Part shown: piece after piece, positions 1-55,722 of the stretch | Position numbering within the stretch: the first letter of the stretch is position 1 | How the letters are laid out: each line of letters opens with the position of its first letter | Source of the DNA: a virus | IMG/VR virus record: IMGVR_UViG_3300042923_000857 | Location: 1 to 55,722 of that record | Length of the DNA: 55,722 nucleotides | Reading direction: 5' to 3' (one strand) | Notes under the pieces: model-generated | Told to the model about the DNA's origin: nothing | Database searches by the model: none | Seen by the model: the letters and a program-made list of their open reading frames with translations, nothing else | Made by a program: the position numbers and the translations under genes

Positions 1-127
1 CGGTCATTTAACTGAGGAGCAGTTAGAGGCGGTAAAGAAAGTAAATATGGACGACGATTCCTTTTTAGACGTTCCATTCATCTTTAATGGCCGTGAATTA
101 ACAAGGGAACAGAAAATTAAACTCCGA
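1..127. repeat. Terminal overlap, left copy (circular sequence)
   Basis: These 127 bases are identical to the last 127 of the window (55596-55722). The repressor reading frame is continuous when the two copies are merged, so the repeat is best read as the overlap left when a circular molecule was assembled. It is not a biological terminal repeat. A length of 127 is also a common assembler k-mer size. Confidence 0.93.
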
Positions 128-154
128 TCTGCTGCTCAATTATTTCTTGAGTAA
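1..154 (+). CDS. CI-like phage repressor, C-terminal part (gene starts at 55369)
   Basis: This is the end of the repressor gene that begins at 55369 and crosses the circular junction. The codon frame starts at base 2 and the stop TAA is at 152-154. Joined, the gene encodes 126 residues: an N-terminal Xre-type helix-turn-helix and a short C-terminal arm, with no LexA-type autoprotease domain. The tail seen here is acidic and ends in LFLE, typical of short Firmicute phage repressors. It would keep the lytic genes silent in a lysogen. See the 55369 entry for the DNA-binding part and the operators. Confidence 0.88.
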   Translation, partial: GHLTEEQLEAVKKVNMDDDSFLDVPFIFNGRELTREQKIKLRSAAQLFLE

Positions 155-239
155 GATCTATAAGCAATTGCTCGATTATTGCCTTATGCTCAGGAGTGTC
201 ATTTGCTAACGCGTTTAGGAATTCAATTGTATCGATCAT
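117..239 (-). CDS. Possible 40-residue acidic protein, antisense to the repressor end
   Basis: A short - strand frame starts with ATG at 239, preceded by a good Shine-Dalgarno (GGAAGGGG). It encodes an acidic, helix-prone peptide (MIDTIEFLNALANDTPEHK at its start). Its last 38 bases lie antisense to the 3' end of the repressor gene. The ribosome site and amphipathic pattern favour a real gene; its isolation on this strand and the overlap argue against. No family is recognised. Confidence 0.35.
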   Translation of the reverse strand: MIDTIEFLNALANDTPEHKAIIEQLLIDLTQEIIEQQIGV

Positions 240-296
240 GATCTTACCCCTTCCAATTTTGAGATTATAACTAAATAGTTCGGAGGATAGCCACTC

Positions 297-524
297 ATGC
301 CACTTTCCGTTGGGAAGTGTCAGCTGCAAGGAATCCGCAAATCCAATGGGTGGACTCAAGATGAGCTATGTATTGAATTAAAACGAAAGCTCGGTATTGA
401 GTTAACCCCTCAAATGATTTCCCATTACGAGACGAACAAGAAGACGATGTCTCTTCTTAATCTGATGGCGATGTCGGAATTGTTTGAACGGAGCATGGAT
501 GACTTCTACCTAAGAAAGCGGTAG
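297..524 (+). CDS. Xre-family helix-turn-helix regulator
   Basis: This 75-residue DNA-binding protein lies downstream of the repressor on the same strand and is probably on the same transcript. The HTH spans about residues 17-60: WTQDELCIEL is the first helix and TPQMISHYETN the recognition helix. The end, SMDDFYLRKR, matches the usual tail of Cro/CI HTH domains. It is the DNA-binding domain alone, with no sensor or oligomerisation domain. The start ATG follows GGAGG at a spacing of 10. It is likely a second regulator of the lysogeny circuit; its target is not visible. Confidence 0.78.
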   Translation: MPLSVGKCQLQGIRKSNGWTQDELCIELKRKLGIELTPQMISHYETNKKTMSLLNLMAMSELFERSMDDFYLRKR

Positions 525-693
525 ATAAGCAGTTGGATAAAGTAGGATTTTATCTACTTCTTCCCGAGGGAAAATTTAACCCCTGGCTTTCGTTCTAAAA
601 TAGTCAAGAGGGTATTCAAAGTTTTTAATTCCCACTAGACAACCGCCTGTATTTGTATTATTGGGGATATGGGGATAATTGTAAACTGACTAT

Positions 694-722
694 CAACCGC
701 CTGAATTGTGGTTGTTTTTTTT
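694..722 (+). terminator. Intrinsic terminator of the repressor transcript
   Basis: The stem CAACC/GGTTG with an 11-base loop is followed by eight Ts. It would end + strand transcription coming from the repressor and the HTH gene at 297. The rest of 525-785 holds no convincing gene. Confidence 0.6.
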
Positions 723-740
723 ATGTCTGTGTGTTATGGA

Positions 741-770
741 AAAAAAGAAAAAAACTGCCATTTGGCAGTT
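741..770 (-). terminator. Intrinsic terminator of the agr operon
   Basis: Read on the - strand, the near-perfect hairpin AACTGCCA/TGGCAGTT is followed by a T-rich run (T7 C T6). It sits just below the stop codon of the LytTR gene and closes the leftward agr transcription unit. Confidence 0.82.
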
Positions 771-785
771 TATAGTTCACAATGT

Positions 786-1166
786 TTAGTTTATAACGAT
801 CACTCGGTTTTCTTCGCGGGCCTTCGACACTACTTTCTTGTAGTACTTCTGAGCTAAGGTAATTTTTTTTGAATTTTTTTCGACTTCATATTCGAAGTAC
901 GCAATGGTATAAATACTGTCCAACCTCTTGATTTTCGGCATATGGACTACAATATTTCGATCAACTTTCTCGAAATCATATCCAGCCGCCTTGAGAGCTT
1001 CCACCCAGTAAGACAAGGAGCCCCCGATATAAAATCGATCCTCCAGCGTGTGAACGAAGACTCGTTTCTCATCAAACTCCAGAAAAAGGACATCCGAAGC
1101 ACCTACGTTCAAAGCCCCTTTTTTTCCTTCTTCATCTTTGGAGACGGACAATTGTAGTGGTAACAT
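786..1166 (-). CDS. LytTR DNA-binding regulator without receiver domain
   Basis: The 126-residue protein is made up almost entirely of a LytTR domain, the fold AgrA and related regulators use to bind DNA. Supporting segments are DVLFLEFDEKRVFVHT (beta strands) and the basic FEKVDRN region that corresponds to the F-x-x-x-HRS-x-x-V element of LytTR proteins. There is no CheY-like receiver, so a histidine kinase could not switch it by phosphorylation in the usual way. I chose the ATG at 1166, six bases after GGAGGG; an upstream ATG at 1181 would contain that ribosome site. It is the last gene of the agr operon and presumably its output. Stand-alone LytTR proteins of this kind are common in Paenibacillus. 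Confidence 0.82.
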   Translation of the reverse strand: MLPLQLSVSKDEEGKKGALNVGASDVLFLEFDEKRVFVHTLEDRFYIGGSLSYWVEALKAAGYDFEKVDRNIVVHMPKIKRLDSIYTIAYFEYEVEKNSKKITLAQKYYKKVVSKAREENRVIVIN

Positions 1167-1187
1167 ACCGATTCCCTCCATTGTTTT

Positions 1188-1313
1188 CTATTTCAACAAT
1201 TCTGCAGGAGTCTCATCTTGATGAATGTAAAGCCAGCTAGCCGTTGTTGTTGCGATTATTACCGCAATGAATCCTAACAATGTAGCGAGTTTATAGAACG
1301 CACGTTTTTTCAT
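1188..1313 (-). CDS. agrD: AgrD-like cyclic autoinducer peptide precursor
   Basis: This 41-residue peptide has the three parts of an AgrD: a basic, amphipathic N-terminal leader (MKKRAFYKLA...), a core around TASWLYIHQ and an acidic C-terminal recognition tail (DETPAELLK). By analogy with staphylococcal AgrD, a five-residue ring SWLYI (residues 26-30) would be closed by Ser26 instead of the usual Cys, giving a lactone rather than a thiolactone. The ATG overlaps the agrB stop (ATGA), and a strong GGAGAGGAGGTGAT lies upstream. The gene sits directly after agrB, as in known agr loci. Confidence 0.85.
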   Translation of the reverse strand: MKKRAFYKLATLLGFIAVIIATTTASWLYIHQDETPAELLK

Positions 1314-1828
1314 GTACTATCACCTCCTCTCCGGATTAACGTTGCACTCTGCACTAAGAATGCAATCGCCAATACCGGTGAGTCAAACAAGAAGTTGCTT
1401 GAGATGATGATGATCGTAATTAATTTAAGTACTGGATATCGTTTTTTCGGAATGCGTGATTCTAATTTTGAAGGAGCAAAAGCTAAAGCGAGGCATGCAG
1501 AAAGGCAATTCATAACATCAATCGTAGTTTGTCCGAAATCCGCAAAAGAGAAGCTAGTTAATCCTAAAGTGGATACCACTACACAAAGCGTACCCGACTT
1601 TAAGTGGAACCCACCTGAGAACTGTCTAAGGAGAGCGTATGATACAAGTGCGATGACAATTTCCGTTGTGCGGCCTGTAAAAGCGGAGATGATTAGCGAT
1701 ATTCCGATGATGAACCCGGTGTTAAGTAAAAATGAAATAGCATGCTTTAATACTGCAACACTACGCGGGTGGTCGGGATTGACAGATTTAATGCCTCTTG
1801 CGAGCTTCCACGCTAGTGAATCAATCAA
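1310..1828 (-). CDS. agrB: AgrB-like peptide-processing membrane protease
   Basis: The 172-residue multi-pass membrane protein belongs to the accessory gene regulator B family. AgrB cleaves the C-terminal tail of AgrD and cyclises the signal peptide at the membrane. The catalytic pair is visible as His75 and Cys82 in GGFHLKSGTLC, the same seven-residue spacing as H77/C84 of S. aureus AgrB. Hydrophobic segments follow at about 80-100, 104-120 and 135-160. Translation starts at TTG (1828), which overlaps the stop of the AgrC-like gene (TTGA) after GGAGG, so the two are translationally coupled. Confidence 0.92.
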   Translation of the reverse strand: MIDSLAWKLARGIKSVNPDHPRSVAVLKHAISFLLNTGFIIGISLIISAFTGRTTEIVIALVSYALLRQFSGGFHLKSGTLCVVVSTLGLTSFSFADFGQTTIDVMNCLSACLALAFAPSKLESRIPKKRYPVLKLITIIIISSNFLFDSPVLAIAFLVQSATLIRRGGDST

Positions 1829-2457
1829 TCTGCAGCATCCTCCTTCTTAAAGGAATAACGGAGGAATACCAGGAGAGCTAGAACGAATACAAGCAAGTTA
1901 AGGAAAACTTCTCTGAAATACATCATTGCTGCTAGAGCAACTATGAAAACAATAATGGACGAAATTACCGCGACTCGTTCCCATGAGAATTTTACGTTCT
2001 CAATAAAGTCGAACGTAAATCCATAGCCGAATCTATACAGAGTCCAACCGATCGAGAAGCCGACAACTCCCGTAAGAACTTGCACTGAGTATGCTTTCCA
2101 TAAAAACTCCTGCACTATATCTAACGAAAAGTATCCATCAGACAAATACAATATCCCATTCTGTATGATGCCAAGTCCCACATAACCAGCAACAGACATA
2201 AAGAACGATCCGATCAGCGGTATTCTAACGAAGATCATTAAGAAGAGTACGATTATCAGCAGGTTTATGATTGGCGCTATAAACGACAAAGATAGTTCTT
2301 CCCTAATTAAAAAATTCTGAAAATTGATGATGATAATCACGATTAAGGTGGACCATTTATAACGCATCAAGTCGTACCTAAAGATATAAAACAATATCGA
2401 AAACACGGCGATCCCTTCAAATATCGAGAAAAACATAAACCCAAGAAATTCACTCAT
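1825..2457 (-). CDS. AgrC-like membrane sensor lacking a kinase domain
   Basis: The 210 residues form six or seven hydrophobic segments and end in a short charged tail (RYSFKKEDAAD). The size and topology match the N-terminal sensor half of AgrC, which binds the cyclic peptide outside the cell. The HisKA/HATPase part, normally about 220 more residues, is absent. Its place between the HTH gene and agrB in the operon supports the assignment; sequence alone would only say polytopic membrane protein. It could be a kinase-less receptor, a decoy receptor or an exporter/immunity protein for the peptide. The ATG start follows GGGGAG. Confidence 0.6.
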   Translation of the reverse strand: MSEFLGFMFFSIFEGIAVFSILFYIFRYDLMRYKWSTLIVIIIINFQNFLIREELSLSFIAPIINLLIIVLFLMIFVRIPLIGSFFMSVAGYVGLGIIQNGILYLSDGYFSLDIVQEFLWKAYSVQVLTGVVGFSIGWTLYRFGYGFTFDFIENVKFSWERVAVISSIIVFIVALAAMMYFREVFLNLLVFVLALLVFLRYSFKKEDAAD

Positions 2458-2498
2458 GCCGGTGGGCTCCCCAAGTCAAGATAACTGCTAAGTAAGGT

Positions 2499-2807
2499 TT
2501 AATCACTCTTTACTCTTTTGCGCTGTTCCCGCCATTCGTCGATCTTATCGATATATTCTTCTATGTCATCTTCAAGCCAGAAGGGGAATTTACCTGCATG
2601 GAGCATGGGTTCAGGGAAAAACTCTGTCTTTCGCTTATGAATCATATTTCTCGGATCGATCCCAAGCATGATCGCGACTTCTTGATTTCCTATTAGCTTA
2701 ATCCCTTTGGTGCGTCCCTCGTATTTTTTGATCAACTCGTGAATAAGACGTCCGTCTTCCCCGCCGATCCGGTCAGCGAGTTCACGATATTTTTGAAGCT
2801 GATCCAA
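2499..2807 (-). CDS. Helix-turn-helix protein, first gene of the agr operon
   Basis: The 102-residue protein carries an excisionase/AlpA-like winged HTH at about residues 38-90: NQEVAIMLGIDPRNMIHKR is followed by a wing and FWLEDDIEEYIDK. Translation begins at TTG, six bases after AAGGGGGTG; no in-frame ATG or GTG fits as well. The predicted leader is very short because the -10 box ends only about 25 bases upstream of the start. As first gene of the signalling operon it is a candidate regulator of its own promoter and of the matching promoter at 54.87 kb. That role is inferred. Confidence 0.65.
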   Translation of the reverse strand: MDQLQKYRELADRIGGEDGRLIHELIKKYEGRTKGIKLIGNQEVAIMLGIDPRNMIHKRKTEFFPEPMLHAGKFPFWLEDDIEEYIDKIDEWREQRKRVKSD

Positions 2808-2819
2808 TTATTACACCCC

Positions 2820-2887
2820 CTTACAAGAATCATTGTATGTCAAAGTCTTATGTATGTCAACATCATATATAAGGGAAACTCATATAT
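2820..2887 (-). promoter_or_regulatory. agr operon promoter with 17-bp tandem repeats
   Basis: On the - strand, -35 TTGACA (2855-2860), a 17-base spacer and -10 TACAAT (2832-2837) make a near-consensus promoter. The segment reads as tandem 17-base units: ATATATGAGTTTCCCTT (2871-2887), ATATATGATGTTGACAT (2854-2870) and ACATAAGACTTTGACAT (2837-2853). The -35 is part of the second unit, and the -10 begins with the last base of the third. The same units in the same phase occur at 54863-54896. Tandem sites over the -35 are typical of a regulator touching RNA polymerase, as lambda CII does. Confidence 0.78.
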
Positions 2888-2895
2888 TCTCAAAT

Positions 2896-2923
2896 AAAAA
2901 AAGCCGCGAAATTACTCCGCGAC
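2896..2923 (-). terminator. Intrinsic terminator upstream of the agr operon
   Basis: On the - strand, the 8-bp stem GTCGCGGA/TTCGCGGC (two G-T pairs) is followed by seven Ts. It overlaps the end of the 56-codon gene at 2912 and separates the ATPase transcription unit from the agr promoter. Confidence 0.8.
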
Positions 2924-3082
2924 TCTCTTTAGACCAACAATAGTCTTGATCCGGTACATCAGCGTCCGCACTTTCTTTCGAAATGGTTTCCGTCGCTCGA
3001 ACTTAAACACGACTTCTACCTTTCCGTTTTTGCTGACAACATACGGTTCGCCATTACGCACACCGATCACAACTCTTTTCAA
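2912..3082 (-). CDS. Small basic protein of unknown function
   Basis: A 56-codon frame starts with TTG at 3082 directly after GAGGTGAGGC and ends inside the terminator. The product is strongly basic (FERRKPFRKKVRTLMYRIK) and may bind nucleic acid or the inner membrane face. It is the last gene of the leftward unit that contains the ATPase and peptidase genes. No family is recognised. The ribosome site, fit to the terminator and codon pattern make it likely real. Confidence 0.6.
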   Translation of the reverse strand: MKRVVIGVRNGEPYVVSKNGKVEVVFKFERRKPFRKKVRTLMYRIKTIVGLKRVAE

Positions 3083-3145
3083 TTGCCTCACCTCAGTATT
3101 TATTTATCAAGCGGATATCCGCGAGATAGCCTATTCCAATCCCCC

Positions 3146-5602
3146 TTATTTGTTTGATCTACGTTTCTTAATGTCGGCCAGTACTTCGGCTATGGGACGT
3201 CCATACTGCCTCGCATGGCGCTTGGTTAGGAAAGAGTTATCAATAGTGTCGTATCGGTTACCAATCAACGGGAGAGCGTCACAAACGAACGGAGCCTCGT
3301 ATTCTCCCTCGTGCAGCCAGCAAGCAATGTACTGATACTGCTTTGTTGCATCAAAAGCCTGCTGAGGTTCGGTAAATGTCTTACCCAGGTACGGCATTAA
3401 CTTTTTGTATGTGTCTACGTGCGTATTTTTGAACAAGTGCCAATTGATCGAAGCTGAAAGAAGGGTATCTGTGAACCCGGGGTATTCACTAAATGCGCTG
3501 AAATCGTGGAAGACAATCACCGGCGCCAGCCGATACTTCGGCCCTTCTCTTAGCATCCGCTTTGTAAAGTGTACGAGGCCCTTCGATAGGAATTGATGCG
3601 GTTCGTTTAGGACAAGGAACGTTCCCGAGCCTTTACCATCCTGCGCGAGCTTGATCAAAAATGTGAGCATGGCGATCCAATAACCAAGCGTCTCTTTAAT
3701 ACGCTCCGGCATAGGTATCCCATCGGGCATCCGGCAGCGAATGATAACTACCTTTCCTTCCTGTAACCAACGATACAGATCCATCTCAGGGTTAAAGCTC
3801 TGACAAAACATCGGCTTTAGAAACTCGCTGCCTACGATCTGGTTGAGCCTGCGGAGCACTGGTCCGTATATTTGCCCTTGCTTCCCCTCGCTCATCTTAT
3901 CGAAGTCTCGCCAAGTATCCATGTCGAAGACACTATCGAGTTCGGATATCTTCTTTTTCCTGAATGATGGCGAGAGGAACATTTCTTTCATGTCGGTAAA
4001 ATCTCCGTTCGTTGCTTTGGCAGCTTCCCGGGCAAAGTCTGCCGTCTGGAACTTATCCTCGTCGCCGTCCGAAAGTAGAAAGTCGGTTAGATACTCCGCG
4101 ATGACATCGGCAGCCACCCGAGTATCTTTCACATTTTGGAATATAGACTGCAGACCTAGATAAGGTGCATACGCAGTGTCGGCAAGGTTTATATCGATCA
4201 CGTCTTCAGGCGGAAGATGATCTCTTATCGCATCGGCCATGCCGCGGTGACCGTTACGCTCGTCTATGAAGTCTGGGATAACAGCTCCGATGCCGTGCTT
4301 GCGCTTAGCCTCAACAACCATGTTAATGACCGCTTGATCTTTCCCCATACGTGGGCTCCCGTTGACTCCTCGAGCCATATATAGCTTATCCGGACGATTC
4401 GTAGGGATGTGGATATCATAGGTCGCTCCCCGATCGGTAGCCGTCCCGGCCAGAATGCCCTTATCATTCAAAAATACTTTGGGTAACTCGATCTCTACTC
4501 GCCGATTAGATTGGAGTGCATTGGCGAACTCCAATTGCAATTCGGACGTTGGGAGCTGCTGGAGCTTGCCGAGTTCGTCGACGCTCATGATGTTTGGCGT
4601 CATTTCATTCATGCGCCAATTGCTCAAGTCGTTTAATGCTTCCTTGGATCGCAGATTGACCTTTACCATCTCCAAGCGGTTATCGTGGTACTTTCCTTTT
4701 TCAGTGACGACCCCGTACGCACCGGCAACAGATCGAGCAAGCATTTCCCTTTTGACCGGATCGACCGAGAAAACTGTATATCGAATCGACGTTTTGAACA
4801 CCGGGAGATTCCGCTTGTTTTTACTCAGCGGGGATAAATCACCGCTAACCAGCAATTCAGACCGATCGGGATTAATATGCTTTGGCCGCTCTACCTTTTG
4901 CCGTTGCCCTCCATTGTTGTGAAAGAATGACCGTTCGAGTCCGACTAGAACATCGTCGACCAATGACTTAGCTTCAAAGAATAGATGAGTTACCCCGTTC
5001 GCGACATGGCGCAGGATCCTAAGTGGATCGAATCCAGCACGGTACGGCACGCCCCCCTTATCCCATTGTTCCCAAGCATAATCGGCTAGCTTCTTCCACT
5101 TCCCCCGCGGTACCGTCTCTGTCTTAATGAAAATAGAAACTGCTTCATCTTCCGATAACTCATTCGTGACCCCGAGCACGCTCCGGACCGGAATCGTTTG
5201 TTCCGAGTGGTCGGCATCGAGAGAGAACATATCATGTCGCTTATATTTGAGAGCATAAAGCTCCGTCTGCTCACCAGTCGGGAAGTCGAACGTATCGGCA
5301 ACTTCGAGAGTCGACTTCCTCCATTGGTCATGGTTTCTAAACTTGATCCGGAACGCGTCCGCAAACTCTGCTGGCATAGCACAATAATACTCGATAGTCT
5401 GAGAGGTAAGCTTTGTTATCCACCAGAAATCCGGGGCGGCCTTAACAATGATCTTAAATCCTTCCCTTCTTGGTTTATGACGGACCGAGAATAATTCATA
5501 AAGCGCTCGCTGAAAGTTTCGGGAGGACGAATTAAGGACGGTGTGATGCGGGATTATTCGGAATACGACATAGGACGGCTTAAGACGTTCAATGAAATGC
5601 AC
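3146..5602 (-). CDS. VirD4/HerA-like P-loop ATPase (conjugation or translocation type)
   Basis: The 818-residue protein has a C-terminal half resembling the coupling/assembly ATPases of type IV secretion (TraG/VirD4, VirB4, HerA). The Walker A is at 412-423 (GVNGSPRMGKDQ, Asp where Thr/Ser is usual). A degenerate Walker B is at 661-671 (TFLVLNEPHQF, Asn-Glu instead of Asp-Glu), and APVIVFHDF follows. The N-terminal 200 residues recall the surface-exposed region of such ATPases (EYYCAMPAEF). No clear transmembrane helix is seen. The GTG start lies eight bases after GGGAGG. Neighbours are an M23 peptidase and small membrane proteins, a set like a reduced transfer machine. The atypical P-loop leaves activity uncertain. 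Confidence 0.72.
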   Translation of the reverse strand: MHFIERLKPSYVVFRIIPHHTVLNSSSRNFQRALYELFSVRHKPRREGFKIIVKAAPDFWWITKLTSQTIEYYCAMPAEFADAFRIKFRNHDQWRKSTLEVADTFDFPTGEQTELYALKYKRHDMFSLDADHSEQTIPVRSVLGVTNELSEDEAVSIFIKTETVPRGKWKKLADYAWEQWDKGGVPYRAGFDPLRILRHVANGVTHLFFEAKSLVDDVLVGLERSFFHNNGGQRQKVERPKHINPDRSELLVSGDLSPLSKNKRNLPVFKTSIRYTVFSVDPVKREMLARSVAGAYGVVTEKGKYHDNRLEMVKVNLRSKEALNDLSNWRMNEMTPNIMSVDELGKLQQLPTSELQLEFANALQSNRRVEIELPKVFLNDKGILAGTATDRGATYDIHIPTNRPDKLYMARGVNGSPRMGKDQAVINMVVEAKRKHGIGAVIPDFIDERNGHRGMADAIRDHLPPEDVIDINLADTAYAPYLGLQSIFQNVKDTRVAADVIAEYLTDFLLSDGDEDKFQTADFAREAAKATNGDFTDMKEMFLSPSFRKKKISELDSVFDMDTWRDFDKMSEGKQGQIYGPVLRRLNQIVGSEFLKPMFCQSFNPEMDLYRWLQEGKVVIIRCRMPDGIPMPERIKETLGYWIAMLTFLIKLAQDGKGSGTFLVLNEPHQFLSKGLVHFTKRMLREGPKYRLAPVIVFHDFSAFSEYPGFTDTLLSASINWHLFKNTHVDTYKKLMPYLGKTFTEPQQAFDATKQYQYIACWLHEGEYEAPFVCDALPLIGNRYDTIDNSFLTKRHARQYGRPIAEVLADIKKRRSNK

Positions 5603-5627
5603 TATATTCGGCCTCCCTGTAAATCAT

Positions 5628-5744
5628 TTAACGAATCGACTGATAAGCAGCAACGACATCCTTCCCAAAACCAACAAGTATGTTGGCAATGGCGTGAACC
5701 AAGCTAGGCAGACAAATGATAACGAGAGCCCTAACGATATATAT
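5628..5744 (-). CDS. Possible small membrane peptide with non-standard start
   Basis: Between the peptidase and ATPase genes is a 38-codon hydrophobic frame (ALVIICLPSLVHAIANILVG). It sits right after a strong GGGAGG, but no ATG, GTG or TTG stands at the proper distance; ATA or ATC would have to serve. An alternative frame starting TTG at 5755 is also hydrophobic. A one-helix peptide would suit the membrane-protein context, but the start problem keeps this tentative. Confidence 0.28.
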   Translation of the reverse strand: MYIVRALVIICLPSLVHAIANILVGFGKDVVAAYQSIR

Positions 5745-5754
5745 CGCCTCCCTG

Positions 5755-6429
5755 TCAAGTTATCATCCGCCAAATCACGCCGCCCCAGAGGACGATAAAG
5801 AGGCGTCCGATCCACTTACTGCCGCTTCCCATAATCGGACCTACCATCATCCCGACTGCGCACGCGCAGACGCCTAAAGTAATAATCTCCGCAGAACACA
5901 GACTCACTAGTTCAAAGGTGTGTTTAGTTGTAGCCATAAAAACATTCCCAGCGGGTTTCACAATGAGCTCCGCTTCTTTACCAACAAACCAATCGGCAAA
6001 CCCGTTCGCCTTATCCATGACTCCGCCCCAGAATCCGGGGTCTGATGCTGCTTGAGCTATTGGGGTCGGATCAACCAATGCGCCATTATCTGTGATTACC
6101 TGCAGGTGTAAGTGTGGTCCGGTAGAATGACCAGTGTTCCCACTCAAGCCGATGATGTCGCCGGCATGAACATGATCACCCACTTTTACGTTCATCTTGG
6201 ACATATGGCCGTAGACAACATCTGGACCGTCGTCGAGATCGAGCCTGACCATTCTACCGATCGGTCTATCCCCGGTGATATCGACCTTCGAAATGATTCC
6301 GTCAGCAACGGCATGCAGTTCCGTTCCTTCGGGCATTGCGATATCCACACCCGAGTGAGGGATTTTGTGGACAGAATCTATTGATCCAAATTCGGAAGAG
6401 ATGGGGAATCCATTAATACGTAGCTGCAT
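5755..6429 (-). CDS. M23 family metallopeptidase with C-terminal membrane segments
   Basis: This 224-residue LytM/lysostaphin-type peptidase would cut peptidoglycan cross-bridges. The zinc and catalytic residues are present: His25 and Asp29 (HSGVD), His75 (GHM), and His106/His108 (PHLHLQV). After the catalytic domain (1-120) come a linker and two hydrophobic segments near 170-192 and 200-220, so it is membrane tethered, unlike a soluble lysin. Start ATG 6429 follows GGAGGTGGGGGC. Tethered M23 enzymes accompany conjugation machines, which must open the wall locally; the adjacent VirD4/HerA-like ATPase fits this. Confidence 0.88.
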   Translation of the reverse strand: MQLRINGFPISSEFGSIDSVHKIPHSGVDIAMPEGTELHAVADGIISKVDITGDRPIGRMVRLDLDDGPDVVYGHMSKMNVKVGDHVHAGDIIGLSGNTGHSTGPHLHLQVITDNGALVDPTPIAQAASDPGFWGGVMDKANGFADWFVGKEAELIVKPAGNVFMATTKHTFELVSLCSAEIITLGVCACAVGMMVGPIMGSGSKWIGRLFIVLWGGVIWRMIT

Positions 6430-6440
6430 GCCCCCACCTC

Positions 6441-6794
6441 CTACAATGTTTTCAGCCAGTTTCGAATATCCAGAGCGTGCCGAATGATGAGATATCCTGA
6501 TGCGCCACCCATTAAGAATTCCAGCGCCTTTGTTCGATTGCCGAACATCCAGGTCACGCCGGCATAAACAATAATCCCCGCACATAGCCAATCCGATATT
6601 TCGAGTACGGTATTAAATATCTCGAGCCATGATGATTCGGAAGCCGGGACAGCGGCGAATACTTCTTTCGGAAATAGAATGAGGTGTACTGTTGCAGCTG
6701 TCTTCCTTGCGATGTTTAGTTTGCGATGCCGATCCAGCGGGACGATGTGGCCGACCATAAACTCATTCCAGTTTAAGGTCACCGATTTTCCCAT
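6441..6794 (-). CDS. Small two-helix membrane protein (VirB2/TrbC-like size)
   Basis: The 117-residue protein has an amphipathic or hydrophobic stretch near residue 30 and two transmembrane helices in the C-terminal half (WLCAGIIVYAGVTWMFG and EFLMGGASGYLIIRHAL). Length and topology resemble VirB2/TrbC pilin-type subunits or a holin-like protein; sequence does not decide. It is 12 bases upstream of the M23 gene. I chose the ATG at 6794, preceded by AAAGGA. Confidence 0.6.
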   Translation of the reverse strand: MGKSVTLNWNEFMVGHIVPLDRHRKLNIARKTAATVHLILFPKEVFAAVPASESSWLEIFNTVLEISDWLCAGIIVYAGVTWMFGNRTKALEFLMGGASGYLIIRHALDIRNWLKTL

Positions 6795-6875
6795 TCGATT
6801 CATTCCTTTCGTCCGTATGACCATTCCTGATCGAGGACATGATTAGTTATAAAAACCGGAAATGAGGTCGAGACA

Positions 6876-6938
6876 ATGTCCTTCTTTATTGGATTGATTG
6901 TTGGTGGAGTAGTCGGCTGGTTCGCTAGCGGCATATAA
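6876..6938 (+). CDS. Possible 20-residue glycine-rich membrane peptide
   Basis: A + strand micro-frame, MSFFIGLIVGGVVGWFASGI, follows GAGGTCGAGACA. It is one hydrophobic helix with GxxxG-type spacing. Its last third overlaps an 11-bp inverted repeat (6909-6919/6943-6953), and a + strand terminator lies about 90 bases on. It may be a leader or toxin-like peptide, or no gene at all with the transcript acting as RNA. Confidence 0.3.
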   Translation: MSFFIGLIVGGVVGWFASGI

Positions 6939-6953
6939 TTTTCAGCCGACTAC
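6909..6953 (+). repeat. 11-bp perfect inverted repeat
   Basis: GTAGTCGGCTG and CAGCCGACTAC are separated by 23 bases. The arms span the end of a micro-frame and the bases after it. In RNA they would form a strong hairpin; there is no T run, so it is not an intrinsic terminator by itself. Confidence 0.7.
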
Positions 6954-7024
6954 GCGGACACGCATTATAGACATGCCCGGTTGCATACGCTGGGGGTAAA
7001 GCGGTCGCCTTCGCGATCGCGCTT

Positions 7025-7056
7025 GGGAGCGACGGCGGAAAACCTCGCTCCCTTTT
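7025..7056 (+). terminator. + strand intrinsic terminator
   Basis: GGGAGCGA/TCGCTCCC (8 bp) is followed by TTTT. It faces rightward, although the flanking protein genes on both sides (6441-7297) are leftward. This implies a short + strand transcript from about 6850, of unknown function, ending here. Confidence 0.6.
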
Positions 7057-7060
7057 GCTG

Positions 7061-7297
7061 TCATTTCTTGATGAACCGCGCTCCTTTCGCCGTCAATGAG
7101 ATCCATACTGTCTCAGGTTCGTTGTTGGCATTGGATGGGAACTGTGAAGATGACGGCGAATCTGAAGCCTCCATATCGCGCTGAATCAGACGTTTGATGT
7201 AGGACGAGTAGTTCGTTTGACTTTCCGCATACTCCAACAATTTCATTTGAAATGGATCATCAGGGTTAAACACTACCGGCTTTCTCTTCATTGCCAT
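7061..7297 (-). CDS. Ribbon-helix-helix-like small DNA-binding protein
   Basis: The 78-residue protein has the pattern of a CopG/Arc-type ribbon-helix-helix: the strand RKPVVFN, then helix DPFQMKLLEYAESQ, turn and helix SSYIKRLIQRDME, followed by a polar, probably disordered tail. Such proteins control plasmid copy number, partition or transfer operons. It is first in the leftward unit with the membrane protein, peptidase and ATPase and probably autoregulates it. I used ATG 7297 after AGGAG; the upstream start is too far from a ribosome site. Confidence 0.66.
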   Translation of the reverse strand: MAMKRKPVVFNPDDPFQMKLLEYAESQTNYSSYIKRLIQRDMEASDSPSSSQFPSNANNEPETVWISLTAKGARFIKK

Positions 7298-7429
7298 TCT
7301 GTAGTTAACTCCTCTCGTGGTTATCATGTAGTTGCTACCCGTGCATAACGGGTTATGTTGAGAGAATATGGCGATTGCTTGGTTAACTTTCCGATTTCTA
7401 TGACTCTAGCTTGTATCTTTTTATAGATT

Positions 7430-7466
7430 CTCGTCCAAACTGATATAAATCAGAATCTCGGACGAG
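7430..7466 (+). promoter_or_regulatory. 37-bp dyad covering the ribosome site of the HTH gene
   Basis: CTCGTCC...GGACGAG encloses CTGAT...ATCAG. The right arm contains most of the GACGAGGAG ribosome site of the 7477 gene. It could be a protein operator between the divergent 7297 and 7477 genes, or an mRNA hairpin that hides the start. Confidence 0.6.
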
Positions 7467-7476
7467 GAGTGCCAAT

Positions 7477-7698
7477 ATGTATGGAATAGGTAAGAAGAGA
7501 AGCAAGTATGGGAGGTTTTTAGATGACAATAAAATAGACCAGTCCGAAGTGTGTAAACTAGCTGGCATTAACAAAGACACGGTATCTAAAGCGTGCAACG
7601 AGGATGATCCGGTGTTGCGGGGAATTACAAAGAGGGCATTGGTAGAGGCGGCTAGACGTTTATCGAGGATCGATGTTGAAGAAGATGCTTTCTGGTAG
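7477..7698 (+). CDS. Xre-like helix-turn-helix protein
   Basis: The 73-residue protein has one HTH at about residues 12-62: FLDDNKIDQSEVCKLAGI, then NKDTVSKAC as recognition helix. The ATG follows GAGGAG at seven bases. It is divergent from the RHH gene, with a dyad in between, so the two may regulate each other's expression. It lies outside the main control region and may be specific to the transfer-like module. Confidence 0.7.
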   Translation: MYGIGKKRSKYGRFLDDNKIDQSEVCKLAGINKDTVSKACNEDDPVLRGITKRALVEAARRLSRIDVEEDAFW

Positions 7699-7776
7699 GA
7701 TATGCTATATTAGGATTACCAGAATTTCAGCAAATACCCCAGCCGATGGGGATCATATTAAATGGGGAAATTACAA

Positions 7777-8457
7777 ATGAAAAGAAAGATTGTCTTATCG
7801 CTGATCATTGTTTTAGTACTAATCTCATCCGTTTCTTTCGGAGCTTTCGCTGCAACAAAAATGAAGGTGATTGTAAACGGAAAAACATCCACAGTTGATC
7901 CGATTGTTATCAAAGGAGTGACCTATGTTCCACTTAGAGCTGCAGCCGACATGCTAGGAGCAAAGGTTAATTTTGACGCTTCCACTAACACTGTTAGAAT
8001 TACAGGTTCGGGCTCTGAAACATCAAGCAGCCCGGCATCAAAACCAAAGTCCTACAATGTCGACGTAACAGTCAATAGCGGACCAATGATTCTAAAAATA
8101 TCAAAGGTTACGTTAGACCCTGCTTACAAGCAGTACTCTTTTGAATCTGCGAGCCACAATGCTTTAGTCTTTGATGTCACTGTAGAAAATACCTCTACGG
8201 ATAAATTGACTTGGTATGTAGATCAAACTCAGCTAGTTTTGAACACGAAGGAGCAAATCGAGAGTGGATTAATGACAGAGGATCGAATTTCTTCCGATTT
8301 CAATGGGAAGGTAATAAAAAAGGGGCAAATTGCGTATGAGGTTAAAAACAGTACGCTCGAGGAAGTTAAAAATATAAGGTTGCTCATTAAATATGTGATA
8401 GACGCGAACTTCGATACTGTTGCGGAAGACACAGAAACAGAAATCACCCTAGAATAA
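7777..8457 (+). CDS. Secreted stalk-domain protein with DUF4352-like domain
   Basis: The 226-residue protein begins with a clear Sec signal peptide (MKRKIVLSLIIVLVLISSV...AFA, cleavage near residue 27). A copper amine oxidase N-terminal ('stalk') domain follows (GVTYVPLRAAADMLGA, then STNTVRI). A serine-rich linker leads to a beta-rich domain like the DUF4352/telokin-like family (VFDVTVENTS). Stalk domains are abundant in Paenibacillus secreted proteins. Carried on a prophage and read from its own strand, it is a candidate lysogenic-conversion protein. The lysin gene across the terminator ends in the same domain type. Start ATG 7777 has GGGGAAA ahead. Confidence 0.84.
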   Translation: MKRKIVLSLIIVLVLISSVSFGAFAATKMKVIVNGKTSTVDPIVIKGVTYVPLRAAADMLGAKVNFDASTNTVRITGSGSETSSSPASKPKSYNVDVTVNSGPMILKISKVTLDPAYKQYSFESASHNALVFDVTVENTSTDKLTWYVDQTQLVLNTKEQIESGLMTEDRISSDFNGKVIKKGQIAYEVKNSTLEEVKNIRLLIKYVIDANFDTVAEDTETEITLE

Positions 8458-8461
8458 AAAT

Positions 8462-8499
8462 AATCCCCGCTCTGACCCACTTGGGCCAAGGCGGGGATT
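8462..8499. terminator. Bidirectional terminator between convergent genes
   Basis: AATCCCCGC/GCGGGGATT stem with a 20-base loop. Leftward RNA continues into TTATTTTTATT, and rightward RNA into a weaker T-rich stretch. It ends the late operon (leftward) and the secreted-protein gene (rightward). Confidence 0.85.
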
Positions 8500-8502
8500 T
8501 CA

Positions 8503-10068
8503 TTAATCCTTATCGATAAACACAGTATTACTATCCTTATCCCATTTAACTTTTGCCCCTAAAGCTTCGGCGACCGCTCGAGCTGGTGTAAAGGTTACGC
8601 CATTCTCTACATATCCACTCGGTACCTTTACTCCATTCACAATGACATTTATCTCCACTTTCACTTCCTCTTCCTCCTTCCCGTTCCAGAACAACCCTTC
8701 TGCATAAGCTTCGTTGAAGTCGACATCAACTCCGCCTAAAGATGTGCTGTTCTTGTACTGCCACATGTCCGCATGCTGGCTTTTCTTTCCGTCGCTCCAA
8801 GCGTAGGTCTGCCAATAATATTGACAAGCATCGCGGTTAGCCATTTCCTCGATCACTTCATAATGGCCGTAAACGCCGACTTGATATCCTTGGAGCTCCG
8901 CTTGTGCCGCCCTCAAATAAGTCTCGATTGCATCGTAGTCCTTTGCTTGTACGTCGTAATCAACGGCCATGAAGATCGCGGATCCCGTTGGTTGGGCGAT
9001 TGCTTTAGCTTCGGCAAGTGCCGCTTTGCCGTCGACTTTACCGTTTGCAGCACCGCCAGCCGGGCGATTGGTGGTAAGCTGAAACACAGATGCTAGGCGC
9101 AAACCAGCATCTTCGATCGCAACTACTTCTTTCCGGGTTAGCCGTTTCCAAGCATAAGTTTCCGGTACCAGATACCGAACGGCGAACTTGGCGCCTTTCT
9201 CTGCTACCGCCTTTGCCGTTGCTGCCGTTAAAGGCTTCGCGCAATCGATTCCGAATAAAGCCTTTTTAACCGGAAATAGAACGGCGGGATCGAACTTAAT
9301 TGCAATTCCATGATGGATGTTACGTTGGACTTGCTTTTCACTCATATCGGCGACGTGGTAATCACGCTTGATATCCAGTGCATCGAGTAGCTGTTGGTTA
9401 TTCGTTGCGAGTGTAGCCGATCCGCCCCCGTCTCCACTAGCTGAGTTAACATATCCGAAATGTTCCGCCGCGACGCCCGACTCCAGCGCACTAAGACCGC
9501 GATCGGTTTCGCCTCTGCCGTCGACAAGAAGAATGCCTAACGTGCCGTCCGCGTTCGTGCCGAACACAATGCGAGATTGGACGGCGGCGACATCCGCAGG
9601 CGTCTTTTCCTGAGTCCGTAGCGCACTTAAGGCTTTTCCACCTTCGGTTATAGTCGGGACAACAACGACGCCCCAATCCAGCCCCTCCGGGCTCTCTTGC
9701 CGACCAATCCCGAAGCGTCCGTCTTTCCGGTAAAAATGCGGACGCTGTTCCGTTTTTCCCGCTACATCCGAAAAGATGATTTTACCCATTTGAAACGTCT
9801 TTCCCAGCAACGAACCGTTTGCTTCATTGAAAAATGGGGCATTCACGACAATCCAGTTACCGCCATGTTTTTTCACGAGGTCGGCCAATATCGCGGAAGC
9901 AGCTTTGCCTTTCGCAATTACGAGCTCCGTCTGAATGACAGCTGCAGGCGGGATATCTAGGACCCGGATATCTGTCCACCCATTTGCCTTAGAAAAAGAA
10001 CCGCTATAGTCCAGCGGCCCCTCTTCAAGCTTATTGGCTTTTACTCGAACGCGAGTATGTTTAATCAT
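8503..10068 (-). CDS. Modular lysin: phosphodiester glycosidase-like, DUF1906 and stalk domains
   Basis: The 521-residue last gene of the late operon directly follows the holin (4-base overlap), the place of an endolysin. Three parts are visible. Residues 1-260 resemble the NAGPA phosphodiester-glycosidase family (NWIVVNAPFFNEANG, LLVDGRGETDRGLS). Residues 270-450 resemble the DUF1906/glycoside hydrolase-like fold (FGIDCAKPL, FMAVDYD, VGVYGHYEV, MWQYKN). The C-terminal 60 form a stalk domain (GVTFTPARAVAEALGA). The middle domain is the likely wall hydrolase. The N-terminal domain is often found with phage wall or tail proteins and may act on teichoic-acid-like phosphodiesters. Confidence 0.85.
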   Translation of the reverse strand: MIKHTRVRVKANKLEEGPLDYSGSFSKANGWTDIRVLDIPPAAVIQTELVIAKGKAASAILADLVKKHGGNWIVVNAPFFNEANGSLLGKTFQMGKIIFSDVAGKTEQRPHFYRKDGRFGIGRQESPEGLDWGVVVVPTITEGGKALSALRTQEKTPADVAAVQSRIVFGTNADGTLGILLVDGRGETDRGLSALESGVAAEHFGYVNSASGDGGGSATLATNNQQLLDALDIKRDYHVADMSEKQVQRNIHHGIAIKFDPAVLFPVKKALFGIDCAKPLTAATAKAVAEKGAKFAVRYLVPETYAWKRLTRKEVVAIEDAGLRLASVFQLTTNRPAGGAANGKVDGKAALAEAKAIAQPTGSAIFMAVDYDVQAKDYDAIETYLRAAQAELQGYQVGVYGHYEVIEEMANRDACQYYWQTYAWSDGKKSQHADMWQYKNSTSLGGVDVDFNEAYAEGLFWNGKEEEEVKVEINVIVNGVKVPSGYVENGVTFTPARAVAEALGAKVKWDKDSNTVFIDKD

Positions 10069-10424
10069 TTGGCCTTCTCCTTAACTTTGGCATTGTAGTC
10101 GAGCACCGCTTTTTCAATGGCGGCTCTGATTGCATCCTTGCCAACTTCAATTCCATAATCACTTGCACGATCTAAGAGATACGCAAGTGCCTCTTTTAAC
10201 TTCCTATCTCCTCCGTACTCCTTATAAACCGACTCAGCATATGCCATTCCTTCTTGTGCCAGCCGATGTAATATCTCGCGTTGCTGTAGGTTTGTGCGGC
10301 TCTCTAGCCAAGCGGTAATCTTGACCCTGAGCGATGCGATAACTCCCAGCACAAACGTAACAAGGAGCCCGACAAGGGCTCCCACGATGCCATCAATATA
10401 CGGTTGTAATATTTCCAAAACCAT
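10065..10424 (-). CDS. Holin, LL-H type
   Basis: The 119-residue protein has one strong hydrophobic N-terminal segment (DGIVGALVGLLVTFVLGVIASL), then a long amphipathic region with EILHRLAQEGMAYAE and YLLDRASDYGI. This is the layout of the phage LL-H holin family, which makes membrane lesions for lysin release. It lies between the coiled-coil membrane gene and the lysin. The start is ambiguous: ATG 10424 is only three bases from GGAGG, and a TTG nine bases further in is better spaced. Confidence 0.82.
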   Translation of the reverse strand: MVLEILQPYIDGIVGALVGLLVTFVLGVIASLRVKITAWLESRTNLQQREILHRLAQEGMAYAESVYKEYGGDRKLKEALAYLLDRASDYGIEVGKDAIRAAIEKAVLDYNAKVKEKAK

Positions 10425-10444
10425 CAACCTCCGTTTTTATAATT

Positions 10445-10732
10445 TTATTCTTCGAGCTTATCTAGACGCTTGTGCGCTTGTTTAGACGACTCTTCAACCC
10501 TTGTTACTCGCTCGGAAAGAGCGTCGAACCTTTGACCCTGTACTCGTTGTTCAACGCGCATATCATCAACGCCGCGTTTGATGTATTCAACATCCGTTTG
10601 GAGAGTGGCATTCTGACGAGCCTCTACTGCCACATCCTGACGTATTGTACGAGAGCGACCTGACCAACCCAACACTATCCCGCTAATGGCCGCAATCACT
10701 GATATACCCGCCAACCAAACCGCCGTATCCAC
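10445..10732 (-). CDS. Membrane-anchored coiled-coil protein of the lysis cassette
   Basis: The 95-residue protein has an N-terminal transmembrane helix (AVWLAGISVIAAISGIVLGW) followed by a predicted coiled coil (DVEYIKRGVDDMRVEQ through SKQAHKRLDKLEE). It resembles XhlA-type proteins that act with holins, but with the membrane anchor at the N-terminus. The GTG at 10732 stands eight bases after GGAGG; the earlier TTG would overlap that site. It probably modulates lysis. Confidence 0.68.
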   Translation of the reverse strand: MDTAVWLAGISVIAAISGIVLGWSGRSRTIRQDVAVEARQNATLQTDVEYIKRGVDDMRVEQRVQGQRFDALSERVTRVEESSKQAHKRLDKLEE

Positions 10733-10754
10733 CCGCCCCACCTCCAATAGAAAT

Positions 10755-10774
10755 AGCCCCGCGACTGCGAGGCT
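10755..10774 (-). terminator. Hairpin between tail spike and lysis genes
   Basis: The - strand stem AGCCTCGC/GCGGGGCT with a short loop runs into TATTTCTATT. The weak T-run suggests partial termination that lowers lysis gene expression relative to the tail genes. Confidence 0.5.
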
Positions 10775-10777
10775 GGT

Positions 10778-13045
10778 TTAAGGCATGTTCGGGGAGTACC
10801 CAACGATATGCCATTTAAGATTTTGGAAAACACGGTAAGTAACGGAACCCCTAGTATTTATCGCGAGCACTGTATTTGTTCCGTCGATCGGGTCAATGAC
10901 CGTCAAAGTGAACGCCGCTTTATTATGCTTAAGGATCGTAAACTCCAAGCCATCAAATAAACCTGTCGACGGGAGTGTAACCGTGCGGTTTGCCGTTAAT
11001 TGATTGTGCTTGCGGTATGGTAAGTCAGATGCAACGAGCACAACGTTAGCGTCTGGCGCATCCACGGATTGCATTCTTTGCGCTCTATCGGCATCAATTC
11101 TAGGTGTCCACGATGAATCGTAACGTTGTACTGGAGAGAATACGCGCAAGCCAGCTGCACAAATGAAATCATCTGCTTTTGTTGCATACACATTACCGCC
11201 ATTGAGAAGTGCGGCATCCGCTATTAGCCCGTTCACCATAAGCTTTCCGGTTGTCGGTGATGCCAGACCATCTGGCGAGTTGCAGTTCACAAGGAACGTT
11301 GAGCCACCCCCGCTTATCGGAATGTTCGTAATCGTGCATCCTATGATGTCAACAGTGGAGTTTGAAAAATTCCAAAAGAAGTAATTGCCTCCGCCTGTAT
11401 TTATGGTTGATTGTTCGGCTCGACAGTTGAGCATCGTGACGTTGTAACATCCTGTAATCTCAATTTGTGGATATCCGGGCCCAAAATTACCTTTGTTAAT
11501 CTCCACAGAATCAAGCAATACCGAGTCGCAGTAGCCTATGAATATGCAACGCTCCGTTTGTAAATCAGCGCGGATATATAGATCTTCTAACTTTATGATA
11601 GGCTGTCCTACGGCAATTTCAGGACAGAGTTGAATGGTGCCTCCCGACTGATCCCAAAAGCTACATTTTCGAGCAGTAAAGCCCCATACTGCTAACTGGA
11701 TAGCGCGATTTATTGCGATAGCATAATACCCACCGTAAAATGTAACGTTCTCGATATTCATTTCGAAAAAGCCGTCTGCCGCCCCCGCTTCGAAGAAGAT
11801 ATGAACTGCTCTAGTATTCGTAACGGGTTGTACTGAATTGTAGCTTAAAGACAAGTCTCGCACTTCCCATGAATGCGTAAGGGCCACGCTGAAAGTAAAG
11901 ATGGGTTTGTTGGCAGTATACTGAACAATCCACGTAGAGCCTCTTGACTCACCCTCAATGATGAACCCTGTCATAAACGGAATGATGATCTCGTCCGTTA
12001 TCTTATATACGCCGGCTGGGAAGACAAGACGTCTATTTCGGATATAGCCACCTAACTCTACGGTGTCGAATTTCAGTGCGTTAACAGCACGTTTTATCGA
12101 CGATGTGTCATCGGTAACACCATCAAACTTGGCGCCGTAATCACCGACATTAATGACGATATCGTGCAGGCGACGCCATCCATAAGTGTCGTCTCCCATT
12201 TTCACGCAAATATAATGCGTATCCGGTGAAGCCGCTACTCCTGTAATAGGTGTCGTCATTCCTGCCGTTGAAGTTGCGCCCGTTGATCCTGCTGAGTATA
12301 CCCCGTTGGTTTTGTTACCCACAGTGGTCAATGTTGCCGTGAAAGTAACGGTTGTTCCGGATCCTCCGGTTATCCACCCGGGAAACGAAGCAGCGCGAAT
12401 CGCAGTCGCAACAAGAGTCGCCGTATTCTGAGCCGTTGTAAGCGCAACTGTCTTTGCTACTCCGTCCAGAGTAATTGTTACATTGCCGGATGTCGTACAG
12501 GGATTGTTAATCGTAAGGGAGTTTACTTCCCAAACATTCGCTGCCCCTTGTACTAGATACTCCCTTCCTCGATAGGTCGCGCTTGGAGTTGGCAGTAAAG
12601 AGATATTGGAGACAATTGTTATCCCTCCGCCTCCGCCACCGGCATTCCATGTAGCCTTTTCGGCGTCTGTTACAAACCGATGAGTAGAATCTTCCGTTAT
12701 TGTTGATGCCGTATGAACATGGCTATCATCAGCAACTACCACAGTTATACTTGCATTTGCCGAACCATCAAAGCTAACAGAACCGCTTGCATCACCAGTC
12801 AGAGTGATTGTGCGAGCTGTTTGTAACTTCGCTGCTTGGTCAACTACGCCATTATTATTGGAGTCATAAATAGCTTTAAGCATGTCTCCGGTGCCGGGAC
12901 CACTGCCACCACCAGCATTCCAAGTGGCTATTTCTACGTCGGTAACAAAGCGATGCTCTGAATCCTCAACTATCGATGTTGCTGGTAATGCATCCAGCTT
13001 GGAATCGGTGTATTTTTTACTTGCACCTAAGGTTAATAAATCCAT
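10778..13045 (-). CDS. Tail spike/fibre with pectate-lyase-like beta-helix
   Basis: This 755-residue probable receptor-binding protein has an N-terminal region with two copies of a short fibre repeat (HRFVTDVEIATWNAG and HRFVTDAEKATWNAG), each ending in a glycine-rich hinge. A beta-rich section follows, then from about residue 300 the pectate-lyase-superfamily start signature NVGDYGAKFDGVTDD. Parallel beta-helix rungs (GFIIEGESRGSTWI, EVRDLSLSYNSV) lead to a compact C-terminal domain. Such spikes often cleave or bind surface polysaccharide. Start ATG 13045 follows AAGGATGCGG. Confidence 0.86.
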   Translation of the reverse strand: MDLLTLGASKKYTDSKLDALPATSIVEDSEHRFVTDVEIATWNAGGGSGPGTGDMLKAIYDSNNNGVVDQAAKLQTARTITLTGDASGSVSFDGSANASITVVVADDSHVHTASTITEDSTHRFVTDAEKATWNAGGGGGGITIVSNISLLPTPSATYRGREYLVQGAANVWEVNSLTINNPCTTSGNVTITLDGVAKTVALTTAQNTATLVATAIRAASFPGWITGGSGTTVTFTATLTTVGNKTNGVYSAGSTGATSTAGMTTPITGVAASPDTHYICVKMGDDTYGWRRLHDIVINVGDYGAKFDGVTDDTSSIKRAVNALKFDTVELGGYIRNRRLVFPAGVYKITDEIIIPFMTGFIIEGESRGSTWIVQYTANKPIFTFSVALTHSWEVRDLSLSYNSVQPVTNTRAVHIFFEAGAADGFFEMNIENVTFYGGYYAIAINRAIQLAVWGFTARKCSFWDQSGGTIQLCPEIAVGQPIIKLEDLYIRADLQTERCIFIGYCDSVLLDSVEINKGNFGPGYPQIEITGCYNVTMLNCRAEQSTINTGGGNYFFWNFSNSTVDIIGCTITNIPISGGGSTFLVNCNSPDGLASPTTGKLMVNGLIADAALLNGGNVYATKADDFICAAGLRVFSPVQRYDSSWTPRIDADRAQRMQSVDAPDANVVLVASDLPYRKHNQLTANRTVTLPSTGLFDGLEFTILKHNKAAFTLTVIDPIDGTNTVLAINTRGSVTYRVFQNLKWHIVGYSPNMP

Positions 13046-13082
13046 TGCCCCGCATCCTTTCTCCATCGCTTTTCGGAGCTAA

Positions 13083-13106
13083 TAAAAAAAGCCCCGCGCT
13101 TATGCG
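13083..13106 (-). terminator. Hairpin at the end of the XkdX gene
   Basis: On the - strand, a CCGC/GCGG stem is followed by CTTTTTTTATT and overlaps the last codons of the XkdX gene. It may be a partial terminator ahead of the tail spike gene. Confidence 0.55.
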
Positions 13107-13243
13107 GAAGCTTCATATGCATCGCCTGTGATCGTCTCATATTGCTCGGCTGTGATCTTACCAACGATCACTCCGTCTGCAACCATTCCTTTTGTCCAAA
13201 GCTCCGCGTCGTAAAACTTCTTGATTCGATTGAACCACGCCAT
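13100..13243 (-). CDS. xkdX: XkdX family small tail protein
   Basis: The 47-residue protein begins MAWFNRIKKFYDAELWTKG and continues VGKITAEQYETITG, the hallmark of the XkdX family of PBSX-like phages, usually found just after tail fibre genes. The ATG follows GGGAGG. The role in the virion is not established. Confidence 0.85.
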   Translation of the reverse strand: MAWFNRIKKFYDAELWTKGMVADGVIVGKITAEQYETITGDAYEASA

Positions 13244-13244
13244 T

Positions 13245-13577
13245 CTAAACGCCTCCCAGCATCATGACTTCGTACCACAGTGCGGAAACTTCCGTTTCAT
13301 TTGCTTCGACTTTAGCGGATTGAATCATGTTCTCGTACCATAGCGCCGCGTTGTCGGCTTCAAGCTGCTCGATCCGGATCTGTTCTGCCGTCGGTTCCGG
13401 TTCCGGTATTGGCTCAGGCTCCGGATCATATCTAGTCCAAATACCTTCCAAGAAGATATCTCCGAGTCTAATGTCTTCATCAATCAGTAAAATCATAAAA
13501 GGGTTGTCTACTTCGCCTGATATTTCAGACAAGCCGAAGCACATTCCGTTCTCATTTATTTGTGCATACTTGTACAT
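13245..13577 (-). CDS. Tail-associated protein with proline-glutamate linker
   Basis: The 110-residue protein has an N-terminal domain (MYKYAQINENGMCFGLSEIS) of a kind common in short Firmicute phage proteins before XkdX. A PEPEPIPEPEP linker and a helical C-terminal region with a repeated ALWYE motif follow. The start ATG at 13577 follows GAGGTGAAG. By position it is a fibre-assembly or XkdW-like protein; the function is unknown. Confidence 0.66.
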   Translation of the reverse strand: MYKYAQINENGMCFGLSEISGEVDNPFMILLIDEDIRLGDIFLEGIWTRYDPEPEPIPEPEPTAEQIRIEQLEADNAALWYENMIQSAKVEANETEVSALWYEVMMLGGV

Positions 13578-13592
13578 TATCACTTCACCTCA

Positions 13593-14282
13593 CTAGTAAG
13601 ACTCTATGACTTCCCAAGATAAGTCTAAGGGTGTTGTTTGAGAATATTGTCTGGTAATTTGTAGATTTGTTGAGGATGATAAAACTGCTCTGATAGCAGT
13701 GCCATCACCTGTATAGATGTTAGGAAAATTAATATAAGCCTTTGCCATATTGACCGCACTTATTGGTACATTTATAGTACCTGTATTGCCGGGCGACGTT
13801 ACAACCCCTCTTTGAACGCTTTTAATACCTCCCACTGGTTTCCACCCACTTCCGTCGTCATATTCGACATAACCGTTAATCGTACGGAAATGTATGCCAT
13901 CCACTGTGTCTGAGCCAAGATTCGGGACAACCGTTCTAGATGTTACTGACATCGGAGCAGTTCCGTCTGCGACTCCGGATATAAATCGTCTTCCCGTTAT
14001 ATCTCCATTTCCGTCTCGCTGAACGATCCGGTTAGCCGATGCCGCTGTCGTTGCCCCGTGAATTCCGGTTGTTGCTACTATATGGGCATCCGCGGCATCA
14101 TGAACATCCGCGATACCTTGCTCCATCTTGTTGAACAAGGCTGCACTATTTAGAGTACCTGTTTGCGTGACAGTTCCGGGAGACTGGATAAGCGTAACTT
14201 CTGTCGATGTTTCGCCGCTCTTTGTGTAACGGTTCGCGAATTCAACTATGCGGTCAAGCCAATTCGTCTTTGTATATGCCAT
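13593..14282 (-). CDS. Tail fibre/appendage protein
   Basis: The 229-residue protein starts MAYTKTNWLDRIVEFANRY, continues with the fibre-type segment TLNSAALFNKMEQGI and DAHIVATTGIHGAT, and ends in a beta-rich tip domain. These features are shared by many Firmicute phage fibre proteins with an N-terminal baseplate attachment. It ends just before the 13577 gene and starts on the stop of the 14283 gene. Confidence 0.78.
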   Translation of the reverse strand: MAYTKTNWLDRIVEFANRYTKSGETSTEVTLIQSPGTVTQTGTLNSAALFNKMEQGIADVHDAADAHIVATTGIHGATTAASANRIVQRDGNGDITGRRFISGVADGTAPMSVTSRTVVPNLGSDTVDGIHFRTINGYVEYDDGSGWKPVGGIKSVQRGVVTSPGNTGTINVPISAVNMAKAYINFPNIYTGDGTAIRAVLSSSTNLQITRQYSQTTPLDLSWEVIESY

Positions 14283-14819
14283 CTATAACCTCCCCCATCC
14301 TTCTCCGCAATAGAAAGTACCGCAATAGCGGAAGCTGTCAACGACAAGCTGACCGTATTCGAAGAGTTGCATGATATTCCGTTCCAACCTGCTAGCATCC
14401 GCATCAGTAAAGCCTTTTCCGCTCGTCCATGTTTTGGACCCTAGATAACCATTCGGATGAACAAAATTGGAATGAATGGCTTCTAGGTTCTGTTCGATAC
14501 GGTTTATACCCGTAAGGAAGTCAATGCTCGCTTGAGTCCGGTTCGTGACCGTAGTCAACTCCGGCATTGGGTATTGAATGCTTTCGAGGAAGGTGAGGAT
14601 CGTGCTCGTGTTTACCTCGATGGCGTTAAAGTCATCTGAATTAATAGTATCCGACGGCGCCCAATCCACCTTTGGCGTGTACCATATCAGGGAAGAATCC
14701 ATCCAGTTGTCCCAAAACACTTCACCGCCCATAGAATCATCATACGATGTGGTTGAATCGAGTTGGTCTGCTGAATCTCCGCCAGTATAAGTGTTCCAGA
14801 GCGCATCATATTCTCTCAC
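14283..14819 (-). CDS. Baseplate/appendage protein
   Basis: The 178-residue protein contains a segment typical of Firmicute phage distal tail proteins, WTPKVDW-like followed by D-x-I-N-S-x-DFN-x-IE (here YTPKVDWAPSDTINSDDFN), and a second related part near INRIEQNLEAI and DASRLERNI. It lies between two appendage genes. The role is probably linking fibres to the baseplate. Confidence 0.66.
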   Translation of the reverse strand: MREYDALWNTYTGGDSADQLDSTTSYDDSMGGEVFWDNWMDSSLIWYTPKVDWAPSDTINSDDFNAIEVNTSTILTFLESIQYPMPELTTVTNRTQASIDFLTGINRIEQNLEAIHSNFVHPNGYLGSKTWTSGKGFTDADASRLERNIMQLFEYGQLVVDSFRYCGTFYCGEGWGRL

Positions 14820-14855
14820 GGTGTCACCCGCCTTTCTGTGAGCAAGACAGACACA

Positions 14856-15284
14856 TTAAGCCACTATCTTTCCTTTGACTGTGATGCTGCCTCCGGCAAT
14901 TGCGGATATCCGAGCTCTGAAAAATACAAGACCAGTTACATCGAATTGCCATATCTCGTCTTTTCCCGTTGTCTGCGACGCTATGGATAAATCTTGCATC
15001 TTGACGCCTTGGATTGCGCACCATGCACCGCTAGTAATAGCCCCTTCGAAAATAATTGTTCTACTAGTACTAGTCCCGTTAACTTCAATGGTTAACGATT
15101 TCGCGCCTCCAACAGCTAGAGTTGTTCCGTTCACGGCAGTTGTGGCAGCATTATGGAAAACAATGTCCGTGACCTGGCTACCCGCAAGCACAACCTTTGG
15201 AGTTGATATCGCGTCGGTTCCACTAACCCAATCAGCTACCTTTTTCCATTTATCATAAAGGTCGTTAAGCGTAATGAACGCCAT
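14856..15284 (-). CDS. Beta-rich virion protein
   Basis: The 142-residue protein starts MAFITLNDLYDKWKKVADWV and then becomes beta-rich with many Thr, Val and Gly residues (TTAVNGTTLAVGGAKSLTIE). That composition suits a jelly-roll baseplate or decoration protein. It lies between a BppU-like gene and other appendage genes. No family assignment is possible from sequence alone. Confidence 0.66.
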   Translation of the reverse strand: MAFITLNDLYDKWKKVADWVSGTDAISTPKVVLAGSQVTDIVFHNAATTAVNGTTLAVGGAKSLTIEVNGTSTSRTIIFEGAITSGAWCAIQGVKMQDLSIASQTTGKDEIWQFDVTGLVFFRARISAIAGGSITVKGKIVA

Positions 15285-15302
15285 GCTCTCACACCTTTCG
15301 TT

Positions 15303-15623
15303 TTAGTTATTGATGGGGTACGAAATATTTTTTATCACTTCGAAATAAGTAAGCTTGCTCCAGCGGTTACCAACTGCGTCAATGATCATTAGCTCGCATG
15401 GATATCTGCCCGGCTCGATATTCGTGTCGTCGCCGCTTAATCTAACCTCAATTGCACCTTGCTCGGGATTCGTAATAACAATCCCGTTTTCGATTGTCTT
15501 GACAATGGTATCTGACACCAAAAAAAAGATGCTGCAGCCAGCTACGTCGACAGCAACATCATCTTCATCCTTTATCGTTAGCTCCAGCAAAAGGCTATTT
15601 CTGCGGTACACTGAATAGCTCAA
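15303..15623 (-). CDS. BppU-like baseplate protein
   Basis: The 106-residue protein has the pattern of the N-terminal domain of upper baseplate protein BppU: SLLLELTIKDEDDVAVDVAG, FFLVSD, then YPCELMIIDAVGNRW. This immunoglobulin-like module typically attaches receptor-binding proteins to the baseplate. Here it is stand-alone. It overlaps the upstream gene by four bases. Confidence 0.7.
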   Translation of the reverse strand: MSYSVYRRNSLLLELTIKDEDDVAVDVAGCSIFFLVSDTIVKTIENGIVITNPEQGAIEVRLSGDDTNIEPGRYPCELMIIDAVGNRWSKLTYFEVIKNISYPINN

Positions 15624-15832
15624 TTCTCGCGCCTCCTTATCACGACCTCTTCTGAATGCTTCATCGTGATCGTTATGTCTCTTGATTCAGCATTAGTAAT
15701 CGTTTTGATTGGAATGCCCAACAAGAGAATTAAATACAGTGCACTTTTAGCGTCGAGATTGAATGATTCATCCTCGTAATCCACTTCGGGGACTAACCCG
15801 GTGAGCGGCCAATATTCCCTTTGCGAGATCAT
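15620..15832 (-). CDS. Small tail-region protein
   Basis: The 70-residue protein starts MISQREYWPLTGLVPEVDYE with ATG 15832, whose first base overlaps the stop of the preceding gene (TAATG); GGGGGCGG is ahead. It has one hydrophobic stretch (SALYLILLLGIPI) and a basic end. A longer upstream start would run into the preceding gene and is not used. The function is unknown. Confidence 0.6.
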   Translation of the reverse strand: MISQREYWPLTGLVPEVDYEDESFNLDAKSALYLILLLGIPIKTITNAESRDITITMKHSEEVVIRRREN

Positions 15833-17406
15833 TAATTGACCGCCCCCATCGCCTCTGTACGGGCTTGCAGATATCCTTCGTATGTTAACTCCGTCTTTGT
15901 GATCCTCGCATCCATGTTGGCTCCGAAGCTGTTCTCGATTGCAATTGAATCCGCGAGCTCGTGCACCGGATTTCCGCGCCAATTAATACTATACTTGGCC
16001 CGGTTCTGCTTTTGCCCCATTATCCAGTTCGCAACGGCCAATGCGACGGCAGATGTATTTATAAGCGTGTTTTCCTCGAGTTTAAGCGTGTCGCCTATCT
16101 CTACTCCTGAAGCGTTCACCGCCTCTGTTACGGATGTTTCAATATCCGTCCAGTAGTTAACTTCGACCCGCTTCACGACCCGCTCCAACTCAATCTTAGG
16201 CTCTTCATAGGTGTTGTCGAATGTCACATCGTCAACGACTCCGCTTTGCGGTACCTGTTTGAGCGTGATTACATTCTCCCGAGAAACATAGATATTGCAA
16301 CGGCCGGCTATTGCGATCATTTGTAATAACGATCTGCAATCCGTCTCTTTCGCGAGTGAATTTGTTGTAATGGACAGCAGCGCCGGATCAATACTGTAAT
16401 TTGTAATATTGCATTGCGCGAAAGTCTGAACGGCCAACGCATGCAATGACTTGGGGCTCGCGGTCAAACGCTCATAAGTGAAATTCACCATCAGGTCGAG
16501 ATTTGTTCTGGTCGTAAACGTCGCGGTTAATGAACCTTGCTCGCTCACCCATTCCCAGAGCATGTAGTTACCAAGCGGCACATACTCTGTTTTCCCATCC
16601 TCGAGCTCTACCCCTAACTCTGCAATGACCTGCTGACGTTGCTGGAGGTATTTGTAGAACCCCGTTGGGTTTAGGATATTGAACACCCTGTCAGAGTTGT
16701 CTACTGTGAAGCGAAACTCTGGCGAAGGTAGTTGGCCGCCTGTCATGTCCATTTCTTCAATGAGGTTAAACGAGATTAGAGTGTCGTCGGTGTATGTGAT
16801 AAGAAAGCCGAAATCGAGTTCTAATACACGCGCGCGTCTGTTGCCTACATTCCATTTTGTAATGGTCAGAACAACCTTTTTGTAATTCAAGAACTGACCG
16901 AGAAAGGCTCGCCGTGATTCGGTGTTTCCTGTCACATTGGCGCTGTCAATCAGCAAACCGGAAGCGTTGTACGCGCTAAGGTTAAAGTCGGCAGCATATT
17001 CGTTATTCAACGTGTCGAACGTTACCGTTAACCCTGCGCTAGAGTGGATCGATCCGAAGTTAACCGTAATTGTTGGGGGACTTGAGAAGGTGCCGTCCGG
17101 GCTGCATAATGACGAACTGACATAGCCGACCTCGCCGTTATTCGACGGCGTAACATCATCGGCAAATGAAAAAGAACCGTCCAACCGGAAGCGGTCCTGT
17201 TCGAGTGTCGCGAGATTGATCTTTGCTTCTCTGATGTTGCTGTTTATTTGCGCCTTCTGGCTAATCGATGGGAGCTCTGTGGTGGTAAGAATGCTCGATA
17301 CATCATCCGCTGCTGTGACATCGCTAATGTCGAAGGTGACCCTGGCGGAAACTCGGCGAGTTGGCGCATAAACCGCATCCTTATACAATTGCGTTGTTGG
17401 ATACAT
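15832..17406 (-). CDS. Baseplate/tail hub protein
   Basis: The 524-residue structural protein starts MYPTTQLYKDAVYAPTRRVSARVTF. Carbohydrate-binding-like beta segments lie in the first half (ESRRAFLGQFLNYKKVVLTI), and the hub-like part begins with FNLIEEMDMTGGQLPSPEFRFTVDN. Similar proteins sit two genes after the tape measure in Firmicute siphoviruses and form the ring at the tail tip. Confidence 0.74.
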   Translation of the reverse strand: MYPTTQLYKDAVYAPTRRVSARVTFDISDVTAADDVSSILTTTELPSISQKAQINSNIREAKINLATLEQDRFRLDGSFSFADDVTPSNNGEVGYVSSSLCSPDGTFSSPPTITVNFGSIHSSAGLTVTFDTLNNEYAADFNLSAYNASGLLIDSANVTGNTESRRAFLGQFLNYKKVVLTITKWNVGNRRARVLELDFGFLITYTDDTLISFNLIEEMDMTGGQLPSPEFRFTVDNSDRVFNILNPTGFYKYLQQRQQVIAELGVELEDGKTEYVPLGNYMLWEWVSEQGSLTATFTTRTNLDLMVNFTYERLTASPKSLHALAVQTFAQCNITNYSIDPALLSITTNSLAKETDCRSLLQMIAIAGRCNIYVSRENVITLKQVPQSGVVDDVTFDNTYEEPKIELERVVKRVEVNYWTDIETSVTEAVNASGVEIGDTLKLEENTLINTSAVALAVANWIMGQKQNRAKYSINWRGNPVHELADSIAIENSFGANMDARITKTELTYEGYLQARTEAMGAVN

Positions 17407-17415
17407 GCGCCCTAC

Positions 17416-17769
17416 CTACCTCTCAATGAAATTTACTTTTACATCTTTATAGCGCAACACGCCATTAATGTAATCCATAACCGGCGTTGTCCTGGCTCCT
17501 TTGTAAAACGTTCCCGTTCTCAGCTGATTTTCAACTGGATCTATATAAGTAACGCTGAAGAATGTCGGTTTGATAGTTGTAAGAATTAGCGATAACTGAT
17601 CCGGCATAAGAAATATCCAAGTGGTTTCTATTTTAGCTTTAGTGGTAATAATCTCGCCGATCATCGTCCCTCTTGCATTCCGTTCCCACTTGCCTATATC
17701 TTCTTGACTCGGAACCAATGACGAAGGGGGCGGCATTTCAATCTCGTTTATGATCAATAGATGATCCAA
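17416..17769 (-). CDS. Distal tail-region protein
   Basis: The 117-residue protein between the tape measure and the hub has LIINEIEMPPPSSLVPSQED at its N-terminus, a segment seen in small post-tape-measure proteins (DUF6711-like) of Gram-positive phages. A C-terminal beta part is VENQLRTGTFYKG. It is likely a tail-tip component. Confidence 0.7.
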   Translation of the reverse strand: MDHLLIINEIEMPPPSSLVPSQEDIGKWERNARGTMIGEIITTKAKIETTWIFLMPDQLSLILTTIKPTFFSVTYIDPVENQLRTGTFYKGARTTPVMDYINGVLRYKDVKVNFIER

Positions 17770-17780
17770 TCCGACCCCTC

Positions 17781-20135
17781 CTATGTCGTTTTCAACATTG
17801 AACCGCCGATCCGAGTACTCTCTTTTGCATTGTAAGCATTCATAATACGTGCAAATGTAATGCCGTCTATTTGCAGAACGATGTCTCCTTGCGATCGTTG
17901 GTTCTGGTTGCCCCCCGATTGAGCCACGAGCACCGCGGATTGGATCATCGCATTTAAGTCGGACAACGGTGACACTACTTCTTCACCGCCTGGATTGTCC
18001 CCGATCATGGCAAGCATGGGTCCACTTGTTATGCCGCCTTTTGCAAGGGCTGGTATACTCGGAATATTCGGCATTCCAATGCTGAATCCACCAACTTTCC
18101 CAACCAGAGGAATGTCAACAGTCGGTACTTTAATTTCGATCCCGTTCACTTTGCTGATAAACCCATTTATCGAATGAATAACTGTGTTGATGGTGTCTTT
18201 AATTCCATTTGCAATAGAGTCCCAGATGTTACGTGTAGAGGTTTTAATGTCCTCCCAGACATTTACGATAGCTGTTTTCATTCCGCTAAAATCGATGCTT
18301 ACAATCGCATCCCATTTCTCGCCGATAAACGTTTTGAGCGCACTTAACTTTTCGCCCGTTTCCGTCTTAAGATCGTTCCACGTATTTATAATTGCGGTCT
18401 TCATTCTCCCTGCCGCTTTGCCTACTGCATCCCATGCCAAGGTGAACTTATCCTTTAGATAATTTCCGAAGGGAACCAATGTTTCATTCCATATCTTCTT
18501 GAGCGCTTCACCTAGCGGAATCAGTGTGTTCGTTTTTAACGAGTCAATTTTTCCTTTGAGAAGAGACCATGTTTCAATGAAAACATTACCTAGCCACGCG
18601 CCGAAAGGTTTAAGCACATCTTCCCAAAGCTTTTTGCCAGATTCTTTAACGGCGTTCCAAGCAGCAACGAACTTCTCGCCTAGGAATTTTCCGAACGGAA
18701 CCATCACATCGGTCCAAAGCCACTTAAATGCATTTCCGATTGGTATCGTGACATTATTCCAAACCCAAGCCATGGCGTCTCCCACGCCACCCCAGAAACC
18801 AATATAGTAGTCCTTTAACCACTTGCCGAATGGTTCCAAGACCTCTCGCCAAAGCCATAGCTCAGCGTTTCCAAGCGGTATCGTTATGTTCTTCCAAATC
18901 CATTCGAGGGTGTCTCCGAGTATCCCCCAATTCCGCTTATACTCGCCGCCCAACCATTGAGAAAAAGGGCGCATGTCATCCCAGAGGTCATTGACCGCTT
19001 TCTTGATTTTTTCGTATGTTTCCCTGACTTTTTCGGCTGCTTCTCTAACTTTCGCGGATATTTCTTGGGTTTTAGCTCCCACTTCATTTAGTCCGTCCAT
19101 ACCACCCGTGTCAAAAGAAGGTAAGGCTGGAGCAGAACCCCCACCAACTCCGTCGCCCGAGGATTCCGCTAAGTTATTTACCTCGTCAAATCCAGCTACA
19201 CTCCGCGAGGCTGCTTTACCTGCTTTTGTATAAGCGTCGCCTAAATCACCAATCGCTCCGGTTTGCAATGCTGTAGACGATGCTTGTTTCTTCATTTCAT
19301 AGCCGAATAAGACTGAAGTAAATTGCGCAACTATAACCATCACCCTTGAGAGTGATTCGGCTAGGCGAGTGAGGGACGGCAAAACAGAATTAATGATTGG
19401 AAGGAAGGCTTCACCTAAACTGAGCTTTACGTTTTTCAACTGAGCTGTAAATGCCCCTAGCTTTGAGGCTGTATTGTCCGCAATTGTATCGCCGTACTTA
19501 AATGTGGTTTGTTCTAATATCCCGAACAACCGAATCTGTTGCTGTACTTGGAAGCTAAGCTGATCCCACGATTTGCCGTTGGCGAATCTTCTGAACGCAT
19601 CCGTGGATTCCAGCATCGCGACGTTGACGTTTACGCCTAAATCCTCGATTGCTTCCGTATTTCCGAGCATACCAGAACGGATCCGGAACATAACGTCTTC
19701 CATGTCTCGACCAGTTGCGCCGGATATTATTGCAGATGCTTTAAGCAAAGCCTGGGTTTGCAACATTGCCGTTTTCGTATCTTTCGTGAATGTGCTGATC
19801 AAGTTGGCATAGATGGCGCCGTAACGCACTGCTTCACTTCGGGACATATTGAATGCTATTGCACTCTCGTTTGCCCACTTTTCAAACTCCTGACCACTGG
19901 AACCAAGCATTCTATTAACTTGCTGTAAGGCAGCCTCGAACTTTATTGCATCGTCGGCGGCCTGCTTGATTCCAACGCCAGCTGAAAGGCCAGCCAGAGC
20001 CACGCCAACCAGTCTCATCGATCTTGTAATACCTATTTGAAATTTATCAACGGCGTCCGTTGCTCTCGCCATCTCTCTTCGCATAGCTGAAAAGTCAGCC
20101 CCGGCCCTGACCATTAGATTCCTTACTACGCCCAT
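17781..20135 (-). CDS. Tail tape measure protein
   Basis: The 784-residue protein begins VRAGADFSAMRREMARATDAVDKF, the canonical tape-measure start. A membrane-active segment follows (VGVALAGLSAGVGIKQAAD) and the conserved SGATGRDMEDVMFRIRSGM block. A long repeat region carries Trp-rich units such as WLGNVFIETW and LGEKFVAAW at about 35-residue intervals, and the C-terminal domain has GGITSGPMLAMIGDNPGGEE. The length predicts a tail of roughly 110-120 nm by the usual 1.5 Angstrom-per-residue rule. It is the longest gene of the late operon apart from the tail spike and lies after the G/GT chaperones, as expected. Confidence 0.93.
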   Translation of the reverse strand: MGVVRNLMVRAGADFSAMRREMARATDAVDKFQIGITRSMRLVGVALAGLSAGVGIKQAADDAIKFEAALQQVNRMLGSSGQEFEKWANESAIAFNMSRSEAVRYGAIYANLISTFTKDTKTAMLQTQALLKASAIISGATGRDMEDVMFRIRSGMLGNTEAIEDLGVNVNVAMLESTDAFRRFANGKSWDQLSFQVQQQIRLFGILEQTTFKYGDTIADNTASKLGAFTAQLKNVKLSLGEAFLPIINSVLPSLTRLAESLSRVMVIVAQFTSVLFGYEMKKQASSTALQTGAIGDLGDAYTKAGKAASRSVAGFDEVNNLAESSGDGVGGGSAPALPSFDTGGMDGLNEVGAKTQEISAKVREAAEKVRETYEKIKKAVNDLWDDMRPFSQWLGGEYKRNWGILGDTLEWIWKNITIPLGNAELWLWREVLEPFGKWLKDYYIGFWGGVGDAMAWVWNNVTIPIGNAFKWLWTDVMVPFGKFLGEKFVAAWNAVKESGKKLWEDVLKPFGAWLGNVFIETWSLLKGKIDSLKTNTLIPLGEALKKIWNETLVPFGNYLKDKFTLAWDAVGKAAGRMKTAIINTWNDLKTETGEKLSALKTFIGEKWDAIVSIDFSGMKTAIVNVWEDIKTSTRNIWDSIANGIKDTINTVIHSINGFISKVNGIEIKVPTVDIPLVGKVGGFSIGMPNIPSIPALAKGGITSGPMLAMIGDNPGGEEVVSPLSDLNAMIQSAVLVAQSGGNQNQRSQGDIVLQIDGITFARIMNAYNAKESTRIGGSMLKTT

Positions 20136-20150
20136 ATCGTCTCTCCTTTC

Positions 20151-20384
20151 CTAGTAAGTCGTCCCGCCGAACTTCGCATTCAGCTCGATCATTTTTGACC
20201 ACATATCCTCTGGCGTTTGCTCCTTGGATTGCGGTTCGTCTTCTAACAATTTCTTTAGGTCTGGCATTTTTTTAACGCGACCCAACTTCGCAGTCAAATA
20301 AGCCATGGTCATCTGCTGATTTTGCAGCAGGCGTTCGCGTTCAATGTGAGCGTGGATATGAAGTACAAGCTCGTGTGGAGTCAT
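20151..20384 (-). CDS. Tail assembly chaperone T segment (expressed by -1 frameshift)
   Basis: The coordinates give the part after the first ATG, 77 residues, but the same frame is open upstream through the end of gene G, reading ELAESKPWDWQESLKS, and lacks its own ribosome site. Phage G/GT pairs make the T part only as a G-T fusion by ribosomal slippage. The slippery heptamer G_GGA_AAC at 20495-20501 lies in gene G, and a -1 shift there leads straight into this frame. The fusion would bind the tape measure during tail assembly. Confidence 0.85.
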   Translation of the reverse strand: MTPHELVLHIHAHIERERLLQNQQMTMAYLTAKLGRVKKMPDLKKLLEDEPQSKEQTPEDMWSKMIELNAKFGGTTY

Positions 20385-20464
20385 CTCGTCATAATCCTTA
20401 ATCGATATGCCTATCCCGATCGCGGACTTTAACGACTCCTGCCAGTCCCACGGCTTTGATTCGG

Positions 20465-20806
20465 CTAATTCCCCGGCTTCCCCGCCGGCTGTCCGTTTCC
20501 CGAGAATCCTCCCATTGCCTTCTGCATGGCCTCATTTATTTTCGAAATGAGATACCCCATGCTTGGCGCACAATCAAGGATGTCCTCCATTTGATCCATA
20601 GTTAGGGTTTCGTTGTTGGCGATAGCGTCGCGTTGCAGGCCAAAGAAATAGATTTCTTCTATTTGAGCGGCATCGAATTCTTCGTCCCCCAACTGATCCA
20701 GATCCTTGCCGGAACTTGACGCGAATCGCTTAAGTGCTTTATGTCCAAACCGCAGTTCGCGCGGTCTGTCGAGATTCACAATAACTACATCGTTGTTGTC
20801 GCTCAT
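20465..20806 (-). CDS. Tail assembly chaperone G
   Basis: The 113-residue acidic protein (VIVNLDRPRELRFGHKALKRF at the N-terminus, then LTMDQMEDILD) lies between tail tube and tape measure. This is the Firmicute equivalent of lambda gpG. Start ATG 20806 follows GGAGGAAAG; an upstream TTG overlaps the ribosome site. Near its end the codons TCG GGA AAC hold the slip site that produces the G-T fusion. Confidence 0.86.
   Translation of the reverse strand: MSDNNDVVIVNLDRPRELRFGHKALKRFASSSGKDLDQLGDEEFDAAQIEEIYFFGLQRDAIANNETLTMDQMEDILDCAPSMGYLISKINEAMQKAMGGFSGNGQPAGKPGN
20495..20501 (-). other. -1 ribosomal frameshift site
   Basis: The heptamer G GGA AAC fits X XXY YYZ in the reading phase of gene G and closely resembles the lambda G/T slip sequence (G GGA AAG). 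Slipping gives GGG AAA and continues without stop through the T segment to 20151. Confidence 0.82.
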
Positions 20807-20869
20807 GATTCTTTCCTCCAATGGAAATAGACCGGAGCAACAGCCCCGGCCTTTTGGTTTTTTGATTCC

Positions 20870-21574
20870 TTACGCGGTTTTAATCACGACAACTTCATAA
20901 ACCTTTTGCGCCTTGCCGATTTCGTTCGCAAGAATGGTTAGCTTCTTACCAACGTTAATCGCCAATGGTATTGCCGCCGATGGGCTTCCCGAAACAAGAT
21001 CCTGAGAATATACACCGTCGACGTAGAGTCTCAACGAATGTGAAGCGGCTGTGGCCGTCACAGTAACGCTTGTGGCGGTAACTCCCCCGAAGCTGTAGCT
21101 TCTGTTACTGGTTGAGAAGGCAGGAGAGATAGCACCACCTGCACCCGTAAGTGCCAAGGCAGAGAGTCCCGCACTCTGCGTAATACCCAGCGACGGCGAG
21201 CCCGACACCTTGATAGTTCCCTCGAAGGAAACCGTATCTTCGAGTTCGGAACCTGTTGAGAATCCTGTAACAACGCCGTTAAAAGTCCATGATCCGCCTG
21301 CGGGGTAAACGATCGTGTATGAGTCGGTTGTTCCCGCTTGGAAGGCGGCGTACATGGCCATTTGACCGTTTGTGTCTTGCACATTGAAATGGCCCGATAA
21401 GCTGACCTCGCCGCCGTCCTTAAATCCGCCTATAAACTCGCGATACCCACCCGAGCTTGAAAGGTTCGTGACGTCTATTGTCTCGGCAGACAATTCGGGT
21501 CCACCGATTGAAGTAAGCTCCGCGATGGAGTTGGCGCCGATTTGAATATAAGTGCCTAACGCTCTTTGTGCCAC
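20870..21574 (-). CDS. Major tail tube protein with C-terminal Ig/cadherin-like domain
   Basis: The 234-residue protein has a tube domain (residues 1-130: LGTYIQIGANSIAELTSIGG, GGYREFIGGFKDGGEVSLSG, TVSFEGTIKVSGSP) of the lambda-V/phi13-like family. An added beta-sandwich of about 100 residues (ALTGAGGAISPAFSTSNRSY) resembles cadherin-like beta-sandwich (PF12733-type) modules often displayed on tail tubes. It lies between the terminator and chaperone genes, the standard place. Confidence 0.9.
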   Translation of the reverse strand: MAQRALGTYIQIGANSIAELTSIGGPELSAETIDVTNLSSSGGYREFIGGFKDGGEVSLSGHFNVQDTNGQMAMYAAFQAGTTDSYTIVYPAGGSWTFNGVVTGFSTGSELEDTVSFEGTIKVSGSPSLGITQSAGLSALALTGAGGAISPAFSTSNRSYSFGGVTATSVTVTATAASHSLRLYVDGVYSQDLVSGSPSAAIPLAINVGKKLTILANEIGKAQKVYEVVVIKTA

Positions 21575-21589
21575 TCGCTAATTCCTCCC

Positions 21590-21967
21590 CTACAAATAGG
21601 CTTTGAAATTAATAATGCATCGTTCCAATTTCGTAATGCTTTCGTACAACTCAACCGGTTCCTCGTATGTGATTTCTCTGATGTATGGCCCGTCCGTTCC
21701 GATTGAGCGAAACTGAAAACTTCTTAGAACCTCGGTGATGAGAGGGGTTATAGCTTTCAGGCTCGCGTACGTCTTCGTAATCAGATTAAGCTCCACGCTC
21801 ACCGTCTTGGTGTCCCGATAGCCTCCCAAGTCCTTATCCGGCATGCCGTCGCCTGAAATATAAACCAGATACGGCGCTTCTTTCCCCGGGGCGGCAAGCG
21901 GAAACACTTTTCCAGCGAGCGGGGGGATGGTTTCGAACTCCGCCGTCATCGCTTGTTCGAAATTCAT
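21590..21967 (-). CDS. Tail terminator-like protein
   Basis: The 125-residue protein is of the DUF3168/minor tail-terminator class by size, position and pattern: PPLAGKVFPLAAPGKEAPYLVY near the start, a central VSVELNLITKTY strand and an end such as TKLERCIINFKAYL. It would cap the completed tail and join it to the head. Confidence 0.76.
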   Translation of the reverse strand: MNFEQAMTAEFETIPPLAGKVFPLAAPGKEAPYLVYISGDGMPDKDLGGYRDTKTVSVELNLITKTYASLKAITPLITEVLRSFQFRSIGTDGPYIREITYEEPVELYESITKLERCIINFKAYL

Positions 21968-21973
21968 AACCCA

Positions 21974-22420
21974 TCACCTCTCGTTCCACGCCTTATCGAC
22001 TTCTTTAAGGGCAATCTCGACAACTCTTTCTTCAATAGCTCTTCGATTTTCGTCGATCGAATCCCGAAGATAATGAGCGCCAGGGTGGAAACCGCCGTTT
22101 GCGAGCATATAACCATATTCCTGAGAGGCGGGATAGTACGATCGCTTGCCCTCTTCGGATACCTTCACGAAAATATGATTCTTTGCAGGATCCAACATAA
22201 TCCCGTACATTTTTTTGCCGGGTTTGGAACGACGCTCGCCTTTGAGGATGATTCCCTTCCTGAGTTCGCCCGTGTCCTCCGGCGCTTTTAGCTTGGCGGA
22301 CTTATACGCGATCGTCGCGCCAGCTCGAGCCGCACGGTTCGCAACCTTTTGCGGAACTTTGCCGAGGCGCCTCATTGCCCTAACGAGTTCCCTGACACCC
22401 TGTACATCAATTCGAGCCAC
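21974..22420 (-). CDS. HK97 gp10-like head-tail protein
   Basis: The 148-residue protein matches the HK97 gp10 family: GVRELVRAMRRLGKVPQKVANRA at the N-terminus, then GATIAYKSAKLKAPEDTGELRKGI and PASQEYGY with HPGAHYLRDSID. It lies between head closure and tail terminator genes and participates in head-tail joining. Confidence 0.9.
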   Translation of the reverse strand: MARIDVQGVRELVRAMRRLGKVPQKVANRAARAGATIAYKSAKLKAPEDTGELRKGIILKGERRSKPGKKMYGIMLDPAKNHIFVKVSEEGKRSYYPASQEYGYMLANGGFHPGAHYLRDSIDENRRAIEERVVEIALKEVDKAWNER

Positions 22421-22423
22421 ATA

Positions 22424-22732
22424 TCATCCCTCCATTGGAAACCGAGAGCAGATAAGCTCGAGCCGTTCGCCATTTTTGGAGAAGGTACGAATGATCTGGT
22501 AGACGGTGCCCTCATTCACCAACTTTGGCTCGTCGCGGTACTCAATCGATTGAACCTCGAAAACAATCTCAGGCTTGATTCCAACGGCTGCCGCTTGGTA
22601 GAACTCCGTCTGTCTGACTGACTTCTTGTTCGCAATGACTTCCCGCGGATCACTATCGGCGTCCGTCTCTTCGCCGTATGCATCGCGCGACTTGGTGACT
22701 GCTATCAGACCAACCACATCCCGCCACAGCAT
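22424..22732 (-). CDS. Head closure protein (SPP1 gp16-like)
   Basis: The 102-residue beta-barrel-type protein (RQTEFYQAAAVGIKPEIVFEV, then NEGTVYQIIRTFSKNGERLEL) belongs with the phage head-tail joining family. It overlaps the upstream connector by one base. The final residues PMEG lie next to the gp10 gene. Confidence 0.85.
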   Translation of the reverse strand: MLWRDVVGLIAVTKSRDAYGEETDADSDPREVIANKKSVRQTEFYQAAAVGIKPEIVFEVQSIEYRDEPKLVNEGTVYQIIRTFSKNGERLELICSRFPMEG

Positions 22733-23025
22733 CAGGCGCCACCTTCCGTGTATTCCTGCGACAACGTAAGGTGGGCTTTTAGCGAGTCATACGATTTTTG
22801 GAACTTCTCAGCATCCGGATTGTCTAATCCGAAATTAGCCTTAACGTAAGAAGACACGGCCCGCTTGATTAACGGGTCCGTGTCATCTACCGCTTTCGCC
22901 GCCAGAACACCGGCTAATATTAAGTCGTTCTGAGCTGCTGCTATAAGATCCTCGATCTCGGTATCAAACGCCGTAGTTGAGGCGCTTATCCGAAGCAATC
23001 CCTTCATGTCTGAAGTTAAGGACAT
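22732..23025 (-). CDS. Head-tail connector (HK97 gp6-like)
   Basis: The 97-residue helical protein has the gp6/YqbG connector pattern: DTEIEDLIAAAQNDLILAGV, then LIKRAVSSYVKANFGLDNPD and FQKSYDSLKAHLTLS. It forms the ring below the portal. Confidence 0.9.
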   Translation of the reverse strand: MSLTSDMKGLLRISASTTAFDTEIEDLIAAAQNDLILAGVLAAKAVDDTDPLIKRAVSSYVKANFGLDNPDAEKFQKSYDSLKAHLTLSQEYTEGGA

Positions 23026-23034
23026 TTGCCACCC

Positions 23035-23355
23035 CTACTGGCCGCCGCCTTTACGAAAGTCGATTTCCGCAAGTCGCTTCAGGGCCTCTGGTTTTCCCCG
23101 GACCTTCTCACCGTTCGGAAGCTCGTAATAACCTCCGCCAACATGCTTAAGATCGGTGTCCAGGTCGTCGTCCGAATCATCATGATCCGGATCAGCGAGT
23201 GGAGCGACCTCAGTCGCCCCCTCAACATATCCTTCGTCGTTAAGAAACTGAATGCGTTCCTCATCAGACACATACTCGCTACCAACACGATAAAATTGAC
23301 CCGTCACTTTACATTGAAACTCCACGACTACTGCGCCTGTAAATTGTTTTATCAT
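23035..23355 (-). CDS. Small post-capsid protein
   Basis: The 106-residue protein between capsid and connector has an N-terminal beta part (VEFQCKVTGQFYRVGSEYV), an acidic linker (DPDHDDSDDDLDTD) and a C-terminal module GGGYYELPNGEKVRGKPEALKRL common in Firmicute phages. It may be a decoration or packaging-completion protein; the function is unproven. Confidence 0.72.
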   Translation of the reverse strand: MIKQFTGAVVVEFQCKVTGQFYRVGSEYVSDEERIQFLNDEGYVEGATEVAPLADPDHDDSDDDLDTDLKHVGGGYYELPNGEKVRGKPEALKRLAEIDFRKGGGQ

Positions 23356-23358
23356 AGA

Positions 23359-24588
23359 TTACACCGCCGCGACTTTCTTCACGCGTAGGAACCCGTTAGC
23401 CGAAGCAACATTGCCGCCAACAAACACAGCGCTACGGTGAGCAATCATACCCTGTTTGAATTTGTAATCAGTCGAACGTTGAACGTCAATGTCAGAGAAT
23501 ACAGTGAGCAAGTAATTGGATAGTGGCCCGTACGCCATAGCAAATGATCCAACCGTTGTCGCAGCGACGCTCACCGGCTTACACGCGCTGTTGATGATAA
23601 AAGGAACAGTATCAATTGTTCCGGTGTTGCCGTTCGTTACAATGGTGTGGAATTTTTTTCCGTCAGTTGTACGCAATTTTGCAAATGCCCTAAGATCCTT
23701 TTTATTAAGAATCAGAACGGCGGCATCTTCGACATCCTCATCCCCGCCGAAGCCAAACACAATTTCTTCGAGAGTGTTGTTGTCGATTGCAGAAATACCA
23801 ACATCTGTCGCTGCGTCAATCGCAGTAGCGGCGGCTGAGAAAATACCCGCCAAGTGATTAGTCGTACCGTCACCGATCAAGATTTCACGAGTGATTTTTT
23901 TACGAGAAGCAACAGTGATACCTTTCATTACTTCTGCATCGTAATCAACGGCCGGGAGTTTTTGGAGCTCTTCGGAATCTTCGGCATACGCAGTAACCTT
24001 CGATTTATTGATGGCTACCGAATCGAATACTGGTTCGGCAGTTGTGTAATCGACACCTTCTGCCGTGTAGTCACCGGTACCATAACTTTTAAGGTATGGC
24101 TGACGGTAGCTTTCGCCTCCAATGAGTGGCTTAGTTGTCACTCGGTCGATAAGGCTGGAGACTTGGTTAAATGTCGGACGGATATCGTTCGCATCGTGAC
24201 GAGGCAAAATAACGCCGGTTGATGCAACCGTGACGGAACGATTCTCTTTAAGCGCCTCACCGCGTTTTTTACGAACTTCTTTGTCGGCGGCTTTAGGATC
24301 AATGACCGGTTGTACATCTAACGGAGCACCGACTTGGCGAGCTTCCGGAGGAGGATTTCCAACGTTAATAGATGCCGCAGCTGCTTTCCGTTGCTCGATC
24401 TTTGACTTTTCTTCATCAAGCGCACGAACCTCAGCCGTCAGCGCATCGAGATCCACTTCTCCATTGCCTTCTAACAATGTGCGGATAGCGGATTTACGCG
24501 CCTCGATTTCTGCCAAACGCACTTCAGGTGTTGCGGAGAATGTTTGCAATTCCATCTTCATAAATGCTTTTTTGATGAATTTACCCAT
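23359..24588 (-). CDS. Major capsid protein, HK97 fold
   Basis: The 409-residue protein has an N-terminal delta-domain coiled coil (residues 25-75, EVRALDEEKSKIEQRKAAA). The mature capsid starts after about residue 100, with SSLIDRVTTKPLIGGESYRQP, the conserved E-loop and P-domain, FGFGGDEDVEDAAVLILNKKDL and the C-terminal SNYLLTVFSDIDVQRSTDYKF. The delta domain is removed by the adjacent protease. The start has GGAGG upstream. Confidence 0.95.
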   Translation of the reverse strand: MGKFIKKAFMKMELQTFSATPEVRLAEIEARKSAIRTLLEGNGEVDLDALTAEVRALDEEKSKIEQRKAAAASINVGNPPPEARQVGAPLDVQPVIDPKAADKEVRKKRGEALKENRSVTVASTGVILPRHDANDIRPTFNQVSSLIDRVTTKPLIGGESYRQPYLKSYGTGDYTAEGVDYTTAEPVFDSVAINKSKVTAYAEDSEELQKLPAVDYDAEVMKGITVASRKKITREILIGDGTTNHLAGIFSAAATAIDAATDVGISAIDNNTLEEIVFGFGGDEDVEDAAVLILNKKDLRAFAKLRTTDGKKFHTIVTNGNTGTIDTVPFIINSACKPVSVAATTVGSFAMAYGPLSNYLLTVFSDIDVQRSTDYKFKQGMIAHRSAVFVGGNVASANGFLRVKKVAAV

Positions 24589-24613
24589 GGTTCTTCATTC
24601 CTCCAATAATGTT

Positions 24614-25222
24614 TTATAGGTACATCTGTAATATCAATTTCTTCCGCTGTTCAGCAGCCACCGCCGCTTGTTCCTTCTCTCTCTCCAGTTCGAAGTAAGA
24701 ACGGGCCGAAATTGACGTTGTATCATAGGCCGGAATATCCACAGCCGAGACATCATAGAGCTTCTTGACTTTGCGCACGGTTCGAATACGATTCTCAGAA
24801 TCATAAGCGGACTCACTGGCCGTAAAAGCGAAACTCATACGGTCGATGTATCCGCCATTGATTTCCTCGTAAATCTTCCGCCCTTCTTCGGTGCCATCCA
24901 GCCGCGCACGAATGAACAATCCTTTTTTATCCGTGGACAACTGCAAGGTTTTATTTCTGGTCCGGGCCATAACCTTGCCAGCGTGATTATAATTAAAAAT
25001 CACATCTGACATATCCGCCTCGTCGAAGGCCCGGTCATCAATTTGTTCTTTATATTCGATACCATCGTACTCCCAAAGCACAGTAGGTTCGTTGAAGGTT
25101 ACTGCATATCCCTCGGCGTATAATTCTTCCTGTCCGGCATCGTTCAGGGCTGTTCTGATTTCAAACGGAAACTCTCTGAACTCGCGATCTTTACGCTTCG
25201 GTTCTTCAGCTTTCAATGTCAT
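24614..25222 (-). CDS. Prohead protease, HK97 S78 family
   Basis: The 202-residue serine protease has the family blocks EGYAVTFNEPTVLWEYDG, SDVIFNYNHAGKVMARTRN (His) and YIDRMSFAFTA (Ser of the R-x-SF-F motif), then VSAVDIPAYDTTSI. It cleaves the capsid delta domain. I used ATG 25222, inside the portal gene's end; the longer frame has no ribosome site. Confidence 0.93.
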   Translation of the reverse strand: MTLKAEEPKRKDREFREFPFEIRTALNDAGQEELYAEGYAVTFNEPTVLWEYDGIEYKEQIDDRAFDEADMSDVIFNYNHAGKVMARTRNKTLQLSTDKKGLFIRARLDGTEEGRKIYEEINGGYIDRMSFAFTASESAYDSENRIRTVRKVKKLYDVSAVDIPAYDTTSISARSYFELEREKEQAAVAAEQRKKLILQMYL

Positions 25223-26462
25223 CTTCGTTCTCGGCCTCCTTTTCTGGCGGATCGTCCGGTTCATCCGGCGCTGGGTCTGTCTTGCCTAATTGATATTCAT
25301 TGGCCTTGTCAGCCTGTATATAGTTAAGAGAAACGATATACTTTTCTCCATCGGGTACCGGACCCATGTTAAAAATCTCCCGGCCCTCGTTTCGATTCAT
25401 TAAGCCGCGATCTACGAGCTTTTCTATAACGGCCAACTTTGTCGTAACACTCGCATATTGCAGCCGGTTAGCTTCGAAAATGATCTCGGCTCCGTGATTT
25501 CTCTCCCCAACAGAAAAAAGCTTGGAAGTGAATTCCAAACTCAGTTGTAAACCTATGGGTTCAATCACTGATTCATAAAAAGCGTTCCATTCGTTCTCGT
25601 TATACATAGACATTACGATCTTTTCGTTGACGTTGAAGAATTTATAAACCTTTTGCTCAATCAACGCCATCTGTTTAGCATCGACTATTTTTGGCTCGTT
25701 CGGCGTGGGGATAAACTCGAACTTGCCATCAGTTGCGCCAACGCCTCCGTTATTATCTGTGCCTAAGTATTCAGAAACGAATTTATCCCTTGCGGCTGCC
25801 ATATCCGCATCCTTTAGCATGGATGTAAATTTCAAAATACCTCTAAGGAACGCCGAAGACTTAATTGCATTGATGATACCCTGATTCGTTGTGTTGATTA
25901 GTTCGAGCGTTGGAAGCAAGGCGACATCGTTGCTTTCTCCGAACATATCCCCCTCGTTGAAGTAACGGCGCAGGTGGATAATTTGGCTATAAGGTTGTGT
26001 CAATGTCCTTCCATTTGAAAACCTGAATTTCAGGTATGTTTCATCTTTGTATTCCCAAGTTTCAACAGTCGAAGGAGTGAGCGGGTAGAACCCCGTAATA
26101 CCCATGCTATCGGACTGAATCAAGATGAAAGCATTGCTTCTCATAAACAATTGCGTGACCACTTTGTAATAAAAGTCATACGCATTCATATGAGGGTTAG
26201 GTCGAACAGACAATTTCTTTTCAAGCATACTATGCTGCAGTTTGATATTCCCATCCGTTCGGCGGATATGCCTCGGCTTCAATTTGGCCGCATTGGTTGC
26301 AATGGCATGGATCGTCGATCTCACAACATCGCTCGCATATGCATTATTACCAAAGGCACTGAATGTTGGGCTCCATCCATTCATAACCTGCATTCTAGTC
26401 ATGCCCGTCGGAGTTTGATCCTTACTACCAAACCACTTCTGCCAGATGCTCCGTTTTTGCAA
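25206..26462 (-). CDS. Portal protein, HK97 family
   Basis: The 418-residue protein is the dodecameric DNA gate. Evidence is the N-terminal IWQKWFGSKD, the stem region with VRSTIHAIATNAAKLKPRH, LSVRPNPHMNAYDFYYKVVTQ, LLPTLELINTTNQGIINAIK and a C-terminal RNEGREIFNMGPVPDGEKY. Translation starts at TTG after GGGGGTGATAAA. Confidence 0.94.
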   Translation of the reverse strand: MQKRSIWQKWFGSKDQTPTGMTRMQVMNGWSPTFSAFGNNAYASDVVRSTIHAIATNAAKLKPRHIRRTDGNIKLQHSMLEKKLSVRPNPHMNAYDFYYKVVTQLFMRSNAFILIQSDSMGITGFYPLTPSTVETWEYKDETYLKFRFSNGRTLTQPYSQIIHLRRYFNEGDMFGESNDVALLPTLELINTTNQGIINAIKSSAFLRGILKFTSMLKDADMAAARDKFVSEYLGTDNNGGVGATDGKFEFIPTPNEPKIVDAKQMALIEQKVYKFFNVNEKIVMSMYNENEWNAFYESVIEPIGLQLSLEFTSKLFSVGERNHGAEIIFEANRLQYASVTTKLAVIEKLVDRGLMNRNEGREIFNMGPVPDGEKYIVSLNYIQADKANEYQLGKTDPAPDEPDDPPEKEAENEDDIES

Positions 26463-26475
26463 TTTATCACCCCCT

Positions 26476-28167
26476 TCAAATCAGAGCCTTGAAGTCATTC
26501 ATTCGGTTATACAGAACCGTATAGGCGATCAACAAAGAAACAGCCCCGTCAATTCGAGCCCGTTGGTTTTTGCCTTTGATTGGCCTGATATTGTCATTCG
26601 TGTCATGATGCACAGAACAGTTTGTTAGGTTCCAGAGAGTCAGCTGGTTGTTGTTATAGTTGATACGTTTGCCAGCTAAGTCAGCGCCCATTTGCTTCAT
26701 TGGTTGGCTAAATGTTTGAGCACCCTGACGGACAACCTCCATCGTAAATCCTTGACCTTGCATTTCGTCGACCCAGTACTTTGCATTCCATTGGTCGTAG
26801 CCAATCCATACAGGTGTGATGTCGAATTCCTTATACATCTTCAAGAACCATGCCGTTACATCGGTATAGTCCACTTTATTCCCGGCACAAGCTGTTAACC
26901 AACCGCGATCGATGTATCTATCGTAGGGGATCTTATCCTCATTGACGCGCTTCTCGATCAATTCCTCTGGAAGGAAATATTGTTGCAGCGCATAAATTTT
27001 ATCGTCCCCAGGCTTCATAACGAGCAATGTAGCGCAACTTAAATCAGTTGTGCTGGACAAATCCGAGCCGCCAACCGCGTATGATCCACGAAGGAATTCC
27101 ATGTCGTAAGTTGCATCGTTTTTGGCATCCTCATAAACCAACCAAGCCTCAGCGCTAGTCTCTCTGATATTAAAATCTTTGGTTAGAAGATTCTTGACCA
27201 GCATTGGATTGGCTTTGGCTTTATTGACCTTGGTTTGAAGTTGATCGATCTTTTTGATCGTGCCCAAACCGGGATTAGCTTTCGGCCAGCATTCAGGATC
27301 CGTCCATTCTTTCCGATCATCGAGCTCGTAAATAATCGGGAGGAACCGGTCGTCCTTGTAGCCTTCCGGATCGTCCAAACCGTTTAATACATCTTCGGCC
27401 TCGGAATACTTCTGGTCGTAGACAGCTTCGCGAACAGTGCCGGCCGTCGTGATCATGACGATTAGCGGTTGCTCCCGCGAGCTCGTACCATCCACGATTA
27501 CGTCATAGAGGTTCTTGTCCTTCCAAGCGTGTATCTCATCAAGTAGGGCGCCCGACACGTTGAGTCCATCCAGCGTCTCGCTATCGGCTCCCAGCGGCTT
27601 AAACGAGCTATCGTTCCAGTCAGATACCAACTCGCTAACAAGCGGCTTTATGCGACTGAGGAGGACGGGCGACTTCTTGACCATTCGCTTCGCTTCGAGC
27701 CATACGAGTTTCGCTTGATCCTTCTTTGTTGCGCATGCGTATACTTCCGCCCCAGGCTCGCCGTCCGCGATCTGAAGGTAAAGCCCGATACCGGATGCTA
27801 TGGTCGATTTCCCGTTCTTCCGGGCAACGACCAATAAGACCTCGCGGTATTTGCGGGTCCCGTCAATTTTATGGATGAATCCGAAAGTGGCAGCTATAAA
27901 AGCCTGTTGCCATAACTCCAGATCGATCGGCTTACCGCCCCATTTACCTTTCGAGTGCTTGCAGAAGTTCTCAATAAACTCGATGGCGTGGTTCGCGTGG
28001 CCGGGACTGTATTCGTATTCCGACTTCTGATCGTAAACGTTGGCAGCGAGCTTCCGGTAAATCCTCCGGACTTTATCTCCGACAACAACCTGTCCGTTTT
28101 CGATCTGCGTCCAATAGGCGAGTACGGGGTTATACGCTAATGGGTATTCGACTCTGAGCGCACTCAT
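26476..28167 (-). CDS. terL: Terminase large subunit
   Basis: The 563-residue DNA-packaging motor belongs to the HK97/Terminase_1 family. Visible parts are the Walker A-like VVARKNGKSTIASGIGLYLQ, Walker B with GALLDEIHAW and the nuclease part with GSDLSSTTDLSCATLLV and WNAKYWVDEMQGQGF. It lies between the small subunit and the portal, overlapping the small subunit by four bases. Confidence 0.95.
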   Translation of the reverse strand: MSALRVEYPLAYNPVLAYWTQIENGQVVVGDKVRRIYRKLAANVYDQKSEYEYSPGHANHAIEFIENFCKHSKGKWGGKPIDLELWQQAFIAATFGFIHKIDGTRKYREVLLVVARKNGKSTIASGIGLYLQIADGEPGAEVYACATKKDQAKLVWLEAKRMVKKSPVLLSRIKPLVSELVSDWNDSSFKPLGADSETLDGLNVSGALLDEIHAWKDKNLYDVIVDGTSSREQPLIVMITTAGTVREAVYDQKYSEAEDVLNGLDDPEGYKDDRFLPIIYELDDRKEWTDPECWPKANPGLGTIKKIDQLQTKVNKAKANPMLVKNLLTKDFNIRETSAEAWLVYEDAKNDATYDMEFLRGSYAVGGSDLSSTTDLSCATLLVMKPGDDKIYALQQYFLPEELIEKRVNEDKIPYDRYIDRGWLTACAGNKVDYTDVTAWFLKMYKEFDITPVWIGYDQWNAKYWVDEMQGQGFTMEVVRQGAQTFSQPMKQMGADLAGKRINYNNNQLTLWNLTNCSVHHDTNDNIRPIKGKNQRARIDGAVSLLIAYTVLYNRMNDFKALI

Positions 28168-28604
28168 CGCTTATTCGCCAATTCGTCGCGCTTATTCGTC
28201 CATTCGTCGAATCCATCGCTTTTAGGATTACTTTTCACGCCGCCCTCTCCGTCACCTTTCGGTATCAGGTCGGTAAGTTGCTTGATGATCTGCTGATAGT
28301 TCCGGTTCATTTGATTGTAGAGCCGGGCAACCGGACGCTCCCGTTCATACGCCGCAGTCTTCTCGGATTGCGTGAACTGTTCGACATATCCGCGGTCGTC
28401 TAAGTCCGCCTCGTAATCTTCCAGCGAGACGAGCATGAATGCAGCTCGTCGAATTAATCCGTTGGCGATCCCCATCTGTTCGGCGGGAATCTTCTCGTAA
28501 CTCTTCCGAAGTCGCTTCTCTTCGGCCGAAACCCTACGCTTTTTATCCCGCTGTCGCTTCTTCTTCGCTAGCTCCTCGAGCCGCTTGGCCTCATCGCCCT
28601 CCAT
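28164..28604 (-). CDS. Terminase small subunit-like protein
   Basis: The 146-residue protein lies directly upstream of the large subunit. It has a very basic N-terminus (KKKRQRDKKRRVSAEEKRL), a helical middle (MGIANGLIRRAAFMLVSLEDYEADL) and the pattern VARLYNQMNRNYQQIIKQLTDLIP seen in P27-type small terminases. The role is packaging-site recognition. The start follows GAGGTGATACG. Confidence 0.8.
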   Translation of the reverse strand: MEGDEAKRLEELAKKKRQRDKKRRVSAEEKRLRKSYEKIPAEQMGIANGLIRRAAFMLVSLEDYEADLDDRGYVEQFTQSEKTAAYERERPVARLYNQMNRNYQQIIKQLTDLIPKGDGEGGVKSNPKSDGFDEWTNKRDELANKR

Positions 28605-28688
28605 CGTATCACCTCACTTTGGGGTAGGGGGGTCATGCGCAAGCCCTGCGCGTTCTTTGAATGGGGCACAACGGTGTTCAGCCGGAGC

Positions 28689-28898
28689 CTAGTCTGGGTC
28701 AGACCGGGGGGGCTTGGCCTGATCCGTGGTTAGGACAACGGTGGCGTCCTGTCTTCCACCCCACCAATCCGTCTGACCGTCTGCCCAAACGTTGAAATGG
28801 TATATATCGCAGAACACTACCGATACCTCTTCTAAGAAGGCAGCAACAACGCCCGATCCATCAGGTACAGTGTTATCGCATTGCTCGCATATCTTCAT
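28689..28898 (-). CDS. Small protein with Cys pair
   Basis: The 69-residue protein MKICEQCDNTVPDGSGVVAAF... has one N-terminal CxxC, followed by an unusual Trp-rich centre (HFNVWADGQTDWWGG). The ribosome site GAGAGGTAG supports the start. The downstream 28600-28688 segment may hold the packaging site. The function is unknown. Confidence 0.58.
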   Translation of the reverse strand: MKICEQCDNTVPDGSGVVAAFLEEVSVVFCDIYHFNVWADGQTDWWGGRQDATVVLTTDQAKPPRSDPD

Positions 28899-28905
28899 TC
28901 GCTCT

Positions 28906-29103
28906 CTACCTCTCCTCCCACGCTACCCTGTACCACGTCCATGGTAGATACCACTTACCTACCCATACAGACCTTGCTATTACAAACTCCACATTGTTAG
29001 GCGCCCCACAGTGAGGGCATATAGGCATGAAGAACTTCGAACTAAACTGAGCATCGGCTACTATCTCCCTACACCCTAAGCACTTAGCCCACTTGTTCCA
29101 CAT
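28906..29103 (-). CDS. Small zinc-ribbon-like protein
   Basis: The 65-residue protein has two Cys pairs, CLGC and CPHC, 20 residues apart, and a Trp-rich C-terminal end. This pattern suits a zinc ribbon. It is encoded in the short gene string between HNH and terminase. The function is unknown. Confidence 0.62.
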   Translation of the reverse strand: MWNKWAKCLGCREIVADAQFSSKFFMPICPHCGAPNNVEFVIARSVWVGKWYLPWTWYRVAWEER

Positions 29104-29104
29104 A

Positions 29105-29617
29105 TTACTTATCGCTCCTATCCGCAGTACACCCTGTTATATACTCCACCTCATGGGTAGTCGCCTCGCCCACGGCTGCATGAATAGTGATGGACCTTAC
29201 GCCTTTCAGTTGCTGGCCATCCTGATAGACCTTTGCATAATGACCGCCCTTCTCCTGAACGAACAGAAGAGCAGGGTGCTGGTCGAGCATTAGCGGTATA
29301 CCACTCACTACGCCCAACCCTAGATCCTTCTCGATGCTGTCGCATGCAGTTTGAATTCGCTTGGCGATTTCTTTCCTTTCTTCGCTGTGAGCAGCGGTAT
29401 CGAGCATATGCCGTAACTCAGCTAAGTACCGCACCTTATCTTGCATAGCATTCCTGTCATATGGCTTCATTCGAATCACTCCATCTTCTTTATTTAATTG
29501 ATTTTCAGGAATAGGCATCATTGGACCTTTACATTTCGGGCAACTTTTCCCGTCGAGGTTTCGTTTATCGATAATAGAGAAATCGCAATCTAAGCATCCA
29601 TAACCACCGATATTCAT
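29105..29617 (-). CDS. Zinc-ribbon protein of unknown function
   Basis: The 170-residue protein has an N-terminal ribbon (CLDCDFSIIDKRNLDGKSCPKC), a helical region (YLAELRHMLDTAAHSEERK) and a C-terminal beta part (LLFVQEKGGHYAKVYQDGQQ). It lies in the pre-terminase gene string. No known family is recognised. Confidence 0.64.
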   Translation of the reverse strand: MNIGGYGCLDCDFSIIDKRNLDGKSCPKCKGPMMPIPENQLNKEDGVIRMKPYDRNAMQDKVRYLAELRHMLDTAAHSEERKEIAKRIQTACDSIEKDLGLGVVSGIPLMLDQHPALLFVQEKGGHYAKVYQDGQQLKGVRSITIHAAVGEATTHEVEYITGCTADRSDK

Positions 29618-29629
29618 TTAATCGCTCCT

Positions 29630-29842
29630 TTAACGTGAGTGATAGACTGTTACATCATCTCCACTCGCTAGATCAACGCTCAACACCCAATGCCTATTAG
29701 CTTCCATGTAGAACTTGAACTGTTCATCAATCGATTCTCTGTTTAACTCTATCCAGCCACGTGCTTCAGGAGTAACCCCCATCTGCTTTATAAACTCATC
29801 GAGCGTTGCACGGGACTTGCCGTTCCCCCTGCCGATCGTCAT
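29630..29842 (-). CDS. Small phage protein of unknown function
   Basis: The 70-residue protein (TLDEFIKQMGVTPEARGWIEL, then FYMEANRHWVLSVDLASGDD) has a helical first half and a beta end. It is read in series with its neighbours. It is encoded before the zinc-ribbon genes and may belong to the same packaging-region cluster. Confidence 0.6.
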   Translation of the reverse strand: MTIGRGNGKSRATLDEFIKQMGVTPEARGWIELNRESIDEQFKFYMEANRHWVLSVDLASGDDVTVYHSR

Positions 29843-29874
29843 ACAAACATCCCCCTTATGCTTAATTTGGACAA

Positions 29875-29899
29875 AAGAAAAAGCCGCCTATTTAGCGAC
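29875..29899 (-). terminator. Intrinsic terminator-like hairpin
   Basis: - strand GTCGC/GCGGC stem (one G-T pair) followed by TTTTTCTTTT, directly after the 50-codon gene at 29901. A second similar hairpin is at 30083. Both may attenuate the late transcript. Confidence 0.65.
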
Positions 29900-29900
29900 T

Positions 29901-30053
29901 TCACCGCTCCAAGATGCCGTTAACACGATCCATCATTTCATCGCGAACAGGGATGGGTATACGCTCATCCTTGCTCATATCAATGAGTACCTGACATAGT
30001 TCTTGAACAACGTCAAGTTCAGTCATCTTCACCTCGACCTGCAATCCAGCCAT
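29901..30053 (-). CDS. Small phage protein (50 residues)
   Basis: The frame starts at ATG 30053, eight bases after AAAAGGGG, and encodes an acidic helical peptide (TELDVVQELCQVLIDMSKDE, then RDEMMDRVNGILER). It is flanked on both sides by terminator-like hairpins. The function is unknown. Confidence 0.6.
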   Translation of the reverse strand: MAGLQVEVKMTELDVVQELCQVLIDMSKDERIPIPVRDEMMDRVNGILER

Positions 30054-30082
30054 ATGCATTTCCCCTTTTAATTTGGTCAAAA

Positions 30083-30106
30083 GAAAAAGCCACTCGATTG
30101 AGTGAC
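30083..30106 (-). terminator. Intrinsic terminator-like hairpin
   Basis: - strand GTCACTC/GAGTGGC stem with a 4-base loop and TTTTTCTTTT after it. It lies between the 72-residue and 50-residue genes. Confidence 0.7.
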
Positions 30107-30113
30107 TTGATTT

Positions 30114-30332
30114 TCATATTTCAGTGAAAATAGAGATGTCTGATGGTATTACATCACGTTGATCCGCCTTTGTTACTTCCCTGTTTACCGAATGCTTTAT
30201 TTCCTCTGTCGTTTCTTTAACATACATCTCAACGATTTCTTCGGGTGTTGCCCCCATTGCGATATACCCATCAACTACACTGGACCATACGGCATATTTA
30301 CCGTTCGTTTGCTTATCTATTCTTCTCCCCAC
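30114..30332 (-). CDS. Small phage protein (72 residues)
   Basis: The gene starts with GTG after GGTGATCGAAT, overlapping the end of the HNH gene. The protein has a short basic N-terminus and a helical region (TPEEIVEMYVKETTEEIKHSV). It is likely translated with HNH as the first pair of the late operon. The function is unknown. Confidence 0.62.
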   Translation of the reverse strand: MGRRIDKQTNGKYAVWSSVVDGYIAMGATPEEIVEMYVKETTEEIKHSVNREVTKADQRDVIPSDISIFTEI

Positions 30333-30637
30333 ATTCGATCACCAACCTGTATCAGATTTCCCTCGCTATCAAACGCAAGCCCCTCTGCCGTCACCGGCTC
30401 ATGGCTGCCGTGATGTTCCTTGTTATGGCAATCCTGACAAACGTATTCGAGTAGATCGTGATTAAGCGATATCGCCGGATCGTTTATATTGGTCGGCGTT
30501 AGATATACCTTATGATGGACAATATACCCTGGCGCCGGGCAACGTTCGCATAAGCCAAACACCTTCTTGATGTATGCTGCTCTGCACTTCTTCCATGCCT
30601 TGCTGTTATAGAACTTAATCGACCATTCTTTAGCCAT
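30317..30637 (-). CDS. HNH endonuclease
   Basis: The 106-residue protein has a complete HNH fold: FYNSKAWKKCRAAYIKK, CERC, IVHHKVYLTPTNIND (catalytic HH), NHDLLEYVCQDCHNKEHHG. HNH proteins beside terminase are needed for packaging-end cleavage in HK97-like cos phages; by that precedent this one supports cos-type packaging. I took ATG 30637 after GGGAGCTGAA. It is the first gene of the late operon. Confidence 0.9.
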   Translation of the reverse strand: MAKEWSIKFYNSKAWKKCRAAYIKKVFGLCERCPAPGYIVHHKVYLTPTNINDPAISLNHDLLEYVCQDCHNKEHHGSHEPVTAEGLAFDSEGNLIQVGDRMWGEE

Positions 30638-30782
30638 TTCAGCTCCCAAGATATTAATTGACATATTTTAGTGCAGATTGTATGCTATTCTCAAATCCGA
30701 TAGCATCGGTCAAAGTTGAGTCGAGGGAAAGCATCCCCGGCTCTTTTTGTTTGTCTTGGTGTTGATTTTCTTCGTTTTTCTC

Positions 30783-30830
30783 ATTTGTCAAGACAAATTC
30801 ACCTATGGTTTAGACGTTTTCACCTATGGT
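30783..30830. promoter_or_regulatory. Late-operon control region: palindrome and 21-bp direct repeat
   Basis: A 16-bp palindrome, ATTTGTCAAGACAAAT (30783-30798), abuts two copies of TTCACCTATGGT (30798-30809 and 30819-30830) with a 21-bp period, two helical turns. On the - strand the palindrome contains TTGACA, a -35 box, but no good -10 follows at 17 bases. This layout suggests an activator-dependent late promoter reading into HNH, plausibly the target of the ArpU-type protein. The segment 30640-30908 has no gene. Confidence 0.55.
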
Positions 30831-30908
30831 CAATTTATCTGTATTTCCTTCTGGCTTTGCGGTAGTATTAATTGCAGGAGAAGCACTCCGGGAAAGAGGT
30901 GAAAAACA

Positions 30909-31124
30909 ATGAATCCTACTTATGAATTCCATGGGTATAAAATTATCGCTAACGGCTCTAAGGTGAACTTTTATAAACCCATTAATGATGAGTCAGAGCT
31001 TTTAGTTCTGAAAGATCAAGCAATCTTTGCCAAAGTGAATTTTGTTGGCGATGGGGCAATTAATGTATCATCACCCGACGGTGTCCGCATTCAGGGACAA
31101 ACAATCACTCTTCTAAGTCGATAA
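30909..31124 (+). CDS. Small + strand protein of unknown function
   Basis: The 71-residue beta-rich protein (GYKIIANGSKVNFYKPIND, ending in VRIQGQTITLLSR) has a strong AAAGAGGTGAAAAACA before its ATG. It is divergent from the late operon across the control region and convergent with the SOS gene. It is alone on its strand here, so it is probably a separately expressed accessory gene. Confidence 0.66.
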   Translation: MNPTYEFHGYKIIANGSKVNFYKPINDESELLVLKDQAIFAKVNFVGDGAINVSSPDGVRIQGQTITLLSR

Positions 31125-31129
31125 CATCG

Positions 31130-31163
31130 AAAAAACTCTGTAGCGAGTGCACGCGCTATAGAG
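31130..31163 (-). terminator. Terminator of the SOS-controlled gene
   Basis: - strand CTCTATAGCG/CGCTACAGAG, ten pairs with one G-T, is followed by six Ts. It closes a one-gene unit. Confidence 0.85.
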
Positions 31164-31176
31164 CTGATAATCATCT

Positions 31177-31524
31177 TCACCCCTCGGTCAAAGACATCTC
31201 ATTCTTCCTCAAGATATCTCCCATCTTCATCCTGCGGTAAAACACAAGTTCGGACGTCGGTATTTCATACTCTTGGCGATTGCCGTGAAGCGAATATCGG
31301 TACTGGCGCTCGCCGATCGGAACGTCATATACCCACATTCTATTGGCTTTCATTCTTACGTGCGACTCTTCCAGCTCCGTCATTAATTCTCGCCCTAATG
31401 ACTTTGCCGCTAATTGCAATAGTGACGTCGACTTAGCGACTTGATCCTTCATGTCCTCGACCATGGTCAATATCGCGATATGGCTGCTTAGGGAATTGAT
31501 TGGGTCAAAGCTACTTGCTGACAT
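31177..31524 (-). CDS. LexA-box-controlled protein of unknown function
   Basis: The 115-residue protein has an N-terminal half that looks helical (ILTMVEDMKDQVAKSTSLLQ) and a beta C-terminal half (MWVYDVPIGERQYRYSLHGN). No family is recognised. I chose ATG 31524, after AAAGGGTGATC, because the longer frame runs through the promoter. The gene is monocistronic, with its own promoter carrying a Gram-positive SOS box and its own terminator, so it should be induced by DNA damage. Confidence 0.72.
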   Translation of the reverse strand: MSASSFDPINSLSSHIAILTMVEDMKDQVAKSTSLLQLAAKSLGRELMTELEESHVRMKANRMWVYDVPIGERQYRYSLHGNRQEYEIPTSELVFYRRMKMGDILRKNEMSLTEG

Positions 31525-31555
31525 CGAGATCACCCTTTGTTGATTTGGTGTTCTC

Positions 31556-31585
31556 ATTATACACGAACAATTGTTCTCGTTTCTA
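31556..31585 (-). promoter_or_regulatory. SOS promoter with LexA (DinR) box
   Basis: The -10 TATAAT (31556-31561) and a weak -35 TAGAAA (31580-31585) flank the perfect palindrome GAACAATTGTTC (31565-31576). This fits the Bacillus LexA site GAAC-N4-GTTC and lies in the promoter spacer, where bound LexA would block RNA polymerase. Confidence 0.85.
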
Positions 31586-31594
31586 GTGGTAGTT

Positions 31595-31621
31595 AAAACG
31601 GCCATTTACTGACGCAGGCCG
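31595..31621 (-). terminator. Possible 3' hairpin of the structured RNA
   Basis: - strand CGGCC/GGCCG with a 13-base loop, then TTTT. It is the last strong fold of the non-coding region before the SOS promoter. Confidence 0.45.
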
Positions 31622-31781
31622 CATGCGCTGCCGATCCGAACCTTGTTCATAGGTGCTTGGCATCAACACCCAAGGAGTGTACATCCCCACCTACTGGGGC
31701 ATTTACCCTTGCCGGCAGGTCTAATGTCATCGGGATGTTTTAGGGAGGTTCGGCGTAACGAAAATGAGGGATAAGCATTGT

Positions 31782-31856
31782 TGGTAGCGGAGAAGGGGAT
31801 TCGAACCCCCACCTTTCACATTGTCGTGAATGAGCTATCCGTTACACTAACCCCGC
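31782..31856 (-). tRNA. Degenerate tRNA-like element with CCA end
   Basis: The 75-base sequence has an acceptor stem (GCGGGG/CTCCGC with one G-T), D-arm consensus AGTGTAACGGATAGC, anticodon stem TTCAC/GTGAA, a perfect T-arm GGGG-TTCGAAT-CCCC and an encoded terminal CCA. The anticodon loop has only six bases (GACAAT) and no U33, the D-stem has a mismatch and an extra base precedes ACCA. Decoding is therefore unlikely. It may be a decayed tRNA or a tRNA mimic inside the structured RNA. Confidence 0.55.
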
Positions 31857-32035
31857 ATATTAAGGCGGTAATTTATAAAATGCGGCTACCGCTAATCCGC
31901 CTGTCCCCGGAATGGGGCTCTTCGCGTCCTCGGGCTATTACCCTCACAGGACAAGGCTCAATGGGTTTGATATGTGAAGCGCTACGGGCAGACTAACAGG
32001 CTCTCCAGCCTCCGGGCGCTTGTCACTTTATTAAT

Positions 32036-32145
32036 CGTGAGGCATAGGACTCTCACCTATGCATGAGGGTTTCCGTATTTCACGGCATGTTTGTTACGTT
32101 CCGCCCTCTTATCTGCCGTTAAGCGTCTGTATTCCGCCACCCACG
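32036..32145 (-). ncRNA. Large tRNA-Leu-like cloverleaf fold
   Basis: The outer stem CGTGGG/CCTCACG closes four arms in tRNA order: GCG-GAATACAGA-CGC (as in leucine tRNA D-arms), CTTA/TAAG, a long variable-like arm GAGGG/CCCTC holding CCGT-GAAAT-ACGG, and GCATAGG-TGAGAGT-CCTATGC with a seven-base loop in T-arm position. The T-loop is not canonical, and no CCA follows. It is probably a domain of the structured RNA derived from, or mimicking, a tRNA. Confidence 0.45.
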
Positions 32146-32187
32146 TAAGTCATCGAAAAACCGCCGTCGGAGCTTTCACCGCAAAAT

Positions 32188-32216
32188 AAAAAGCCATCCT
32201 GTAATGATGGCTTTTT
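32188..32216. terminator. Bidirectional intrinsic terminator hairpin
   Basis: AAAAAGCCATC/GATGGCTTTTT, 11 pairs and a 7-base loop, gives a T-run on either strand. On the - strand it would end a ~130-nt RNA started at about 32320. Confidence 0.8.
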
Positions 32217-32325
32217 CGGTGCGCCGGCGATATAAGGGGATCAAATCATCCACATCTCGGCGGCACTAATATGATGGGGCATTCATGCCCCCGCGGTGTC
32301 CTCTGTTCGGTTTTCCGATGATATA

Positions 32326-32334
32326 AATATAACA
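32326..32334 (-). promoter_or_regulatory. Extended -10 promoter element of the non-coding RNA
   Basis: - strand TGTTATATT fits the extended -10 form TG-N-TATAAT (five of six in the hexamer). No strong -35 is visible 16-18 bases upstream. Transcription would begin near 32320. Confidence 0.45.
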
Positions 32335-32382
32335 CGTACAAATTGCAGTGACACGCAGTAAACACGCAAAATATACGAAAAA

Positions 32383-32404
32383 AAAGCTCACGAATTTAAT
32401 TCAT
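32383..32404 (-). terminator. Terminator of the small membrane protein gene
   Basis: - strand CATGAAT/ATTCGTG overlaps the stop codon and is followed by GAGC and eight Ts. Confidence 0.75.
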
Positions 32405-32560
32405 GAATAAAGCAACAATAGCGACGGCAAGCCCGAGAACACCTGTAATTACACCGATGATTCCGATAACGAAATTCCGTTTACTATCAGCATTCATTTT
32501 CTTTAATTCGTCTTGGATCTCACTTATCCCGTTAACGTTGCTATAAAATTGCTTCCCCAT
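32396..32560 (-). CDS. Small tail-anchored membrane protein (54 residues)
   Basis: Thirty mostly polar residues (QFYSNVNGISEIQDELKKM) are followed by one transmembrane helix (FVIGIIGVITGVLGLAVAIVA). The architecture is that of XhlA-like phage proteins, though shorter. ATG 32560 follows GAGGGGAATCG. It has its own terminator and a possible promoter near 32600, so it is an independent unit in the accessory region. The role is unknown; superinfection exclusion or lysis modulation are both possible. Confidence 0.68.
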   Translation of the reverse strand: MGKQFYSNVNGISEIQDELKKMNADSKRNFVIGIIGVITGVLGLAVAIVALFMN

Positions 32561-32635
32561 CACGATTCCCCTCGTCTTCTCCGATTTATCCTAATGATAG
32601 AAAGTATCACATATTTTGATTTCCCTGAACAGCAG

Positions 32636-32673
32636 AAAAACCCGCCTCCCCTGTGGCATTGGAGAATGGCGGG
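32636..32673 (-). terminator. Terminator of the moron operon
   Basis: - strand CCCGCC/GGCGGG with a 21-base loop and TTTTT after it, 25 bases beyond the stop of the 229-residue gene. Confidence 0.75.
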
Positions 32674-32699
32674 ATAACCCGGTACGGTAAGTTTATGCA

Positions 32700-33389
32700 T
32701 TAAGAGGAAGTGTTTTCGGCTGGCGCTTCTTCCTTAGGCAACTCCATTCGGATCTCGAAATCGATCCCCTCGCCTTGTAGTTTGTAACGGTGAATGTTGG
32801 TTCTTGAAGGATACGTGCTCACTTCCTTTTTTTGAAGCCAGTCCGTGCCGGTTGCCACGTCCCCTAGAACTTCGGTAGCGACTTCTGGTGTTACATGCGG
32901 ATTCTTTGATGTCGAGAATATACTCCAGCTTGCCTCTACCCACGCTTCGATAACCACATTTGCATCGACCCCGTATAATTCCCGTGACAACGAACATAAC
33001 CGATGTACTGCCCAAGCCGACTTTGACATTGATTTTGGTGGGGACTTCAAAAGCTTACGTTTCTTTCCTGCTCGCACCCCTTCCCTTTTGAAAATTGTCA
33101 CATCGAGGTCTTTATCCAGACCTCCGCCATTCGCGCAGAAGAAAGTCAACTTATCATCACTATCGGCTGTATGCCATTCGTTTGTCCAAGACGCTCCACC
33201 GTCCTCTGCTATGTCAGCCACAACCAACCGGGCAAGGTATGTTGTTGAAGTCCACCCATGGATGTTTACCTTTATGTCCACATCTAGACCGTGTTCATCT
33301 TTCATTACCTTTCTTAGGGCGATCACTGCCCCGGCGATTGTCCGGACGGACGGAACTGGTATCGGCTTAGCTTTTCGCTTGGCTGTCAT
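32700..33389 (-). CDS. Protein of unknown function co-translated with the acyltransferase
   Basis: The 229-residue protein has a basic N-terminus (TAKRKAKPIPVPSVRTIAGAV) and no membrane segment or known motif that I can recognise. Its ATG overlaps the acyltransferase stop (ATGA) and GGAGGAATG lies ahead, so the two are translationally coupled and form one moron operon. The body has several Trp residues and alternates beta and helix (WTSTTYLARLVVADI, SAWAVHRLCSLSRELYGVD). Confidence 0.66.
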   Translation of the reverse strand: MTAKRKAKPIPVPSVRTIAGAVIALRKVMKDEHGLDVDIKVNIHGWTSTTYLARLVVADIAEDGGASWTNEWHTADSDDKLTFFCANGGGLDKDLDVTIFKREGVRAGKKRKLLKSPPKSMSKSAWAVHRLCSLSRELYGVDANVVIEAWVEASWSIFSTSKNPHVTPEVATEVLGDVATGTDWLQKKEVSTYPSRTNIHRYKLQGEGIDFEIRMELPKEEAPAENTSS

Positions 33390-34486
33390 TTAATCATTCC
33401 TCCTTTTAATAATGCTTTGTAGTTATCGCCTACGAATGCACCAGGCTCCTTGTACGATCTCGTGGTCCGGATGCCACCAACGAGATACTTACCAAGCGGA
33501 TGCTTATTGACGATGTGAACTGTAACGATCGATGCGATAACCGACGATATGAAAAGCATTGCGACCCCGTAGCCTCCGAGATAAATTCCCACAACGCCGA
33601 GAGCTTTGTTCGTTGCTCGCATGAAGAAGAAATGAAGCAGGTAGATCCCGAACGAATACTTGCTAACGAACCCTAATATGGCGGGTTGTCGCTTGAGCCG
33701 TGTGAAGGCGAGGAATAGGGCTAGGATCATCGTGACCGTGAATACCACCATATCCATACGCTTTGAGCCGTAGGGCATGACGTCGAACGTGTTGACGTAC
33801 AACACGATTCCAAGTGCGATAACTGGAGTTGTCAAAACGATAACCGGATGCGCCTTTAGCATCTGAATGAATCGTTGATAGTTCTTCCCGCAGTAATACG
33901 CCAGTGCGAAATAGAATAACCAGCCGATACAAGGAACCCAATACCCGCCTTCCCATAGATATACAACCGAATCGTTAGGCGGTGAGCTGAGATTAAAGAA
34001 AGCCAGATACGCCAAGTTTATGATGAACGAGCCGGTTAATATGATCGGAGCGGATACCTTGCTAAGATACTTGATGAATAAGCGATGGAGAATATAGAAC
34101 TGGAGAATGACGAGAATGAACCATGGACCATGGATGCTGCCGAGTAGGTTGTATGTAAAATCTTTGAGCAGAAGCGGTATGTTGTTGTAATTGGGGACGA
34201 ACGAATTGAAAAAGGAAATGAACACGAACGGCAGGAGGATCGGCAGCACTCGCTTCTTAAAGAAGGAGCCCGGTAATCGGTCTGGATAGCTTCGAGACAA
34301 TATTAGTTCAGAGATGAAGACGAATGTCGGTGTACCGAAGGCGAGGATTCCGACGATGGTGAGTGCCATTTGATTTGTTGTGTCATAGAAATCGTTAGCG
34401 TAAAGAATGGAATGCAGGAGAACCACACATAAGCATGCAATTGACCTTATTGAATTGATTTCTTTAATAACCACTTTGTCCGCCAT
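33386..34486 (-). CDS. Membrane acyltransferase, OafA/acyltransferase-3 family
   Basis: The 366-residue protein has about ten transmembrane helices. The family start is clear: EINSIRSIACLCVVLLHSIL, with the catalytic-type His in LLHS, then GTPTFVFISELILSRSY and FFKKRVLPILLPFVFISFF with conserved Arg. Such enzymes move acetyl or other acyl groups onto surface glycans or lipids. In a prophage this typically changes the host surface and blocks reinfection. It has its own promoter (34555-34583). The start is ATG 34486 or a GTG nine bases upstream that is closer to GGAG. Confidence 0.9.
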   Translation of the reverse strand: MADKVVIKEINSIRSIACLCVVLLHSILYANDFYDTTNQMALTIVGILAFGTPTFVFISELILSRSYPDRLPGSFFKKRVLPILLPFVFISFFNSFVPNYNNIPLLLKDFTYNLLGSIHGPWFILVILQFYILHRLFIKYLSKVSAPIILTGSFIINLAYLAFFNLSSPPNDSVVYLWEGGYWVPCIGWLFYFALAYYCGKNYQRFIQMLKAHPVIVLTTPVIALGIVLYVNTFDVMPYGSKRMDMVVFTVTMILALFLAFTRLKRQPAILGFVSKYSFGIYLLHFFFMRATNKALGVVGIYLGGYGVAMLFISSVIASIVTVHIVNKHPLGKYLVGGIRTTRSYKEPGAFVGDNYKALLKGGMIK

Positions 34487-34518
34487 GAGAAACACACAAC
34501 TCCTTTTAATATAAAAAT

Positions 34519-34583
34519 GAATCACAGCAAGGGTTTAACCTTTGTGTGATTCAAAGTATATTACATTCGTAATGTATTTTCAA
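34519..34583 (-). promoter_or_regulatory. Promoter and 5' hairpin of the acyltransferase operon
   Basis: The -35 TTGAAA (34578-34583), a 17-base spacer and -10 TATACT (34555-34560) form a strong promoter. The spacer holds the dyad TACATT-ACG-AATGTA-like sequence. The predicted RNA begins at once with a hairpin, GAATCACA/TGTGATTC with AAGG/CCTT inside (34519-34552), which could stabilise or regulate the mRNA. The same dyad lies beside the integrase gene and could instead be part of attP. Confidence 0.75.
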
Positions 34584-34592
34584 GCACGAAAT

Positions 34593-34615
34593 AAAAAAGG
34601 CGCTCAATGAGCACC
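34593..34615 (-). terminator. Integrase terminator
   Basis: - strand GGTGCTC-ATT-GAGCGCC followed by TTTTTT, overlapping the integrase stop codon. Confidence 0.87.
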
Positions 34616-36210
34616 TAAAGGTACGTATCTACTACTACCTCGCCGTACTTATCAACTTCGATCCGCTTCACGCAAAGCATAAGCAGTGGACGAGTTTTCT
34701 CAACATCTGAATATGATGGTAACGCCGTGAGGCCGTCAGCAGATATTTTCGCGTCTCTGACGACTCGGGAAACATCTAACACCCTACGCTCATCAGTGGC
34801 GATCTGTGCTAGCTTTTTGTCCGCCTCTGTTATCTCCATCTCGTATTGTTCTTTTTCGAATTCGTACTGAGCGCCATCAAGATCGCCAAGCATGTTTTGA
34901 CGACGAATTTCGAAAAGCAACTTCCGGTTGTCCTCGATGCGTTTTTCGAGCTTACGCCTATCTTTCTCGTAGTTTCCGCCCGGCATCCTGAATTCCATAT
35001 CTCTGGAACCTCTTTCGAACTCCTTGACCCCTATTCTTACTTGGCGTAAGATTCCATCGATCAGCTCGTCCCGCATTTCAGCATAAGGAATCCATTTGTC
35101 ATTCGAGCATCCGGCCTCTCCAGCTCTCCGTCGACGACTACACATCAAGTAACGATACTCTTTACCAAGACGGTTCTTTGTCTTACTTGCCATAGTTACA
35201 ATGGCAGAACCACATTCCTTACAAAAAATCATCTTAGCAAACACGTTGACGTACGCTCGTCTACCACCTCTTCTTCCTCCGCCGCGCTCCATTCTTATAT
35301 CTTGAGCAATTTCCCATCGCTCAAGCGGGATGACGACCGGGAACCAAACCTTCTCAGACCATTCCCATTTTTCTCTAGGCTGCTTAACGAGTTTTTTTCG
35401 CCTCTTCATCAAATCGGTAAGATCATCGTACATCAATTCAGTTTTGTATCTGCCGTGGACGTTGTAACCAGTATAAATAGGATTTTCAAGTATCGCCTGC
35501 ACAGCGGTTATTGTCCATACCCCGCCTTTATATGCTGGATACTTGATCCCTTCCGGATTGTCGCCGTTCAAATAGTTTACGATCAGCTTATCGCCAAACC
35601 CGTAATCGATTTTTAGGCTAAATATCAATTCGACTAACTCCGCTTTTCCCTTGATTCGTTCAAGTGATTTTCGTTTTCCGCTTTCTTGTAGCGGATCGTC
35701 TACCAGTATCTTGCTAAGACCGAATGGTGGTATGGTTCCGATGTAGTTACCGAATTTTAAAGAAGAAGTTCTGATGCCGCGACTGGAAGATCCGCTTATG
35801 TCCGAACTTGTATTTTGGTTAATGACCGACTTAATTCCGAATAGCAATTCGTCATCCTTCTTGGCCGAGTCGTATCCGTCTTCAATTGAGACCACTCGAA
35901 TCTTAAGTGCATTAACAAGGATTCTTTTCAGTGTAATCGCATCTAGTGCATCCCGGCTAAAACGGGAAAGAGAGGCGAACCATATTGAACGGACCTCGCC
36001 TCTCTTTGCGTCATCTATCATGCGCTTTACGTCTGTACGTTCAACGATTGTTGTTGCTGAATCCTTATCGTGATAAAAGTCATCTGTTCCAAGTTGTATG
36101 CCTTCACGAGCAGCTGTTTCATGTATGAATGACTCCTGATGCTCTGGACTGTCCCTCTGCGAATCTTGGTTAGTTGAAACCCGGACGTAACCTTTATCCT
36201 TTTGTATCAT
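34615..36210 (-). CDS. Large serine recombinase (phage integrase)
   Basis: The 531-residue protein integrates the phage by strand exchange through a serine-linked intermediate. The N-terminal resolvase domain has Ser12 in YVRVSTNQDSQR, then SLSRFSRDALD. The recombinase domain has GNYIGTIPPFG and AVQAILENPIYTGYN. The zinc ribbon is CKECGSAIVTM...CSRRRRAGEAGC. A coiled coil follows (residues 415-475, RRKLEKRIEDNRKLLFEI). The ATG overlaps the previous gene by 17 bases. It lies between early and late regions, not next to the repressor. Confidence 0.95.
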   Translation of the reverse strand: MIQKDKGYVRVSTNQDSQRDSPEHQESFIHETAAREGIQLGTDDFYHDKDSATTIVERTDVKRMIDDAKRGEVRSIWFASLSRFSRDALDAITLKRILVNALKIRVVSIEDGYDSAKKDDELLFGIKSVINQNTSSDISGSSSRGIRTSSLKFGNYIGTIPPFGLSKILVDDPLQESGKRKSLERIKGKAELVELIFSLKIDYGFGDKLIVNYLNGDNPEGIKYPAYKGGVWTITAVQAILENPIYTGYNVHGRYKTELMYDDLTDLMKRRKKLVKQPREKWEWSEKVWFPVVIPLERWEIAQDIRMERGGGRRGGRRAYVNVFAKMIFCKECGSAIVTMASKTKNRLGKEYRYLMCSRRRRAGEAGCSNDKWIPYAEMRDELIDGILRQVRIGVKEFERGSRDMEFRMPGGNYEKDRRKLEKRIEDNRKLLFEIRRQNMLGDLDGAQYEFEKEQYEMEITEADKKLAQIATDERRVLDVSRVVRDAKISADGLTALPSYSDVEKTRPLLMLCVKRIEVDKYGEVVVDTYL

Positions 36211-36388
36211 TACACATTACCCCTGTAACGTATTTAGACAAAACTTCGTCCAAATTATCGCTTACAACGCCGTGTTTTGCAAGAACTTTTTCAATTTCAC
36301 GTTTTAGTAGGGTTCGTGTAATTTCCACGCGCCGATCCTCAACGCAATTGAAACGTATGCGATAAGCTTTTTTCTTCTCTTTAGCCAT
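36194..36388 (-). CDS. Small basic protein upstream of the integrase
   Basis: The 64-residue protein (AKEKKKAYRIRFNCVEDRRVE, then LLKREIEKVLAKHGVVSDNL) has a basic beta-like start and a helical rest. It ends inside the integrase start, so the two are co-expressed. By position it could be a recombination directionality factor, but no family signature is present. ATG 36388 follows GGGTGATG. Confidence 0.6.
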   Translation of the reverse strand: MAKEKKKAYRIRFNCVEDRRVEITRTLLKREIEKVLAKHGVVSDNLDEVLSKYVTGVMCNDTKG

Positions 36389-36425
36389 AGCATCACCCAT
36401 ATATATCGTATGCGCGGGGGCTTAA

Positions 36426-36899
36426 TCAACTTTCCCCCGCGCCTTGCTCCTTCCCCTTCTCTACTGCAATATCTAAAGCTAGGGCCAATTTATAAAAAGC
36501 TTTCCAGCGTATCTTCGCGTAGGTGTTATCGCTAATCGGTGGCTGAAACTTCTGCGTATAAACGTTGTAATCCGTAATGTATTCAGCGTCTTCACACATA
36601 TAGCGTTCTTGAAGCAGAAACCTTTCCATCCGCGGAAGCCCCTTAATCGCTCGCTCAATTTTTTCGCAGTCGTGCTTATGTGATGTTGGAGCGTCCACGT
36701 TATAAATGGCTATGTTGGCCGTTTGATCGCTGGTCACATTTGTTTGGCTGGGAGGGATGACCGAATATCCTGGTGTAATGCTGGCCTCACGCTCTTCGAA
36801 TAGTAAGTATTTATAAAGGCGGTATTTCCCTAACGCCCGTTCCACCGCCTCTTGCGTTAACTTACGATCCAGTTCCGGCAACTCGAATGACAATTGCAT
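36426..36899 (-). CDS. ArpU-family late transcription regulator
   Basis: The 157-residue protein matches ArpU/RinA-type phage regulators: ELDRKLTQEAVERALGKYRLYKYL at the N-terminus, EKIERAIKGLPRMERFLLQERYM in the middle, and a C-terminal sigma-4-like helix pair (SDNTYAKIRWKAFYKLALAL). These proteins, last in the early operon, switch on late transcription. The likely target here is the repeat region at 30.8 kb. Confidence 0.88.
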   Translation of the reverse strand: MQLSFELPELDRKLTQEAVERALGKYRLYKYLLFEEREASITPGYSVIPPSQTNVTSDQTANIAIYNVDAPTSHKHDCEKIERAIKGLPRMERFLLQERYMCEDAEYITDYNVYTQKFQPPISDNTYAKIRWKAFYKLALALDIAVEKGKEQGAGES

Positions 36900-36956
36900 C
36901 CCATCACCTCACTTTGTTTTACCGGAGCGGACGCCGAAGCATCCGCCCCTCTTGCA

Positions 36957-37577
36957 TTAGCCGATCTTTGGACCGCTGGTCACAACCTCTTCATCACCGG
37001 CTTCCGCGTCGGCGGCCTCGATCTGATCCAAGGTTAATTGGTTCTCGTCGTCGATCACTTCCGTCTCTTCGGGCTCTGCCTTCTCGTCGCCAGCCGTTAC
37101 CTCTTCGATGGTAATTTGCTTGGATTCAATAAGCACTTTAGCCAGACGCTTCATGTCCTCCATAATCAGTCCGTGTCTCTTGACTACCGCAACGAAGTCT
37201 TCAAGATCATGCGGGTTTGTGGTTAGTTTTGGACGACCATCTTCCCCAATCTTCGTATCGAAATTCTTATCTACAACTACATCCAAGTGGCACAATTCGT
37301 GGTCTAATAGATATTTCTTCTGAACCGGTGAAAACATTACCCATGCGTTCCGATTAAGGTAAATGATTGCATCGTACCCGAATGTGCTTCGGATATCGTC
37401 CCCAACCACCTTTACGCGGCCAAGTATCGTCCTGCCTTTGGACTCCCATCCGCCATGTTTGAAGAGGATGAGGAAGGATGATTTGATCAGTTTACCGTGA
37501 CTCTCCTTAATTACATCCTGTAACATCGAGTGGGTATCGCTGCCTGCTTGAGTATGAAACTTTTTAGGTGCTGCCAT
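36957..37577 (-). CDS. Putative phage metallopeptidase
   Basis: The 206-residue protein has the zinc-protease motif HELCH at residues 93-97 within KKYLLDHELCHLDV, plus the usual upstream strand YDAIIYLNRNAWV. It belongs to the putative phage metallopeptidase family found near ArpU-type genes. The C-terminal 50 residues are very acidic (EPEETEVIDDENQ). The substrate is unknown. Confidence 0.86.
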   Translation of the reverse strand: MAAPKKFHTQAGSDTHSMLQDVIKESHGKLIKSSFLILFKHGGWESKGRTILGRVKVVGDDIRSTFGYDAIIYLNRNAWVMFSPVQKKYLLDHELCHLDVVVDKNFDTKIGEDGRPKLTTNPHDLEDFVAVVKRHGLIMEDMKRLAKVLIESKQITIEEVTAGDEKAEPEETEVIDDENQLTLDQIEAADAEAGDEEVVTSGPKIG

Positions 37578-37603
37578 TTATAATTGCTCCTCGCTATTTG
37601 AAT

Positions 37604-37996
37604 TTATTGTAAAATTCTCTTCGGCGCGCTCCGTTTCTTCCGTTCCCATTTAGGATGGAAGTGTTCGCCCGTATGTCCGTATTGATAAAGAATGAATGCT
37701 TTGCTTAGAGATTCCATCCACGAGCTAGTGAATACGATTGTGGCTTCGCCTTCTTCGCCTATCGTGGCGAAATGACTGATCATATCCGGACCGTTTGTTA
37801 ACCGCATTATGCCGATGTCGCTTACGTATTCCTGAATCAGATCCATAAGCTTCAGCGCGGCTACCGGATCGGTTGACCAAGCGCCGACATTGGTCACTAC
37901 AAACTGCCCGAGTTCTTCACTGACAGCCTCGTCCAACTCTGCCCCCGGCTTAATGCTCATGAGTTGCAATGGGGTTATTGGCATTCCTTTAGTCAT
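37604..37996 (-). CDS. Conserved-looking early protein of unknown function
   Basis: The 130-residue alpha/beta protein (PITPLQLMSIKPGAELDEAV, then EATIVFTSSWMESLSKAFIL) ends in a strongly basic tail (KWERKKRSAPKR). Its ATG overlaps the end of the small membrane gene. No family is recognised with confidence. Confidence 0.66.
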   Translation of the reverse strand: MTKGMPITPLQLMSIKPGAELDEAVSEELGQFVVTNVGAWSTDPVAALKLMDLIQEYVSDIGIMRLTNGPDMISHFATIGEEGEATIVFTSSWMESLSKAFILYQYGHTGEHFHPKWERKKRSAPKRILQ

Positions 37997-38132
37997 CCGC
38001 TCTTCCTCTGAGAACTCTTAATTTATCTTCTAATTTATCGATTCTGATGTGTATCATCAGGTCGACATAGCCGATTATTGCGACCACCATGAAAAAGCTA
38101 ATCATTGTCACGATTACAAAATCACGTTCCAT
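37989..38132 (-). CDS. Small single-pass membrane protein (47 residues)
   Basis: The protein has an N-terminal transmembrane helix (VIVTMISFFMVVAIIGYVDL) and a basic-acidic helical tail (IRIDKLEDKLRVLRGRADD). Start ATG 38132 follows GGGGAGGAAGAGGA. It overlaps both neighbours by a few bases, as usual in this operon. The function is unknown. Confidence 0.65.
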   Translation of the reverse strand: MERDFVIVTMISFFMVVAIIGYVDLMIHIRIDKLEDKLRVLRGRADD

Positions 38133-38316
38133 TCCTCTTCCTCCCCTCAACAATCTCCATAGCCTGAACGATGGTAACGGTGACCATGACCTTCCAGCCG
38201 TCTACGAGCTCGTACTTGGCGCCGGGGTAATTCTGCTCGACGTATGCCCGCCAGTCTTCCCCGACGATGGGTCCGACGTATTTGCCGTTTATAAATATCG
38301 TGGGACTGACGCTCAT
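38122..38316 (-). CDS. Small early protein (64 residues)
   Basis: The protein starts MSVSPTIFINGKYVGPIVGE with its ATG overlapping the ASCH stop (ATGA). It is beta-rich, with an end rich in Val and Thr and a basic tail. The function is unknown. Confidence 0.64.
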   Translation of the reverse strand: MSVSPTIFINGKYVGPIVGEDWRAYVEQNYPGAKYELVDGWKVMVTVTIVQAMEIVEGRKRNGT

Positions 38317-38762
38317 TCAGGTCTTCCCCAATTCCAAAGCCTCTGCTGCCCCTTGGCCGGGATCGGAGCGGGTAGTTTAAACATTTCATCGAATTCCCAG
38401 GCGAAGCGACCATTCTCGTAATATCCGAACTTCTCTTCGTTCAAACTGACCCGCTTCGTATCTCCGCCTATGCCATTGAAAAGCACCGGCATTCCACTCT
38501 GATAATCAGTTCCGATCGACCAGCAATGGCTTAAGTCACCGATTCCTACAACTGCCCCGGTCGGCAGATTTTCCGCCGTGAAGCCATGCTTTGCCAAAAC
38601 GGACTTGATTGGCTCCCGTTCGCAAGCTTCGCGGTCTATCTGCTTGCCTGCGTGGATCGCTGTCTCCCCTCTATGGGATGTTGACCAGCTGCGTGTTTCG
38701 AATATCTTTTCACCGAGGGCTAACAGTGTTGCCCATGGCTGGTGAATCGTAATAGCCTTCAT
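38313..38762 (-). CDS. ASCH-domain protein
   Basis: The 149-residue protein has the canonical ASCH pattern: MKAITIHQPWATLLALGEKI with ETRSW, then TAIHAGK and GAVVGIGDLSHCW, FAWEFDEMFKLPAPIPAKG and LWNW. ASCH domains bind RNA or modified nucleotides. Phage copies often sit near nucleic-acid modification genes, as here beside two methyltransferases. ATG 38762 follows GGAGGGAACAGG. Confidence 0.9.
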   Translation of the reverse strand: MKAITIHQPWATLLALGEKIFETRSWSTSHRGETAIHAGKQIDREACEREPIKSVLAKHGFTAENLPTGAVVGIGDLSHCWSIGTDYQSGMPVLFNGIGGDTKRVSLNEEKFGYYENGRFAWEFDEMFKLPAPIPAKGQQRLWNWGRPE

Positions 38763-38776
38763 TCCTGTTCCCTCCC

Positions 38777-38944
38777 TCAAATGTGATGAGCGGAATACTT
38801 TCGGATCCCGTCGCCGAATTCAACATCGATAACCTGATGGCCGTCAAGCGTTAACCGACCGACACCGATGACCTTACCTTCAACTTCGATGACCTTGTTG
38901 TTCATATCGCGAATCCTGAATAGTTGTTTAGAGCCGACTTTCAC
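38777..38944 (-). CDS. Small beta-barrel-like protein (55 residues)
   Basis: A GTG-started frame lies four bases after the previous stop, with GGGGGTGAGCGA ahead. The product (KVGSKQLFRIRDMNNKVIEV, then GDGIRKYSAHHI) has the strand pattern of a small SH3-like or KOW-like barrel. It fits exactly between its neighbours, which supports it. The function is unknown. Confidence 0.6.
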   Translation of the reverse strand: MKVGSKQLFRIRDMNNKVIEVEGKVIGVGRLTLDGHQVIDVEFGDGIRKYSAHHI

Positions 38945-38948
38945 TCGC

Positions 38949-39191
38949 TCACCCCCAATGACCGTTGCGCTTCAGTATCTCGATTACTTCATCCGCATAA
39001 GGCTCATCCGTGTTGATGACCAAATACGTGTTCTTGCTCGCCGGTAGCTTCCCGTCCAATCGACGGCCGTTGTCGATCGCGGCTCCCATCATTCCCAGTT
39101 GCGCCCGCTGATCCGCGTTTAGATATTTGAACAAGTCATTTTTCTTGAAAATGCCGAGGAACTTGAATGCCATACCCTGCGTGTTAGCCAA
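38949..39191 (-). CDS. Small early protein (80 residues)
   Basis: Translation starts with TTG after GGAGGCGAACAG. The product (FLGIFKKNDLFKYLNADQRA, then YLVINTDEPYADEVIEILKR) resembles small proteins common in Firmicute phages near methyltransferase genes. The function is unknown. Confidence 0.68.
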   Translation of the reverse strand: MANTQGMAFKFLGIFKKNDLFKYLNADQRAQLGMMGAAIDNGRRLDGKLPASKNTYLVINTDEPYADEVIEILKRNGHWG

Positions 39192-39227
39192 ACTGTTCGC
39201 CTCCTCTTAGTTTCTAAGGGTTCGTGG

Positions 39228-41756
39228 TTAAAAATTTTTGGTTAAGTCCTCTAGATCGAAAAGCGTTGGCATGTCGACCATACTCTCCGCAGCTCTCAGG
39301 TACCCGACTCCATCGCGGAAATAATCGCTGTTCAATTCGATACCGTAACCGCGGCGCCCCATCTTAACCGCTTGGACCGGTACCGTCATAAGGCCGCCGA
39401 ACGGATCGAGCACGACGTCGCCCTTGTTCGAATACCGGTTGATGATCCGCTCTACGATATCGATTTGTAACGGACATACATGCATTTGAAGCCGCTTCTG
39501 ATTCTGCTGGGTGTTAAGGGTCTTCATCCGATTGATGTTGTCCCACACTTCGTCCGACCAGCTACCCGGGGCGACCACCATGAAAGATGCCGGAAGCTTG
39601 CCGTCCTTATCGAGTCGTTTGGCGAGCTCGACATGCTGTCTGTAGTTGTAGAAGGAACGGCGTGAGAACTTCCGATATGCGGCTTGCAGTTTGCTGACCG
39701 GAAGAGATGCGAGTTCTTCCTTTGCGACTAACCGATCCCCGCTCGAGCGCCAGAATCCATGAGCATCGATCTGCCATTGAGCCCGGGTATATTCTTCCTT
39801 GCTCTTAGTGACCGGATCGTCTGCATAAGCCTTGCCGGTGTTCGACGGGAGCCTCCGGAAGAGAAGGATGTATTCCGGGCAACCGACGCCCATCTTCGTT
39901 CCGTCCTTGCATTGCTCCGTCCAGCCGAGGCGATACGTTTGGTTGTTCTCGCGGACCACGTCGGTTATTACCGTGATCATTCCGAAGTATTGGAAGCCGT
40001 GTTGCGTATAATGGTTGATGCAAATTGCATGGAATGGTTCGATGGTCGGCATTCCGGTACCCGTCGCATTTCCGAATAGCACCCGGTCCTTCACATGACA
40101 AGCGAATACCCTTCCCGGCCTAAGCACTCGCAACAGTTGCGGTGTCAGGTGGTCCATCTGTTCGAAGAACCGTGCGGTATCCTCGTTATGGCCGAAATCG
40201 TTGTACGATGGCGTGTATTCGTAATGGTTAGAGAACGGGATCGAAGTATGGATAAGGTCGACGCTGTTCTCTTCCATCGCGGCCGTCTCGAGCACGCAAT
40301 CATTATTCACGGCCGTATATAGCTCCGTTTCAATTTTCACTCTCTCAACTCCAATGCTTCGTGCTAACTTATCGATGATCGACGTTCCGGAAAGGCCGTA
40401 TTTCTTAATGATCTCGACCATTTTGCCGACCAAGTAATCATGCTGCTTCCACTTCTCAAGCAACGTTTTAAGGATCTCTCGCTCGCTTTCCATATAGATG
40501 AAATGGATTTGGCAAGCATAGAGCTGCAGGAAGCGGTGTATCCGGTGAACCGCCTGAATCGTATCGTTGAAGGAGTAGTCGATCCCGGCGAATATCGCGA
40601 TATGGCTTTGCTGGAGGTTGGCGCCAGACCCGAGTATTTCAGGCTTACTCAAAATGACGGTGTATTTCCTTGCCTTCCAATCCAGCAGCCGTTGCTCCTT
40701 CTCTTCGTGAGTAAGGCTGCCGTAAATCGATGCGACCGAGATACCCGCAGACTTTAAAGCACTCTCGATCTCGTCCTGCTCGTCGTTGAGATGGCACCAT
40801 ATGACGATCTGTTCCGGTAGGTTAGCCTTAACGAGCTCCATGACATTTGCCACACGCTGCCCTATGCTATCGCGCTTCTCCCGCGCCGCATCCTTTAATC
40901 CCATGGCCGCGTCGCGCAGGAGAAGCATCTGGCCATCTCGTTCGGATCCCGCCTCGGAATGATCAACGGCGAGCTCATGATACTGTAGATCCAATTTCGG
41001 TAAGTCATATCCTTCATCGGAGTATCCGAGGTCTGAAGGCTTGGTGATGAACAATGCCCAGGTCGATACCCATAACCAGAACTCATCTTCTTTGTGCGGG
41101 TAGAGCGTCAGATTATTGGCCTTCGTGCTGTCCCTCTGGAAGAAGCGTGTTAGCGCCTGACCAGTATCCATCACCTCTAGATACCCGGCGTAATGGATGA
41201 GCTCCTTATATTTGTTCGGGCTTGGCGTCGCCGTACAAACGAGCTTGAACGGTACGCCTTCGAACTTATCGAGGAACGTTTGATAGGTCTTGGTCCCGTA
41301 TCCGCGCAGAACAGAAGCTTCATCGAGCGAACATGCGGTAAAGTAGTTCGGGTCGATGTCACCGTCCCGTACCCGCTCGTAGTTGGTGAGAAGGATCCTT
41401 CCCTTGGCCGCCTTAACTTCCGCCATCGTCCGGACATACTCAGGAGCATCCATCCCCAACAGGTTGACGGCATCGTTAACGAACTCCTGTTTTACTCCAA
41501 GGGGCATGACGATTAGTGCTTGACCTCCTATCCGGTCCGTAACGATGCGGCAATACTCGAGCTGTTGAAGCGTCTTACCGAGCCCGAACTTTGCAAATAT
41601 CGCCCGTCTGCCCCCGCGAACCCCCCATACGACTCCATCCCGTTGATGGGGCTTTAATATCGGATGGACTTCATCGGGTGATATTTCGAAACCCGATTCC
41701 TTGGCGATTACTATCTTAGATTTCAGGAATTCGAGATAAGAACTGATTTGTATCAC
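39228..41756 (-). CDS. SNF2-type helicase fused to an N4/N6 DNA methyltransferase
   Basis: The 842-residue fusion has a SNF2 helicase at residues 30-450: GLGKT (58-62), DEAS (145-148), TATPSPN, GSGANLQQ and QAVHRIHR. A beta-class amino-methyltransferase occupies about 475-830, with a catalytic motif IV written SIPF (505-508) instead of DPPY and motif I DPFGG (784-788). No nuclease domain is seen, so this is not a complete restriction enzyme. Phage helicase-methylase fusions such as P1 DarB protect DNA from restriction. The start is unclear: GTG 41756 lies inside GAGGTGAT, which looks like the ribosome site itself. Confidence 0.9.
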   Translation of the reverse strand: MIQISSYLEFLKSKIVIAKESGFEISPDEVHPILKPHQRDGVVWGVRGGRRAIFAKFGLGKTLQQLEYCRIVTDRIGGQALIVMPLGVKQEFVNDAVNLLGMDAPEYVRTMAEVKAAKGRILLTNYERVRDGDIDPNYFTACSLDEASVLRGYGTKTYQTFLDKFEGVPFKLVCTATPSPNKYKELIHYAGYLEVMDTGQALTRFFQRDSTKANNLTLYPHKEDEFWLWVSTWALFITKPSDLGYSDEGYDLPKLDLQYHELAVDHSEAGSERDGQMLLLRDAAMGLKDAAREKRDSIGQRVANVMELVKANLPEQIVIWCHLNDEQDEIESALKSAGISVASIYGSLTHEEKEQRLLDWKARKYTVILSKPEILGSGANLQQSHIAIFAGIDYSFNDTIQAVHRIHRFLQLYACQIHFIYMESEREILKTLLEKWKQHDYLVGKMVEIIKKYGLSGTSIIDKLARSIGVERVKIETELYTAVNNDCVLETAAMEENSVDLIHTSIPFSNHYEYTPSYNDFGHNEDTARFFEQMDHLTPQLLRVLRPGRVFACHVKDRVLFGNATGTGMPTIEPFHAICINHYTQHGFQYFGMITVITDVVRENNQTYRLGWTEQCKDGTKMGVGCPEYILLFRRLPSNTGKAYADDPVTKSKEEYTRAQWQIDAHGFWRSSGDRLVAKEELASLPVSKLQAAYRKFSRRSFYNYRQHVELAKRLDKDGKLPASFMVVAPGSWSDEVWDNINRMKTLNTQQNQKRLQMHVCPLQIDIVERIINRYSNKGDVVLDPFGGLMTVPVQAVKMGRRGYGIELNSDYFRDGVGYLRAAESMVDMPTLFDLEDLTKNF

Positions 41757-41766
41757 CTCATTTCTA

Positions 41767-41778
41767 AACCTATAGGTT
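41767..41778. repeat. 12-bp perfect palindrome between methyltransferase genes
   Basis: AACCTATAGGTT lies in the short gap between the two methyltransferase genes. It could be an operator or a chance palindrome. Confidence 0.4.
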
Positions 41779-41781
41779 GAT

Positions 41782-43407
41782 TTACTGATTGATCACATCT
41801 AGAATTCTGCATCCGATCTCGAATGCAAGGATAGACGTCACACCGTTTCCAGCCATTTTATAAAGCTGCGAATCGCTTATGCCTTCCTTGATTCCGGTCC
41901 GTTGGATCAGGGATAGGACTTGCTCAGTAATGTCATTTCGAGTCATATCGATCTGTTCGATTAACTCTGGGTGACGGAAAAGCTTGAGTTTTACATACCA
42001 CCAATCGGGATAGCTCTGAAGACGGAAACATTCGAGTGGGGTGAGTTTGCGGATGCGATGTCCGACGACAGCGTGATTATTGTCTTGATAACTGTTCGAT
42101 GTTAATGTCGGTGCAATGTCATGCGTTCCGCCCTTGTTATAACCTCGCGGTCGTTGGTAGATAAAGTTTCCGCTTGAACCGCCGCCTCCACCTTTCAAGC
42201 AATGAGATAACCCGTCATCTCTTGTTTCAAATCCGCGGCTATGAATAAGGCCGCTCTCAACATCAACGATAACTACCCCATGTAAATCTTGCGCCGTCAG
42301 GGTAAACATTGGCTCTCCAGGTTCCTTCATTCTTCGACCGTTCTGGCGTTTCTCCATGCGGTCAGGAGTCAGTACAGCTCTTGGTTCCTCAACGACCATC
42401 GTTCTTCTGGCCTTAATGTTTGGATTATCATTGATGCCTTTCTGATACCCTGCATCAAGGCAGTAGGCAATGCCTTCACCATTTATGCTGTATTGAGTTG
42501 GCTTGTGATCAATAATCTTAGTAACTGCATTCCCATGCTGCGCAAGTTGTGTTGGGGCAATCCCATCAGGAGCATATATCTTACCTGTACCGCCGCTGTC
42601 ACAATCTAGTTGACCGGCAATAACGATTTTCGGTTCATTTCCTTTACTTTGAGCTCTAAGGGTTGGAGCGATTTCGCTCAGCTTATTAGATTTATTTCTA
42701 CCCTGATCATCAAGTATCTTCGGTTCCTGCCTACCGCCCTGCATCGTGGAAAGTGCCGGTGCTACCCCCCCAGTTCCGTAGACTCGGTTCCATTGATCTT
42801 TTCCGGGGAGTGCGAGTCTTCCAATGACATCAATAGTTTTGCTGTTTTCTCGTCCGAAAGGAAATATTTTTCCGGCACTGCATCCTCTAAGACTTGCGAC
42901 AATGAATATCCGCTCTCGGTTTTGAGGAACGTAGGCCGCGCTGTTAAGCACTTGCCATTCTCCCACGTACCCCAACTCATCCAATGTGCCGAGGATAATT
43001 CCGAGCGTTCTTCCTCCGTCATGGTTTCTAAGTCCGTCCACATTTTCAAGGAGTAGAAATTCGGGTCGGAGAACAGATGCGAACCGGACGACTTCAAAAA
43101 AGAGAGTACCTCTAGTCTGGTCTGCAAATCCTTCACGTTTTCCAGCAATGCTGAAAGTTTGGCATGGAAATCCGGCAGCGATAAGCCGTACGCCTCCGTC
43201 GATTCGTTCTCCGAGTTCCCGAATAGATCCATCTGATACATCTCTGATGTCATATGCGCTCCATAACCTCCTTTCAGGATCGTGTAGCACCTCATAAGCT
43301 TGATGAGCGTATTTATCCCACTCGACGTAACCAACACACTCCATACCCGCCTGTGTGAGTCCATGCCCTATACCGCTTATGCCGGCGAATAGTTCAAGGA
43401 ACTTCAT
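41782..43407 (-). CDS. Cytosine-5 DNA methyltransferase
   Basis: The 541-residue enzyme has motif I at LFAGISGIGHGL (residues 6-17), catalytic PCQ at 81-83, ENV at 121-123, QNRER at 162-166 and the C-terminal KMAGNGVTSILAFEIG. Residues 225-470 form a long target-recognition region. There is no partner nuclease, so it is an orphan enzyme likely used against host restriction or for gene control. The N-terminal 550 bases also encode a second protein-like frame (42762-43253). Confidence 0.95.
   Translation of the reverse strand: MKFLELFAGISGIGHGLTQAGMECVGYVEWDKYAHQAYEVLHDPERRLWSAYDIRDVSDGSIRELGERIDGGVRLIAAGFPCQTFSIAGKREGFADQTRGTLFFEVVRFASVLRPEFLLLENVDGLRNHDGGRTLGIILGTLDELGYVGEWQVLNSAAYVPQNRERIFIVASLRGCSAGKIFPFGRENSKTIDVIGRLALPGKDQWNRVYGTGGVAPALSTMQGGRQEPKILDDQGRNKSNKLSEIAPTLRAQSKGNEPKIVIAGQLDCDSGGTGKIYAPDGIAPTQLAQHGNAVTKIIDHKPTQYSINGEGIAYCLDAGYQKGINDNPNIKARRTMVVEEPRAVLTPDRMEKRQNGRRMKEPGEPMFTLTAQDLHGVVIVDVESGLIHSRGFETRDDGLSHCLKGGGGGSSGNFIYQRPRGYNKGGTHDIAPTLTSNSYQDNNHAVVGHRIRKLTPLECFRLQSYPDWWYVKLKLFRHPELIEQIDMTRNDITEQVLSLIQRTGIKEGISDSQLYKMAGNGVTSILAFEIGCRILDVINQ
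42762..43253 (-). CDS. Protein-like frame nested inside the cytosine methyltransferase gene
   Basis: A 163-codon frame (MTSEMYQMDLFGNSENESTE...) lies wholly within the methyltransferase gene, shifted in frame. A perfect AAAGGAGG (43267-43274) lies 13 bases before its ATG and a GGAG five bases before it. The methyltransferase frame spends two AGG arginine codons there. The region YGLSLPDFHAKLSALLE is the shifted reading of the conserved methyltransferase PCQ motif, so part of its familiar look is forced. The later part (SWGTWENGKCLTA, LSQVLEDAVPEKYFLS) also looks protein-like. It is a plausible dual-coding gene, not proven. Confidence 0.5.
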   Translation of the reverse strand: MTSEMYQMDLFGNSENESTEAYGLSLPDFHAKLSALLENVKDLQTRLEVLSFLKSSGSHLFSDPNFYSLKMWTDLETMTEEERSELSSAHWMSWGTWENGKCLTARPTFLKTESGYSLSQVLEDAVPEKYFLSDEKTAKLLMSLEDSHSPEKINGTESTELGG

Positions 43408-43808
43408 GAGTCATCATCCTCGTCACCGAACGGAAGAAGTTCCTTCAACACGGCCGCTTCAATTTCCGTTTTCCCGACACCCCAACCCGCTAGATATCGC
43501 TTCAACGTGCTGATGTCGACATTGCTCTTCTCGGCAACTGCGTCGCGGCTCAATCCGGTTAAACGAAGCTGGAGGTATTCCTCTTTCGTTAACTTGAACC
43601 TCCGATTTTTCCTCGCCGAGCTGTCCATAGCCCTTCTCATTTGCCTAACTCTTTGGGAAGATGCCGAAACGATAACCGGATCCTTGCTGCCCTTCTGTAC
43701 GTTGGACTCAGGGATGTACACGCGATCCGGTTCTCCTAAGTCCATGCCCGGCTTATAGTTGGCAACTTGCTCCGGAGTAAGATGGAATTCCGAGACTTTG
43801 TTGATCAC
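43404..43808 (-). CDS. HTH-containing early protein
   Basis: The 134-residue protein has a polar N-terminal half, a basic linker (RQMRRAMDSSARKNRRFKLT) and a C-terminal HTH (LTGLSRDAVAEKSNVDISTLKRYLAGW). It starts with GTG after GGGGAGGCAGCC and overlaps both neighbours by four bases. It is likely a DNA-binding accessory to replication or the adjacent methyltransferase. Confidence 0.7.
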   Translation of the reverse strand: MINKVSEFHLTPEQVANYKPGMDLGEPDRVYIPESNVQKGSKDPVIVSASSQRVRQMRRAMDSSARKNRRFKLTKEEYLQLRLTGLSRDAVAEKSNVDISTLKRYLAGWGVGKTEIEAAVLKELLPFGDEDDDS

Positions 43809-44122
43809 TTGGCTGCCTCCCCTCGGGGTTGGGTAGAATGCTCAACATCCGATAAATTCAAGGCTATCTCGGCTTGTGATACCGCATCTGATAATGAATC
43901 CTTTAATTGCTCACTCATTGTGATGAATCGTCCAATTACTTCAACGAGAAGTTGCTCTTTGAAAAGGATAAAGTACTTTCCTCCGAAGCTAGCTGCGCCA
44001 GTATGTTTATTTATCCAAATGAATGGATCTCCTTGAGCGTCGACGATAACGAATTGATCGATAAAGGTTGGATGATCAATAAACTTCAGATTGTGAGCCG
44101 TATGCTTCGTTTCTCTTTTCAT
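43805..44122 (-). CDS. Early protein of unknown function (105 residues)
   Basis: The alpha/beta protein (FIDQFVIVDAQGDPFIWINK, then GKYFILFKEQLLVEVIGRFI) lies directly after the sliding clamp gene with three bases between. Co-expression with the clamp suggests a replication accessory. No known fold signature is seen. Confidence 0.66.
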   Translation of the reverse strand: MKRETKHTAHNLKFIDHPTFIDQFVIVDAQGDPFIWINKHTGAASFGGKYFILFKEQLLVEVIGRFITMSEQLKDSLSDAVSQAEIALNLSDVEHSTQPRGEAAK

Positions 44123-44124
44123 TG

Positions 44125-45243
44125 TTATCCCACCGCCGATCGATAGGGGAGTACGAGGTGCAGATCGTTAGCGCCGTCAACTGGTTTAAGGATGATTGGT
44201 TTAAGCGCGCCGTTGAACCCGATGAACGTCTCTTCGCTGTCGATAACCTTCAACGCATCAAGCACGTATTTCGAGTTAAAGGAAATAGTGAAGTTATCAC
44301 CTGTTAGTTTTGTAACAGCGAGCTCCTCGACTACCCTGCCGACTCCGGGCGCGGATGATGTAATCTCGATAAATCCGATTTCCGTCGATGATATCCTTAC
44401 GATATTTGTTTTTTCCTCTTTCGACATGAGGTAAGCCCTATCCAATGCACCTGCAAGCAATGCTGTATTGATGGTTAGTTCAGTTGTGTATGAGGTCGGG
44501 ATAATCTGAGATGTGTCCGGGAATTTTCCGTCAAGCATACGAGTGAAGAATTGAACATTACCGGATCGGAACATTACTTGGTTACCCGCTATCGCAATAT
44601 CGACATTGCCTTTGTCAGGAAGAACCTTGGCAAGACCTTCAAGATCCTTCCCGGGGATAACGATGTTTTCAAATTGCATCGCTAATTTTGTTTCCATCGC
44701 TACCCATGCCATCCGGTGACGATCTGTTGCCAGCAACCGGAAAACGCCGTCGAGCATAGTCCATAAAGTGCCGGTTAGGATCGGTGTGTTTTCATTCGAC
44801 GAAACCGCGAAGGTCGAGCTGCGGATCATGTTCTTTAACTCCGTCGCGCCGATCGTGAACAGTTCTGATTCATCAATAACCGGCAATGCCGGAAACTCTT
44901 CCGCATCCATAATCGCTAGCTGAAGCTCTGACTTTCCGGAAATGATTGTCGCCTGCGTCGCATCGGTGGAAATGAGAACTTCGTTCTTCGGAAGCTTCTT
45001 AATGATTTCGACGAAGAACTTTGCCGATAGAACGATACTGCCTACTTCCTCGACTCCGCCGAGTTCGATTGGGATTCGACTTTGAATCATGACGGTTGTA
45101 TCGCTGGCCGTGAGAGTGACCGCGGATGCGTCTGCTTCGATCTTAATCCCTGTTAGAATGGGAATCGTCGTCCTAGCAGATACGGCCTTGGAAACGTGCT
45201 GGATGGCCGCGTCGAGGTCGTTCTTATTTATCGTGAATTTCAC
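44125..45243 (-). CDS. dnaN: DNA polymerase III beta subunit (sliding clamp)
   Basis: The 372-residue protein shows all three clamp domains: MKFTINKNDLDAAIQHVSKA, VSARTTIPILTGIKIEA, then EFPALPVIDESELFTIGATEL, STFAVSSNENTPILTGTLW and RLLATDRHRMAW, and the C-terminal MSKEEKTNIVRIS with an end like LHLVLPYRSAVG. It starts with GTG overlapping the RuvC-like gene. Full-length clamps are uncommon in temperate phages. It could recruit host polymerase and mismatch factors to phage forks. Confidence 0.95.
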   Translation of the reverse strand: MKFTINKNDLDAAIQHVSKAVSARTTIPILTGIKIEADASAVTLTASDTTVMIQSRIPIELGGVEEVGSIVLSAKFFVEIIKKLPKNEVLISTDATQATIISGKSELQLAIMDAEEFPALPVIDESELFTIGATELKNMIRSSTFAVSSNENTPILTGTLWTMLDGVFRLLATDRHRMAWVAMETKLAMQFENIVIPGKDLEGLAKVLPDKGNVDIAIAGNQVMFRSGNVQFFTRMLDGKFPDTSQIIPTSYTTELTINTALLAGALDRAYLMSKEEKTNIVRISSTEIGFIEITSSAPGVGRVVEELAVTKLTGDNFTISFNSKYVLDALKVIDSEETFIGFNGALKPIILKPVDGANDLHLVLPYRSAVG

Positions 45244-45818
45244 TGATCCTCCGCCTTTCCTAAGATTGTTTGGATGACTTCGATCTGATACGGATAGTTA
45301 TCGATGGTCGGCTTATACTCGCTGAAGAGGTACATAGCCCGACAAATGCGAGCGATGATATAAGCGTCGACGACGTTATGATCCGGATGAGAATAGTCGA
45401 AATGGCTAAGAGCTCCAGCTGCCATTGCTTCCTTCTTCTCTTTCTCGCCTTCCAGCCGCACTCGCTTACCGTCTACTTCCTTGAATCCGGTAACCCCGAC
45501 AAACTTTTTTACTGAACCCGGGGAGACGATATCGAAGTTAAGATCCTTTCGTTCGATCATGGTCCGTAAGCCGCCGTGGATCATTCCGGTAGATATAGAT
45601 TTCTGAGTACCCGGCGCCGCATCTTCTATCAATATTTGATCGCCTGGTTCGAGCAGGTCATAGAACTGATTTTCTAGCGATACGAGCTGCTTAGGGGTAA
45701 TCCCGCCTTTAACGGTCTTCCCTACTCCCTTAATGGTTCGCTCTTCTACCACTTCGCCGTTCTCATCTAAAGCGACGAACCCCGTTACGGTTGCCGGGTC
45801 GACTCCGATAAATCTCAT
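45240..45818 (-). CDS. RuvC-like Holliday junction resolvase
   Basis: The 192-residue RNase H-fold nuclease begins MRFIGVDPATVTGFVALDEN (Asp7) and continues with the ILIEDAA acidic strand, a long basic linker and the C-terminal acidic helix NVVDAYIIARICRAMYL. The family resolves branched replication and recombination intermediates before packaging. GGAGGGAGGGGAAAGG lies before the ATG. Confidence 0.88.
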   Translation of the reverse strand: MRFIGVDPATVTGFVALDENGEVVEERTIKGVGKTVKGGITPKQLVSLENQFYDLLEPGDQILIEDAAPGTQKSISTGMIHGGLRTMIERKDLNFDIVSPGSVKKFVGVTGFKEVDGKRVRLEGEKEKKEAMAAGALSHFDYSHPDHNVVDAYIIARICRAMYLFSEYKPTIDNYPYQIEVIQTILGKAEDQ

Positions 45819-45981
45819 TCTCCTTTCCCCTCCCTCCTGCGCCTTTCCGCGATATACGATCGTGTTCAGGCTCGCTATATGTGTAGAGATCGCCGATCGC
45901 TCGGCCGTTGTCGTCGTAAAATATTTCCCATGGTGTATCGTCGATGTAAGGGTCGTTACGCGTATTTGCCAAAGCCCTCAC
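45763..45981 (-). CDS. Small early protein overlapping the RuvC-like gene
   Basis: The 72-residue GTG-started frame (ALANTRNDPYIDDTPWEIFY, then SEPEHDRISRKGAGGRGKE) ends 56 bases inside the next gene. The ribosome site AAAGGATGAGG supports it. The extensive overlap at the basic tail is unusual even for this compact operon. Confidence 0.55.
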   Translation of the reverse strand: MRALANTRNDPYIDDTPWEIFYDDNGRAIGDLYTYSEPEHDRISRKGAGGRGKENEIYRSRPGNRNGVRRFR

Positions 45982-46229
45982 AGAACCTCATCCTTTCCTA
46001 TCCAGCCTAGTATCTCGTACAGTCCTCGCACATTAGGGAACTCGCGGGCGGATCGGCGAATTTTATAATGCTCGATATGTGCCGCTATCCGATCATAGGC
46101 TTTCTGATATATCGCTTTGTTCTCTTCCGTGACAAGCGGATGCTCAATCTCGTCCGCCGCCTTTGTAAGTCGATCGAGCGCCTCCTCGTACTCCTTTTCC
46201 GTTTTTATTGGCTTTATTGGAGCCCCCAT
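45978..46229 (-). CDS. Small helical early protein (83 residues)
   Basis: The protein (GAPIKPIKTEKEYEEALDRL) resembles the N-terminal helical part of HigA-type antitoxins but lacks their HTH. It ends in a basic helix (YKIRRSAREFPN). Start ATG 46229 lies within the helicase gene end. The function is unknown. Confidence 0.64.
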   Translation of the reverse strand: MGAPIKPIKTEKEYEEALDRLTKAADEIEHPLVTEENKAIYQKAYDRIAAHIEHYKIRRSAREFPNVRGLYEILGWIGKDEVL

Positions 46230-47541
46230 CGTCTTTAACACCCGCCTTCAGGTCGGTTTCAACGAACTTCTGATACCACCATTTGAACTCGAGACGGAAG
46301 CGATTGAGGCCGATGTTGCGCCCCTTGGCGAATATGGAGTCTATTATCTTGGAGCTGTCTTCGAGTTGATCATCCGGATTAAACCATAGGAATTGAACGA
46401 CGTCTGCATCCTGCTCGATGCTGCCGGACTCCTTGAGATGGCGCATCTTTGGTTCCTCGCCGTCGACCGCCCTATCGAGCTGGGAAAGCATGATGAACAC
46501 CAATTTGAAGCGCCTTGCGATCCGCTTCGCATTCTTGGTTACGCGCCCGATTGCCGACGATCTGGTCTCGCCCTTCTTCTCGGGGATATCCATAATCTGA
46601 AGGTAGTCGGTGATAACCGCGGCAACCTTACCGTGCTCCTTCTTGAATTGCTTCACGGTAGAGCGGATTTGGTCGATCGATACTCCTGAAGCATCCTGCA
46701 CGTAAATCTGTAGCTTCTCGCAAAGGGCGTAAGCTCGATTGATCCGTTCCCATTCCTTATCTGTGAACCCTTCCTCGCCGCCCTTGTTAATGAGCTTGTT
46801 GTAATTGACCTCGGCAAGGTAGGAAACCATCCGGTCAATGACCTCGACCTCATCCATCTCCTGCGAGAAGAACAGGACAACGCCGGCGTTAAGGTTCTGA
46901 CTTGCGATGCCGAACAGCAGTTGAAGCGCGTAGGCCGTCTTCCCGACTCCCGGCCGCCCCGCTAGGATATAAAGCCAACCTCGCCACAGTTGCGCCCATG
47001 CGTCGTATTTCTCGAATCCAGACTTGAGCTTTTCCGCTTTACTCTTCAGATGATCAAACCACTTGGAACGAATTTCCTTGAAGCTCCGCATCTTGGCCGC
47101 CTGCTTTGGCCTCAAGTCATCCAGTAGGTCCTCTACCGCTTCGAAGTAATCCTCATCCGTTTCAAATTCTTTGTGGCTTAGCGCGATAACCTCATTGCCA
47201 TATTCAATGCCGCGCCGCCGAAGCGCCTTGGATCGAACGATCTTCGCATAGTACTGGATGTTAGCCGCAGTAGGCGACGATACGGCAAGTTTGGAGATAT
47301 ACATCGGGCTGACCGTTCCCGGCCTGTGTTTCTCGAATTGTTCCACTACCGTGATCAGATCGATGGGCATATCGCGTTCATTGAGCCATTGCATAACCTT
47401 GTAAATTAGTTGGTGTGATTCGGTTGAAAAGTCTCTCGGCTCCAGTTCCGGTATTTGGTCAATACTCCCAGATTCAAGGAAGATCGCGCCGAGAACTGCC
47501 TGCTCCGCCGGTAAGCCTTGTTCCATTTCCTCCTGGCTCAT
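46144..47541 (-). CDS. dnaB: DnaB-type replicative helicase
   Basis: The 465-residue helicase has an N-terminal collar (EQAVLGAIFLESGSIDQIPE), Walker A ILAGRPGVGKTAYALQL near residue 205, H1a/H2 FFSQEMDEVEVIDRM, Walker B VAAVITDYLQIMD and ESGSIEQDADVVQFLW. A Gly/Lys-rich tail ends it. It unwinds DNA at the phage fork. ATG 47541 follows GGAGGCATTT. The loader and initiator genes precede it. Confidence 0.95.
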   Translation of the reverse strand: MSQEEMEQGLPAEQAVLGAIFLESGSIDQIPELEPRDFSTESHQLIYKVMQWLNERDMPIDLITVVEQFEKHRPGTVSPMYISKLAVSSPTAANIQYYAKIVRSKALRRRGIEYGNEVIALSHKEFETDEDYFEAVEDLLDDLRPKQAAKMRSFKEIRSKWFDHLKSKAEKLKSGFEKYDAWAQLWRGWLYILAGRPGVGKTAYALQLLFGIASQNLNAGVVLFFSQEMDEVEVIDRMVSYLAEVNYNKLINKGGEEGFTDKEWERINRAYALCEKLQIYVQDASGVSIDQIRSTVKQFKKEHGKVAAVITDYLQIMDIPEKKGETRSSAIGRVTKNAKRIARRFKLVFIMLSQLDRAVDGEEPKMRHLKESGSIEQDADVVQFLWFNPDDQLEDSSKIIDSIFAKGRNIGLNRFRLEFKWWYQKFVETDLKAGVKDDGGSNKANKNGKGVRGGARSTYKGGGRD

Positions 47542-47854
47542 AGACAAATGCCTCCGGATCGCCTCCTGCAGTTACCCATTGCTGATTGGCGATTTGCTTA
47601 TTTCGGTGATATATTTCCGGGTCGACCTTTTCGACGTACCGTTCGCGGATGATATCCGCAATGTCCGGGAAGAAATTGCTATCGTCGATATGGTCGTTTA
47701 GATTTTGTAAGGCGAGATTCGGATCGATGAAGGCTAGCCGCTCAACCCATAATTCAAATATTTGCGGGTTATTCTTCAGATTCGGAGCCTTGCTCGGGAA
47801 AGCTGCCGAAGCCTTCGCCAAGAGTAAGCCCACTTGTTCTCGATTGATCGCCAT
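47474..47854 (-). CDS. Helicase loader/inhibitor (G39P-like)
   Basis: The 126-residue protein has the helical domain of SPP1 G39P-type loaders: LLLAKASAAFPSKAPNLKNN, then FELWVERLAFIDPNLALQNL and NFFPDIADIIRE. Its disordered C-terminal tail (GGNGTRLTGGAGSSRRDLP) would contact the helicase, as known for G39P. It overlaps initiator and helicase genes on either side. Confidence 0.8.
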   Translation of the reverse strand: MAINREQVGLLLAKASAAFPSKAPNLKNNPQIFELWVERLAFIDPNLALQNLNDHIDDSNFFPDIADIIRERYVEKVDPEIYHRNKQIANQQWVTAGGDPEAFVYEPGGNGTRLTGGAGSSRRDLP

Positions 47855-48686
47855 CGCCTCCGATCTGACCTCTCAAAAAGTCGAGGTTGGAATCGATCTT
47901 CGTTTCCTTGCCAGTTGCTAGACCTTCCGGATCTACCGTCTCGTAATCCGCGTAACGTGCTTGGTTCAGAAACGTGGAAGGGTGCGGTATGAAGTTGGCC
48001 GCAGTCTCGAGCAGCGTGCACGTCTCGGCAAAGTTGATCGTATTCGAGATAACGATATTCGGGTCGAATTCAGCCTTCTTAGACAGCTTGATCCACGTCT
48101 GCTTTGCATACGCCTTTGCTACTTTCCTTGGATAAGCTAGATAGAAGAATTCAAACCTCACCATGTTTTCTTTAAAGCTTTTCTTTAAAAGATCTTTTTC
48201 TTTATATGGGGGAACAATGCTTCCCCTCCAAACCCTATCTAGAGGGGAAGTGTTGTTCACCTCCGAGGGGAAGTGTACTTCACCCCCATCCGCTTCTTGA
48301 GGTGAAGTATCGTTCACCCCCAACTGAGCGAATAAATCGATTTGTTCATCCACAGAATCACCGCTTTTCGGGATAGTCCATTTCTCGTAATTCTTGTTAA
48401 AGGCGAGCTTGCGTGGTAGGGAGCTTGTTTCCTTTCGGGTGATAAGCAGCACCTTGGCTTCGATCAACGACGCCACTTCCTTCTTAATTGTCCGATCCGA
48501 AAGCCCCGTTTGTGATTGCAGATACGTTATTGAGAATTCATGGTCCTTTCTATTGAATCCGTAGGTCAGGCGCCAGACCTTGATGATGATTCGAAACTGA
48601 GCTCCATTGAATTTATAAAGGCAAATTTGATCCAATATTTCATGAGCAACAGGCGTATAACCGTTCGCCTTCTGAGGGCTTGCCAT
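47769..48686 (-). CDS. Phage replication initiator (O/DnaD type)
   Basis: The 305-residue protein has an N-terminal winged-helix domain of the replication protein O class (NGYTPVAHEILDQICLYKFN, FRIIIKVWRLTYGFNRKDHE, GLSDRTIKKEVASLIEAKVL), a polar middle and a helical C-terminus (FFYLAYPRKVAKAYAKQTW). It would bind the phage origin, often inside its own gene, and recruit the loader. The middle encodes near-repeats around GEVHFPSEVNNTSP that could be iterons. Confidence 0.84.
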   Translation of the reverse strand: MASPQKANGYTPVAHEILDQICLYKFNGAQFRIIIKVWRLTYGFNRKDHEFSITYLQSQTGLSDRTIKKEVASLIEAKVLLITRKETSSLPRKLAFNKNYEKWTIPKSGDSVDEQIDLFAQLGVNDTSPQEADGGEVHFPSEVNNTSPLDRVWRGSIVPPYKEKDLLKKSFKENMVRFEFFYLAYPRKVAKAYAKQTWIKLSKKAEFDPNIVISNTINFAETCTLLETAANFIPHPSTFLNQARYADYETVDPEGLATGKETKIDSNLDFLRGQIGGDGDQSRTSGLTLGEGFGSFPEQGSESEE

Positions 48687-48691
48687 TCACC

Positions 48692-49393
48692 TCACCCGCT
48701 TTGTTCGGTACCTAAGATGCTCATGATCTCCGTTACAACATCGTGTGCGCTATGACCTCTAGCGACCATGTCGCCCTTGATTAGATGCTGAATTGCCTTT
48801 TGTTTTGGTGTCGGTTCAAGTTCGACTGTGAAGCCGTTGACGAGAGCCGTCACAAGCCGCTCACGCTTCTCGCGGATTTTTCCAATCCAAGCGGCAATTA
48901 TTGAGCCGTCTGTCGAATAAACCTTTCCTCTCAAAGATTGATTCACCACGTCCAAGATACTGAAATTGTTGTTCTCAATTCCCCACTCGGCGTCTGCCAG
49001 CCGAAGCCTTTCGATCGCCTCAGCCACCTCCCTTGGAAGAGGAACCTTCTTCGCTTCCAGCGCTTCTTCCACTTCATTCGTCAAATTGAGAATTACATTT
49101 TTGGAAGCGACATGCTCCTGCGCAAAAGTTTCATTTGCGAGCAATAATTCCTTGACCTCTTCGCGCCATTTGAGTGCTTCTTGGTGGATTTCCGTATACT
49201 CGGCAAGTGAGTAAGTGGGTTCCTCGGGTAGTTCGACGCAATTTTTAATGTAGATTTCTTCCCCTGAATGCTCGCCATCTATGATTTGATAATTTGTAAT
49301 GGCGGAAAGGAAAACTGTTGACGGCATGTATCGTGCCTCGAATACCGATCCATTTTGTATGTCTCCCTGTTGCCTAACCATTCTGATTTTCAT
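48692..49393 (-). CDS. DUF1642-like early protein
   Basis: The 233-residue protein has an N-terminal small beta domain (NGSVFEARYMPSTVFLSAIT), a coiled coil (residues 65-110, TNEVEEALEAKKVPLPREV) and the DUF1642-like segment LPREVAEAIERLRLADAEWG with EKRERLVTALVNGFTVE. Proteins like this are common in early operons of Firmicute phages. The role is unknown. Confidence 0.72.
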   Translation of the reverse strand: MKIRMVRQQGDIQNGSVFEARYMPSTVFLSAITNYQIIDGEHSGEEIYIKNCVELPEEPTYSLAEYTEIHQEALKWREEVKELLLANETFAQEHVASKNVILNLTNEVEEALEAKKVPLPREVAEAIERLRLADAEWGIENNNFSILDVVNQSLRGKVYSTDGSIIAAWIGKIREKRERLVTALVNGFTVELEPTPKQKAIQHLIKGDMVARGHSAHDVVTEIMSILGTEQSG

Positions 49394-49758
49394 TGATTAG
49401 CTCCTTTCGTATTACCAGCGAGAACGTTCCGGAAGTTTTCAGCCCATTCCCGTCCCTCGCGAGTATGGTCTACCCACCAATGGCAAGTGCCTTTGTTTTG
49501 TTGCGGCGAGCACAACATCGCGACATCGTTCTCAGTCGTTTCATCGAGTTGCCATCGACGTACCAGATGCGCGGCTTCTATTCTCCACCTCAATCCCGTT
49601 TTATCGAAGATGCCGTCTTCCCACTTACACTTTTCACACCTGCCTCCCGATCGCTCATATGCCTTGGCATACACTTCCGGGGAAACCTCACCCCGCTGCT
49701 TAGCCTTCTTACTGCCGCGACCATGCTTTGGCTTAGGTGCTGGATTGAAGCCGAACAT
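49390..49758 (-). CDS. HNH-like nuclease
   Basis: The 122-residue protein has CEKC in GGRCEKCKWEDGIFDKTG, the His strand WRIEAAHLVRRWQLDETTEN and a second zinc pair (LCSPQQNKGTCHWW). This is an HNH arrangement. It lies in the recombination cluster rather than next to terminase, so it is not the packaging HNH. It may act in recombination or as a mobile nuclease. Confidence 0.75.
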   Translation of the reverse strand: MFGFNPAPKPKHGRGSKKAKQRGEVSPEVYAKAYERSGGRCEKCKWEDGIFDKTGLRWRIEAAHLVRRWQLDETTENDVAMLCSPQQNKGTCHWWVDHTREGREWAENFRNVLAGNTKGANQ

Positions 49759-50571
49759 TTAATACAAAGCCAATTCGGCGTAATGTTTGATGCGGTGAAT
49801 CTTCTTGGTGCCGCGGCAGTATTCACAATGCTCGCACCTGGTCGGCGCCACTACGCCGGACTTAACTGCCTTGACCCTTTCGATGTGATTGCCGACAATA
49901 TTCAAGTGCTGTTCGATCACGTCGTAATCGAAATAGATGATTTCATGGTCTGGCGGATCCTGCTTTGTGACGATAACCATATGCGGCAAGAGCCACTTTT
50001 CTCTGCTAGTCGCTAGACGCTCTACCTCGGCGTATACCGACATCTGGACGGTGTAGCCATAATGATCAAGGAAGTTTTCATAAGCCTGTGCATCCTTGTT
50101 CCACCACTTGCCGTCGATCTCTTTCAGCGCCTTAAGGTCCGCGAATATGCTTACTTCCGGTTGATAACTATCGAGCATCACCTTCCACGGAATCCCGAAC
50201 AGATTGGCCGTTAAGATGACTTCCTTTTTCCCGGCCAGCGCCTTCATGACGAATGGATCATTCTCGAGCGTTTCGATCATCACGTTGCAATGTTGGAAAT
50301 TGGATTTAAGTTGTCCAGCTGTTGGCCCACGACTGCTGTAAAGATCAGGGTTACTTGCCTTAAACTCGTCGAGCGTTCCTTCGTTCCAAGCGTGAACGTA
50401 ATGACCTTCTAGAAATGCCGTAAGTGATGGTTGCTCATAAGAGCCGTTAAGTTTAGCCATTGCCCGAGCTTCACATCCGCCGAACGAAGCGGCGAAGTCT
50501 TTGAATTGACTGACTGACATATAGTGACGGTTGGCTTCGAGTGAAAAGTAATTACTCTTTGTCAGCTGCAT
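49759..50571 (-). CDS. RecB/Cas4-like PD-(D/E)XK exonuclease
   Basis: The 270-residue protein belongs with the nuclease partners of RecT. The core Asp-x-Lys is in SIFADLKALKE, and LDSYQPE is upstream. A lone N-terminal Cys33 (GGCEAR) and the C-terminal cluster CEHCEYC (246-252) reproduce the four-cysteine iron-sulphur layout of AddB/Cas4-type nucleases. It would resect double-strand ends so that RecT can anneal them. ATG 50571 lies within the recT end, eight bases from GAGGA. Confidence 0.85.
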   Translation of the reverse strand: MQLTKSNYFSLEANRHYMSVSQFKDFAASFGGCEARAMAKLNGSYEQPSLTAFLEGHYVHAWNEGTLDEFKASNPDLYSSRGPTAGQLKSNFQHCNVMIETLENDPFVMKALAGKKEVILTANLFGIPWKVMLDSYQPEVSIFADLKALKEIDGKWWNKDAQAYENFLDHYGYTVQMSVYAEVERLATSREKWLLPHMVIVTKQDPPDHEIIYFDYDVIEQHLNIVGNHIERVKAVKSGVVAPTRCEHCEYCRGTKKIHRIKHYAELALY

Positions 50572-51304
50572 TCGCAATTTCCTCGAATTCTGCATCAATA
50601 ATGTTCAATGGACTATTCTGCTCAGGTTGTTTTTTGGCTTCAAAGTCTGCGCCATCTTCAAAGGCTTGAGCCTGCTCGATATTATCAAAATCGAGTTGAA
50701 TGGTTTTACAGAGTCTGCGCAATACAGTCTTTTTCTGCATCTCTCCGGGACTCTTTGTCCACGATGGGCCATTAGCCTGTTTGGAATAATTTTTTCTTGT
50801 CTCCTCTATCTCCTTGACGCTCATGGAGTCACACGCCATCCCACCATCCTTATATAGGACCACGGCGTAAGCTCCGATTACCTTCCCGTCATTAAACCCC
50901 TCGGGAGGCTTGTGTTGGATTGTCTGCTCTCCATCCTTTGTCTCTTTTAGAAAGAAGTCGCCCTCGCGGACCAACTCTGCGTAAATTCTCAGCACAGGAC
51001 GGACACTGTACTTTTGAGCAAGCTTGATCTCGCCCTTATAGTCCGTTTGGAATGTGCAAACCCCGCCGTAAATAATGGGATAACATTCTTTATTGAAGAA
51101 GTCCAATCCAAGAAAAGCGCCTTTAAGCATAGTGCGAGCAATGCTAACCGCATCACATTCGTTGATTCCCTTTGTGTCCTGCAATACCGACATGCTGTTT
51201 TGAAGGAACCTGGTCTTGTTAAAATTCGCCGGCATCGCATCTCGTTTAGAATCCAGAAGCTTCTCTAGATTGTTGTGAATGGTTAGTAACTGGCTGCTAC
51301 TCAT
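50552..51304 (-). CDS. recT: RecT-family single-strand annealing protein
   Basis: The 250-residue protein has the RecT blocks RFLQNSMSVLQDTKGINECD, SIARTMLKGAFLGLDFFNKE, CTFQTDYKGEIKLAQKYSV, RVIGAYAV-type strand and SWTKSPGEMQKKTVLRRLCK. It anneals complementary strands and promotes phage recombination. It overlaps both the ATPase gene and the exonuclease gene. Confidence 0.95.
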   Translation of the reverse strand: MSSSQLLTIHNNLEKLLDSKRDAMPANFNKTRFLQNSMSVLQDTKGINECDAVSIARTMLKGAFLGLDFFNKECYPIIYGGVCTFQTDYKGEIKLAQKYSVRPVLRIYAELVREGDFFLKETKDGEQTIQHKPPEGFNDGKVIGAYAVVLYKDGGMACDSMSVKEIEETRKNYSKQANGPSWTKSPGEMQKKTVLRRLCKTIQLDFDNIEQAQAFEDGADFEAKKQPEQNSPLNIIDAEFEEIANAADKE

Positions 51305-52935
51305 ACCCCACTCTCCATTGCTTCAATTTTCAGATCTTGGCCGTCGACCGTCTCGAGAATGAAGTATTGGTAATCGTCCTGCAATGCAGCATTGATAATC
51401 TCGTGTTGTTTGCTTCCGAGATTCTGCCAGCCGTCGACGCAGATTACTTTCAATTCTCCGGCCTGAGCCCTAGCCAGCTTAAAGGCAAAATCAAACGACT
51501 CTCCTTCGGACAATCCATCGATCAGCGTTCCGTCGATACGGATGCGGCCTTTTTCGTCGACGGTTAATCCTTCAACCGGTAACGAAGCAGTTTTAAGCAA
51601 TTCCGTTGGCAACTCCCGGGCTTTCTGAATCTTGGCCGTTAAATCGGCGGAACGGGCTTCCTTCGGCGAAAGCTTCTCTTTGATGATGTCGTTCATCCGT
51701 TCCCACTCCCGGAGGTATTCCTTCATCTTGGCGGCCGTGTCGGCTTCTTCCTTAAGCGGCTCCACCGGAACCCTTGTGAATTCCTCGACGATCGCTCGAG
51801 CGTTGCCCGACTTTTCGTTCTCCAGCGCAATTAATGAAGCTTCATGGTCGACGATCTTCTGCAGATCCTTTTTCTCATGCTCGGCAATGTTGGAAAGGAG
51901 ATTCTTTTTCTCGGACAGCTGCTCCTTGTATTCGCCGATAAACACGTTCGATTGCTCGGCTTCTTGCTGGATAGTCTCCTTGGCCGTCTGCTTCTTAGCT
52001 TGGTACTGAAGCTTTAGGCGTTCGATGGCTTGTTCAAGCTCACCGTCTAAACGGATGTGTTCCGCGCTGATTCGGCGACTTGCATCATCAATCTTTACCT
52101 GTTCGTCCTTGATGTTATTGGTAAGCCGTACGATCGAATCGTTCAACGAATCCCGCTGCCGGTTATAATCAAGCTTCTTCGATTCCTGCGCATTCGCAGA
52201 ACGTTGCTTGATGTCGTCGATCCGAATATCAAGTCCTGTTATAAGCTGTTCGGCTTCGTCCAATCGCTTATTGGACTGCTCGGTGTTGGTTAGCTTCTCG
52301 TAGAGCTCTTGCAGGTTAACTCCCTTCCACGCGTTGCCGTCGTAGTTAGGTGGCAAGTCTCGCTTGATGCCTTCAATATTGGCCCGGAGCAGATTGGCTT
52401 CGCGGTTGATCGTTTCCCGCTCGGAGTAATATCCCGTTTCGATTTGCTTCAAAATCTGGAGGATGTGCTGCTGGTAGTCAGCTTCCGGCATTTCCCCGAA
52501 CCAGTTTTTAATGTCCTCTACCGTCCAATTGATGGTCAGCATATTGAGGATGATCTTTGCCTGAGCCTCTGGAGTCTTCTGGACGAACTCGATGGGCCGG
52601 AATATGTCGCCGCTGATTAGCTTCTTAAGGAAAGTTTCTGTGCTGCTAACCGACTTCGAATCGTGCTTTACCTTCAGATAGTCCGCTTTCTCGGATCGGA
52701 TTCTCCTCGTTGTCTGCAATCCGTCATCCAGTTCGACGAACAGCTCCGCTTCGTCCGTGTCGTGCCGGATAACCTCGGTGCGCCGGCTCAGGTTGGTGAA
52801 TACCTTCTCGATGGCTTCAACGAGGCTTGTTTTCCCGGTACCGGAATCGCCGGATACCTTGTTGATTTTGCTCGGGCTGAACAGCAACTCCTTGATTCCA
52901 AGCCAGTTCTTAATCTCGATACGCTTAATGTGCAT
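51301..52935 (-). CDS. SbcC/RecF-like AAA ATPase with coiled coil
   Basis: The 544-residue SMC-like protein has RIEIKNWLGIKELLFSPSKI with Walker A GDSGTGKT (29-36), long coiled coils from about 195 to 430, and the head LSEGESFDFAFKLARA with Walker B LKVICVDGWQNL. There is no zinc-hook CxxC at the turn. Such proteins accompany RecT systems in Firmicute phages and may hold or load DNA ends. Confidence 0.9.
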   Translation of the reverse strand: MHIKRIEIKNWLGIKELLFSPSKINKVSGDSGTGKTSLVEAIEKVFTNLSRRTEVIRHDTDEAELFVELDDGLQTTRRIRSEKADYLKVKHDSKSVSSTETFLKKLISGDIFRPIEFVQKTPEAQAKIILNMLTINWTVEDIKNWFGEMPEADYQQHILQILKQIETGYYSERETINREANLLRANIEGIKRDLPPNYDGNAWKGVNLQELYEKLTNTEQSNKRLDEAEQLITGLDIRIDDIKQRSANAQESKKLDYNRQRDSLNDSIVRLTNNIKDEQVKIDDASRRISAEHIRLDGELEQAIERLKLQYQAKKQTAKETIQQEAEQSNVFIGEYKEQLSEKKNLLSNIAEHEKKDLQKIVDHEASLIALENEKSGNARAIVEEFTRVPVEPLKEEADTAAKMKEYLREWERMNDIIKEKLSPKEARSADLTAKIQKARELPTELLKTASLPVEGLTVDEKGRIRIDGTLIDGLSEGESFDFAFKLARAQAGELKVICVDGWQNLGSKQHEIINAALQDDYQYFILETVDGQDLKIEAMESGV

Positions 52936-53151
52936 TTAGTTTCCTCGCCCTCCATTTATTAGCGGCATGCCCGCCCTGACGTAGCAAACAGTGCAGTAAA
53001 ACTTGTTTTTTTCGAATCCGTTATAAGTGCCTTCCTCTTGCTTCATGTACTCGAGAGGAGTCATATTTTCATCAGCTGCAGATTCGATATATTCATCGAT
53101 TTGATCGGGAGGAAGATTGCATCCGATACAGGTTGGAATCACATCAGGCAT
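52936..53151 (-). CDS. Small zinc-binding protein
   Basis: The 71-residue protein has two Cys pairs, CIGC near the start and CTVC near the end, separated by an acidic helical region (DQIDEYIESAADENMTPLEY). It lies directly before the SbcC-like gene, and the stop and start adjoin. The function is unknown; it may be a DNA- or protein-binding adaptor. Confidence 0.66.
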   Translation of the reverse strand: MPDVIPTCIGCNLPPDQIDEYIESAADENMTPLEYMKQEEGTYNGFEKNKFYCTVCYVRAGMPLINGGRGN

Positions 53152-53524
53152 GCTTGCTCGCCTTCCTTTTTGCGTATTTGCTCGGCTTCCGCTTATAGCC
53201 CTTATCCCTTACCGGACCTTCGCCGTTGTAGTGCTTTTGAAAGGGGATTTCTAAGAATCGTGAGTGTTCTCTTCGCATTCTTCGTGGCGCCATTACGATC
53301 TCTTTGGTTAAGATGGATTCCGAAACCGCGGACAGCCCCAGCTTCCCGGGCTCATAAGGAGTTCTCTTCTCACGAGGCTCGGTACGCGCTGGCCTTTTGC
53401 CGCGACCACTTACCGAATTCCCACCCTTGCGAGCGGCGTAATCGTAAGCCGCGGCGGATTGATTTGCGATGGTTAAGGCTTCAAATTTCTTAGGATCGCG
53501 TTTGAAGATTTTGGATAAGTTCAT
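53144..53524 (-). CDS. Highly basic early protein
   Basis: The 126-residue protein is very rich in Lys and Arg (RKGGNSVSGRGKRPARTEPR, and the end YKRKPSKYAKRKASKHA), so nucleic-acid binding is likely. Start ATG 53524 is eight bases after GGAGG; a longer TTG start overlaps the ribosome site. No family is recognised. Confidence 0.65.
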   Translation of the reverse strand: MNLSKIFKRDPKKFEALTIANQSAAAYDYAARKGGNSVSGRGKRPARTEPREKRTPYEPGKLGLSAVSESILTKEIVMAPRRMRREHSRFLEIPFQKHYNGEGPVRDKGYKRKPSKYAKRKASKHA

Positions 53525-53610
53525 TGATTCAGCCTCCAATTTGGTCGTTATTACTGAAAATTGGCGAAAAAAAATACGCCGACGATAAAACAGCGATTAA
53601 CAGGGGTTCT

Positions 53611-53895
53611 TTACAGAGCCACGAGCTCGGCTTCGAGTTCTCTGATTTCGAAGAGAGTGTTGGTAATAAAGACGTTAAGGATAAGAGCTTGAAGATGGGT
53701 GCGAGAATCATTCGGCAGTTCACCGGTTTGGTTTGTTAAATTAATGCGAATGTCCTGACCCTTTTTGGTGACTATCGTAACGTTTCGTGCAATCTTTGCT
53801 TTTTCAATTTCCACGAGACGTTCCTCGATTTTGGTCACAATGTTAAGTGCGGCTATCGCTCTCTCCTCGTATTGCTGAAGTGTAATTCTATCCAT
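53611..53895 (-). CDS. Early protein of unknown function (94 residues)
   Basis: The protein has two helical segments (ERAIAALNIVTKIEERLVEI; LQALILNVFITNTLFEIREL) flanking a beta pair (NVTIVTKKGQDIRINLTNQT). The ATG follows GAAAGGAGAAAAGTCA. It is typical of small conserved phage early proteins; the function is unknown. Confidence 0.66.
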   Translation of the reverse strand: MDRITLQQYEERAIAALNIVTKIEERLVEIEKAKIARNVTIVTKKGQDIRINLTNQTGELPNDSRTHLQALILNVFITNTLFEIRELEAELVAL

Positions 53896-53919
53896 TGACT
53901 TTTCTCCTTTCGTAATGGA

Positions 53920-54156
53920 CTAGACTTGCAACTGCTCGATCTGAGCACAGATATCGTGTAACCAATCCATGTCGTTTGTTTCGTATGCCATTTGCGACAG
54001 GTTTTCAAGGCAGGCCATCTTGTGGCAAAGTAATTCGTTAGCCTGAAGCAACTGATCCAGCTCGAGTTCAAGATTCACTCTCGTCGCCGGGCTTAAATTC
54101 CGATCGCTCTTCAATCGCCGAGTTATCTCTGCCATGCGTTGGTATATGGCATTCAT
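53920..54156 (-). CDS. Small helical early protein (78 residues)
   Basis: The protein is mostly helical (IYQRMAEITRRLKSDRNLSP, LELELDQLLQANELLCHKMA). ATG 54156 overlaps the stop of the zinc-peptide gene and lies right after GGAGGAGG; an earlier ATG would include that ribosome site. The function is unknown. Confidence 0.66.
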   Translation of the reverse strand: MNAIYQRMAEITRRLKSDRNLSPATRVNLELELDQLLQANELLCHKMACLENLSQMAYETNDMDWLHDICAQIEQLQV

Positions 54157-54287
54157 TTGGAACCTCCTCCGCATATAAGAACCGGATAGCTAACGTTCTC
54201 CAGAACCTTGAATCCCGTACGGAGTAACGTTCCTTTGTGATCAACGGCAACCAACGACTTACAGTGCATGCAGTAGGCATAGTTCAC
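54153..54287 (-). CDS. Short Cys-motif protein (44 residues)
   Basis: A GTG-started frame overlaps the HTH stop (GTGA) and ends at the start of the next gene (ATGA). The product reads NYAYCMHCKSLVAVDHKGTL with CxxC near the start and one later Cys (LICGGGSK), so a small zinc or redox site is possible. The exact overlaps at both ends are strong support. Another frame over the same bases (54068-54280) is discarded. Confidence 0.62.
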   Translation of the reverse strand: MNYAYCMHCKSLVAVDHKGTLLRTGFKVLENVSYPVLICGGGSK

Positions 54288-54541
54288 GATTTAGCCGTCC
54301 CCCTAAGCAAGTAATCTAAGCTGATGTTAAATCGATTCGTAATCCGCAGTATCATCCGCCGATCCATACCGCGCCTTCCGGTTTCGTAATGGGACAGTGC
54401 GCCGCGGGTGATTCCAAGCAACGTTGCGAATTGTAATTGTGTGAAGCCTGTTTTGAGGCGAATATCTAGGAGTCGTTTGCCGAATGTTGTATTGTCCTCT
54501 TCAATGGCTTCTGTTGGTTGGTTGGGAAGCGTTACGTTCAT
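54284..54541 (-). CDS. Xre-family helix-turn-helix regulator
   Basis: The 85-residue protein has a full HTH: FGKRLLDIRLKTGFTQLQFA, then LGITRGALSHYETGRRGMD and FNISLDYLLRG. It is the third gene of the leftward early transcript. In position it matches cII-like or second regulator genes of temperate phages and is a candidate for the protein that reads the 17-bp repeats. ATG follows GGAGG by nine bases. Confidence 0.85.
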   Translation of the reverse strand: MNVTLPNQPTEAIEEDNTTFGKRLLDIRLKTGFTQLQFATLLGITRGALSHYETGRRGMDRRMILRITNRFNISLDYLLRGTAKS

Positions 54542-54632
54542 CTAACCAATCCTCCATCCATAAGCTGAAGAACCAGACGGGAATGTAAATCCAGAAGCCG
54601 ATAAGCATTGAGAGAAGCAACTGCCATATCAT
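54501..54632 (-). CDS. Small membrane protein (43 residues)
   Basis: The ATG overlaps the preceding stop (ATGA). The product is a tryptophan-rich hydrophobic helix (MIWQLLLSMLIGFWIYIPVW), then a short charged tail. It overlaps the HTH gene start by 41 bases. It could be a superinfection or membrane-stress peptide. Confidence 0.52.
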   Translation of the reverse strand: MIWQLLLSMLIGFWIYIPVWFFSLWMEDWLDERNASQPTNRSH

Positions 54633-54832
54633 GATGTTGGAAATTTCTTGTTGAGGAAGTCACGGAGTTTGTGAATACTTTCGAGGCGATCTATGGTGAA
54701 CGACTTAGCTGGCACTTGAAAACCACTTTCGTAATCGATTGTTTCTTCTTGCATCATCGATAAGACGACTGCCGTTCCGCGTTCTATTACTTGAGCGACC
54801 TGTTTATCGCTTAGAGATGCGGCATCTTGCAT
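54629..54832 (-). CDS. Small early protein (67 residues)
   Basis: The protein (DAASLSDKQVAQVIERGTAV, then SFTIDRLESIHKLRDFLNKK) is helical and acidic/basic mixed. I used ATG 54832, six bases from GAAGG; an earlier ATG at 54850 contains that site. It is second in the early operon, after the Cro-like gene. The function is unknown. Confidence 0.62.
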   Translation of the reverse strand: MQDAASLSDKQVAQVIERGTAVVLSMMQEETIDYESGFQVPAKSFTIDRLESIHKLRDFLNKKFPTS

Positions 54833-54862
54833 ATGCGACCTTCTTCCCATAAATAAAACTCG

Positions 54863-54901
54863 ATATATGACGTTGACGTATATATGAGTTTCACTTATAA
54901 T
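54863..54901 (+). promoter_or_regulatory. Rightward promoter with 17-bp repeats (pRE-like)
   Basis: The -35 TTGACG (54873-54878), 17 bases and -10 TATAAT (54896-54901) face right, antisense to the Cro-like gene and toward the repressor. Two tandem 17-base units, ATATATGACGTTGACGT (54863-54879) and ATATATGAGTTTCACTT (54880-54896), cover it. The same units, in the same phase to -35 and -10, form the agr promoter at 2.85 kb. The arms AAACTC/GAGTTT (54856-54891) also make a loose dyad. Confidence 0.75.
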
Positions 54902-54957
54902 AAATTTTGTAGGGATTTAAGAATTTTTGTAACTCACTCCCATCCACAGTATATTAT

Positions 54958-54972
54958 CCTTAGATTCTAAGT
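54958..54972. promoter_or_regulatory. Repressor/Cro operator O3
   Basis: CCTTAGATTCTAAGT matches 14 of 15 positions of the palindromic consensus CCTTAGAWTCTAAGG seen at 55217. It overlaps the Cro stop codon and lies downstream of the rightward promoter at 54.87 kb, where a bound protein could act as a roadblock. Confidence 0.75.
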
Positions 54973-55179
54973 GTTACTGGGTAAAAAAAATTCCATCGGC
55001 TCTCCTAGAGCCTTAGCTATTGCCGCGAACTCCTCTGGCAAAACCTTAGCCCTCCCTCCAAGAATCGCATAAAAACGTGTTGCTTCAATGCCACAATCTT
55101 CAGCTACCTTGTTGAATTTCAAGTCATTGGTGAGAATATGAAGCCGGATCTTCTGTACAACAGGATTCCTTTTGTTCAC
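54967..55179 (-). CDS. Cro-like helix-turn-helix regulator
   Basis: The 70-residue protein, first in the leftward early operon and divergent from the repressor, has an HTH KFNKVAEDCGIEATRFYAIL followed by EEFAAIAKALGEPMEFFL. It starts with GTG after GAAGGGATC; a stronger AAAGGAGGG lies about 20 bases further up. It presumably competes for the 15-bp operators and favours lytic growth. Confidence 0.82.
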   Translation of the reverse strand: MNKRNPVVQKIRLHILTNDLKFNKVAEDCGIEATRFYAILGGRAKVLPEEFAAIAKALGEPMEFFLPSNT

Positions 55180-55216
55180 GATCCCTTCGATGTATAATCC
55201 CTCCTTTCTTGGTAAA

Positions 55217-55274
55217 CCTTAGAATCTAAGGATTCCGTGTGAACAATATAACCCTTAGATTTTAAGGATGTCAA
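55217..55274 (-). promoter_or_regulatory. Early promoter with operators O1 and O2
   Basis: The leftward promoter has -35 TTGACA (55269-55274), an 18-base spacer and -10 TATATT (55245-55250). O2, CCTTAGATTTTAAGG (55253-55267), fills the spacer. O1, the perfect palindrome CCTTAGAATCTAAGG (55217-55231), lies over the start of the transcript. Centres are 36 bp apart. A repressor on both sites would block the early operon. Confidence 0.88.
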
Positions 55275-55289
55275 CAACTTTATTTATTT

Positions 55290-55319
55290 TTGAGATTTTT
55301 TTTGTAAATTACATAATAT
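55290..55319 (+). promoter_or_regulatory. Repressor maintenance promoter candidate
   Basis: TTGAGA (55290-55295) and CATAAT/TAATAT (55312-55319) at 16-18 bases face the repressor gene. The -35 starts 23 bases from O2, so repressor bound there could touch polymerase and stimulate it. The boxes are modest. Confidence 0.5.
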
Positions 55320-55368
55320 TCTTGTTTTCAATAATCTATGGTATCATCAGAAATTGGAGGGGATCTCA

Positions 55369-55722
55369 ATGAGTATCTTGTCAGAGAGGTTAAAAGAGGC
55401 GAGAAAAAGAAAAGGGAAACTGGATGGTAGGAAACTTACTCAAATCATGGTACAAGACGCAACAGGAGTACACAGTAGTACTTTGGGTGGATATGAAAAT
55501 TCAGTGAGTGAGCCCGATTCCGAAACCCTTCTCACTTTGGCTAATTACTATGGGGTCACAACAGATTGGTTGCTCGGGAATACCAGCAATCCGGCCGGTC
55601 ATTTAACTGAGGAGCAGTTAGAGGCGGTAAAGAAAGTAAATATGGACGACGATTCCTTTTTAGACGTTCCATTCATCTTTAATGGCCGTGAATTAACAAG
55701 GGAACAGAAAATTAAACTCCGA
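55369..55722 (+). CDS. CI-like phage repressor, N-terminal part (continues at base 1)
   Basis: This Xre-type repressor starts at ATG 55369 after GGAGGGG. The HTH covers about residues 5-65: SERLKEARKRKGKLDGRKLT, then DATGVHSSTLGGYENSVSEP and LANYYGVTTDWLLG. With the piece at 1-154 it makes 126 residues. It lacks an autocleavage domain, so induction would need a partner, an antirepressor or loss of expression. It is divergent from the Cro-like gene, with three operators nearby. The last 127 bases shown are the duplicated overlap. Confidence 0.93.
   Translation, partial: MSILSERLKEARKRKGKLDGRKLTQIMVQDATGVHSSTLGGYENSVSEPDSETLLTLANYYGVTTDWLLGNTSNPAGHLTEEQLEAVKKVNMDDDSFLDVPFIFNGRELTREQKIKLR
55596..55722. 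repeat. Terminal overlap, right copy
   Basis: Identical to bases 1-127. Removing one copy gives a 55,595-bp circle with an intact repressor gene across the joint. Confidence 0.93.

What the first reader, a model, noticed from the sequence alone, without database searches (positions are those of the whole stretch)
786..2807. Phage-encoded agr-type quorum-sensing operon
Five leftward genes under one promoter and one terminator encode an HTH protein, a kinase-less AgrC-like membrane protein, AgrB (catalytic His75/Cys82), an AgrD-like peptide and a LytTR regulator. Peptide arbitrium systems of phages use a different peptide and receptor. Agr genes in phages are known mainly from C. difficile phage phiCDHM1, so a full signal-to-regulator cassette in a Paenibacillus-like temperate phage would be notable. 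It could measure host density or lysogen density.
Basis: partly seen in the sequence, partly recalled or inferred. Interest (0 to 1): 0.85.

Follow-up and report, generated by a model that had tools for sequence, protein, structure and literature searches.

The report
Phage chat peptide wired to lysogeny
A Paenibacillus-type virus carries its own chemical-signalling operon, and the DNA switch site in front of that operon recurs in front of a promoter aimed at the virus's dormancy repressor, so the virus may decide between sleeping and killing by listening to a signal it makes itself.

Summary
Window 786-2807 (minus strand) encodes five intact genes: a DNA-binding protein (HTH), a kinase-less seven-helix membrane protein, AgrB (His75/Cys82), an AgrD peptide and a receiver-less LytTR protein. 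The record is circularly closed (127-bp end overlap) and is a temperate siphophage.

New: a 19-bp dyad in the HTH-agr promoter recurs in the -35/-10 spacer of a near-consensus promoter that reads antisense to a cro-like gene toward the repressor. The pairing holds in 10 of 10 loci with this immunity module. It is absent from 11 of 11 HTH-agr loci without it, from 31 HTH-less agr cassettes, and from 26 repressor-homologue loci. A host-chromosome copy without LytTR, repressor or cro keeps the dyad, so HTH is its likely binder. The TM-AgrB-AgrD block is swapped between near-identical phages, as in agr specificity groups.

Best reading: an agr-type signalling cassette whose regulator also controls a repressor-establishment promoter. 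How the peptide reaches HTH or LytTR is inferred, not shown.

Earlier work noted AgrB, AgrD and kinase-less membrane proteins in Brevibacillus/Paenibacillus phages. In what I read and searched I found neither their LytTR gene nor the operator link.

The parts
2499..2807 (-). gene 1: winged-HTH/excisionase-like DNA-binding protein (102 aa, TTG start), proposed binder of the 19-bp dyad
   Evidence: phrog_4745/66/597; 42-48% identity to homologues in 6 viral contigs, all heading the same operon; AF2 low-confidence wHTH, weak Foldseek RdfS/RacA/BldC
1825..2457 (-). gene 2: seven-helix membrane protein, AgrC-receptor-like, no kinase domain
   Evidence: relative fused to a histidine kinase beside AgrB/AgrD in L033
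1310..1828 (-). gene 3: AgrB peptidase (His75, Cys82)
   Evidence: PF04647 5e-13, phrog_10353 1.7e-34; invariant catalytic residues
1188..1313 (-). gene 4: AgrD-like pro-peptide; predicted Ser26-Ile30 (SWLYI) lactone ring before HQDETPAELLK
   Evidence: TIGR04223 29.5 bits; Ser at P-10 in the matched peptides of the HTH-type cassettes
786..1181 (-). gene 5: LytTR DNA-binding protein without receiver domain
   Evidence: PF04397 34.2 bits; 13 of 14 cassette members match LytTR
2832..2860 (-). operon promoter TTGACA-17-TACAAT
2868..2886 (-). dyad operator copy 1, TATATGAGTTTCCCTTATA
2851..2869 (-). operator-like copy, tandem at 17-bp period, overlaps the -35
2834..2852 (-). weaker operator-like copy in the -35/-10 spacer
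752..771 (-). intrinsic terminator of the operon
54873..54901 (+). repressor-directed (PRE-like) promoter TTGACG-17-TATAAT, antisense to the cro-like gene
   Evidence: 11 of 12 consensus matches
54881..54899 (+). dyad operator copy in the spacer of the PRE-like promoter, TATATGAGTTTCACTTATA
   Evidence: 2 sites in the window, 0.03 expected
54864..54882 (+). second operator copy overlapping the -35 of the PRE-like promoter
55369..55722 (+). CI-like XRE repressor, first part (runs across the record junction)
   Evidence: phrog_8 3e-17
1..154 (+). CI-like repressor, last part (1-127 repeats 55596-55722)
54967..55179 (-). cro-like HTH gene
   Evidence: phrog_4583 'transcriptional repressor'; conserved place
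54629..54850 (-). conserved small gene of the immunity module (wB)
297..524 (+). XRE protein between agr operon and repressor
55217..55231 (.). putative repressor operator CCTTAGAATCTAAGG (others at 55253-55267 and 54958-54972), different from the HTH dyad
   Evidence: weak as a class: 4 matches, 1.84 expected
34615..36210 (-). large serine recombinase (integrase)
   Evidence: phrog_95 2.9e-75, Pfam Resolvase/Recombinase

Best explanation
It is a phage-borne, kinase-free, agr-type cell-to-cell signalling operon placed in the immunity region and tied by a shared operator to a promoter aimed at the phage repressor. Shown by sequence: the five genes; the dyad in the promoter of the operon; the same dyad in the spacer of a near-consensus promoter that reads antisense through cro toward the repressor; strict association of the dyad with the HTH gene. 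Inferred: HTH binds the dyad as a dimer and, because the site fills the -35/-10 spacer, represses both its own operon and the repressor-directed promoter. AgrB cleaves and cyclises AgrD to a Ser-lactone peptide (ring SWLYI). The seven-helix protein senses it and, having no kinase, passes the signal by direct contact, most simply by holding or releasing the receiver-less LytTR. LytTR then changes expression or action of the operon, and so the level of HTH and of repressor. Peptide concentration would thereby bias lysogeny against lysis. The direction (more lysogeny or more lysis at high signal) cannot be told.
For: Operator pair in the window: 2 of 2 matches lie at the two promoters, 0.03 expected. 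The relative L008/L059 has a different dyad at the same two places, 0.00 expected. Leave-one-out matrix: the dyad is best or second-best in the locus near the HTH start in 21 of 21 intact loci, above the shuffled maximum in 20 (window 15.8 against 16.0), and a second site lies at the repressor-directed promoter in 10 of 10 loci with the full module. PRE-like promoters have -35 TTGAC[GT] in 9 of 10 and -10 TATA[AC]T in 10 of 10. HTH as binder: none of 31 HTH-less cassettes has the dyad upstream; L064 lost this repressor and wB (and shows no similar cro) but keeps the dyad at the operon; chromosomal L090 lacks LytTR and the phage module but keeps it. 26 repressor-homologue loci lack it, the 4 beside HTH-agr have it. 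Function: dN/dS 0.03-0.33 where defined. L062 and L063 differ over TM-AgrB-AgrD (54-69%) between flanks of 93-100%. Membrane domain fused to a kinase beside AgrB/AgrD in L033.
Against: No binding, expression or peptide data. No target site of LytTR was found, and LRS-type direct repeats are absent upstream of the operon. L095 and L096, with repressors of 37-40% identity, lack the second operator, so the wiring is not universal. Some membrane proteins occur without a linked LytTR (L023-L025, L034, L035, L038; L090). The membrane protein has no profile similarity to clostridial AgrC sensor domains and its model has no convincing PDB match. The HTH model is weak, pLDDT 64. 'PRE-like' compares with lambda from recall.
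Confidence: 0.6

Rival explanations
1. LytTR Regulatory System (HdrRM/BrsRM type) with a peptide ligand: LytTR itself binds the operon promoter and the repressor-directed promoter, and the membrane protein is its inhibitor.
For: Receiver-less LytTR beside a kinase-less membrane protein, as in LRS (PMC6193735, abstract and sections 8-9); LytTR matched in 13 of 14 cassettes.
Against: Operator is a dyad, not 9-bp direct repeats 12 bp apart; no 21-bp period upstream. Chromosomal L090 keeps the dyad without LytTR. 31 HTH-less cassettes lack the dyad, though most have LytTR. Gene order is inverted relative to LRS.
Confidence: 0.15
2. HTH is a CII-like activator: it switches on the repressor-directed promoter and its own operon instead of repressing them.
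For: The promoter lies where lambda PRE lies (recalled). MerR-type proteins activate from spacer sites, and HTH is a weak structural match to RacA, BldC and MerR-type proteins.
Against: Near-consensus -35 and -10 with 17-18 bp spacers need no activator; MerR promoters have 19-20 bp spacers (recalled).
Confidence: 0.2
3. Host-directed moron: the prophage makes or hears an agr peptide to manipulate or follow host agr behaviour, unconnected to its own decision (the phiCDHM1 proposal).
For: HTH-agr and HTH-less cassettes also sit on host chromosomes beside metabolic or housekeeping genes; phiCDHM1 authors proposed host-mediated responses (PMC3901668, passages).
Against: The shared operator at the repressor-directed promoter. 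Chromosomal loci carry the operator only at the HTH promoter.
Confidence: 0.25
4. Decaying remnant without function.
For: Degenerate copies exist (L099, L084); some host copies have lost LytTR.
Against: All genes intact in the window and in 6 of 6 viral relatives; dN/dS well below 1.
Confidence: 0.03

Closest known systems
agr loci of C. difficile phage phiCDHM1 (agr3)
   Same: AgrB and AgrD encoded by a temperate phage
   Different: phiCDHM1 has an AgrC with a kinase-type ATPase domain and no response regulator (PMC3901668); here a kinase-less membrane protein, a LytTR protein, an HTH regulator and a shared operator at the repressor-directed promoter
agr-like cassettes of Brevibacillus phages Abouo/Davies and Paenibacillus larvae phage Harrison
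   Same: order membrane protein-AgrB-AgrD-LytTR, AgrB 31-40% identical
   Different: no HTH gene, no dyad operator; AgrD lacks Ser/Cys at the ring position and has Lys one residue on
Staphylococcal-type agrBDCA quorum sensing
   Same: AgrB, AgrD, LytTR output domain, specificity-group-like hypervariable middle
   Different: no histidine kinase, no receiver domain, extra HTH gene
LytTR Regulatory Systems (HdrRM, BrsRM)
   Same: receiver-less LytTR plus kinase-less membrane protein
   Different: AgrBD signal genes present, membrane gene upstream, no 9-12-9 direct repeats found
Arbitrium (AimR-AimP-AimX)
   Same: phage-made peptide proposed to bias lysogeny
   Different: recalled: linear peptide imported and bound by a cytoplasmic receptor; here AgrB-processed peptide, membrane receptor and different regulators

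Membership tests
agr quorum sensing | AgrB peptidase with catalytic His and Cys | tested here: met
   Pfam AgrB 49 bits; His75 and Cys82 invariant in 14
agr quorum sensing | AgrD pro-peptide with Cys/Ser ring residue and acidic/Pro tail | tested here: met
   TIGR04223 29.5 bits; Ser at P-10 as in C. difficile L003 (Ser) and L052 (Cys)
agr quorum sensing | AgrC: polytopic sensor with histidine kinase | tested here: not met
   no kinase domain in 210 aa; only a related sensor domain fused to a kinase in L033
agr quorum sensing | AgrA: LytTR response regulator with receiver | tested here: not met
   LytTR domain only, 131 aa
agr quorum sensing | secreted cyclic peptide is made and sensed | not testable with these tools
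   needs mass spectrometry and reporter assay
LytTR Regulatory System | receiver-less LytTR plus kinase-less membrane protein in one operon | tested here: met
LytTR Regulatory System | 9-bp direct repeats about 12 bp apart just upstream of the -35 | tested here: not met
   no excess at 21-bp period in 19 upstream regions, z -2.6
LytTR Regulatory System | membrane protein inhibits the LytTR protein | not testable with these tools
   needs genetics
Phage lysis-lysogeny communication systems | signal genes linked to the phage repressor circuit | tested here: met
   shared operator at the repressor-directed promoter in 10 of 10 loci with the module
Phage lysis-lysogeny communication systems | peptide changes lysogeny frequency | not testable with these tools
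   needs infection assays
Arbitrium | AimR-type receptor | not tested
   none among the cassette proteins scanned; not searched for specifically in the rest of the phage

The most novel reading that the evidence does not exclude
A phage communication system that decides lysis or lysogeny with an agr-type cyclic lactone peptide: a kinase-free membrane receptor with LytTR output, and a dedicated HTH regulator whose operator was copied from a host-type agr cassette into a repressor-establishment promoter. Pherotypes are swapped between phages independently of immunity, and host-chromosome copies of the same cassette could cross-talk with the prophage.
Probability: 0.45. Interest if true: 0.92.

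Novelty: new variant of a known kind. Interest (0 to 1): 0.8.

Why it matters
Phage-encoded agr genes have been known since 2014 without a known output, and a 2025 review still says these phages lack the response regulator (PMC11945551, passages). Here the cassette carries its own output protein and shares an operator with a repressor-directed promoter. That makes a phage decision driven by a cyclic peptide directly testable with two reporters, one purified protein and one synthetic peptide. It also gives a natural case of agr-type signalling without a histidine kinase.

Tried and rejected
LytTR as binder of the shared operator: rejected on L090 and the 31 HTH-less cassettes. Repressor or wB as binder: rejected on L064, where both are replaced or gone but the operon dyad stays; cro-like too, since L064 shows no similar cro. 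XRE 297-524 as binder: rejected because seven HTH loci show no complete XRE homologue beside the operon yet keep the dyad (L088, L090-L093, L097, L098; L088 has only a 43-aa partial match 1.1 kb upstream).

LRS-type direct repeats: none found. A motif shared with the immunity region in HTH-less phages: none convincing (its nulls are shuffles of 50-bp blocks). An 18 of 19 match in L018 was not followed.

AgrC homology by profile to clostridial sensors: none. PDB fold matches for the membrane protein: none convincing. PDB sequence matches: none useful. A motif AGGAAAATNCTTC upstream of some agr promoters was seen by eye and is not general. tblastn with the membrane protein and with HTH in named phages: no match.

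Full report
Observation. The window is a 55,722-base virus record. Its first and last 127 bases are identical, so it is circularly closed at about 55.6 kb. It carries terminase, major head protein and a large serine recombinase, and a CI-like repressor that runs across the record junction. The five leftward genes at 786-2807 are intact. AgrB, AgrD and LytTR pass curated cut-offs. The 210-aa membrane protein has no kinase domain and is modelled with seven long helices at mean pLDDT 89. AgrB His75 and Cys82 are invariant in 14 aligned phage proteins. The operon has a near-consensus promoter at 2860-2832 and a terminator at 771-752, although such pattern matches are no more frequent there than in shuffles.

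Relatives. In 50,697 named phage records AgrB has 7 matches, from Brevibacillus phages Abouo and Davies and P. larvae phages Harrison and Paisley. The three of these that I opened carry membrane protein, AgrB, a small peptide and a fourth gene. Their fourth genes align with the window's LytTR, and 13 of 14 aligned cassette members match LytTR in Pfam. Scans of viral contigs and of GTDB genomes gave more copies, some on host chromosomes, for example Brevibacillus reuszeri L027 beside spoVK/hflX-like genes (names from recall, sequences). In Chengkuizengella L033 the same membrane domain (E 5.4e-39, residues 4-205) is the N-terminus of a 458-aa protein with HATPase_c, beside AgrB and AgrD. This is the best evidence that the kinase-less protein is a peptide-sensor domain. 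Profile comparison with clostridial AgrC sensor regions gave nothing.

The HTH-type subfamily. The first gene, HTH, has homologues in 6 viral contigs, all with the five-gene operon, and in 16 of 394 Paenibacillaceae genomes. Two of those are remnants. Of the 14 intact loci, 14 have TM, AgrB and AgrD and 13 have LytTR. Next to the operon in the window, in L059-L063 and in L085-L087 and L089 lies the same immunity module: XRE protein, repressor, cro-like gene and the small gene wB. Loci L088, L090-L094, L097 and L098 lie among metabolic, enzyme or other host-type genes, judged by eye from sequence.

The shared operator. TATATGAGTTTC[AC]CTTATA occurs twice in the window: in the HTH-agr promoter region (2868-2886) and at 54881-54899, with 0.03 expected. 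The second lies in the 17-bp spacer of TTGACG-17-TATAAT, the best plus-strand promoter match of that stretch, which reads antisense to the cro-like gene toward the repressor, with no terminator match between. In L008/L059 a different dyad, CATACGGTTTTACCGTATG, sits at the same two places, with 0.00 expected. L060, L062 and L063 repeat this. With a leave-one-out matrix the operon site was best or second-best in its locus in 21 of 21 intact loci and above the shuffled maximum in 20; the window's own scored 15.8 against 16.0. The second site lay 3,460-3,520 bases from the HTH start in 10 of 10 loci with the full module. It was absent in the other 11: L064 (immunity module replaced), L088, L090-L093, L097 and L098 (no module), and L094-L096 (diverged or partial module). 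In the window the sites form tandem arrays with a 17-bp period, and the five best matrix hits of the whole record are all at these two promoters (this matrix includes the window's own site).

Who binds. L064 keeps the operon dyad although this repressor and wB are replaced or gone. L090 keeps it without LytTR, repressor, cro-like gene or XRE. None of 31 cassettes without HTH has it within 250 bases upstream of the membrane gene (agrB in L016); the best score was 11.5. Of 30 repressor-homologue loci scanned, the 4 beside an HTH-agr operon have it (25-27.5 bits) and the other 26 do not (at most 11.6). Three of those 26 (L112, L114, L115) are from the L095, L094 and L096 loci. HTH is therefore the likely binder. 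Its structure model is weak (pLDDT 64) and its nearest folds are the RdfS excisionase, RacA and BldC, none significant.

Selection and swapping. dN/dS between close relatives is 0.03-0.33 for the operon genes wherever dS could be estimated; many pairs were saturated. L062 and L063 are 93-94% identical over HTH, 54-69% over TM-AgrB-AgrD, 81-93% over LytTR and 95-100% over most of the immunity region. L062 and L064 share the agr allele but not the immunity region. This resembles agr specificity groups. Predicted rings vary, with Ser kept: SWLYI in the window, and SLIFV, SLVFV, SPVFV, SFWYI, SVLYL, SWGYI, SWAFI, SWVFV, SVFFV, SWLYV, SYVFI and SYAFI elsewhere. The L087 peptide has Ser in place of the tail Pro and was missed by the pattern.

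Mechanism. Shown: gene content, operator pairing, operator-HTH association, selection and swapping. Inferred: HTH represses from spacer sites; AgrB/AgrD make a Ser-lactone; the membrane protein senses it and acts on LytTR without phosphorylation; LytTR or the sensor changes HTH level or action, so that peptide concentration biases repressor production. The sign of the effect is open. No LytTR target was found. LRS-type repeats were looked for upstream of the operon and not found.

Literature. Read: passages of PMC3901668, PMC4168068, PMC7790227 and PMC11945551; abstract, passages and sections 8-9 of PMC6193735. The phiCDHM1 paper already mentions the Davies/Emery/Abouo cassettes and kinase-less putative AgrC. 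In the passages seen it does not mention a LytTR gene in them. Eight library searches showed no paper describing the LytTR gene of these cassettes or an operator shared with the repressor circuit. The library is open-access only.

Noticed in passing
L005, L006, L007, L010, L012, L013, L011, L015, L018 AgrD genes: A second phage AgrD type has no Ser/Cys at the ring position (ten residues before the tail Pro) but a conserved Lys one residue later (xK[hydrophobic]x[hydrophobic]G[SN]); it may yield a linear or lactam peptide. Of 12 AgrDs scanned only the 4 of the Ser type matched TIGR04223.
   Followed up: partly
L033 8367-9743: A full histidine kinase with the same sensor domain sits beside AgrB/AgrD with a receiver-type regulator just upstream (7724-8323, judged by eye), a possible ancestral two-component form.
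   Followed up: partly
window 3146-5602: 818-aa protein of phrog_5156 with no Pfam match; by eye it resembles conjugation or HerA-type ATPases, odd for a siphophage.
   Followed up: no
window 1-127 and 55596-55722: Exact 127-bp end overlap: circularly permuted or closed record.
   Followed up: yes
window 33386-34525: Membrane acyltransferase-like protein beside the serine recombinase, judged by eye; possible cell-surface-modifying cargo.
   Followed up: no
window 39228-43407: By eye, a helicase/methyltransferase-like fusion followed by a C5 cytosine methyltransferase-like gene.
   Followed up: no
L018 upstream of the cassette and about 2832: 18 of 19 match between TAATAAAGCCTCGGAATAA and TAAAAAAGCCTCGGAATAA, meaning unknown.
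   Followed up: no

What the first reader, a model, noticed from the sequence alone, without database searches (positions are those of the whole stretch)
2820..2887. agr promoter and a rightward promoter at 54.87 kb share phased 17-bp tandem repeats
Units ATATATGATGTTGACAT and ATATATGAGTTTCCCTT here match ATATATGACGTTGACGT and ATATATGAGTTTCACTT at 54863-54896 with very few changes. At both places the -35 is bases 11-16 of one unit and the -10 starts with the last base of the next unit. Identical phasing at two distant promoters implies one regulator touching RNA polymerase at both, as lambda CII does at pRE and pI. This would tie peptide signalling to repressor establishment. Candidate regulators are the 102-residue HTH of the agr operon, the 85-residue HTH at 54284 or the LytTR protein.
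Basis: seen in the sequence. Interest (0 to 1): 0.88.

Follow-up and report, generated by a model that had tools for sequence, protein, structure and literature searches.

The report
Phage signalling and repressor promoters share operator
In a family of bacterial viruses that carry their own peptide-signalling genes, the promoter of those genes and a second promoter aimed at the virus's dormancy repressor carry the same DNA docking site, so one small regulator probably ties peptide signalling to the choice between killing the host and staying dormant.

Summary
The window is a circular temperate phage of Paenibacillaceae type, so the two promoters lie 3.5 kb apart, not 52 kb. The 17-bp repeats are abutting 17-bp dyads, ATAYG-N7-CRTAT, between -35 and -10. 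Eight distinct related phages carry the dyad at the same two places: the promoter of a 102-residue winged-HTH gene that opens the agr operon, and an antisense promoter just past cro that points at the CI-like repressor. In phages with a divergent operator both places differ together. The dyad tracks the 102-residue protein: nearly every cassette with it has the dyad, none of 28 agr cassettes without it does, including two with the LytTR closest to the window's. Its recognition helix covaries with the operator. Of the three candidates named, this protein is therefore the likely regulator. A CII-like activator is not supported: both promoters match 11 of 12 consensus bases with 17-bp spacers, so repression (GlnR-like geometry) is likelier. 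Binding, sign and the direction of the peptide effect are untested.

The parts
2871..2887 (-). 17-bp unit 1 at agr promoter (ATATATGAGTTTCCCTT); dyad frame 2869-2885
2854..2870 (-). 17-bp unit 2 (ATATATGATGTTGACAT), contains the -35; dyad frame 2852-2868
2837..2853 (-). degenerate third unit (ACATAAGACTTTGACAT) in the -35/-10 spacer; dyad frame 2835-2851
   Evidence: same position as the dyad in relatives
2832..2860 (-). agr-operon promoter TTGACA-17-TACAAT
   Evidence: 11/12 match; position relative to the orf102 start similar in relatives
2499..2807 (-). orf102: 102-aa winged-HTH (MerR/excisionase-like) protein, proposed regulator of both sites
   Evidence: phrog_4745/phrog_66 hits; homologues directly upstream of AgrC/AgrB; AF2 model pLDDT 83; weak Foldseek hits to RdfS, MtaN, BldC, GlnR/TnrA
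1825..2457 (-). 210-aa membrane protein in the AgrC slot, no kinase domain
   Evidence: no Pfam match; about 5 hydrophobic segments
1310..1828 (-). AgrB
   Evidence: Pfam AgrB 5e-13
1188..1313 (-). AgrD-like peptide precursor MKKRAFYKLATLLGFIAVIIATTTASWLYIHQDETPAELLK (Ser in place of Cys)
   Evidence: read from sequence; position between AgrB and LytTR as in annotated relatives
786..1181 (-). stand-alone LytTR DNA-binding protein (no receiver domain)
   Evidence: Pfam LytTR 3e-8
752..771 (-). terminator-like hairpin ending the agr operon
54863..54879 (+). 17-bp unit (ATATATGACGTTGACGT), contains the -35 of the CI-directed promoter; dyad frame 54865-54881 (perfect ATAYG-N7-CRTAT)
54880..54896 (+). 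17-bp unit (ATATATGAGTTTCACTT) in the spacer; dyad frame 54882-54898
54873..54901 (+). P_E: promoter TTGACG-17-TATAAT antisense to cro, pointing at cI
   Evidence: 11/12; equivalent promoter in L070, L071, L087, L088, L090, L091, L093, L094
54957..54973 (.). third CI/Cro-type palindrome (TCCTTAGATTCTAAGTG), just downstream of P_E
   Evidence: equivalent palindrome in all nine phages compared
54967..55179 (-). cro-like 70-aa HTH gene
   Evidence: weak HTH matches; synteny with L070/L071
55212..55267 (.). two CI/Cro-type palindromes between cI and cro
55369..55722 (+). CI-like repressor (126 aa), continues across the circle junction to window position 153
   Evidence: translation across the junction; 54% identical to the CI-like protein of L070
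1..153 (+). 3' end of the CI-like gene (1-127 duplicate 55596-55722)
   Evidence: (127-bp terminal repeat)
297..524 (+). 75-aa XRE-type HTH gene downstream of cI
   Evidence: Pfam HTH_3 3e-8
54629..54850 (-). 73-aa protein, first gene after cro in the lytic operon
   Evidence: homologues in the same place in L070, L071 and other phages
54284..54541 (-).
   Evidence: Pfam HTH_19 2e-12; no separate counterpart in most two-site phages

Best explanation
The 102-residue protein at 2499-2807 is a MerR/GlnR-like winged-HTH autoregulator. It binds 17-bp dyads (ATAYG-N7-CRTAT) as a dimer, in its own agr-operon promoter and in P_E, an antisense promoter just past cro that transcribes toward the CI-like repressor gene. 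Because both promoters are near-consensus with the dyad in the spacer, it most likely represses both: they would fire together in a newly infected cell that has no orf102, giving a burst of CI plus the signalling cassette, and be shut off as orf102 builds up. The peptide system (AgrB, AgrD, a kinase-less membrane protein and LytTR) is presumed to feed into this loop. Shown by sequence and comparison: two conserved promoter/dyad pairs, their tracking with orf102, and joint variation of the two sites. Inferred: that orf102 is the binder, the sign, the induction of CI, and the input of the peptide.
For: Eight distinct relatives (L070, L071 with near-duplicate L094, L087, L088, L090, L091, L093, L095) carry the dyad at the orf102 promoter and just past cro; matches with 0-1 mismatch to each phage's own operator occur nowhere else in the stretches scanned. 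Within-phage similarity of the two sites exceeds permuted pairs (P 0.007, nine phages). 17 of 18 orf102 cassettes have a dyad with 0-1 mismatch within 150 bp (in one, L095, that match is incidental; its true operator, ATAAGA-N5-TCTTAT, differs by 2), against 0 of 28 cassettes without orf102 in 450 bp and about 2% of random 150-bp windows. Orf102 cassettes with no CI or cro beside them (L066, L067, L069, L072, L073, L089) have the site at their own promoter only. Helix KN(M/L/F)HH(T/V) goes with ATA(C/A)GG half-sites; helix (R/N)N(M/L)xHK mostly with non-G at position 6. L015 and L016 have a LytTR 56-58% identical to the window's but no dyad. AF2 model and weak Foldseek hits are MerR-superfamily/excisionase. 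The 5-N7-5 layout has the dimensions of the GlnR/TnrA site TGTNAN7TNACA (PMC6191146). No terminator between P_E and cI.
Against: No binding or expression data. The helix-operator covariation is phylogenetically clustered, and helices with Ala (L065, L093, L095) go with mixed half-sites. Several two-site phages are close relatives in orf102. One phage with orf102 (L064/L092) lacks the second site. The sign of regulation rests on promoter geometry only. LytTR's own target was not found in orf102-type phages. Foldseek E-values are weak (best 0.05).
Confidence: 0.62

Rival explanations
1. orf102 binds both sites but activates them (MerR- or CII-like), so that agr signalling and CI establishment are switched on together.
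For: MerR-superfamily activators bind dyads between -35 and -10; the P_E topology equals lambda pRE; GlnR can act as activator or repressor depending on site position (PMC6191146).
Against: Spacers are 17-18 bp, not the 19-20 bp typical of MerR-activated promoters (own knowledge); both window promoters match 11 of 12 consensus bases, so little help is needed.
Confidence: 0.2
2. LytTR, not orf102, binds the shared sites, as AgrA does at agr promoters.
For: LytTR is encoded in most orf102 cassettes and no other LytTR target was found in these phages.
Against: LytTR-family sites are 9-bp direct repeats 11-13 bp apart upstream of -35 (PMC6193735), and such repeats exist in LytTR cassettes without orf102 (L017, L023). 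L015 and L016, with LytTR closest to the window's, have no dyad, while L070 and L087 with about 30-36% identical LytTR do.
Confidence: 0.08
3. A switch protein (CI, the 75-aa HTH, cro or the 85-aa HTH) binds the shared sites.
For: They are HTH proteins encoded next to one of the sites.
Against: Orf102 cassettes with no CI, HTH75 or cro beside them (L066, L067, L069, L072, L073, L089) still carry the site; HTH85 has no separate counterpart in most two-site phages; CI/Cro appear to have their own palindromes.
Confidence: 0.04
4. P_E acts mainly as an antisense transcript against cro, with little effect on cI.
For: The transcript would cover all of cro before reaching cI.
Against: No terminator before cI; cI lies downstream in all eight relatives. 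Not exclusive with the main model.
Confidence: 0.15

Closest known systems
Lambda pRE promoter and CII
   Same: promoter just past cro, antisense to cro, directed at the CI repressor; shared regulator with a second promoter
   Different: consensus-like promoter, dyads in the spacer rather than TTGC direct repeats, regulator belongs to a peptide-signalling operon, probably a repressor
GlnR/TnrA (MerR-like winged-HTH regulators of nitrogen genes)
   Same: 17-bp dyad with 5-N7-5 layout, small wHTH protein; GlnR represses its own operon (PMC9249791)
   Different: half-site ATAYG not TGTNA; no glutamine-synthetase-binding tail recognised; no sequence match to solved structures by phmmer
Phage-borne agr cassettes (C. 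difficile phage phiCDHM1; Brevibacillus phages Abouo and Davies; Paenibacillus larvae phages Harrison and Paisley)
   Same: AgrB, AgrD and a kinase-less membrane protein in temperate phages (PMC3901668)
   Different: no orf102 relative in the 'phages' collection; no link to the CI region described in the papers read
LytTR regulatory systems (HdrRM, BrsRM)
   Same: stand-alone LytTR protein plus a membrane protein without kinase (PMC6193735)
   Different: agr peptide genes present, a winged-HTH gene leads the operon, no 9-12-9 repeats found in the window
Arbitrium (AimR-AimP-AimX)
   Same: phage-encoded peptide signalling tied to lysogeny
   Different: different proteins (AgrB-processed peptide, membrane protein, LytTR, wHTH) and a different target (antisense promoter toward CI)

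Membership tests
Lambda CII/pRE-type establishment promoter | promoter antisense to cro and upstream of cI | tested here: met
   window 54873-54901 and relatives
Lambda CII/pRE-type establishment promoter | poor hexamers that need an activator; TTGC-N6-TTGC repeats around -35 | tested here: not met
   11/12 consensus, 17-bp spacer, dyads instead
LytTR (AgrA-type) binding site | 9-bp direct repeats 11-13 bp apart, upstream of -35 | tested here: not met
   definition from PMC6193735
MerR-superfamily wHTH regulator (GlnR-like) | winged-HTH fold | tested here: inconclusive
   AF2 pLDDT 83 with helix-helix-hairpin-helix order; Foldseek top hits RdfS, MtaN, BldC, GlnR but E >= 0.05
MerR-superfamily wHTH regulator (GlnR-like) | binding of a 17-bp 5-N7-5 dyad as a dimer | not testable with these tools
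   dyad geometry seen; binding needs an experiment
agr quorum-sensing system | AgrB processing protein and AgrD precursor | tested here: met
   Pfam AgrB; AgrD-like ORF by position and sequence
agr quorum-sensing system | AgrC histidine kinase and AgrA with receiver domain | tested here: not met
   no kinase match in the 210-aa protein; LytTR domain only in 131 aa
LytTR regulatory system (LRS) | stand-alone LytTR plus membrane inhibitor, positive feedback through upstream repeats | tested here: inconclusive
   gene content fits; repeats not found in the window; inhibition untestable here
Arbitrium | AimR receptor, AimP peptide, AimX | not tested
   no dedicated search for AimR was run; the gene content found is of agr/LytTR type
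Temperate phage | terminase, portal, capsid, tape measure, integrase, CI/cro switch | tested here: met
   PHROG/Pfam matches

The most novel reading that the evidence does not exclude
A peptide-signalling lysis-lysogeny system distinct from arbitrium: phages that captured an agr/LytTR cassette and linked it to CI establishment by giving the cassette's own winged-HTH autoregulator a second operator in an antisense, pRE-like promoter, with operator and recognition helix coevolving so that each phage keeps its own regulon.
Probability: 0.5. Interest if true: 0.88.

Novelty: new variant of a known kind. Interest (0 to 1): 0.8.

Why it matters
agr genes in phages have been known since 2014 (phiCDHM1), but what they control was left open. 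Here sequence comparison gives a testable answer for one phage family: the cassette's regulator shares an operator with a promoter aimed at the repressor gene. It would be a second, independently built way for phages to put peptide signalling into the lysogeny decision, with a pRE-like element in Gram-positive phages and a natural series of operator/helix pairs for experiments.

Tried and rejected
Exact two-unit pattern scans of viral contigs and genome contigs gave nothing, because relatives keep the dyad, not the ATATATGA wording. orf73 and orf102 as single queries in viral contigs found nothing; the orf102 alignment did. HTH85 was followed and dropped: its relatives are generic XRE repressors and it is not shared by the two-site phages. 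LytTR boxes with period 20-22 were sought and not found in orf102-type phages; the period-22 repeats there are the dyad itself repeated (L071, L095). Phage PG1 was fetched for a shared replication gene; its switch region was not compared in detail. phmmer against PDB gave nothing. The TGTATTGcaaaCAATACA pair upstream of another small-HTH class (L024, L025, L026, L029) is a parallel case with a different operator. Chance was rejected.

Full report
WHAT THE WINDOW IS. The first and last 127 bases are identical, so the record is a circle of 55,595 bp. PHROG and Pfam matches give terminase, portal, major head protein, tape measure, serine integrase, DnaB-like helicase, RecT and sliding clamp: a temperate tailed phage. 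Its closest relatives by agr genes are in Paenibacillus and Cohnella. On the circle the two promoters are about 3.5 kb apart and enclose the switch: agr operon on one side, then the 75-aa HTH and CI-like genes on the opposite strand, then cro.

OBSERVATION. The four units are exact and unique: the two-unit pattern with up to three mismatches occurs only at the two places, with none in 100 shuffles. Each place holds the best sigma-70-like site of its region, 11 of 12 positions with a 17-bp spacer. A third, degenerate unit lies in the spacer of the agr promoter.

RELATIVES. The 102-aa gene product had no match in Pfam but matched PHROG DNA-binding/excisionase families weakly. A search of Paenibacillaceae genomes found homologues of about 40-54% identity, each directly upstream of AgrC-like and AgrB genes. 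Their promoters show what the repeats are: 17-bp dyads ATAYG-N7-CRTAT in the -35/-10 spacer. Abutting copies read as a 17-bp tandem repeat; in others two copies are 22 bp apart.

TWO-SITE ARCHITECTURE. Prophages L070 and L071 have the window's gene order (orf102, AgrC-like, AgrB, AgrD, LytTR; HTH75 and CI facing back; cro, orf73) and two perfect dyads each: at the orf102 promoter and in the gap after cro. The same was then found in L087, L088, L090, L091, L093 and L094 (L094 is nearly L071), and in L095, whose operator is ATAAGA-N5-TCTTAT at its own promoter and, with one change, after cro. That makes eight distinct relatives. Read toward CI, the second site lies in a promoter such as TTGACG-17-TATACT. 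With the window, nine phages enter the permutation test of site-to-site similarity, P 0.007; the signal comes mainly from the window and L095, the most divergent operators. In the stretches scanned, matches with 0-1 mismatch to each phage's own operator are confined to these two places. Just downstream of the second promoter every phage has a palindrome related to those between cI and cro, presumably a CI/Cro operator. The exception is L064/L092: two dyads at its own promoter, none after cro.

WHICH REGULATOR. With orf102, 17 of 18 cassettes have a dyad with 0-1 mismatch in 150 bp (in L095 the counted match is incidental, the real operator having two mismatches to this consensus; L068 also has two); without orf102, 0 of 28 in 450 bp. 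Orf102 cassettes with no CI, HTH75 or cro beside them (L066, L067, L069, L072, L073, L089) have only their own site, which argues against the switch proteins. The LytTR closest to the window's (L015, L016, 56-58%) comes without the dyad, and LytTR boxes of the classical 9-12-9 kind occur in cassettes lacking orf102 (L017, L023). Recognition-helix residues of orf102 vary with half-site bases: HH(T/V) with ATA(C/A)GG, HK mostly with non-G at position 6; Ala-type helices are mixed. The sequences are related, so this is support, not proof. The AF2 model (pLDDT 83) and weak Foldseek matches point to a MerR/excisionase winged HTH. GlnR/TnrA, of that superfamily, bind a 17-bp 5-N7-5 dyad, and GlnR represses its own operon (PMC6191146, PMC9249791).

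MECHANISM. Near-consensus hexamers, 17-18 bp spacers and a dyad in the spacer point to repression of both promoters (inference). In a cell without orf102 both would fire, giving CI and the cassette together; accumulation of orf102 would close both. No terminator lies between P_E and cI. How the peptide acts is unknown: the membrane protein lacks a kinase and LytTR lacks a receiver, as in LytTR regulatory systems (PMC6193735). Whether high peptide favours lysis or lysogeny is open.

NOVELTY. Phage agr cassettes are known (PMC3901668). None of the papers seen in five library searches describes a shared operator with the CI region, but most subscription papers are not held and only a few were read in part. 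I rate it a new variant of a known kind.

Noticed in passing
window 1188-1313 (-): AgrD-like peptide has Ser where Cys is usual (TASWLYIHQDETPAELL), suggesting a lactone ring; the P. cellulosilyticus peptide in L024 also has Ser.
   Followed up: no
window 55369-55722 and 1-153: The CI-like repressor is only 126 aa with no room for a LexA-type peptidase domain, so induction is probably not by RecA-stimulated cleavage.
   Followed up: no
L024, L025, L026, L029 around 7060-7140: Another class of small excisionase-like HTH gene leads agr cassettes and has two TGTATTGcaaaCAATACA palindromes 33 bp apart in its promoter: a parallel operator system.
   Followed up: partly
window 3146-5602 (-); L095 2949-5309: 818-aa protein (phrog_5156, unknown function) directly upstream of the agr operon; the ORF in the same place in L095 has a P-loop (GPTRAGKST), suggesting a HerA/TraG-like ATPase.
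   Followed up: no
L096: Viral contig with an orf102-like HTH domain and an 818-aa homologue but no agr genes found.
   Followed up: no
L071 upstream of orf102: Neighbours look like a ParM-type protein and a replication-relaxation-type protein, so some relatives may have plasmid-like features (by eye only).
   Followed up: no
L064/L092: Relative with orf102 and two perfect dyads at its own promoter but no second site after cro, where cro and orf73 overlap.
   Followed up: partly

What the first reader, a model, noticed from the sequence alone, without database searches (positions are those of the whole stretch)
42762..43253. Second protein frame inside the cytosine methyltransferase gene
A 163-codon frame has a perfect AAAGGAGG plus a nearer GGAG before its ATG. 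The host frame uses paired AGG codons exactly there, although arginine could be coded otherwise. The start of the nested protein is the shifted reading of the conserved PCQ motif, so it would look conserved in any relative; the later half is not so constrained and still looks protein-like. Dual coding across a catalytic core would be remarkable.
Basis: partly seen in the sequence, partly recalled or inferred. Interest (0 to 1): 0.75.

Follow-up and report, generated by a model that had tools for sequence, protein, structure and literature searches.

The report
Hidden second gene inside phage methyltransferase
Inside the gene for a phage enzyme that methylates DNA lies a second protein, read one base out of step; it is conserved across hundreds of related phage and prophage genes and carries a piece the enzyme itself lacks, so it is probably the enzyme's missing partner.

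Summary
The nested frame (42762-43253, minus strand, 163 codons, +1 to the C5-methyltransferase 41782-43407) is real coding sequence. Relatives lie in the same +1 register in 257 of 258 loci. Synonymous change in the host gene drops from 0.71-0.75 per site in the flanks to 0.41 in the overlap and 0.31 in the C-terminal element (70 of 71 pairs). Synonymous shuffling predicts 619 stops in the core of the frame where 3 occur; the third frame is not depleted. In the element, codon-position conservation is inverted. The element (consensus SLSDILEEQVDEKYFLSEEKT) sits in the methyltransferase's own frame in a minority of relatives. Of 344 complete genes, 324 have it only in +1, 20 only in frame 0, none in both or neither. 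Two lineages inside the nested-type clade have it in frame 0; in one sub-branch the +1 frame has filled with stops at the neutral rate. The same arrangement lies in phage P1 dmt, and in SpSL1, whose methyltransferase is active in vivo. Best reading: a beta subunit encoded inside alpha, a new variant of the M.EcoHK31I kind. Translation and the subunit role are not shown experimentally.

The parts
41782..43407 (-). C5-cytosine DNA methyltransferase, 541 aa (alpha; frame 0), with PCQ, motif VIII, motif IX (RKLTPLECFRLQSYP) and motif X in its own frame
   Evidence: PF00145 E 5.1e-60; phrog_116 E 1.5e-86; HhaI chains E about 1e-36; motif IX in frame 0
42762..43253 (-). nested ORF, 163 aa, +1 frame (proposed beta subunit)
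   Evidence: phrog_16143 E 1.2e-31; relatives in 209 phage and 61 plasmid records; selection tests
42828..42905 (-). C-terminal element of the nested protein (about residues 117-142, SLSQVLEDAVPEKYFLSDEKTAKLLM); overlaps the stretch after motif VIII in frame 0
   Evidence: inverted codon-position conservation; 344 of 344 have it in exactly one frame; block mean pLDDT 89-97 for residues 121-150
43267..43274 (-). AAAGGAGG, Shine-Dalgarno-like, made of the AGG-AGG codons of the methyltransferase
43259..43262 (-). nearer GGAG, 5 nt before the nested ATG
   Evidence: read directly
43159..43167 (-). codons of the PCQ catalytic motif in frame 0, inside the overlap
   Evidence: residues 81-83 of P0002
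42910..42924 (-). codons of motif VIII (QNRER) in frame 0, inside the overlap, just before the element
   Evidence: residues 162-166 of P0002

Best explanation
The nested frame is a translated, selected gene that encodes a small subunit (beta) of the methyltransferase inside which it lies. It starts at its own ATG behind the AAAGGAGG/GGAG site, is read one base out of phase across the core up to motif VIII, and ends soon after a conserved element (SLSDILEEQVDEKYFLSEEKT). In some other C5 methyltransferases that element is an ordinary part of the enzyme, after motif VIII. Here the enzyme lacks it in its own frame, and beta supplies it in trans, so alpha and beta are made from one stretch of mRNA and assemble into the active enzyme. 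Shown: dual coding under selection; presence of the element in exactly one frame; two lineages within the nested-type clade that have it in frame 0; an in-vivo-active enzyme with this arrangement (SpSL1). Inferred: translation from the ATG, physical assembly, and need of beta for activity or specificity.
For: Same +1 register in 257 of 258 loci and 86 of 86 of the P1/Vibrio/Mycobacterium-type loci. Shuffle tests: 3 stops against 619 expected, no depletion in the third frame. pS 0.41/0.31 against 0.75/0.71; window against its nearest relative L002: 0.74 upstream, 0.22 overlap, 0.12 element, 0.81 downstream. In the element block, frame-0 positions 1, 2, 3 have entropies 1.13, 0.66, 0.48 and the +1 protein is more conserved than the enzyme (1.11 against 1.60 bits); in the P1 type, 1.09, 0.54, 0.34 and 0.58 against 1.49. 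Element in +1 only in 324, frame 0 only in 20, both 0, neither 0 of 344. The staphylococcal-phage group and L426, both inside the nested-type clade, have it in frame 0 and not in the nested ORF. L409 and L411 have lost the nested ORF, at a neutral stop density. In a second group (phrog_1008 type) the +1 ORF carries motif IX, absent from frame 0, in 7 of 7 loci, as described for the two-polypeptide enzyme M.EcoHK31I (passages of PMC3404938). SpSL1: 102 of 113 sites methylated (passages of PMC6755750), nested ORF 189.5 bits, element in +1 only.
Against: No expression data; virion mass spectrometry of SpSL1 reported almost only structural proteins, which says little. The start is not uniformly conserved: 42 of 93 representatives have ATG at the exact column with enough upstream sequence to test; in a metagenomic subgroup of 24 the ATG is kept in 21 against 15.8 expected, mostly without Shine-Dalgarno. 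Shine-Dalgarno excess over shuffles is modest outside the window (5.4 against 4.8 bases, P 0.002). The staphylococcal group keeps the nested ORF open without the element (0 stops against 5.7-8.3 expected), so beta would do something more than carry the element. AlphaFold gives a poor model of the N-terminal part (mean pLDDT 64.7, pTM 0.30) and Foldseek found no solved match. The element region was too poorly modelled in the frame-0 enzyme L399 to place it. Only some ordinary methyltransferases have a detectable frame-0 element. Nothing here tests binding.
Confidence: 0.62

Rival explanations
1. The nested frame encodes a real protein with a job of its own (for example anti-restriction or host take-over) that merely shares the DNA; the likeness of its end to a methyltransferase piece is a relic of how it arose.
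For: The staphylococcal group keeps the nested ORF open without the element; the nested proteins match no Pfam, NCBIfam or solved-structure family.
Against: No nested relative was found outside a methyltransferase gene in 258 plus 86 loci. The element is always in one frame or the other, and the nested ORF was seen decayed only where the enzyme has the element. Both point to a role in the enzyme.
Confidence: 0.22
2. The element is made not as a separate protein but as the end of a frameshift product: ribosomes slip from the methyltransferase into +1 and stop after the element, giving a short isoform.
For: Start codon and Shine-Dalgarno are not conserved in all groups.
Against: The +1 frame is free of stops and under selection from the proposed start on, about 100 codons before the element. 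In the P1 type the first ATG lies 92-99 codons before the KYFLS motif in most loci. An isoform without motifs IX and X would not be a complete methyltransferase.
Confidence: 0.1
3. The conservation is at the level of DNA or RNA (operator, RNA structure), not of a second protein.
For: Synonymous sites are constrained, so the third frame also looks conserved.
Against: Stops are depleted in +1 only (3 against 619 expected) and not in +2 (906 against 862). Variability follows nested codon positions.
Confidence: 0.02
4. Artefact: the shifted reading of conserved methyltransferase motifs looks conserved and open by chance.
For: Much of the overlap does fall on motifs IV-VIII.
Against: All shuffles held the enzyme's protein fixed; 10 ordinary methyltransferases have +1 frames open for only 18-45 codons; L409 and L411 have neutral stop counts.
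Confidence: 0.01

Closest known systems
M.EcoHK31I (two-polypeptide C5 methyltransferase, YGGCCR)
   Same: Two polypeptides for one C5 methyltransferase. The small one is, as I recall (not seen in a call), encoded out of frame within the large one's gene. Passages of PMC3404938 say the large subunit has motifs I-VIII, X and the recognition domain and only motif IX is in the small one; [quoted passage not shown]
   Different: In the window motif IX is in the large frame. The small frame ends with a different element. I did not have the EcoHK31I sequence. The phrog_1008 type found here (7 loci) fits the EcoHK31I description much better.
M.AquI (two-polypeptide C5 methyltransferase)
   Same: Split enzyme (passages of PMC3404938).
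   Different: There the small subunit is the distal part with motifs IX-X, not a product carrying a piece that lies after motif VIII.
phrog_16143 and the 'C5 methyltransferase beta subunit' of phage MM1 1998 (AAZ82426)
   Same: Same family (17 of 18 aligned members match phrog_16143) and same +1 nested position; the MM1 record names orf13/orf14 alpha and beta.
   Different: A label only; I found no account of dual coding, the element, or the spread in the papers searched.
Out-of-frame HNH endonuclease in ShiLan-type insertions of phage methylases (PMC11855218, passages)
   Same: A hidden ORF out of frame inside a phage methylase gene.
   Different: A mobile insertion in the third frame with an HNH product; here the overlap is on the catalytic core itself.
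REDBUD_51 'g50 internal gene' of Paenibacillus phage Redbud
   Same: Annotated +1 ORF inside a C5 methyltransferase.
   Different: phrog_1008 type: it carries motif IX.

Membership tests
Conserved dual-coding (overprinted) gene | Second frame open beyond chance with the first protein held fixed | tested here: met
Conserved dual-coding (overprinted) gene | Reduced synonymous change in the first frame, confined to the overlap | tested here: met
   0.41 and 0.31 against 0.75 and 0.71; 70 of 71 pairs
Conserved dual-coding (overprinted) gene | Second product is translated | not testable with these tools
   needs ribosome profiling or peptides
phrog_16143 | Profile match over nearly the whole length | tested here: met
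   residues 1-141, profile 1-136 of 139, E 1.2e-31
M.EcoHK31I-type alpha/beta C5 methyltransferase | Small polypeptide encoded in another frame inside the large one's gene (as recalled) | tested here: met
   the EcoHK31I side is recalled
M.EcoHK31I-type alpha/beta C5 methyltransferase | Motif IX in the small, not in the large polypeptide | tested here: not met
   window: motif IX in frame 0; met in 7 of 7 phrog_1008-type loci
M.EcoHK31I-type alpha/beta C5 methyltransferase | Both polypeptides needed for methylation | not testable with these tools
   SpSL1 shows an active enzyme with both frames intact, not need
M.AquI-type split | Small subunit holds motifs IX-X | tested here: not met
   IX and X are in frame 0 of the window enzyme
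C5-methyltransferase (host frame) | PF00145 match | tested here: met
   E 5.1e-60

The most novel reading that the evidence does not exclude
Across phages of Bacillota, Proteobacteria and Mycobacterium, including textbook phage P1, a large class of C5 methyltransferases is a two-subunit enzyme whose small subunit is hidden in the +1 frame of the large one. A structural piece of the enzyme has moved between the two overlapping frames more than once: overlapping genes trading a functional part rather than only adding a new protein.
Probability: 0.55. Interest if true: 0.88.

Novelty: new variant of a known kind. Interest (0 to 1): 0.8.

Why it matters
Long, fully nested, conserved same-strand overlaps over a catalytic core are rare. 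This one is spread over several phyla and under selection strong enough to invert the usual codon-position pattern. It would explain why many phage C5 methyltransferases lack a piece that others have, predicts an unannotated protein in phage P1 and in hundreds of prophages, and gives natural replicates (element in frame 0 or in +1) for studying how overlapping genes share a function. Anyone who recodes such a methyltransferase would silently destroy the second gene.

Tried and rejected
Considered and rejected: shifted-motif artefact and DNA/RNA-level constraint. Stand-alone nested homologues were looked for and not found: L020 proved to be the element in frame 0, and phrog_1008 hits proved to be +1 ORFs of another methyltransferase group. 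Pfam and NCBIfam gave nothing convincing for the nested proteins; solved structures gave nothing. The second AlphaFold job (L399) left residues 196-306, most of the element included, under pLDDT 50, so its place in an ordinary enzyme could not be read. Profile comparison of nested families: A8 with the P1-type A7 probability 97.9 over the C-terminal half; A8 with the phrog_1008 type 91.2 over the N-terminal part only; both could partly reflect the shared methyltransferase frame, so neither is used as proof. The literature searches returned only neighbouring topics and the MM1 genome paper is not held.

Rows dropped before counts: one search kept 248 of 257 loci, 218 distinct; searches left out the 7 of 218 with a stop inside; one search dropped 2 of 80 (L273, L279); one search dropped 20 loci without the PC motif and 4 weak ones of 56; one search used a random 38 of the Bacillota-type representatives plus the window and 20 of the P1 type, and dropped 8 rows without a recognisable core; one search set aside 31 of 375 (30 short or split, 1 weak). 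The P1-type stop count is zero by construction (stop-to-stop stretches) and is not used; one search counts by column. Many loci are near copies; counts of loci are not counts of independent events.

Full report
What is there. The window is a virus record of 55,722 bases. On its minus strand, 41782-43407 encodes a 541-residue C5-cytosine methyltransferase (PF00145, E 5.1e-60). One base out of step, 42762-43253 encodes a 163-residue frame. Its ATG is preceded by AAAGGAGG at 13 nt and GGAG at 5 nt. The Shine-Dalgarno-like site is made of the only AGG-AGG pair among 541 codons, and none of 500 synonymous shuffles reproduced a match of that length.

Relatives. The nested protein matches phrog_16143 over its whole conserved length (E 1.2e-31), and related frames exist in 209 of 50,697 phage records and 61 of 72,556 plasmid records. 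Together with virus and genome scans and annotated records this gave 258 loci (window included) with a nested-profile match; in 257 the match is in the +1 frame of a C5 methyltransferase or of what is left of one at a contig end, and in the remaining one (SPbetaL2, L020) the matching piece is in the methyltransferase's own frame. No stand-alone copy was found. In phage MM1 1998 the pair is annotated as alpha and beta subunits; most other records annotate only the methyltransferase.

Is it selected? Four tests hold the methyltransferase protein fixed or compare the overlap with its flanks. (1) Synonymous shuffling of 93 representatives: mean probability of an open +1 frame 0.0066, 8.1 stops expected; agreement with nested sequences less than 60% identical exceeds shuffles by mean Z 3.2 (first 45 columns), 5.9 (middle) and 5.9 (last 30 columns, all 93 above 4.3). 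(2) Along 87 complete genes the excess is confined to the nested frame and is about zero elsewhere; in columns 61-180 there are 3 stops in +1 against 619 expected, while +2 has 906 against 862. (3) Synonymous divergence in 73 independent pairs: 0.75 upstream, 0.41 overlap, 0.31 element, 0.71 downstream; the overlap is lower than the flanks in 70 of the 71 pairs with both flanks. (4) Codon-position entropy is inverted in the element: frame-0 positions 1, 2, 3 are 1.13, 0.66, 0.48 bits, and the +1 protein is the more conserved of the two. Searches left out the 7 of 218 sequences with a stop, of which one is a true internal stop. Because most loci were found through the nested frame, I also took 80 loci by their methyltransferase frame: of the 78 that could be read, all 78 have a +1 frame of 120 codons or more around the catalytic motif. 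In contrast 10 ordinary methyltransferases from a PF00145 survey have +1 frames of 18-45 codons.

The element. The nested protein ends, almost everywhere, soon after a piece with consensus SLSDILEEQVDEKYFLSEEKTKKLL. The same piece occurs in frame 0 of some methyltransferases after motif VIII (L020 30.5 bits, L012 30.9 bits). Of 375 loci, 344 had a complete enough methyltransferase; 324 carry the element only in +1, 20 only in frame 0, none in both, none in neither. On a quick tree of the catalytic domain (SH-aLRT only, no bootstrap) the staphylococcal-phage group with a frame-0 element sits inside the nested-type clade (99*), and L426 sits separately inside it (99*). In both, the nested ORF does not contain the element. 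The staphylococcal representatives still keep 113 nested codons open (0 stops against 5.7-8.3 expected), but L409 and L411 have 7 and 8 stops against 9.4 and 9.9 expected: where the enzyme has the element in its own frame the nested gene can be lost, and the enzyme alone does not keep +1 open. AlphaFold models the nested element with high confidence (block means 89-97) and the rest poorly.

How far it reaches. A search with a diverged nested frame (L004) found 139 phage and 531 plasmid records, including phage P1 and P1-like plasmids. In P1 dmt, Vibrio phage PS10B.1, Mycobacterium phage NihilNomen and Pseudomonas phage UF_RH7 the frame is again +1. In 86 of 86 such loci it is +1 to a frame with motif VIII. 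In 49 of them that differ by more than 25% there are no +1 stops over columns 121-240, and in columns 217-228 the +1 protein has 0.58 bits of entropy against 1.49 for the enzyme. First ATG to KYFLS motif is 92-99 codons in most of the loci where both could be read. I infer, and have not proved, that the P1 type and the window type share one origin; profiles match over the C-terminal half (probability 97.9).

A second, parallel case. Matches to phrog_1008 also proved to be +1 ORFs inside C5 methyltransferases. In 7 of 7 such loci the +1 ORF carries a motif-IX-like stretch (such as LMGFPIGW) near its end that is missing from frame 0, and in 6 of 7 motif X is in frame 0 (L393 lacks it). This is what the literature passages say of M.EcoHK31I. 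One of them is annotated as 'g50 internal gene' in Paenibacillus phage Redbud. So there are two cases in which a +1 nested product carries a part its host enzyme lacks.

Mechanism. The simplest account is that the nested product is a small subunit that completes the enzyme. An enzyme of the window's type is active in vivo: Streptococcus phage SpSL1 methylates 102 of 113 of its target sites (PMC6755750, passages), and its gene has the nested frame (189.5 bits) with the element in +1 only; the nested frame is not annotated there. Need of beta is not shown. What beta's first 110 residues do is unknown; the staphylococcal group shows they are kept at least for a time without the element. How the arrangement arose is inference: a frame-shifting deletion after motif VIII would bring the element into the +1 frame and leave the enzyme a new stretch there.

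Verdict. Dual coding: about 0.97. Beta subunit in trans: about 0.6. The window gene is not a plain member of the EcoHK31I type, because motif IX is in its large frame, but it probably works in the same way. I found no account of the type in the papers searched, a library that lacks most subscription journals.

Noticed in passing
L434 (AF234173.1 66710-67198): Unannotated +1 frame inside phage P1 dmt, with ATG proposed at 66728, ending in the conserved RYFLSSKACAGILRRGEKRRKSLP stretch; the L004 search hit 531 plasmid records, 448 of them Escherichia and many P1-like.
   Followed up: partly
L392, L394, L519, L520, L521, L522, L393: Another group of C5 methyltransferases whose motif IX is in a +1 ORF (phrog_1008 type), resembling M.EcoHK31I.
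   Followed up: partly
L412-L425, L428-L432: Staphylococcal-phage methyltransferases split after motif VIII; in those read (L412) the second half, with the element, lies in another frame further downstream, and the distance takes two values, suggesting an insertion between the halves.
   Followed up: no
window 39228-41756, minus strand: Large ORF next to the methyltransferase that reads like a helicase joined to a second DNA methyltransferase (own reading of the translation).
   Followed up: no
L214 (Streptococcus suis SSHP-D): The one nested frame with a true internal stop (residue 85) in an otherwise open methyltransferase; a natural test case for whether the enzyme still works.
   Followed up: no
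L436 (NihilNomen 123 and 124): Methyltransferase annotated as two genes, with the nested frame intact in the first.
   Followed up: no
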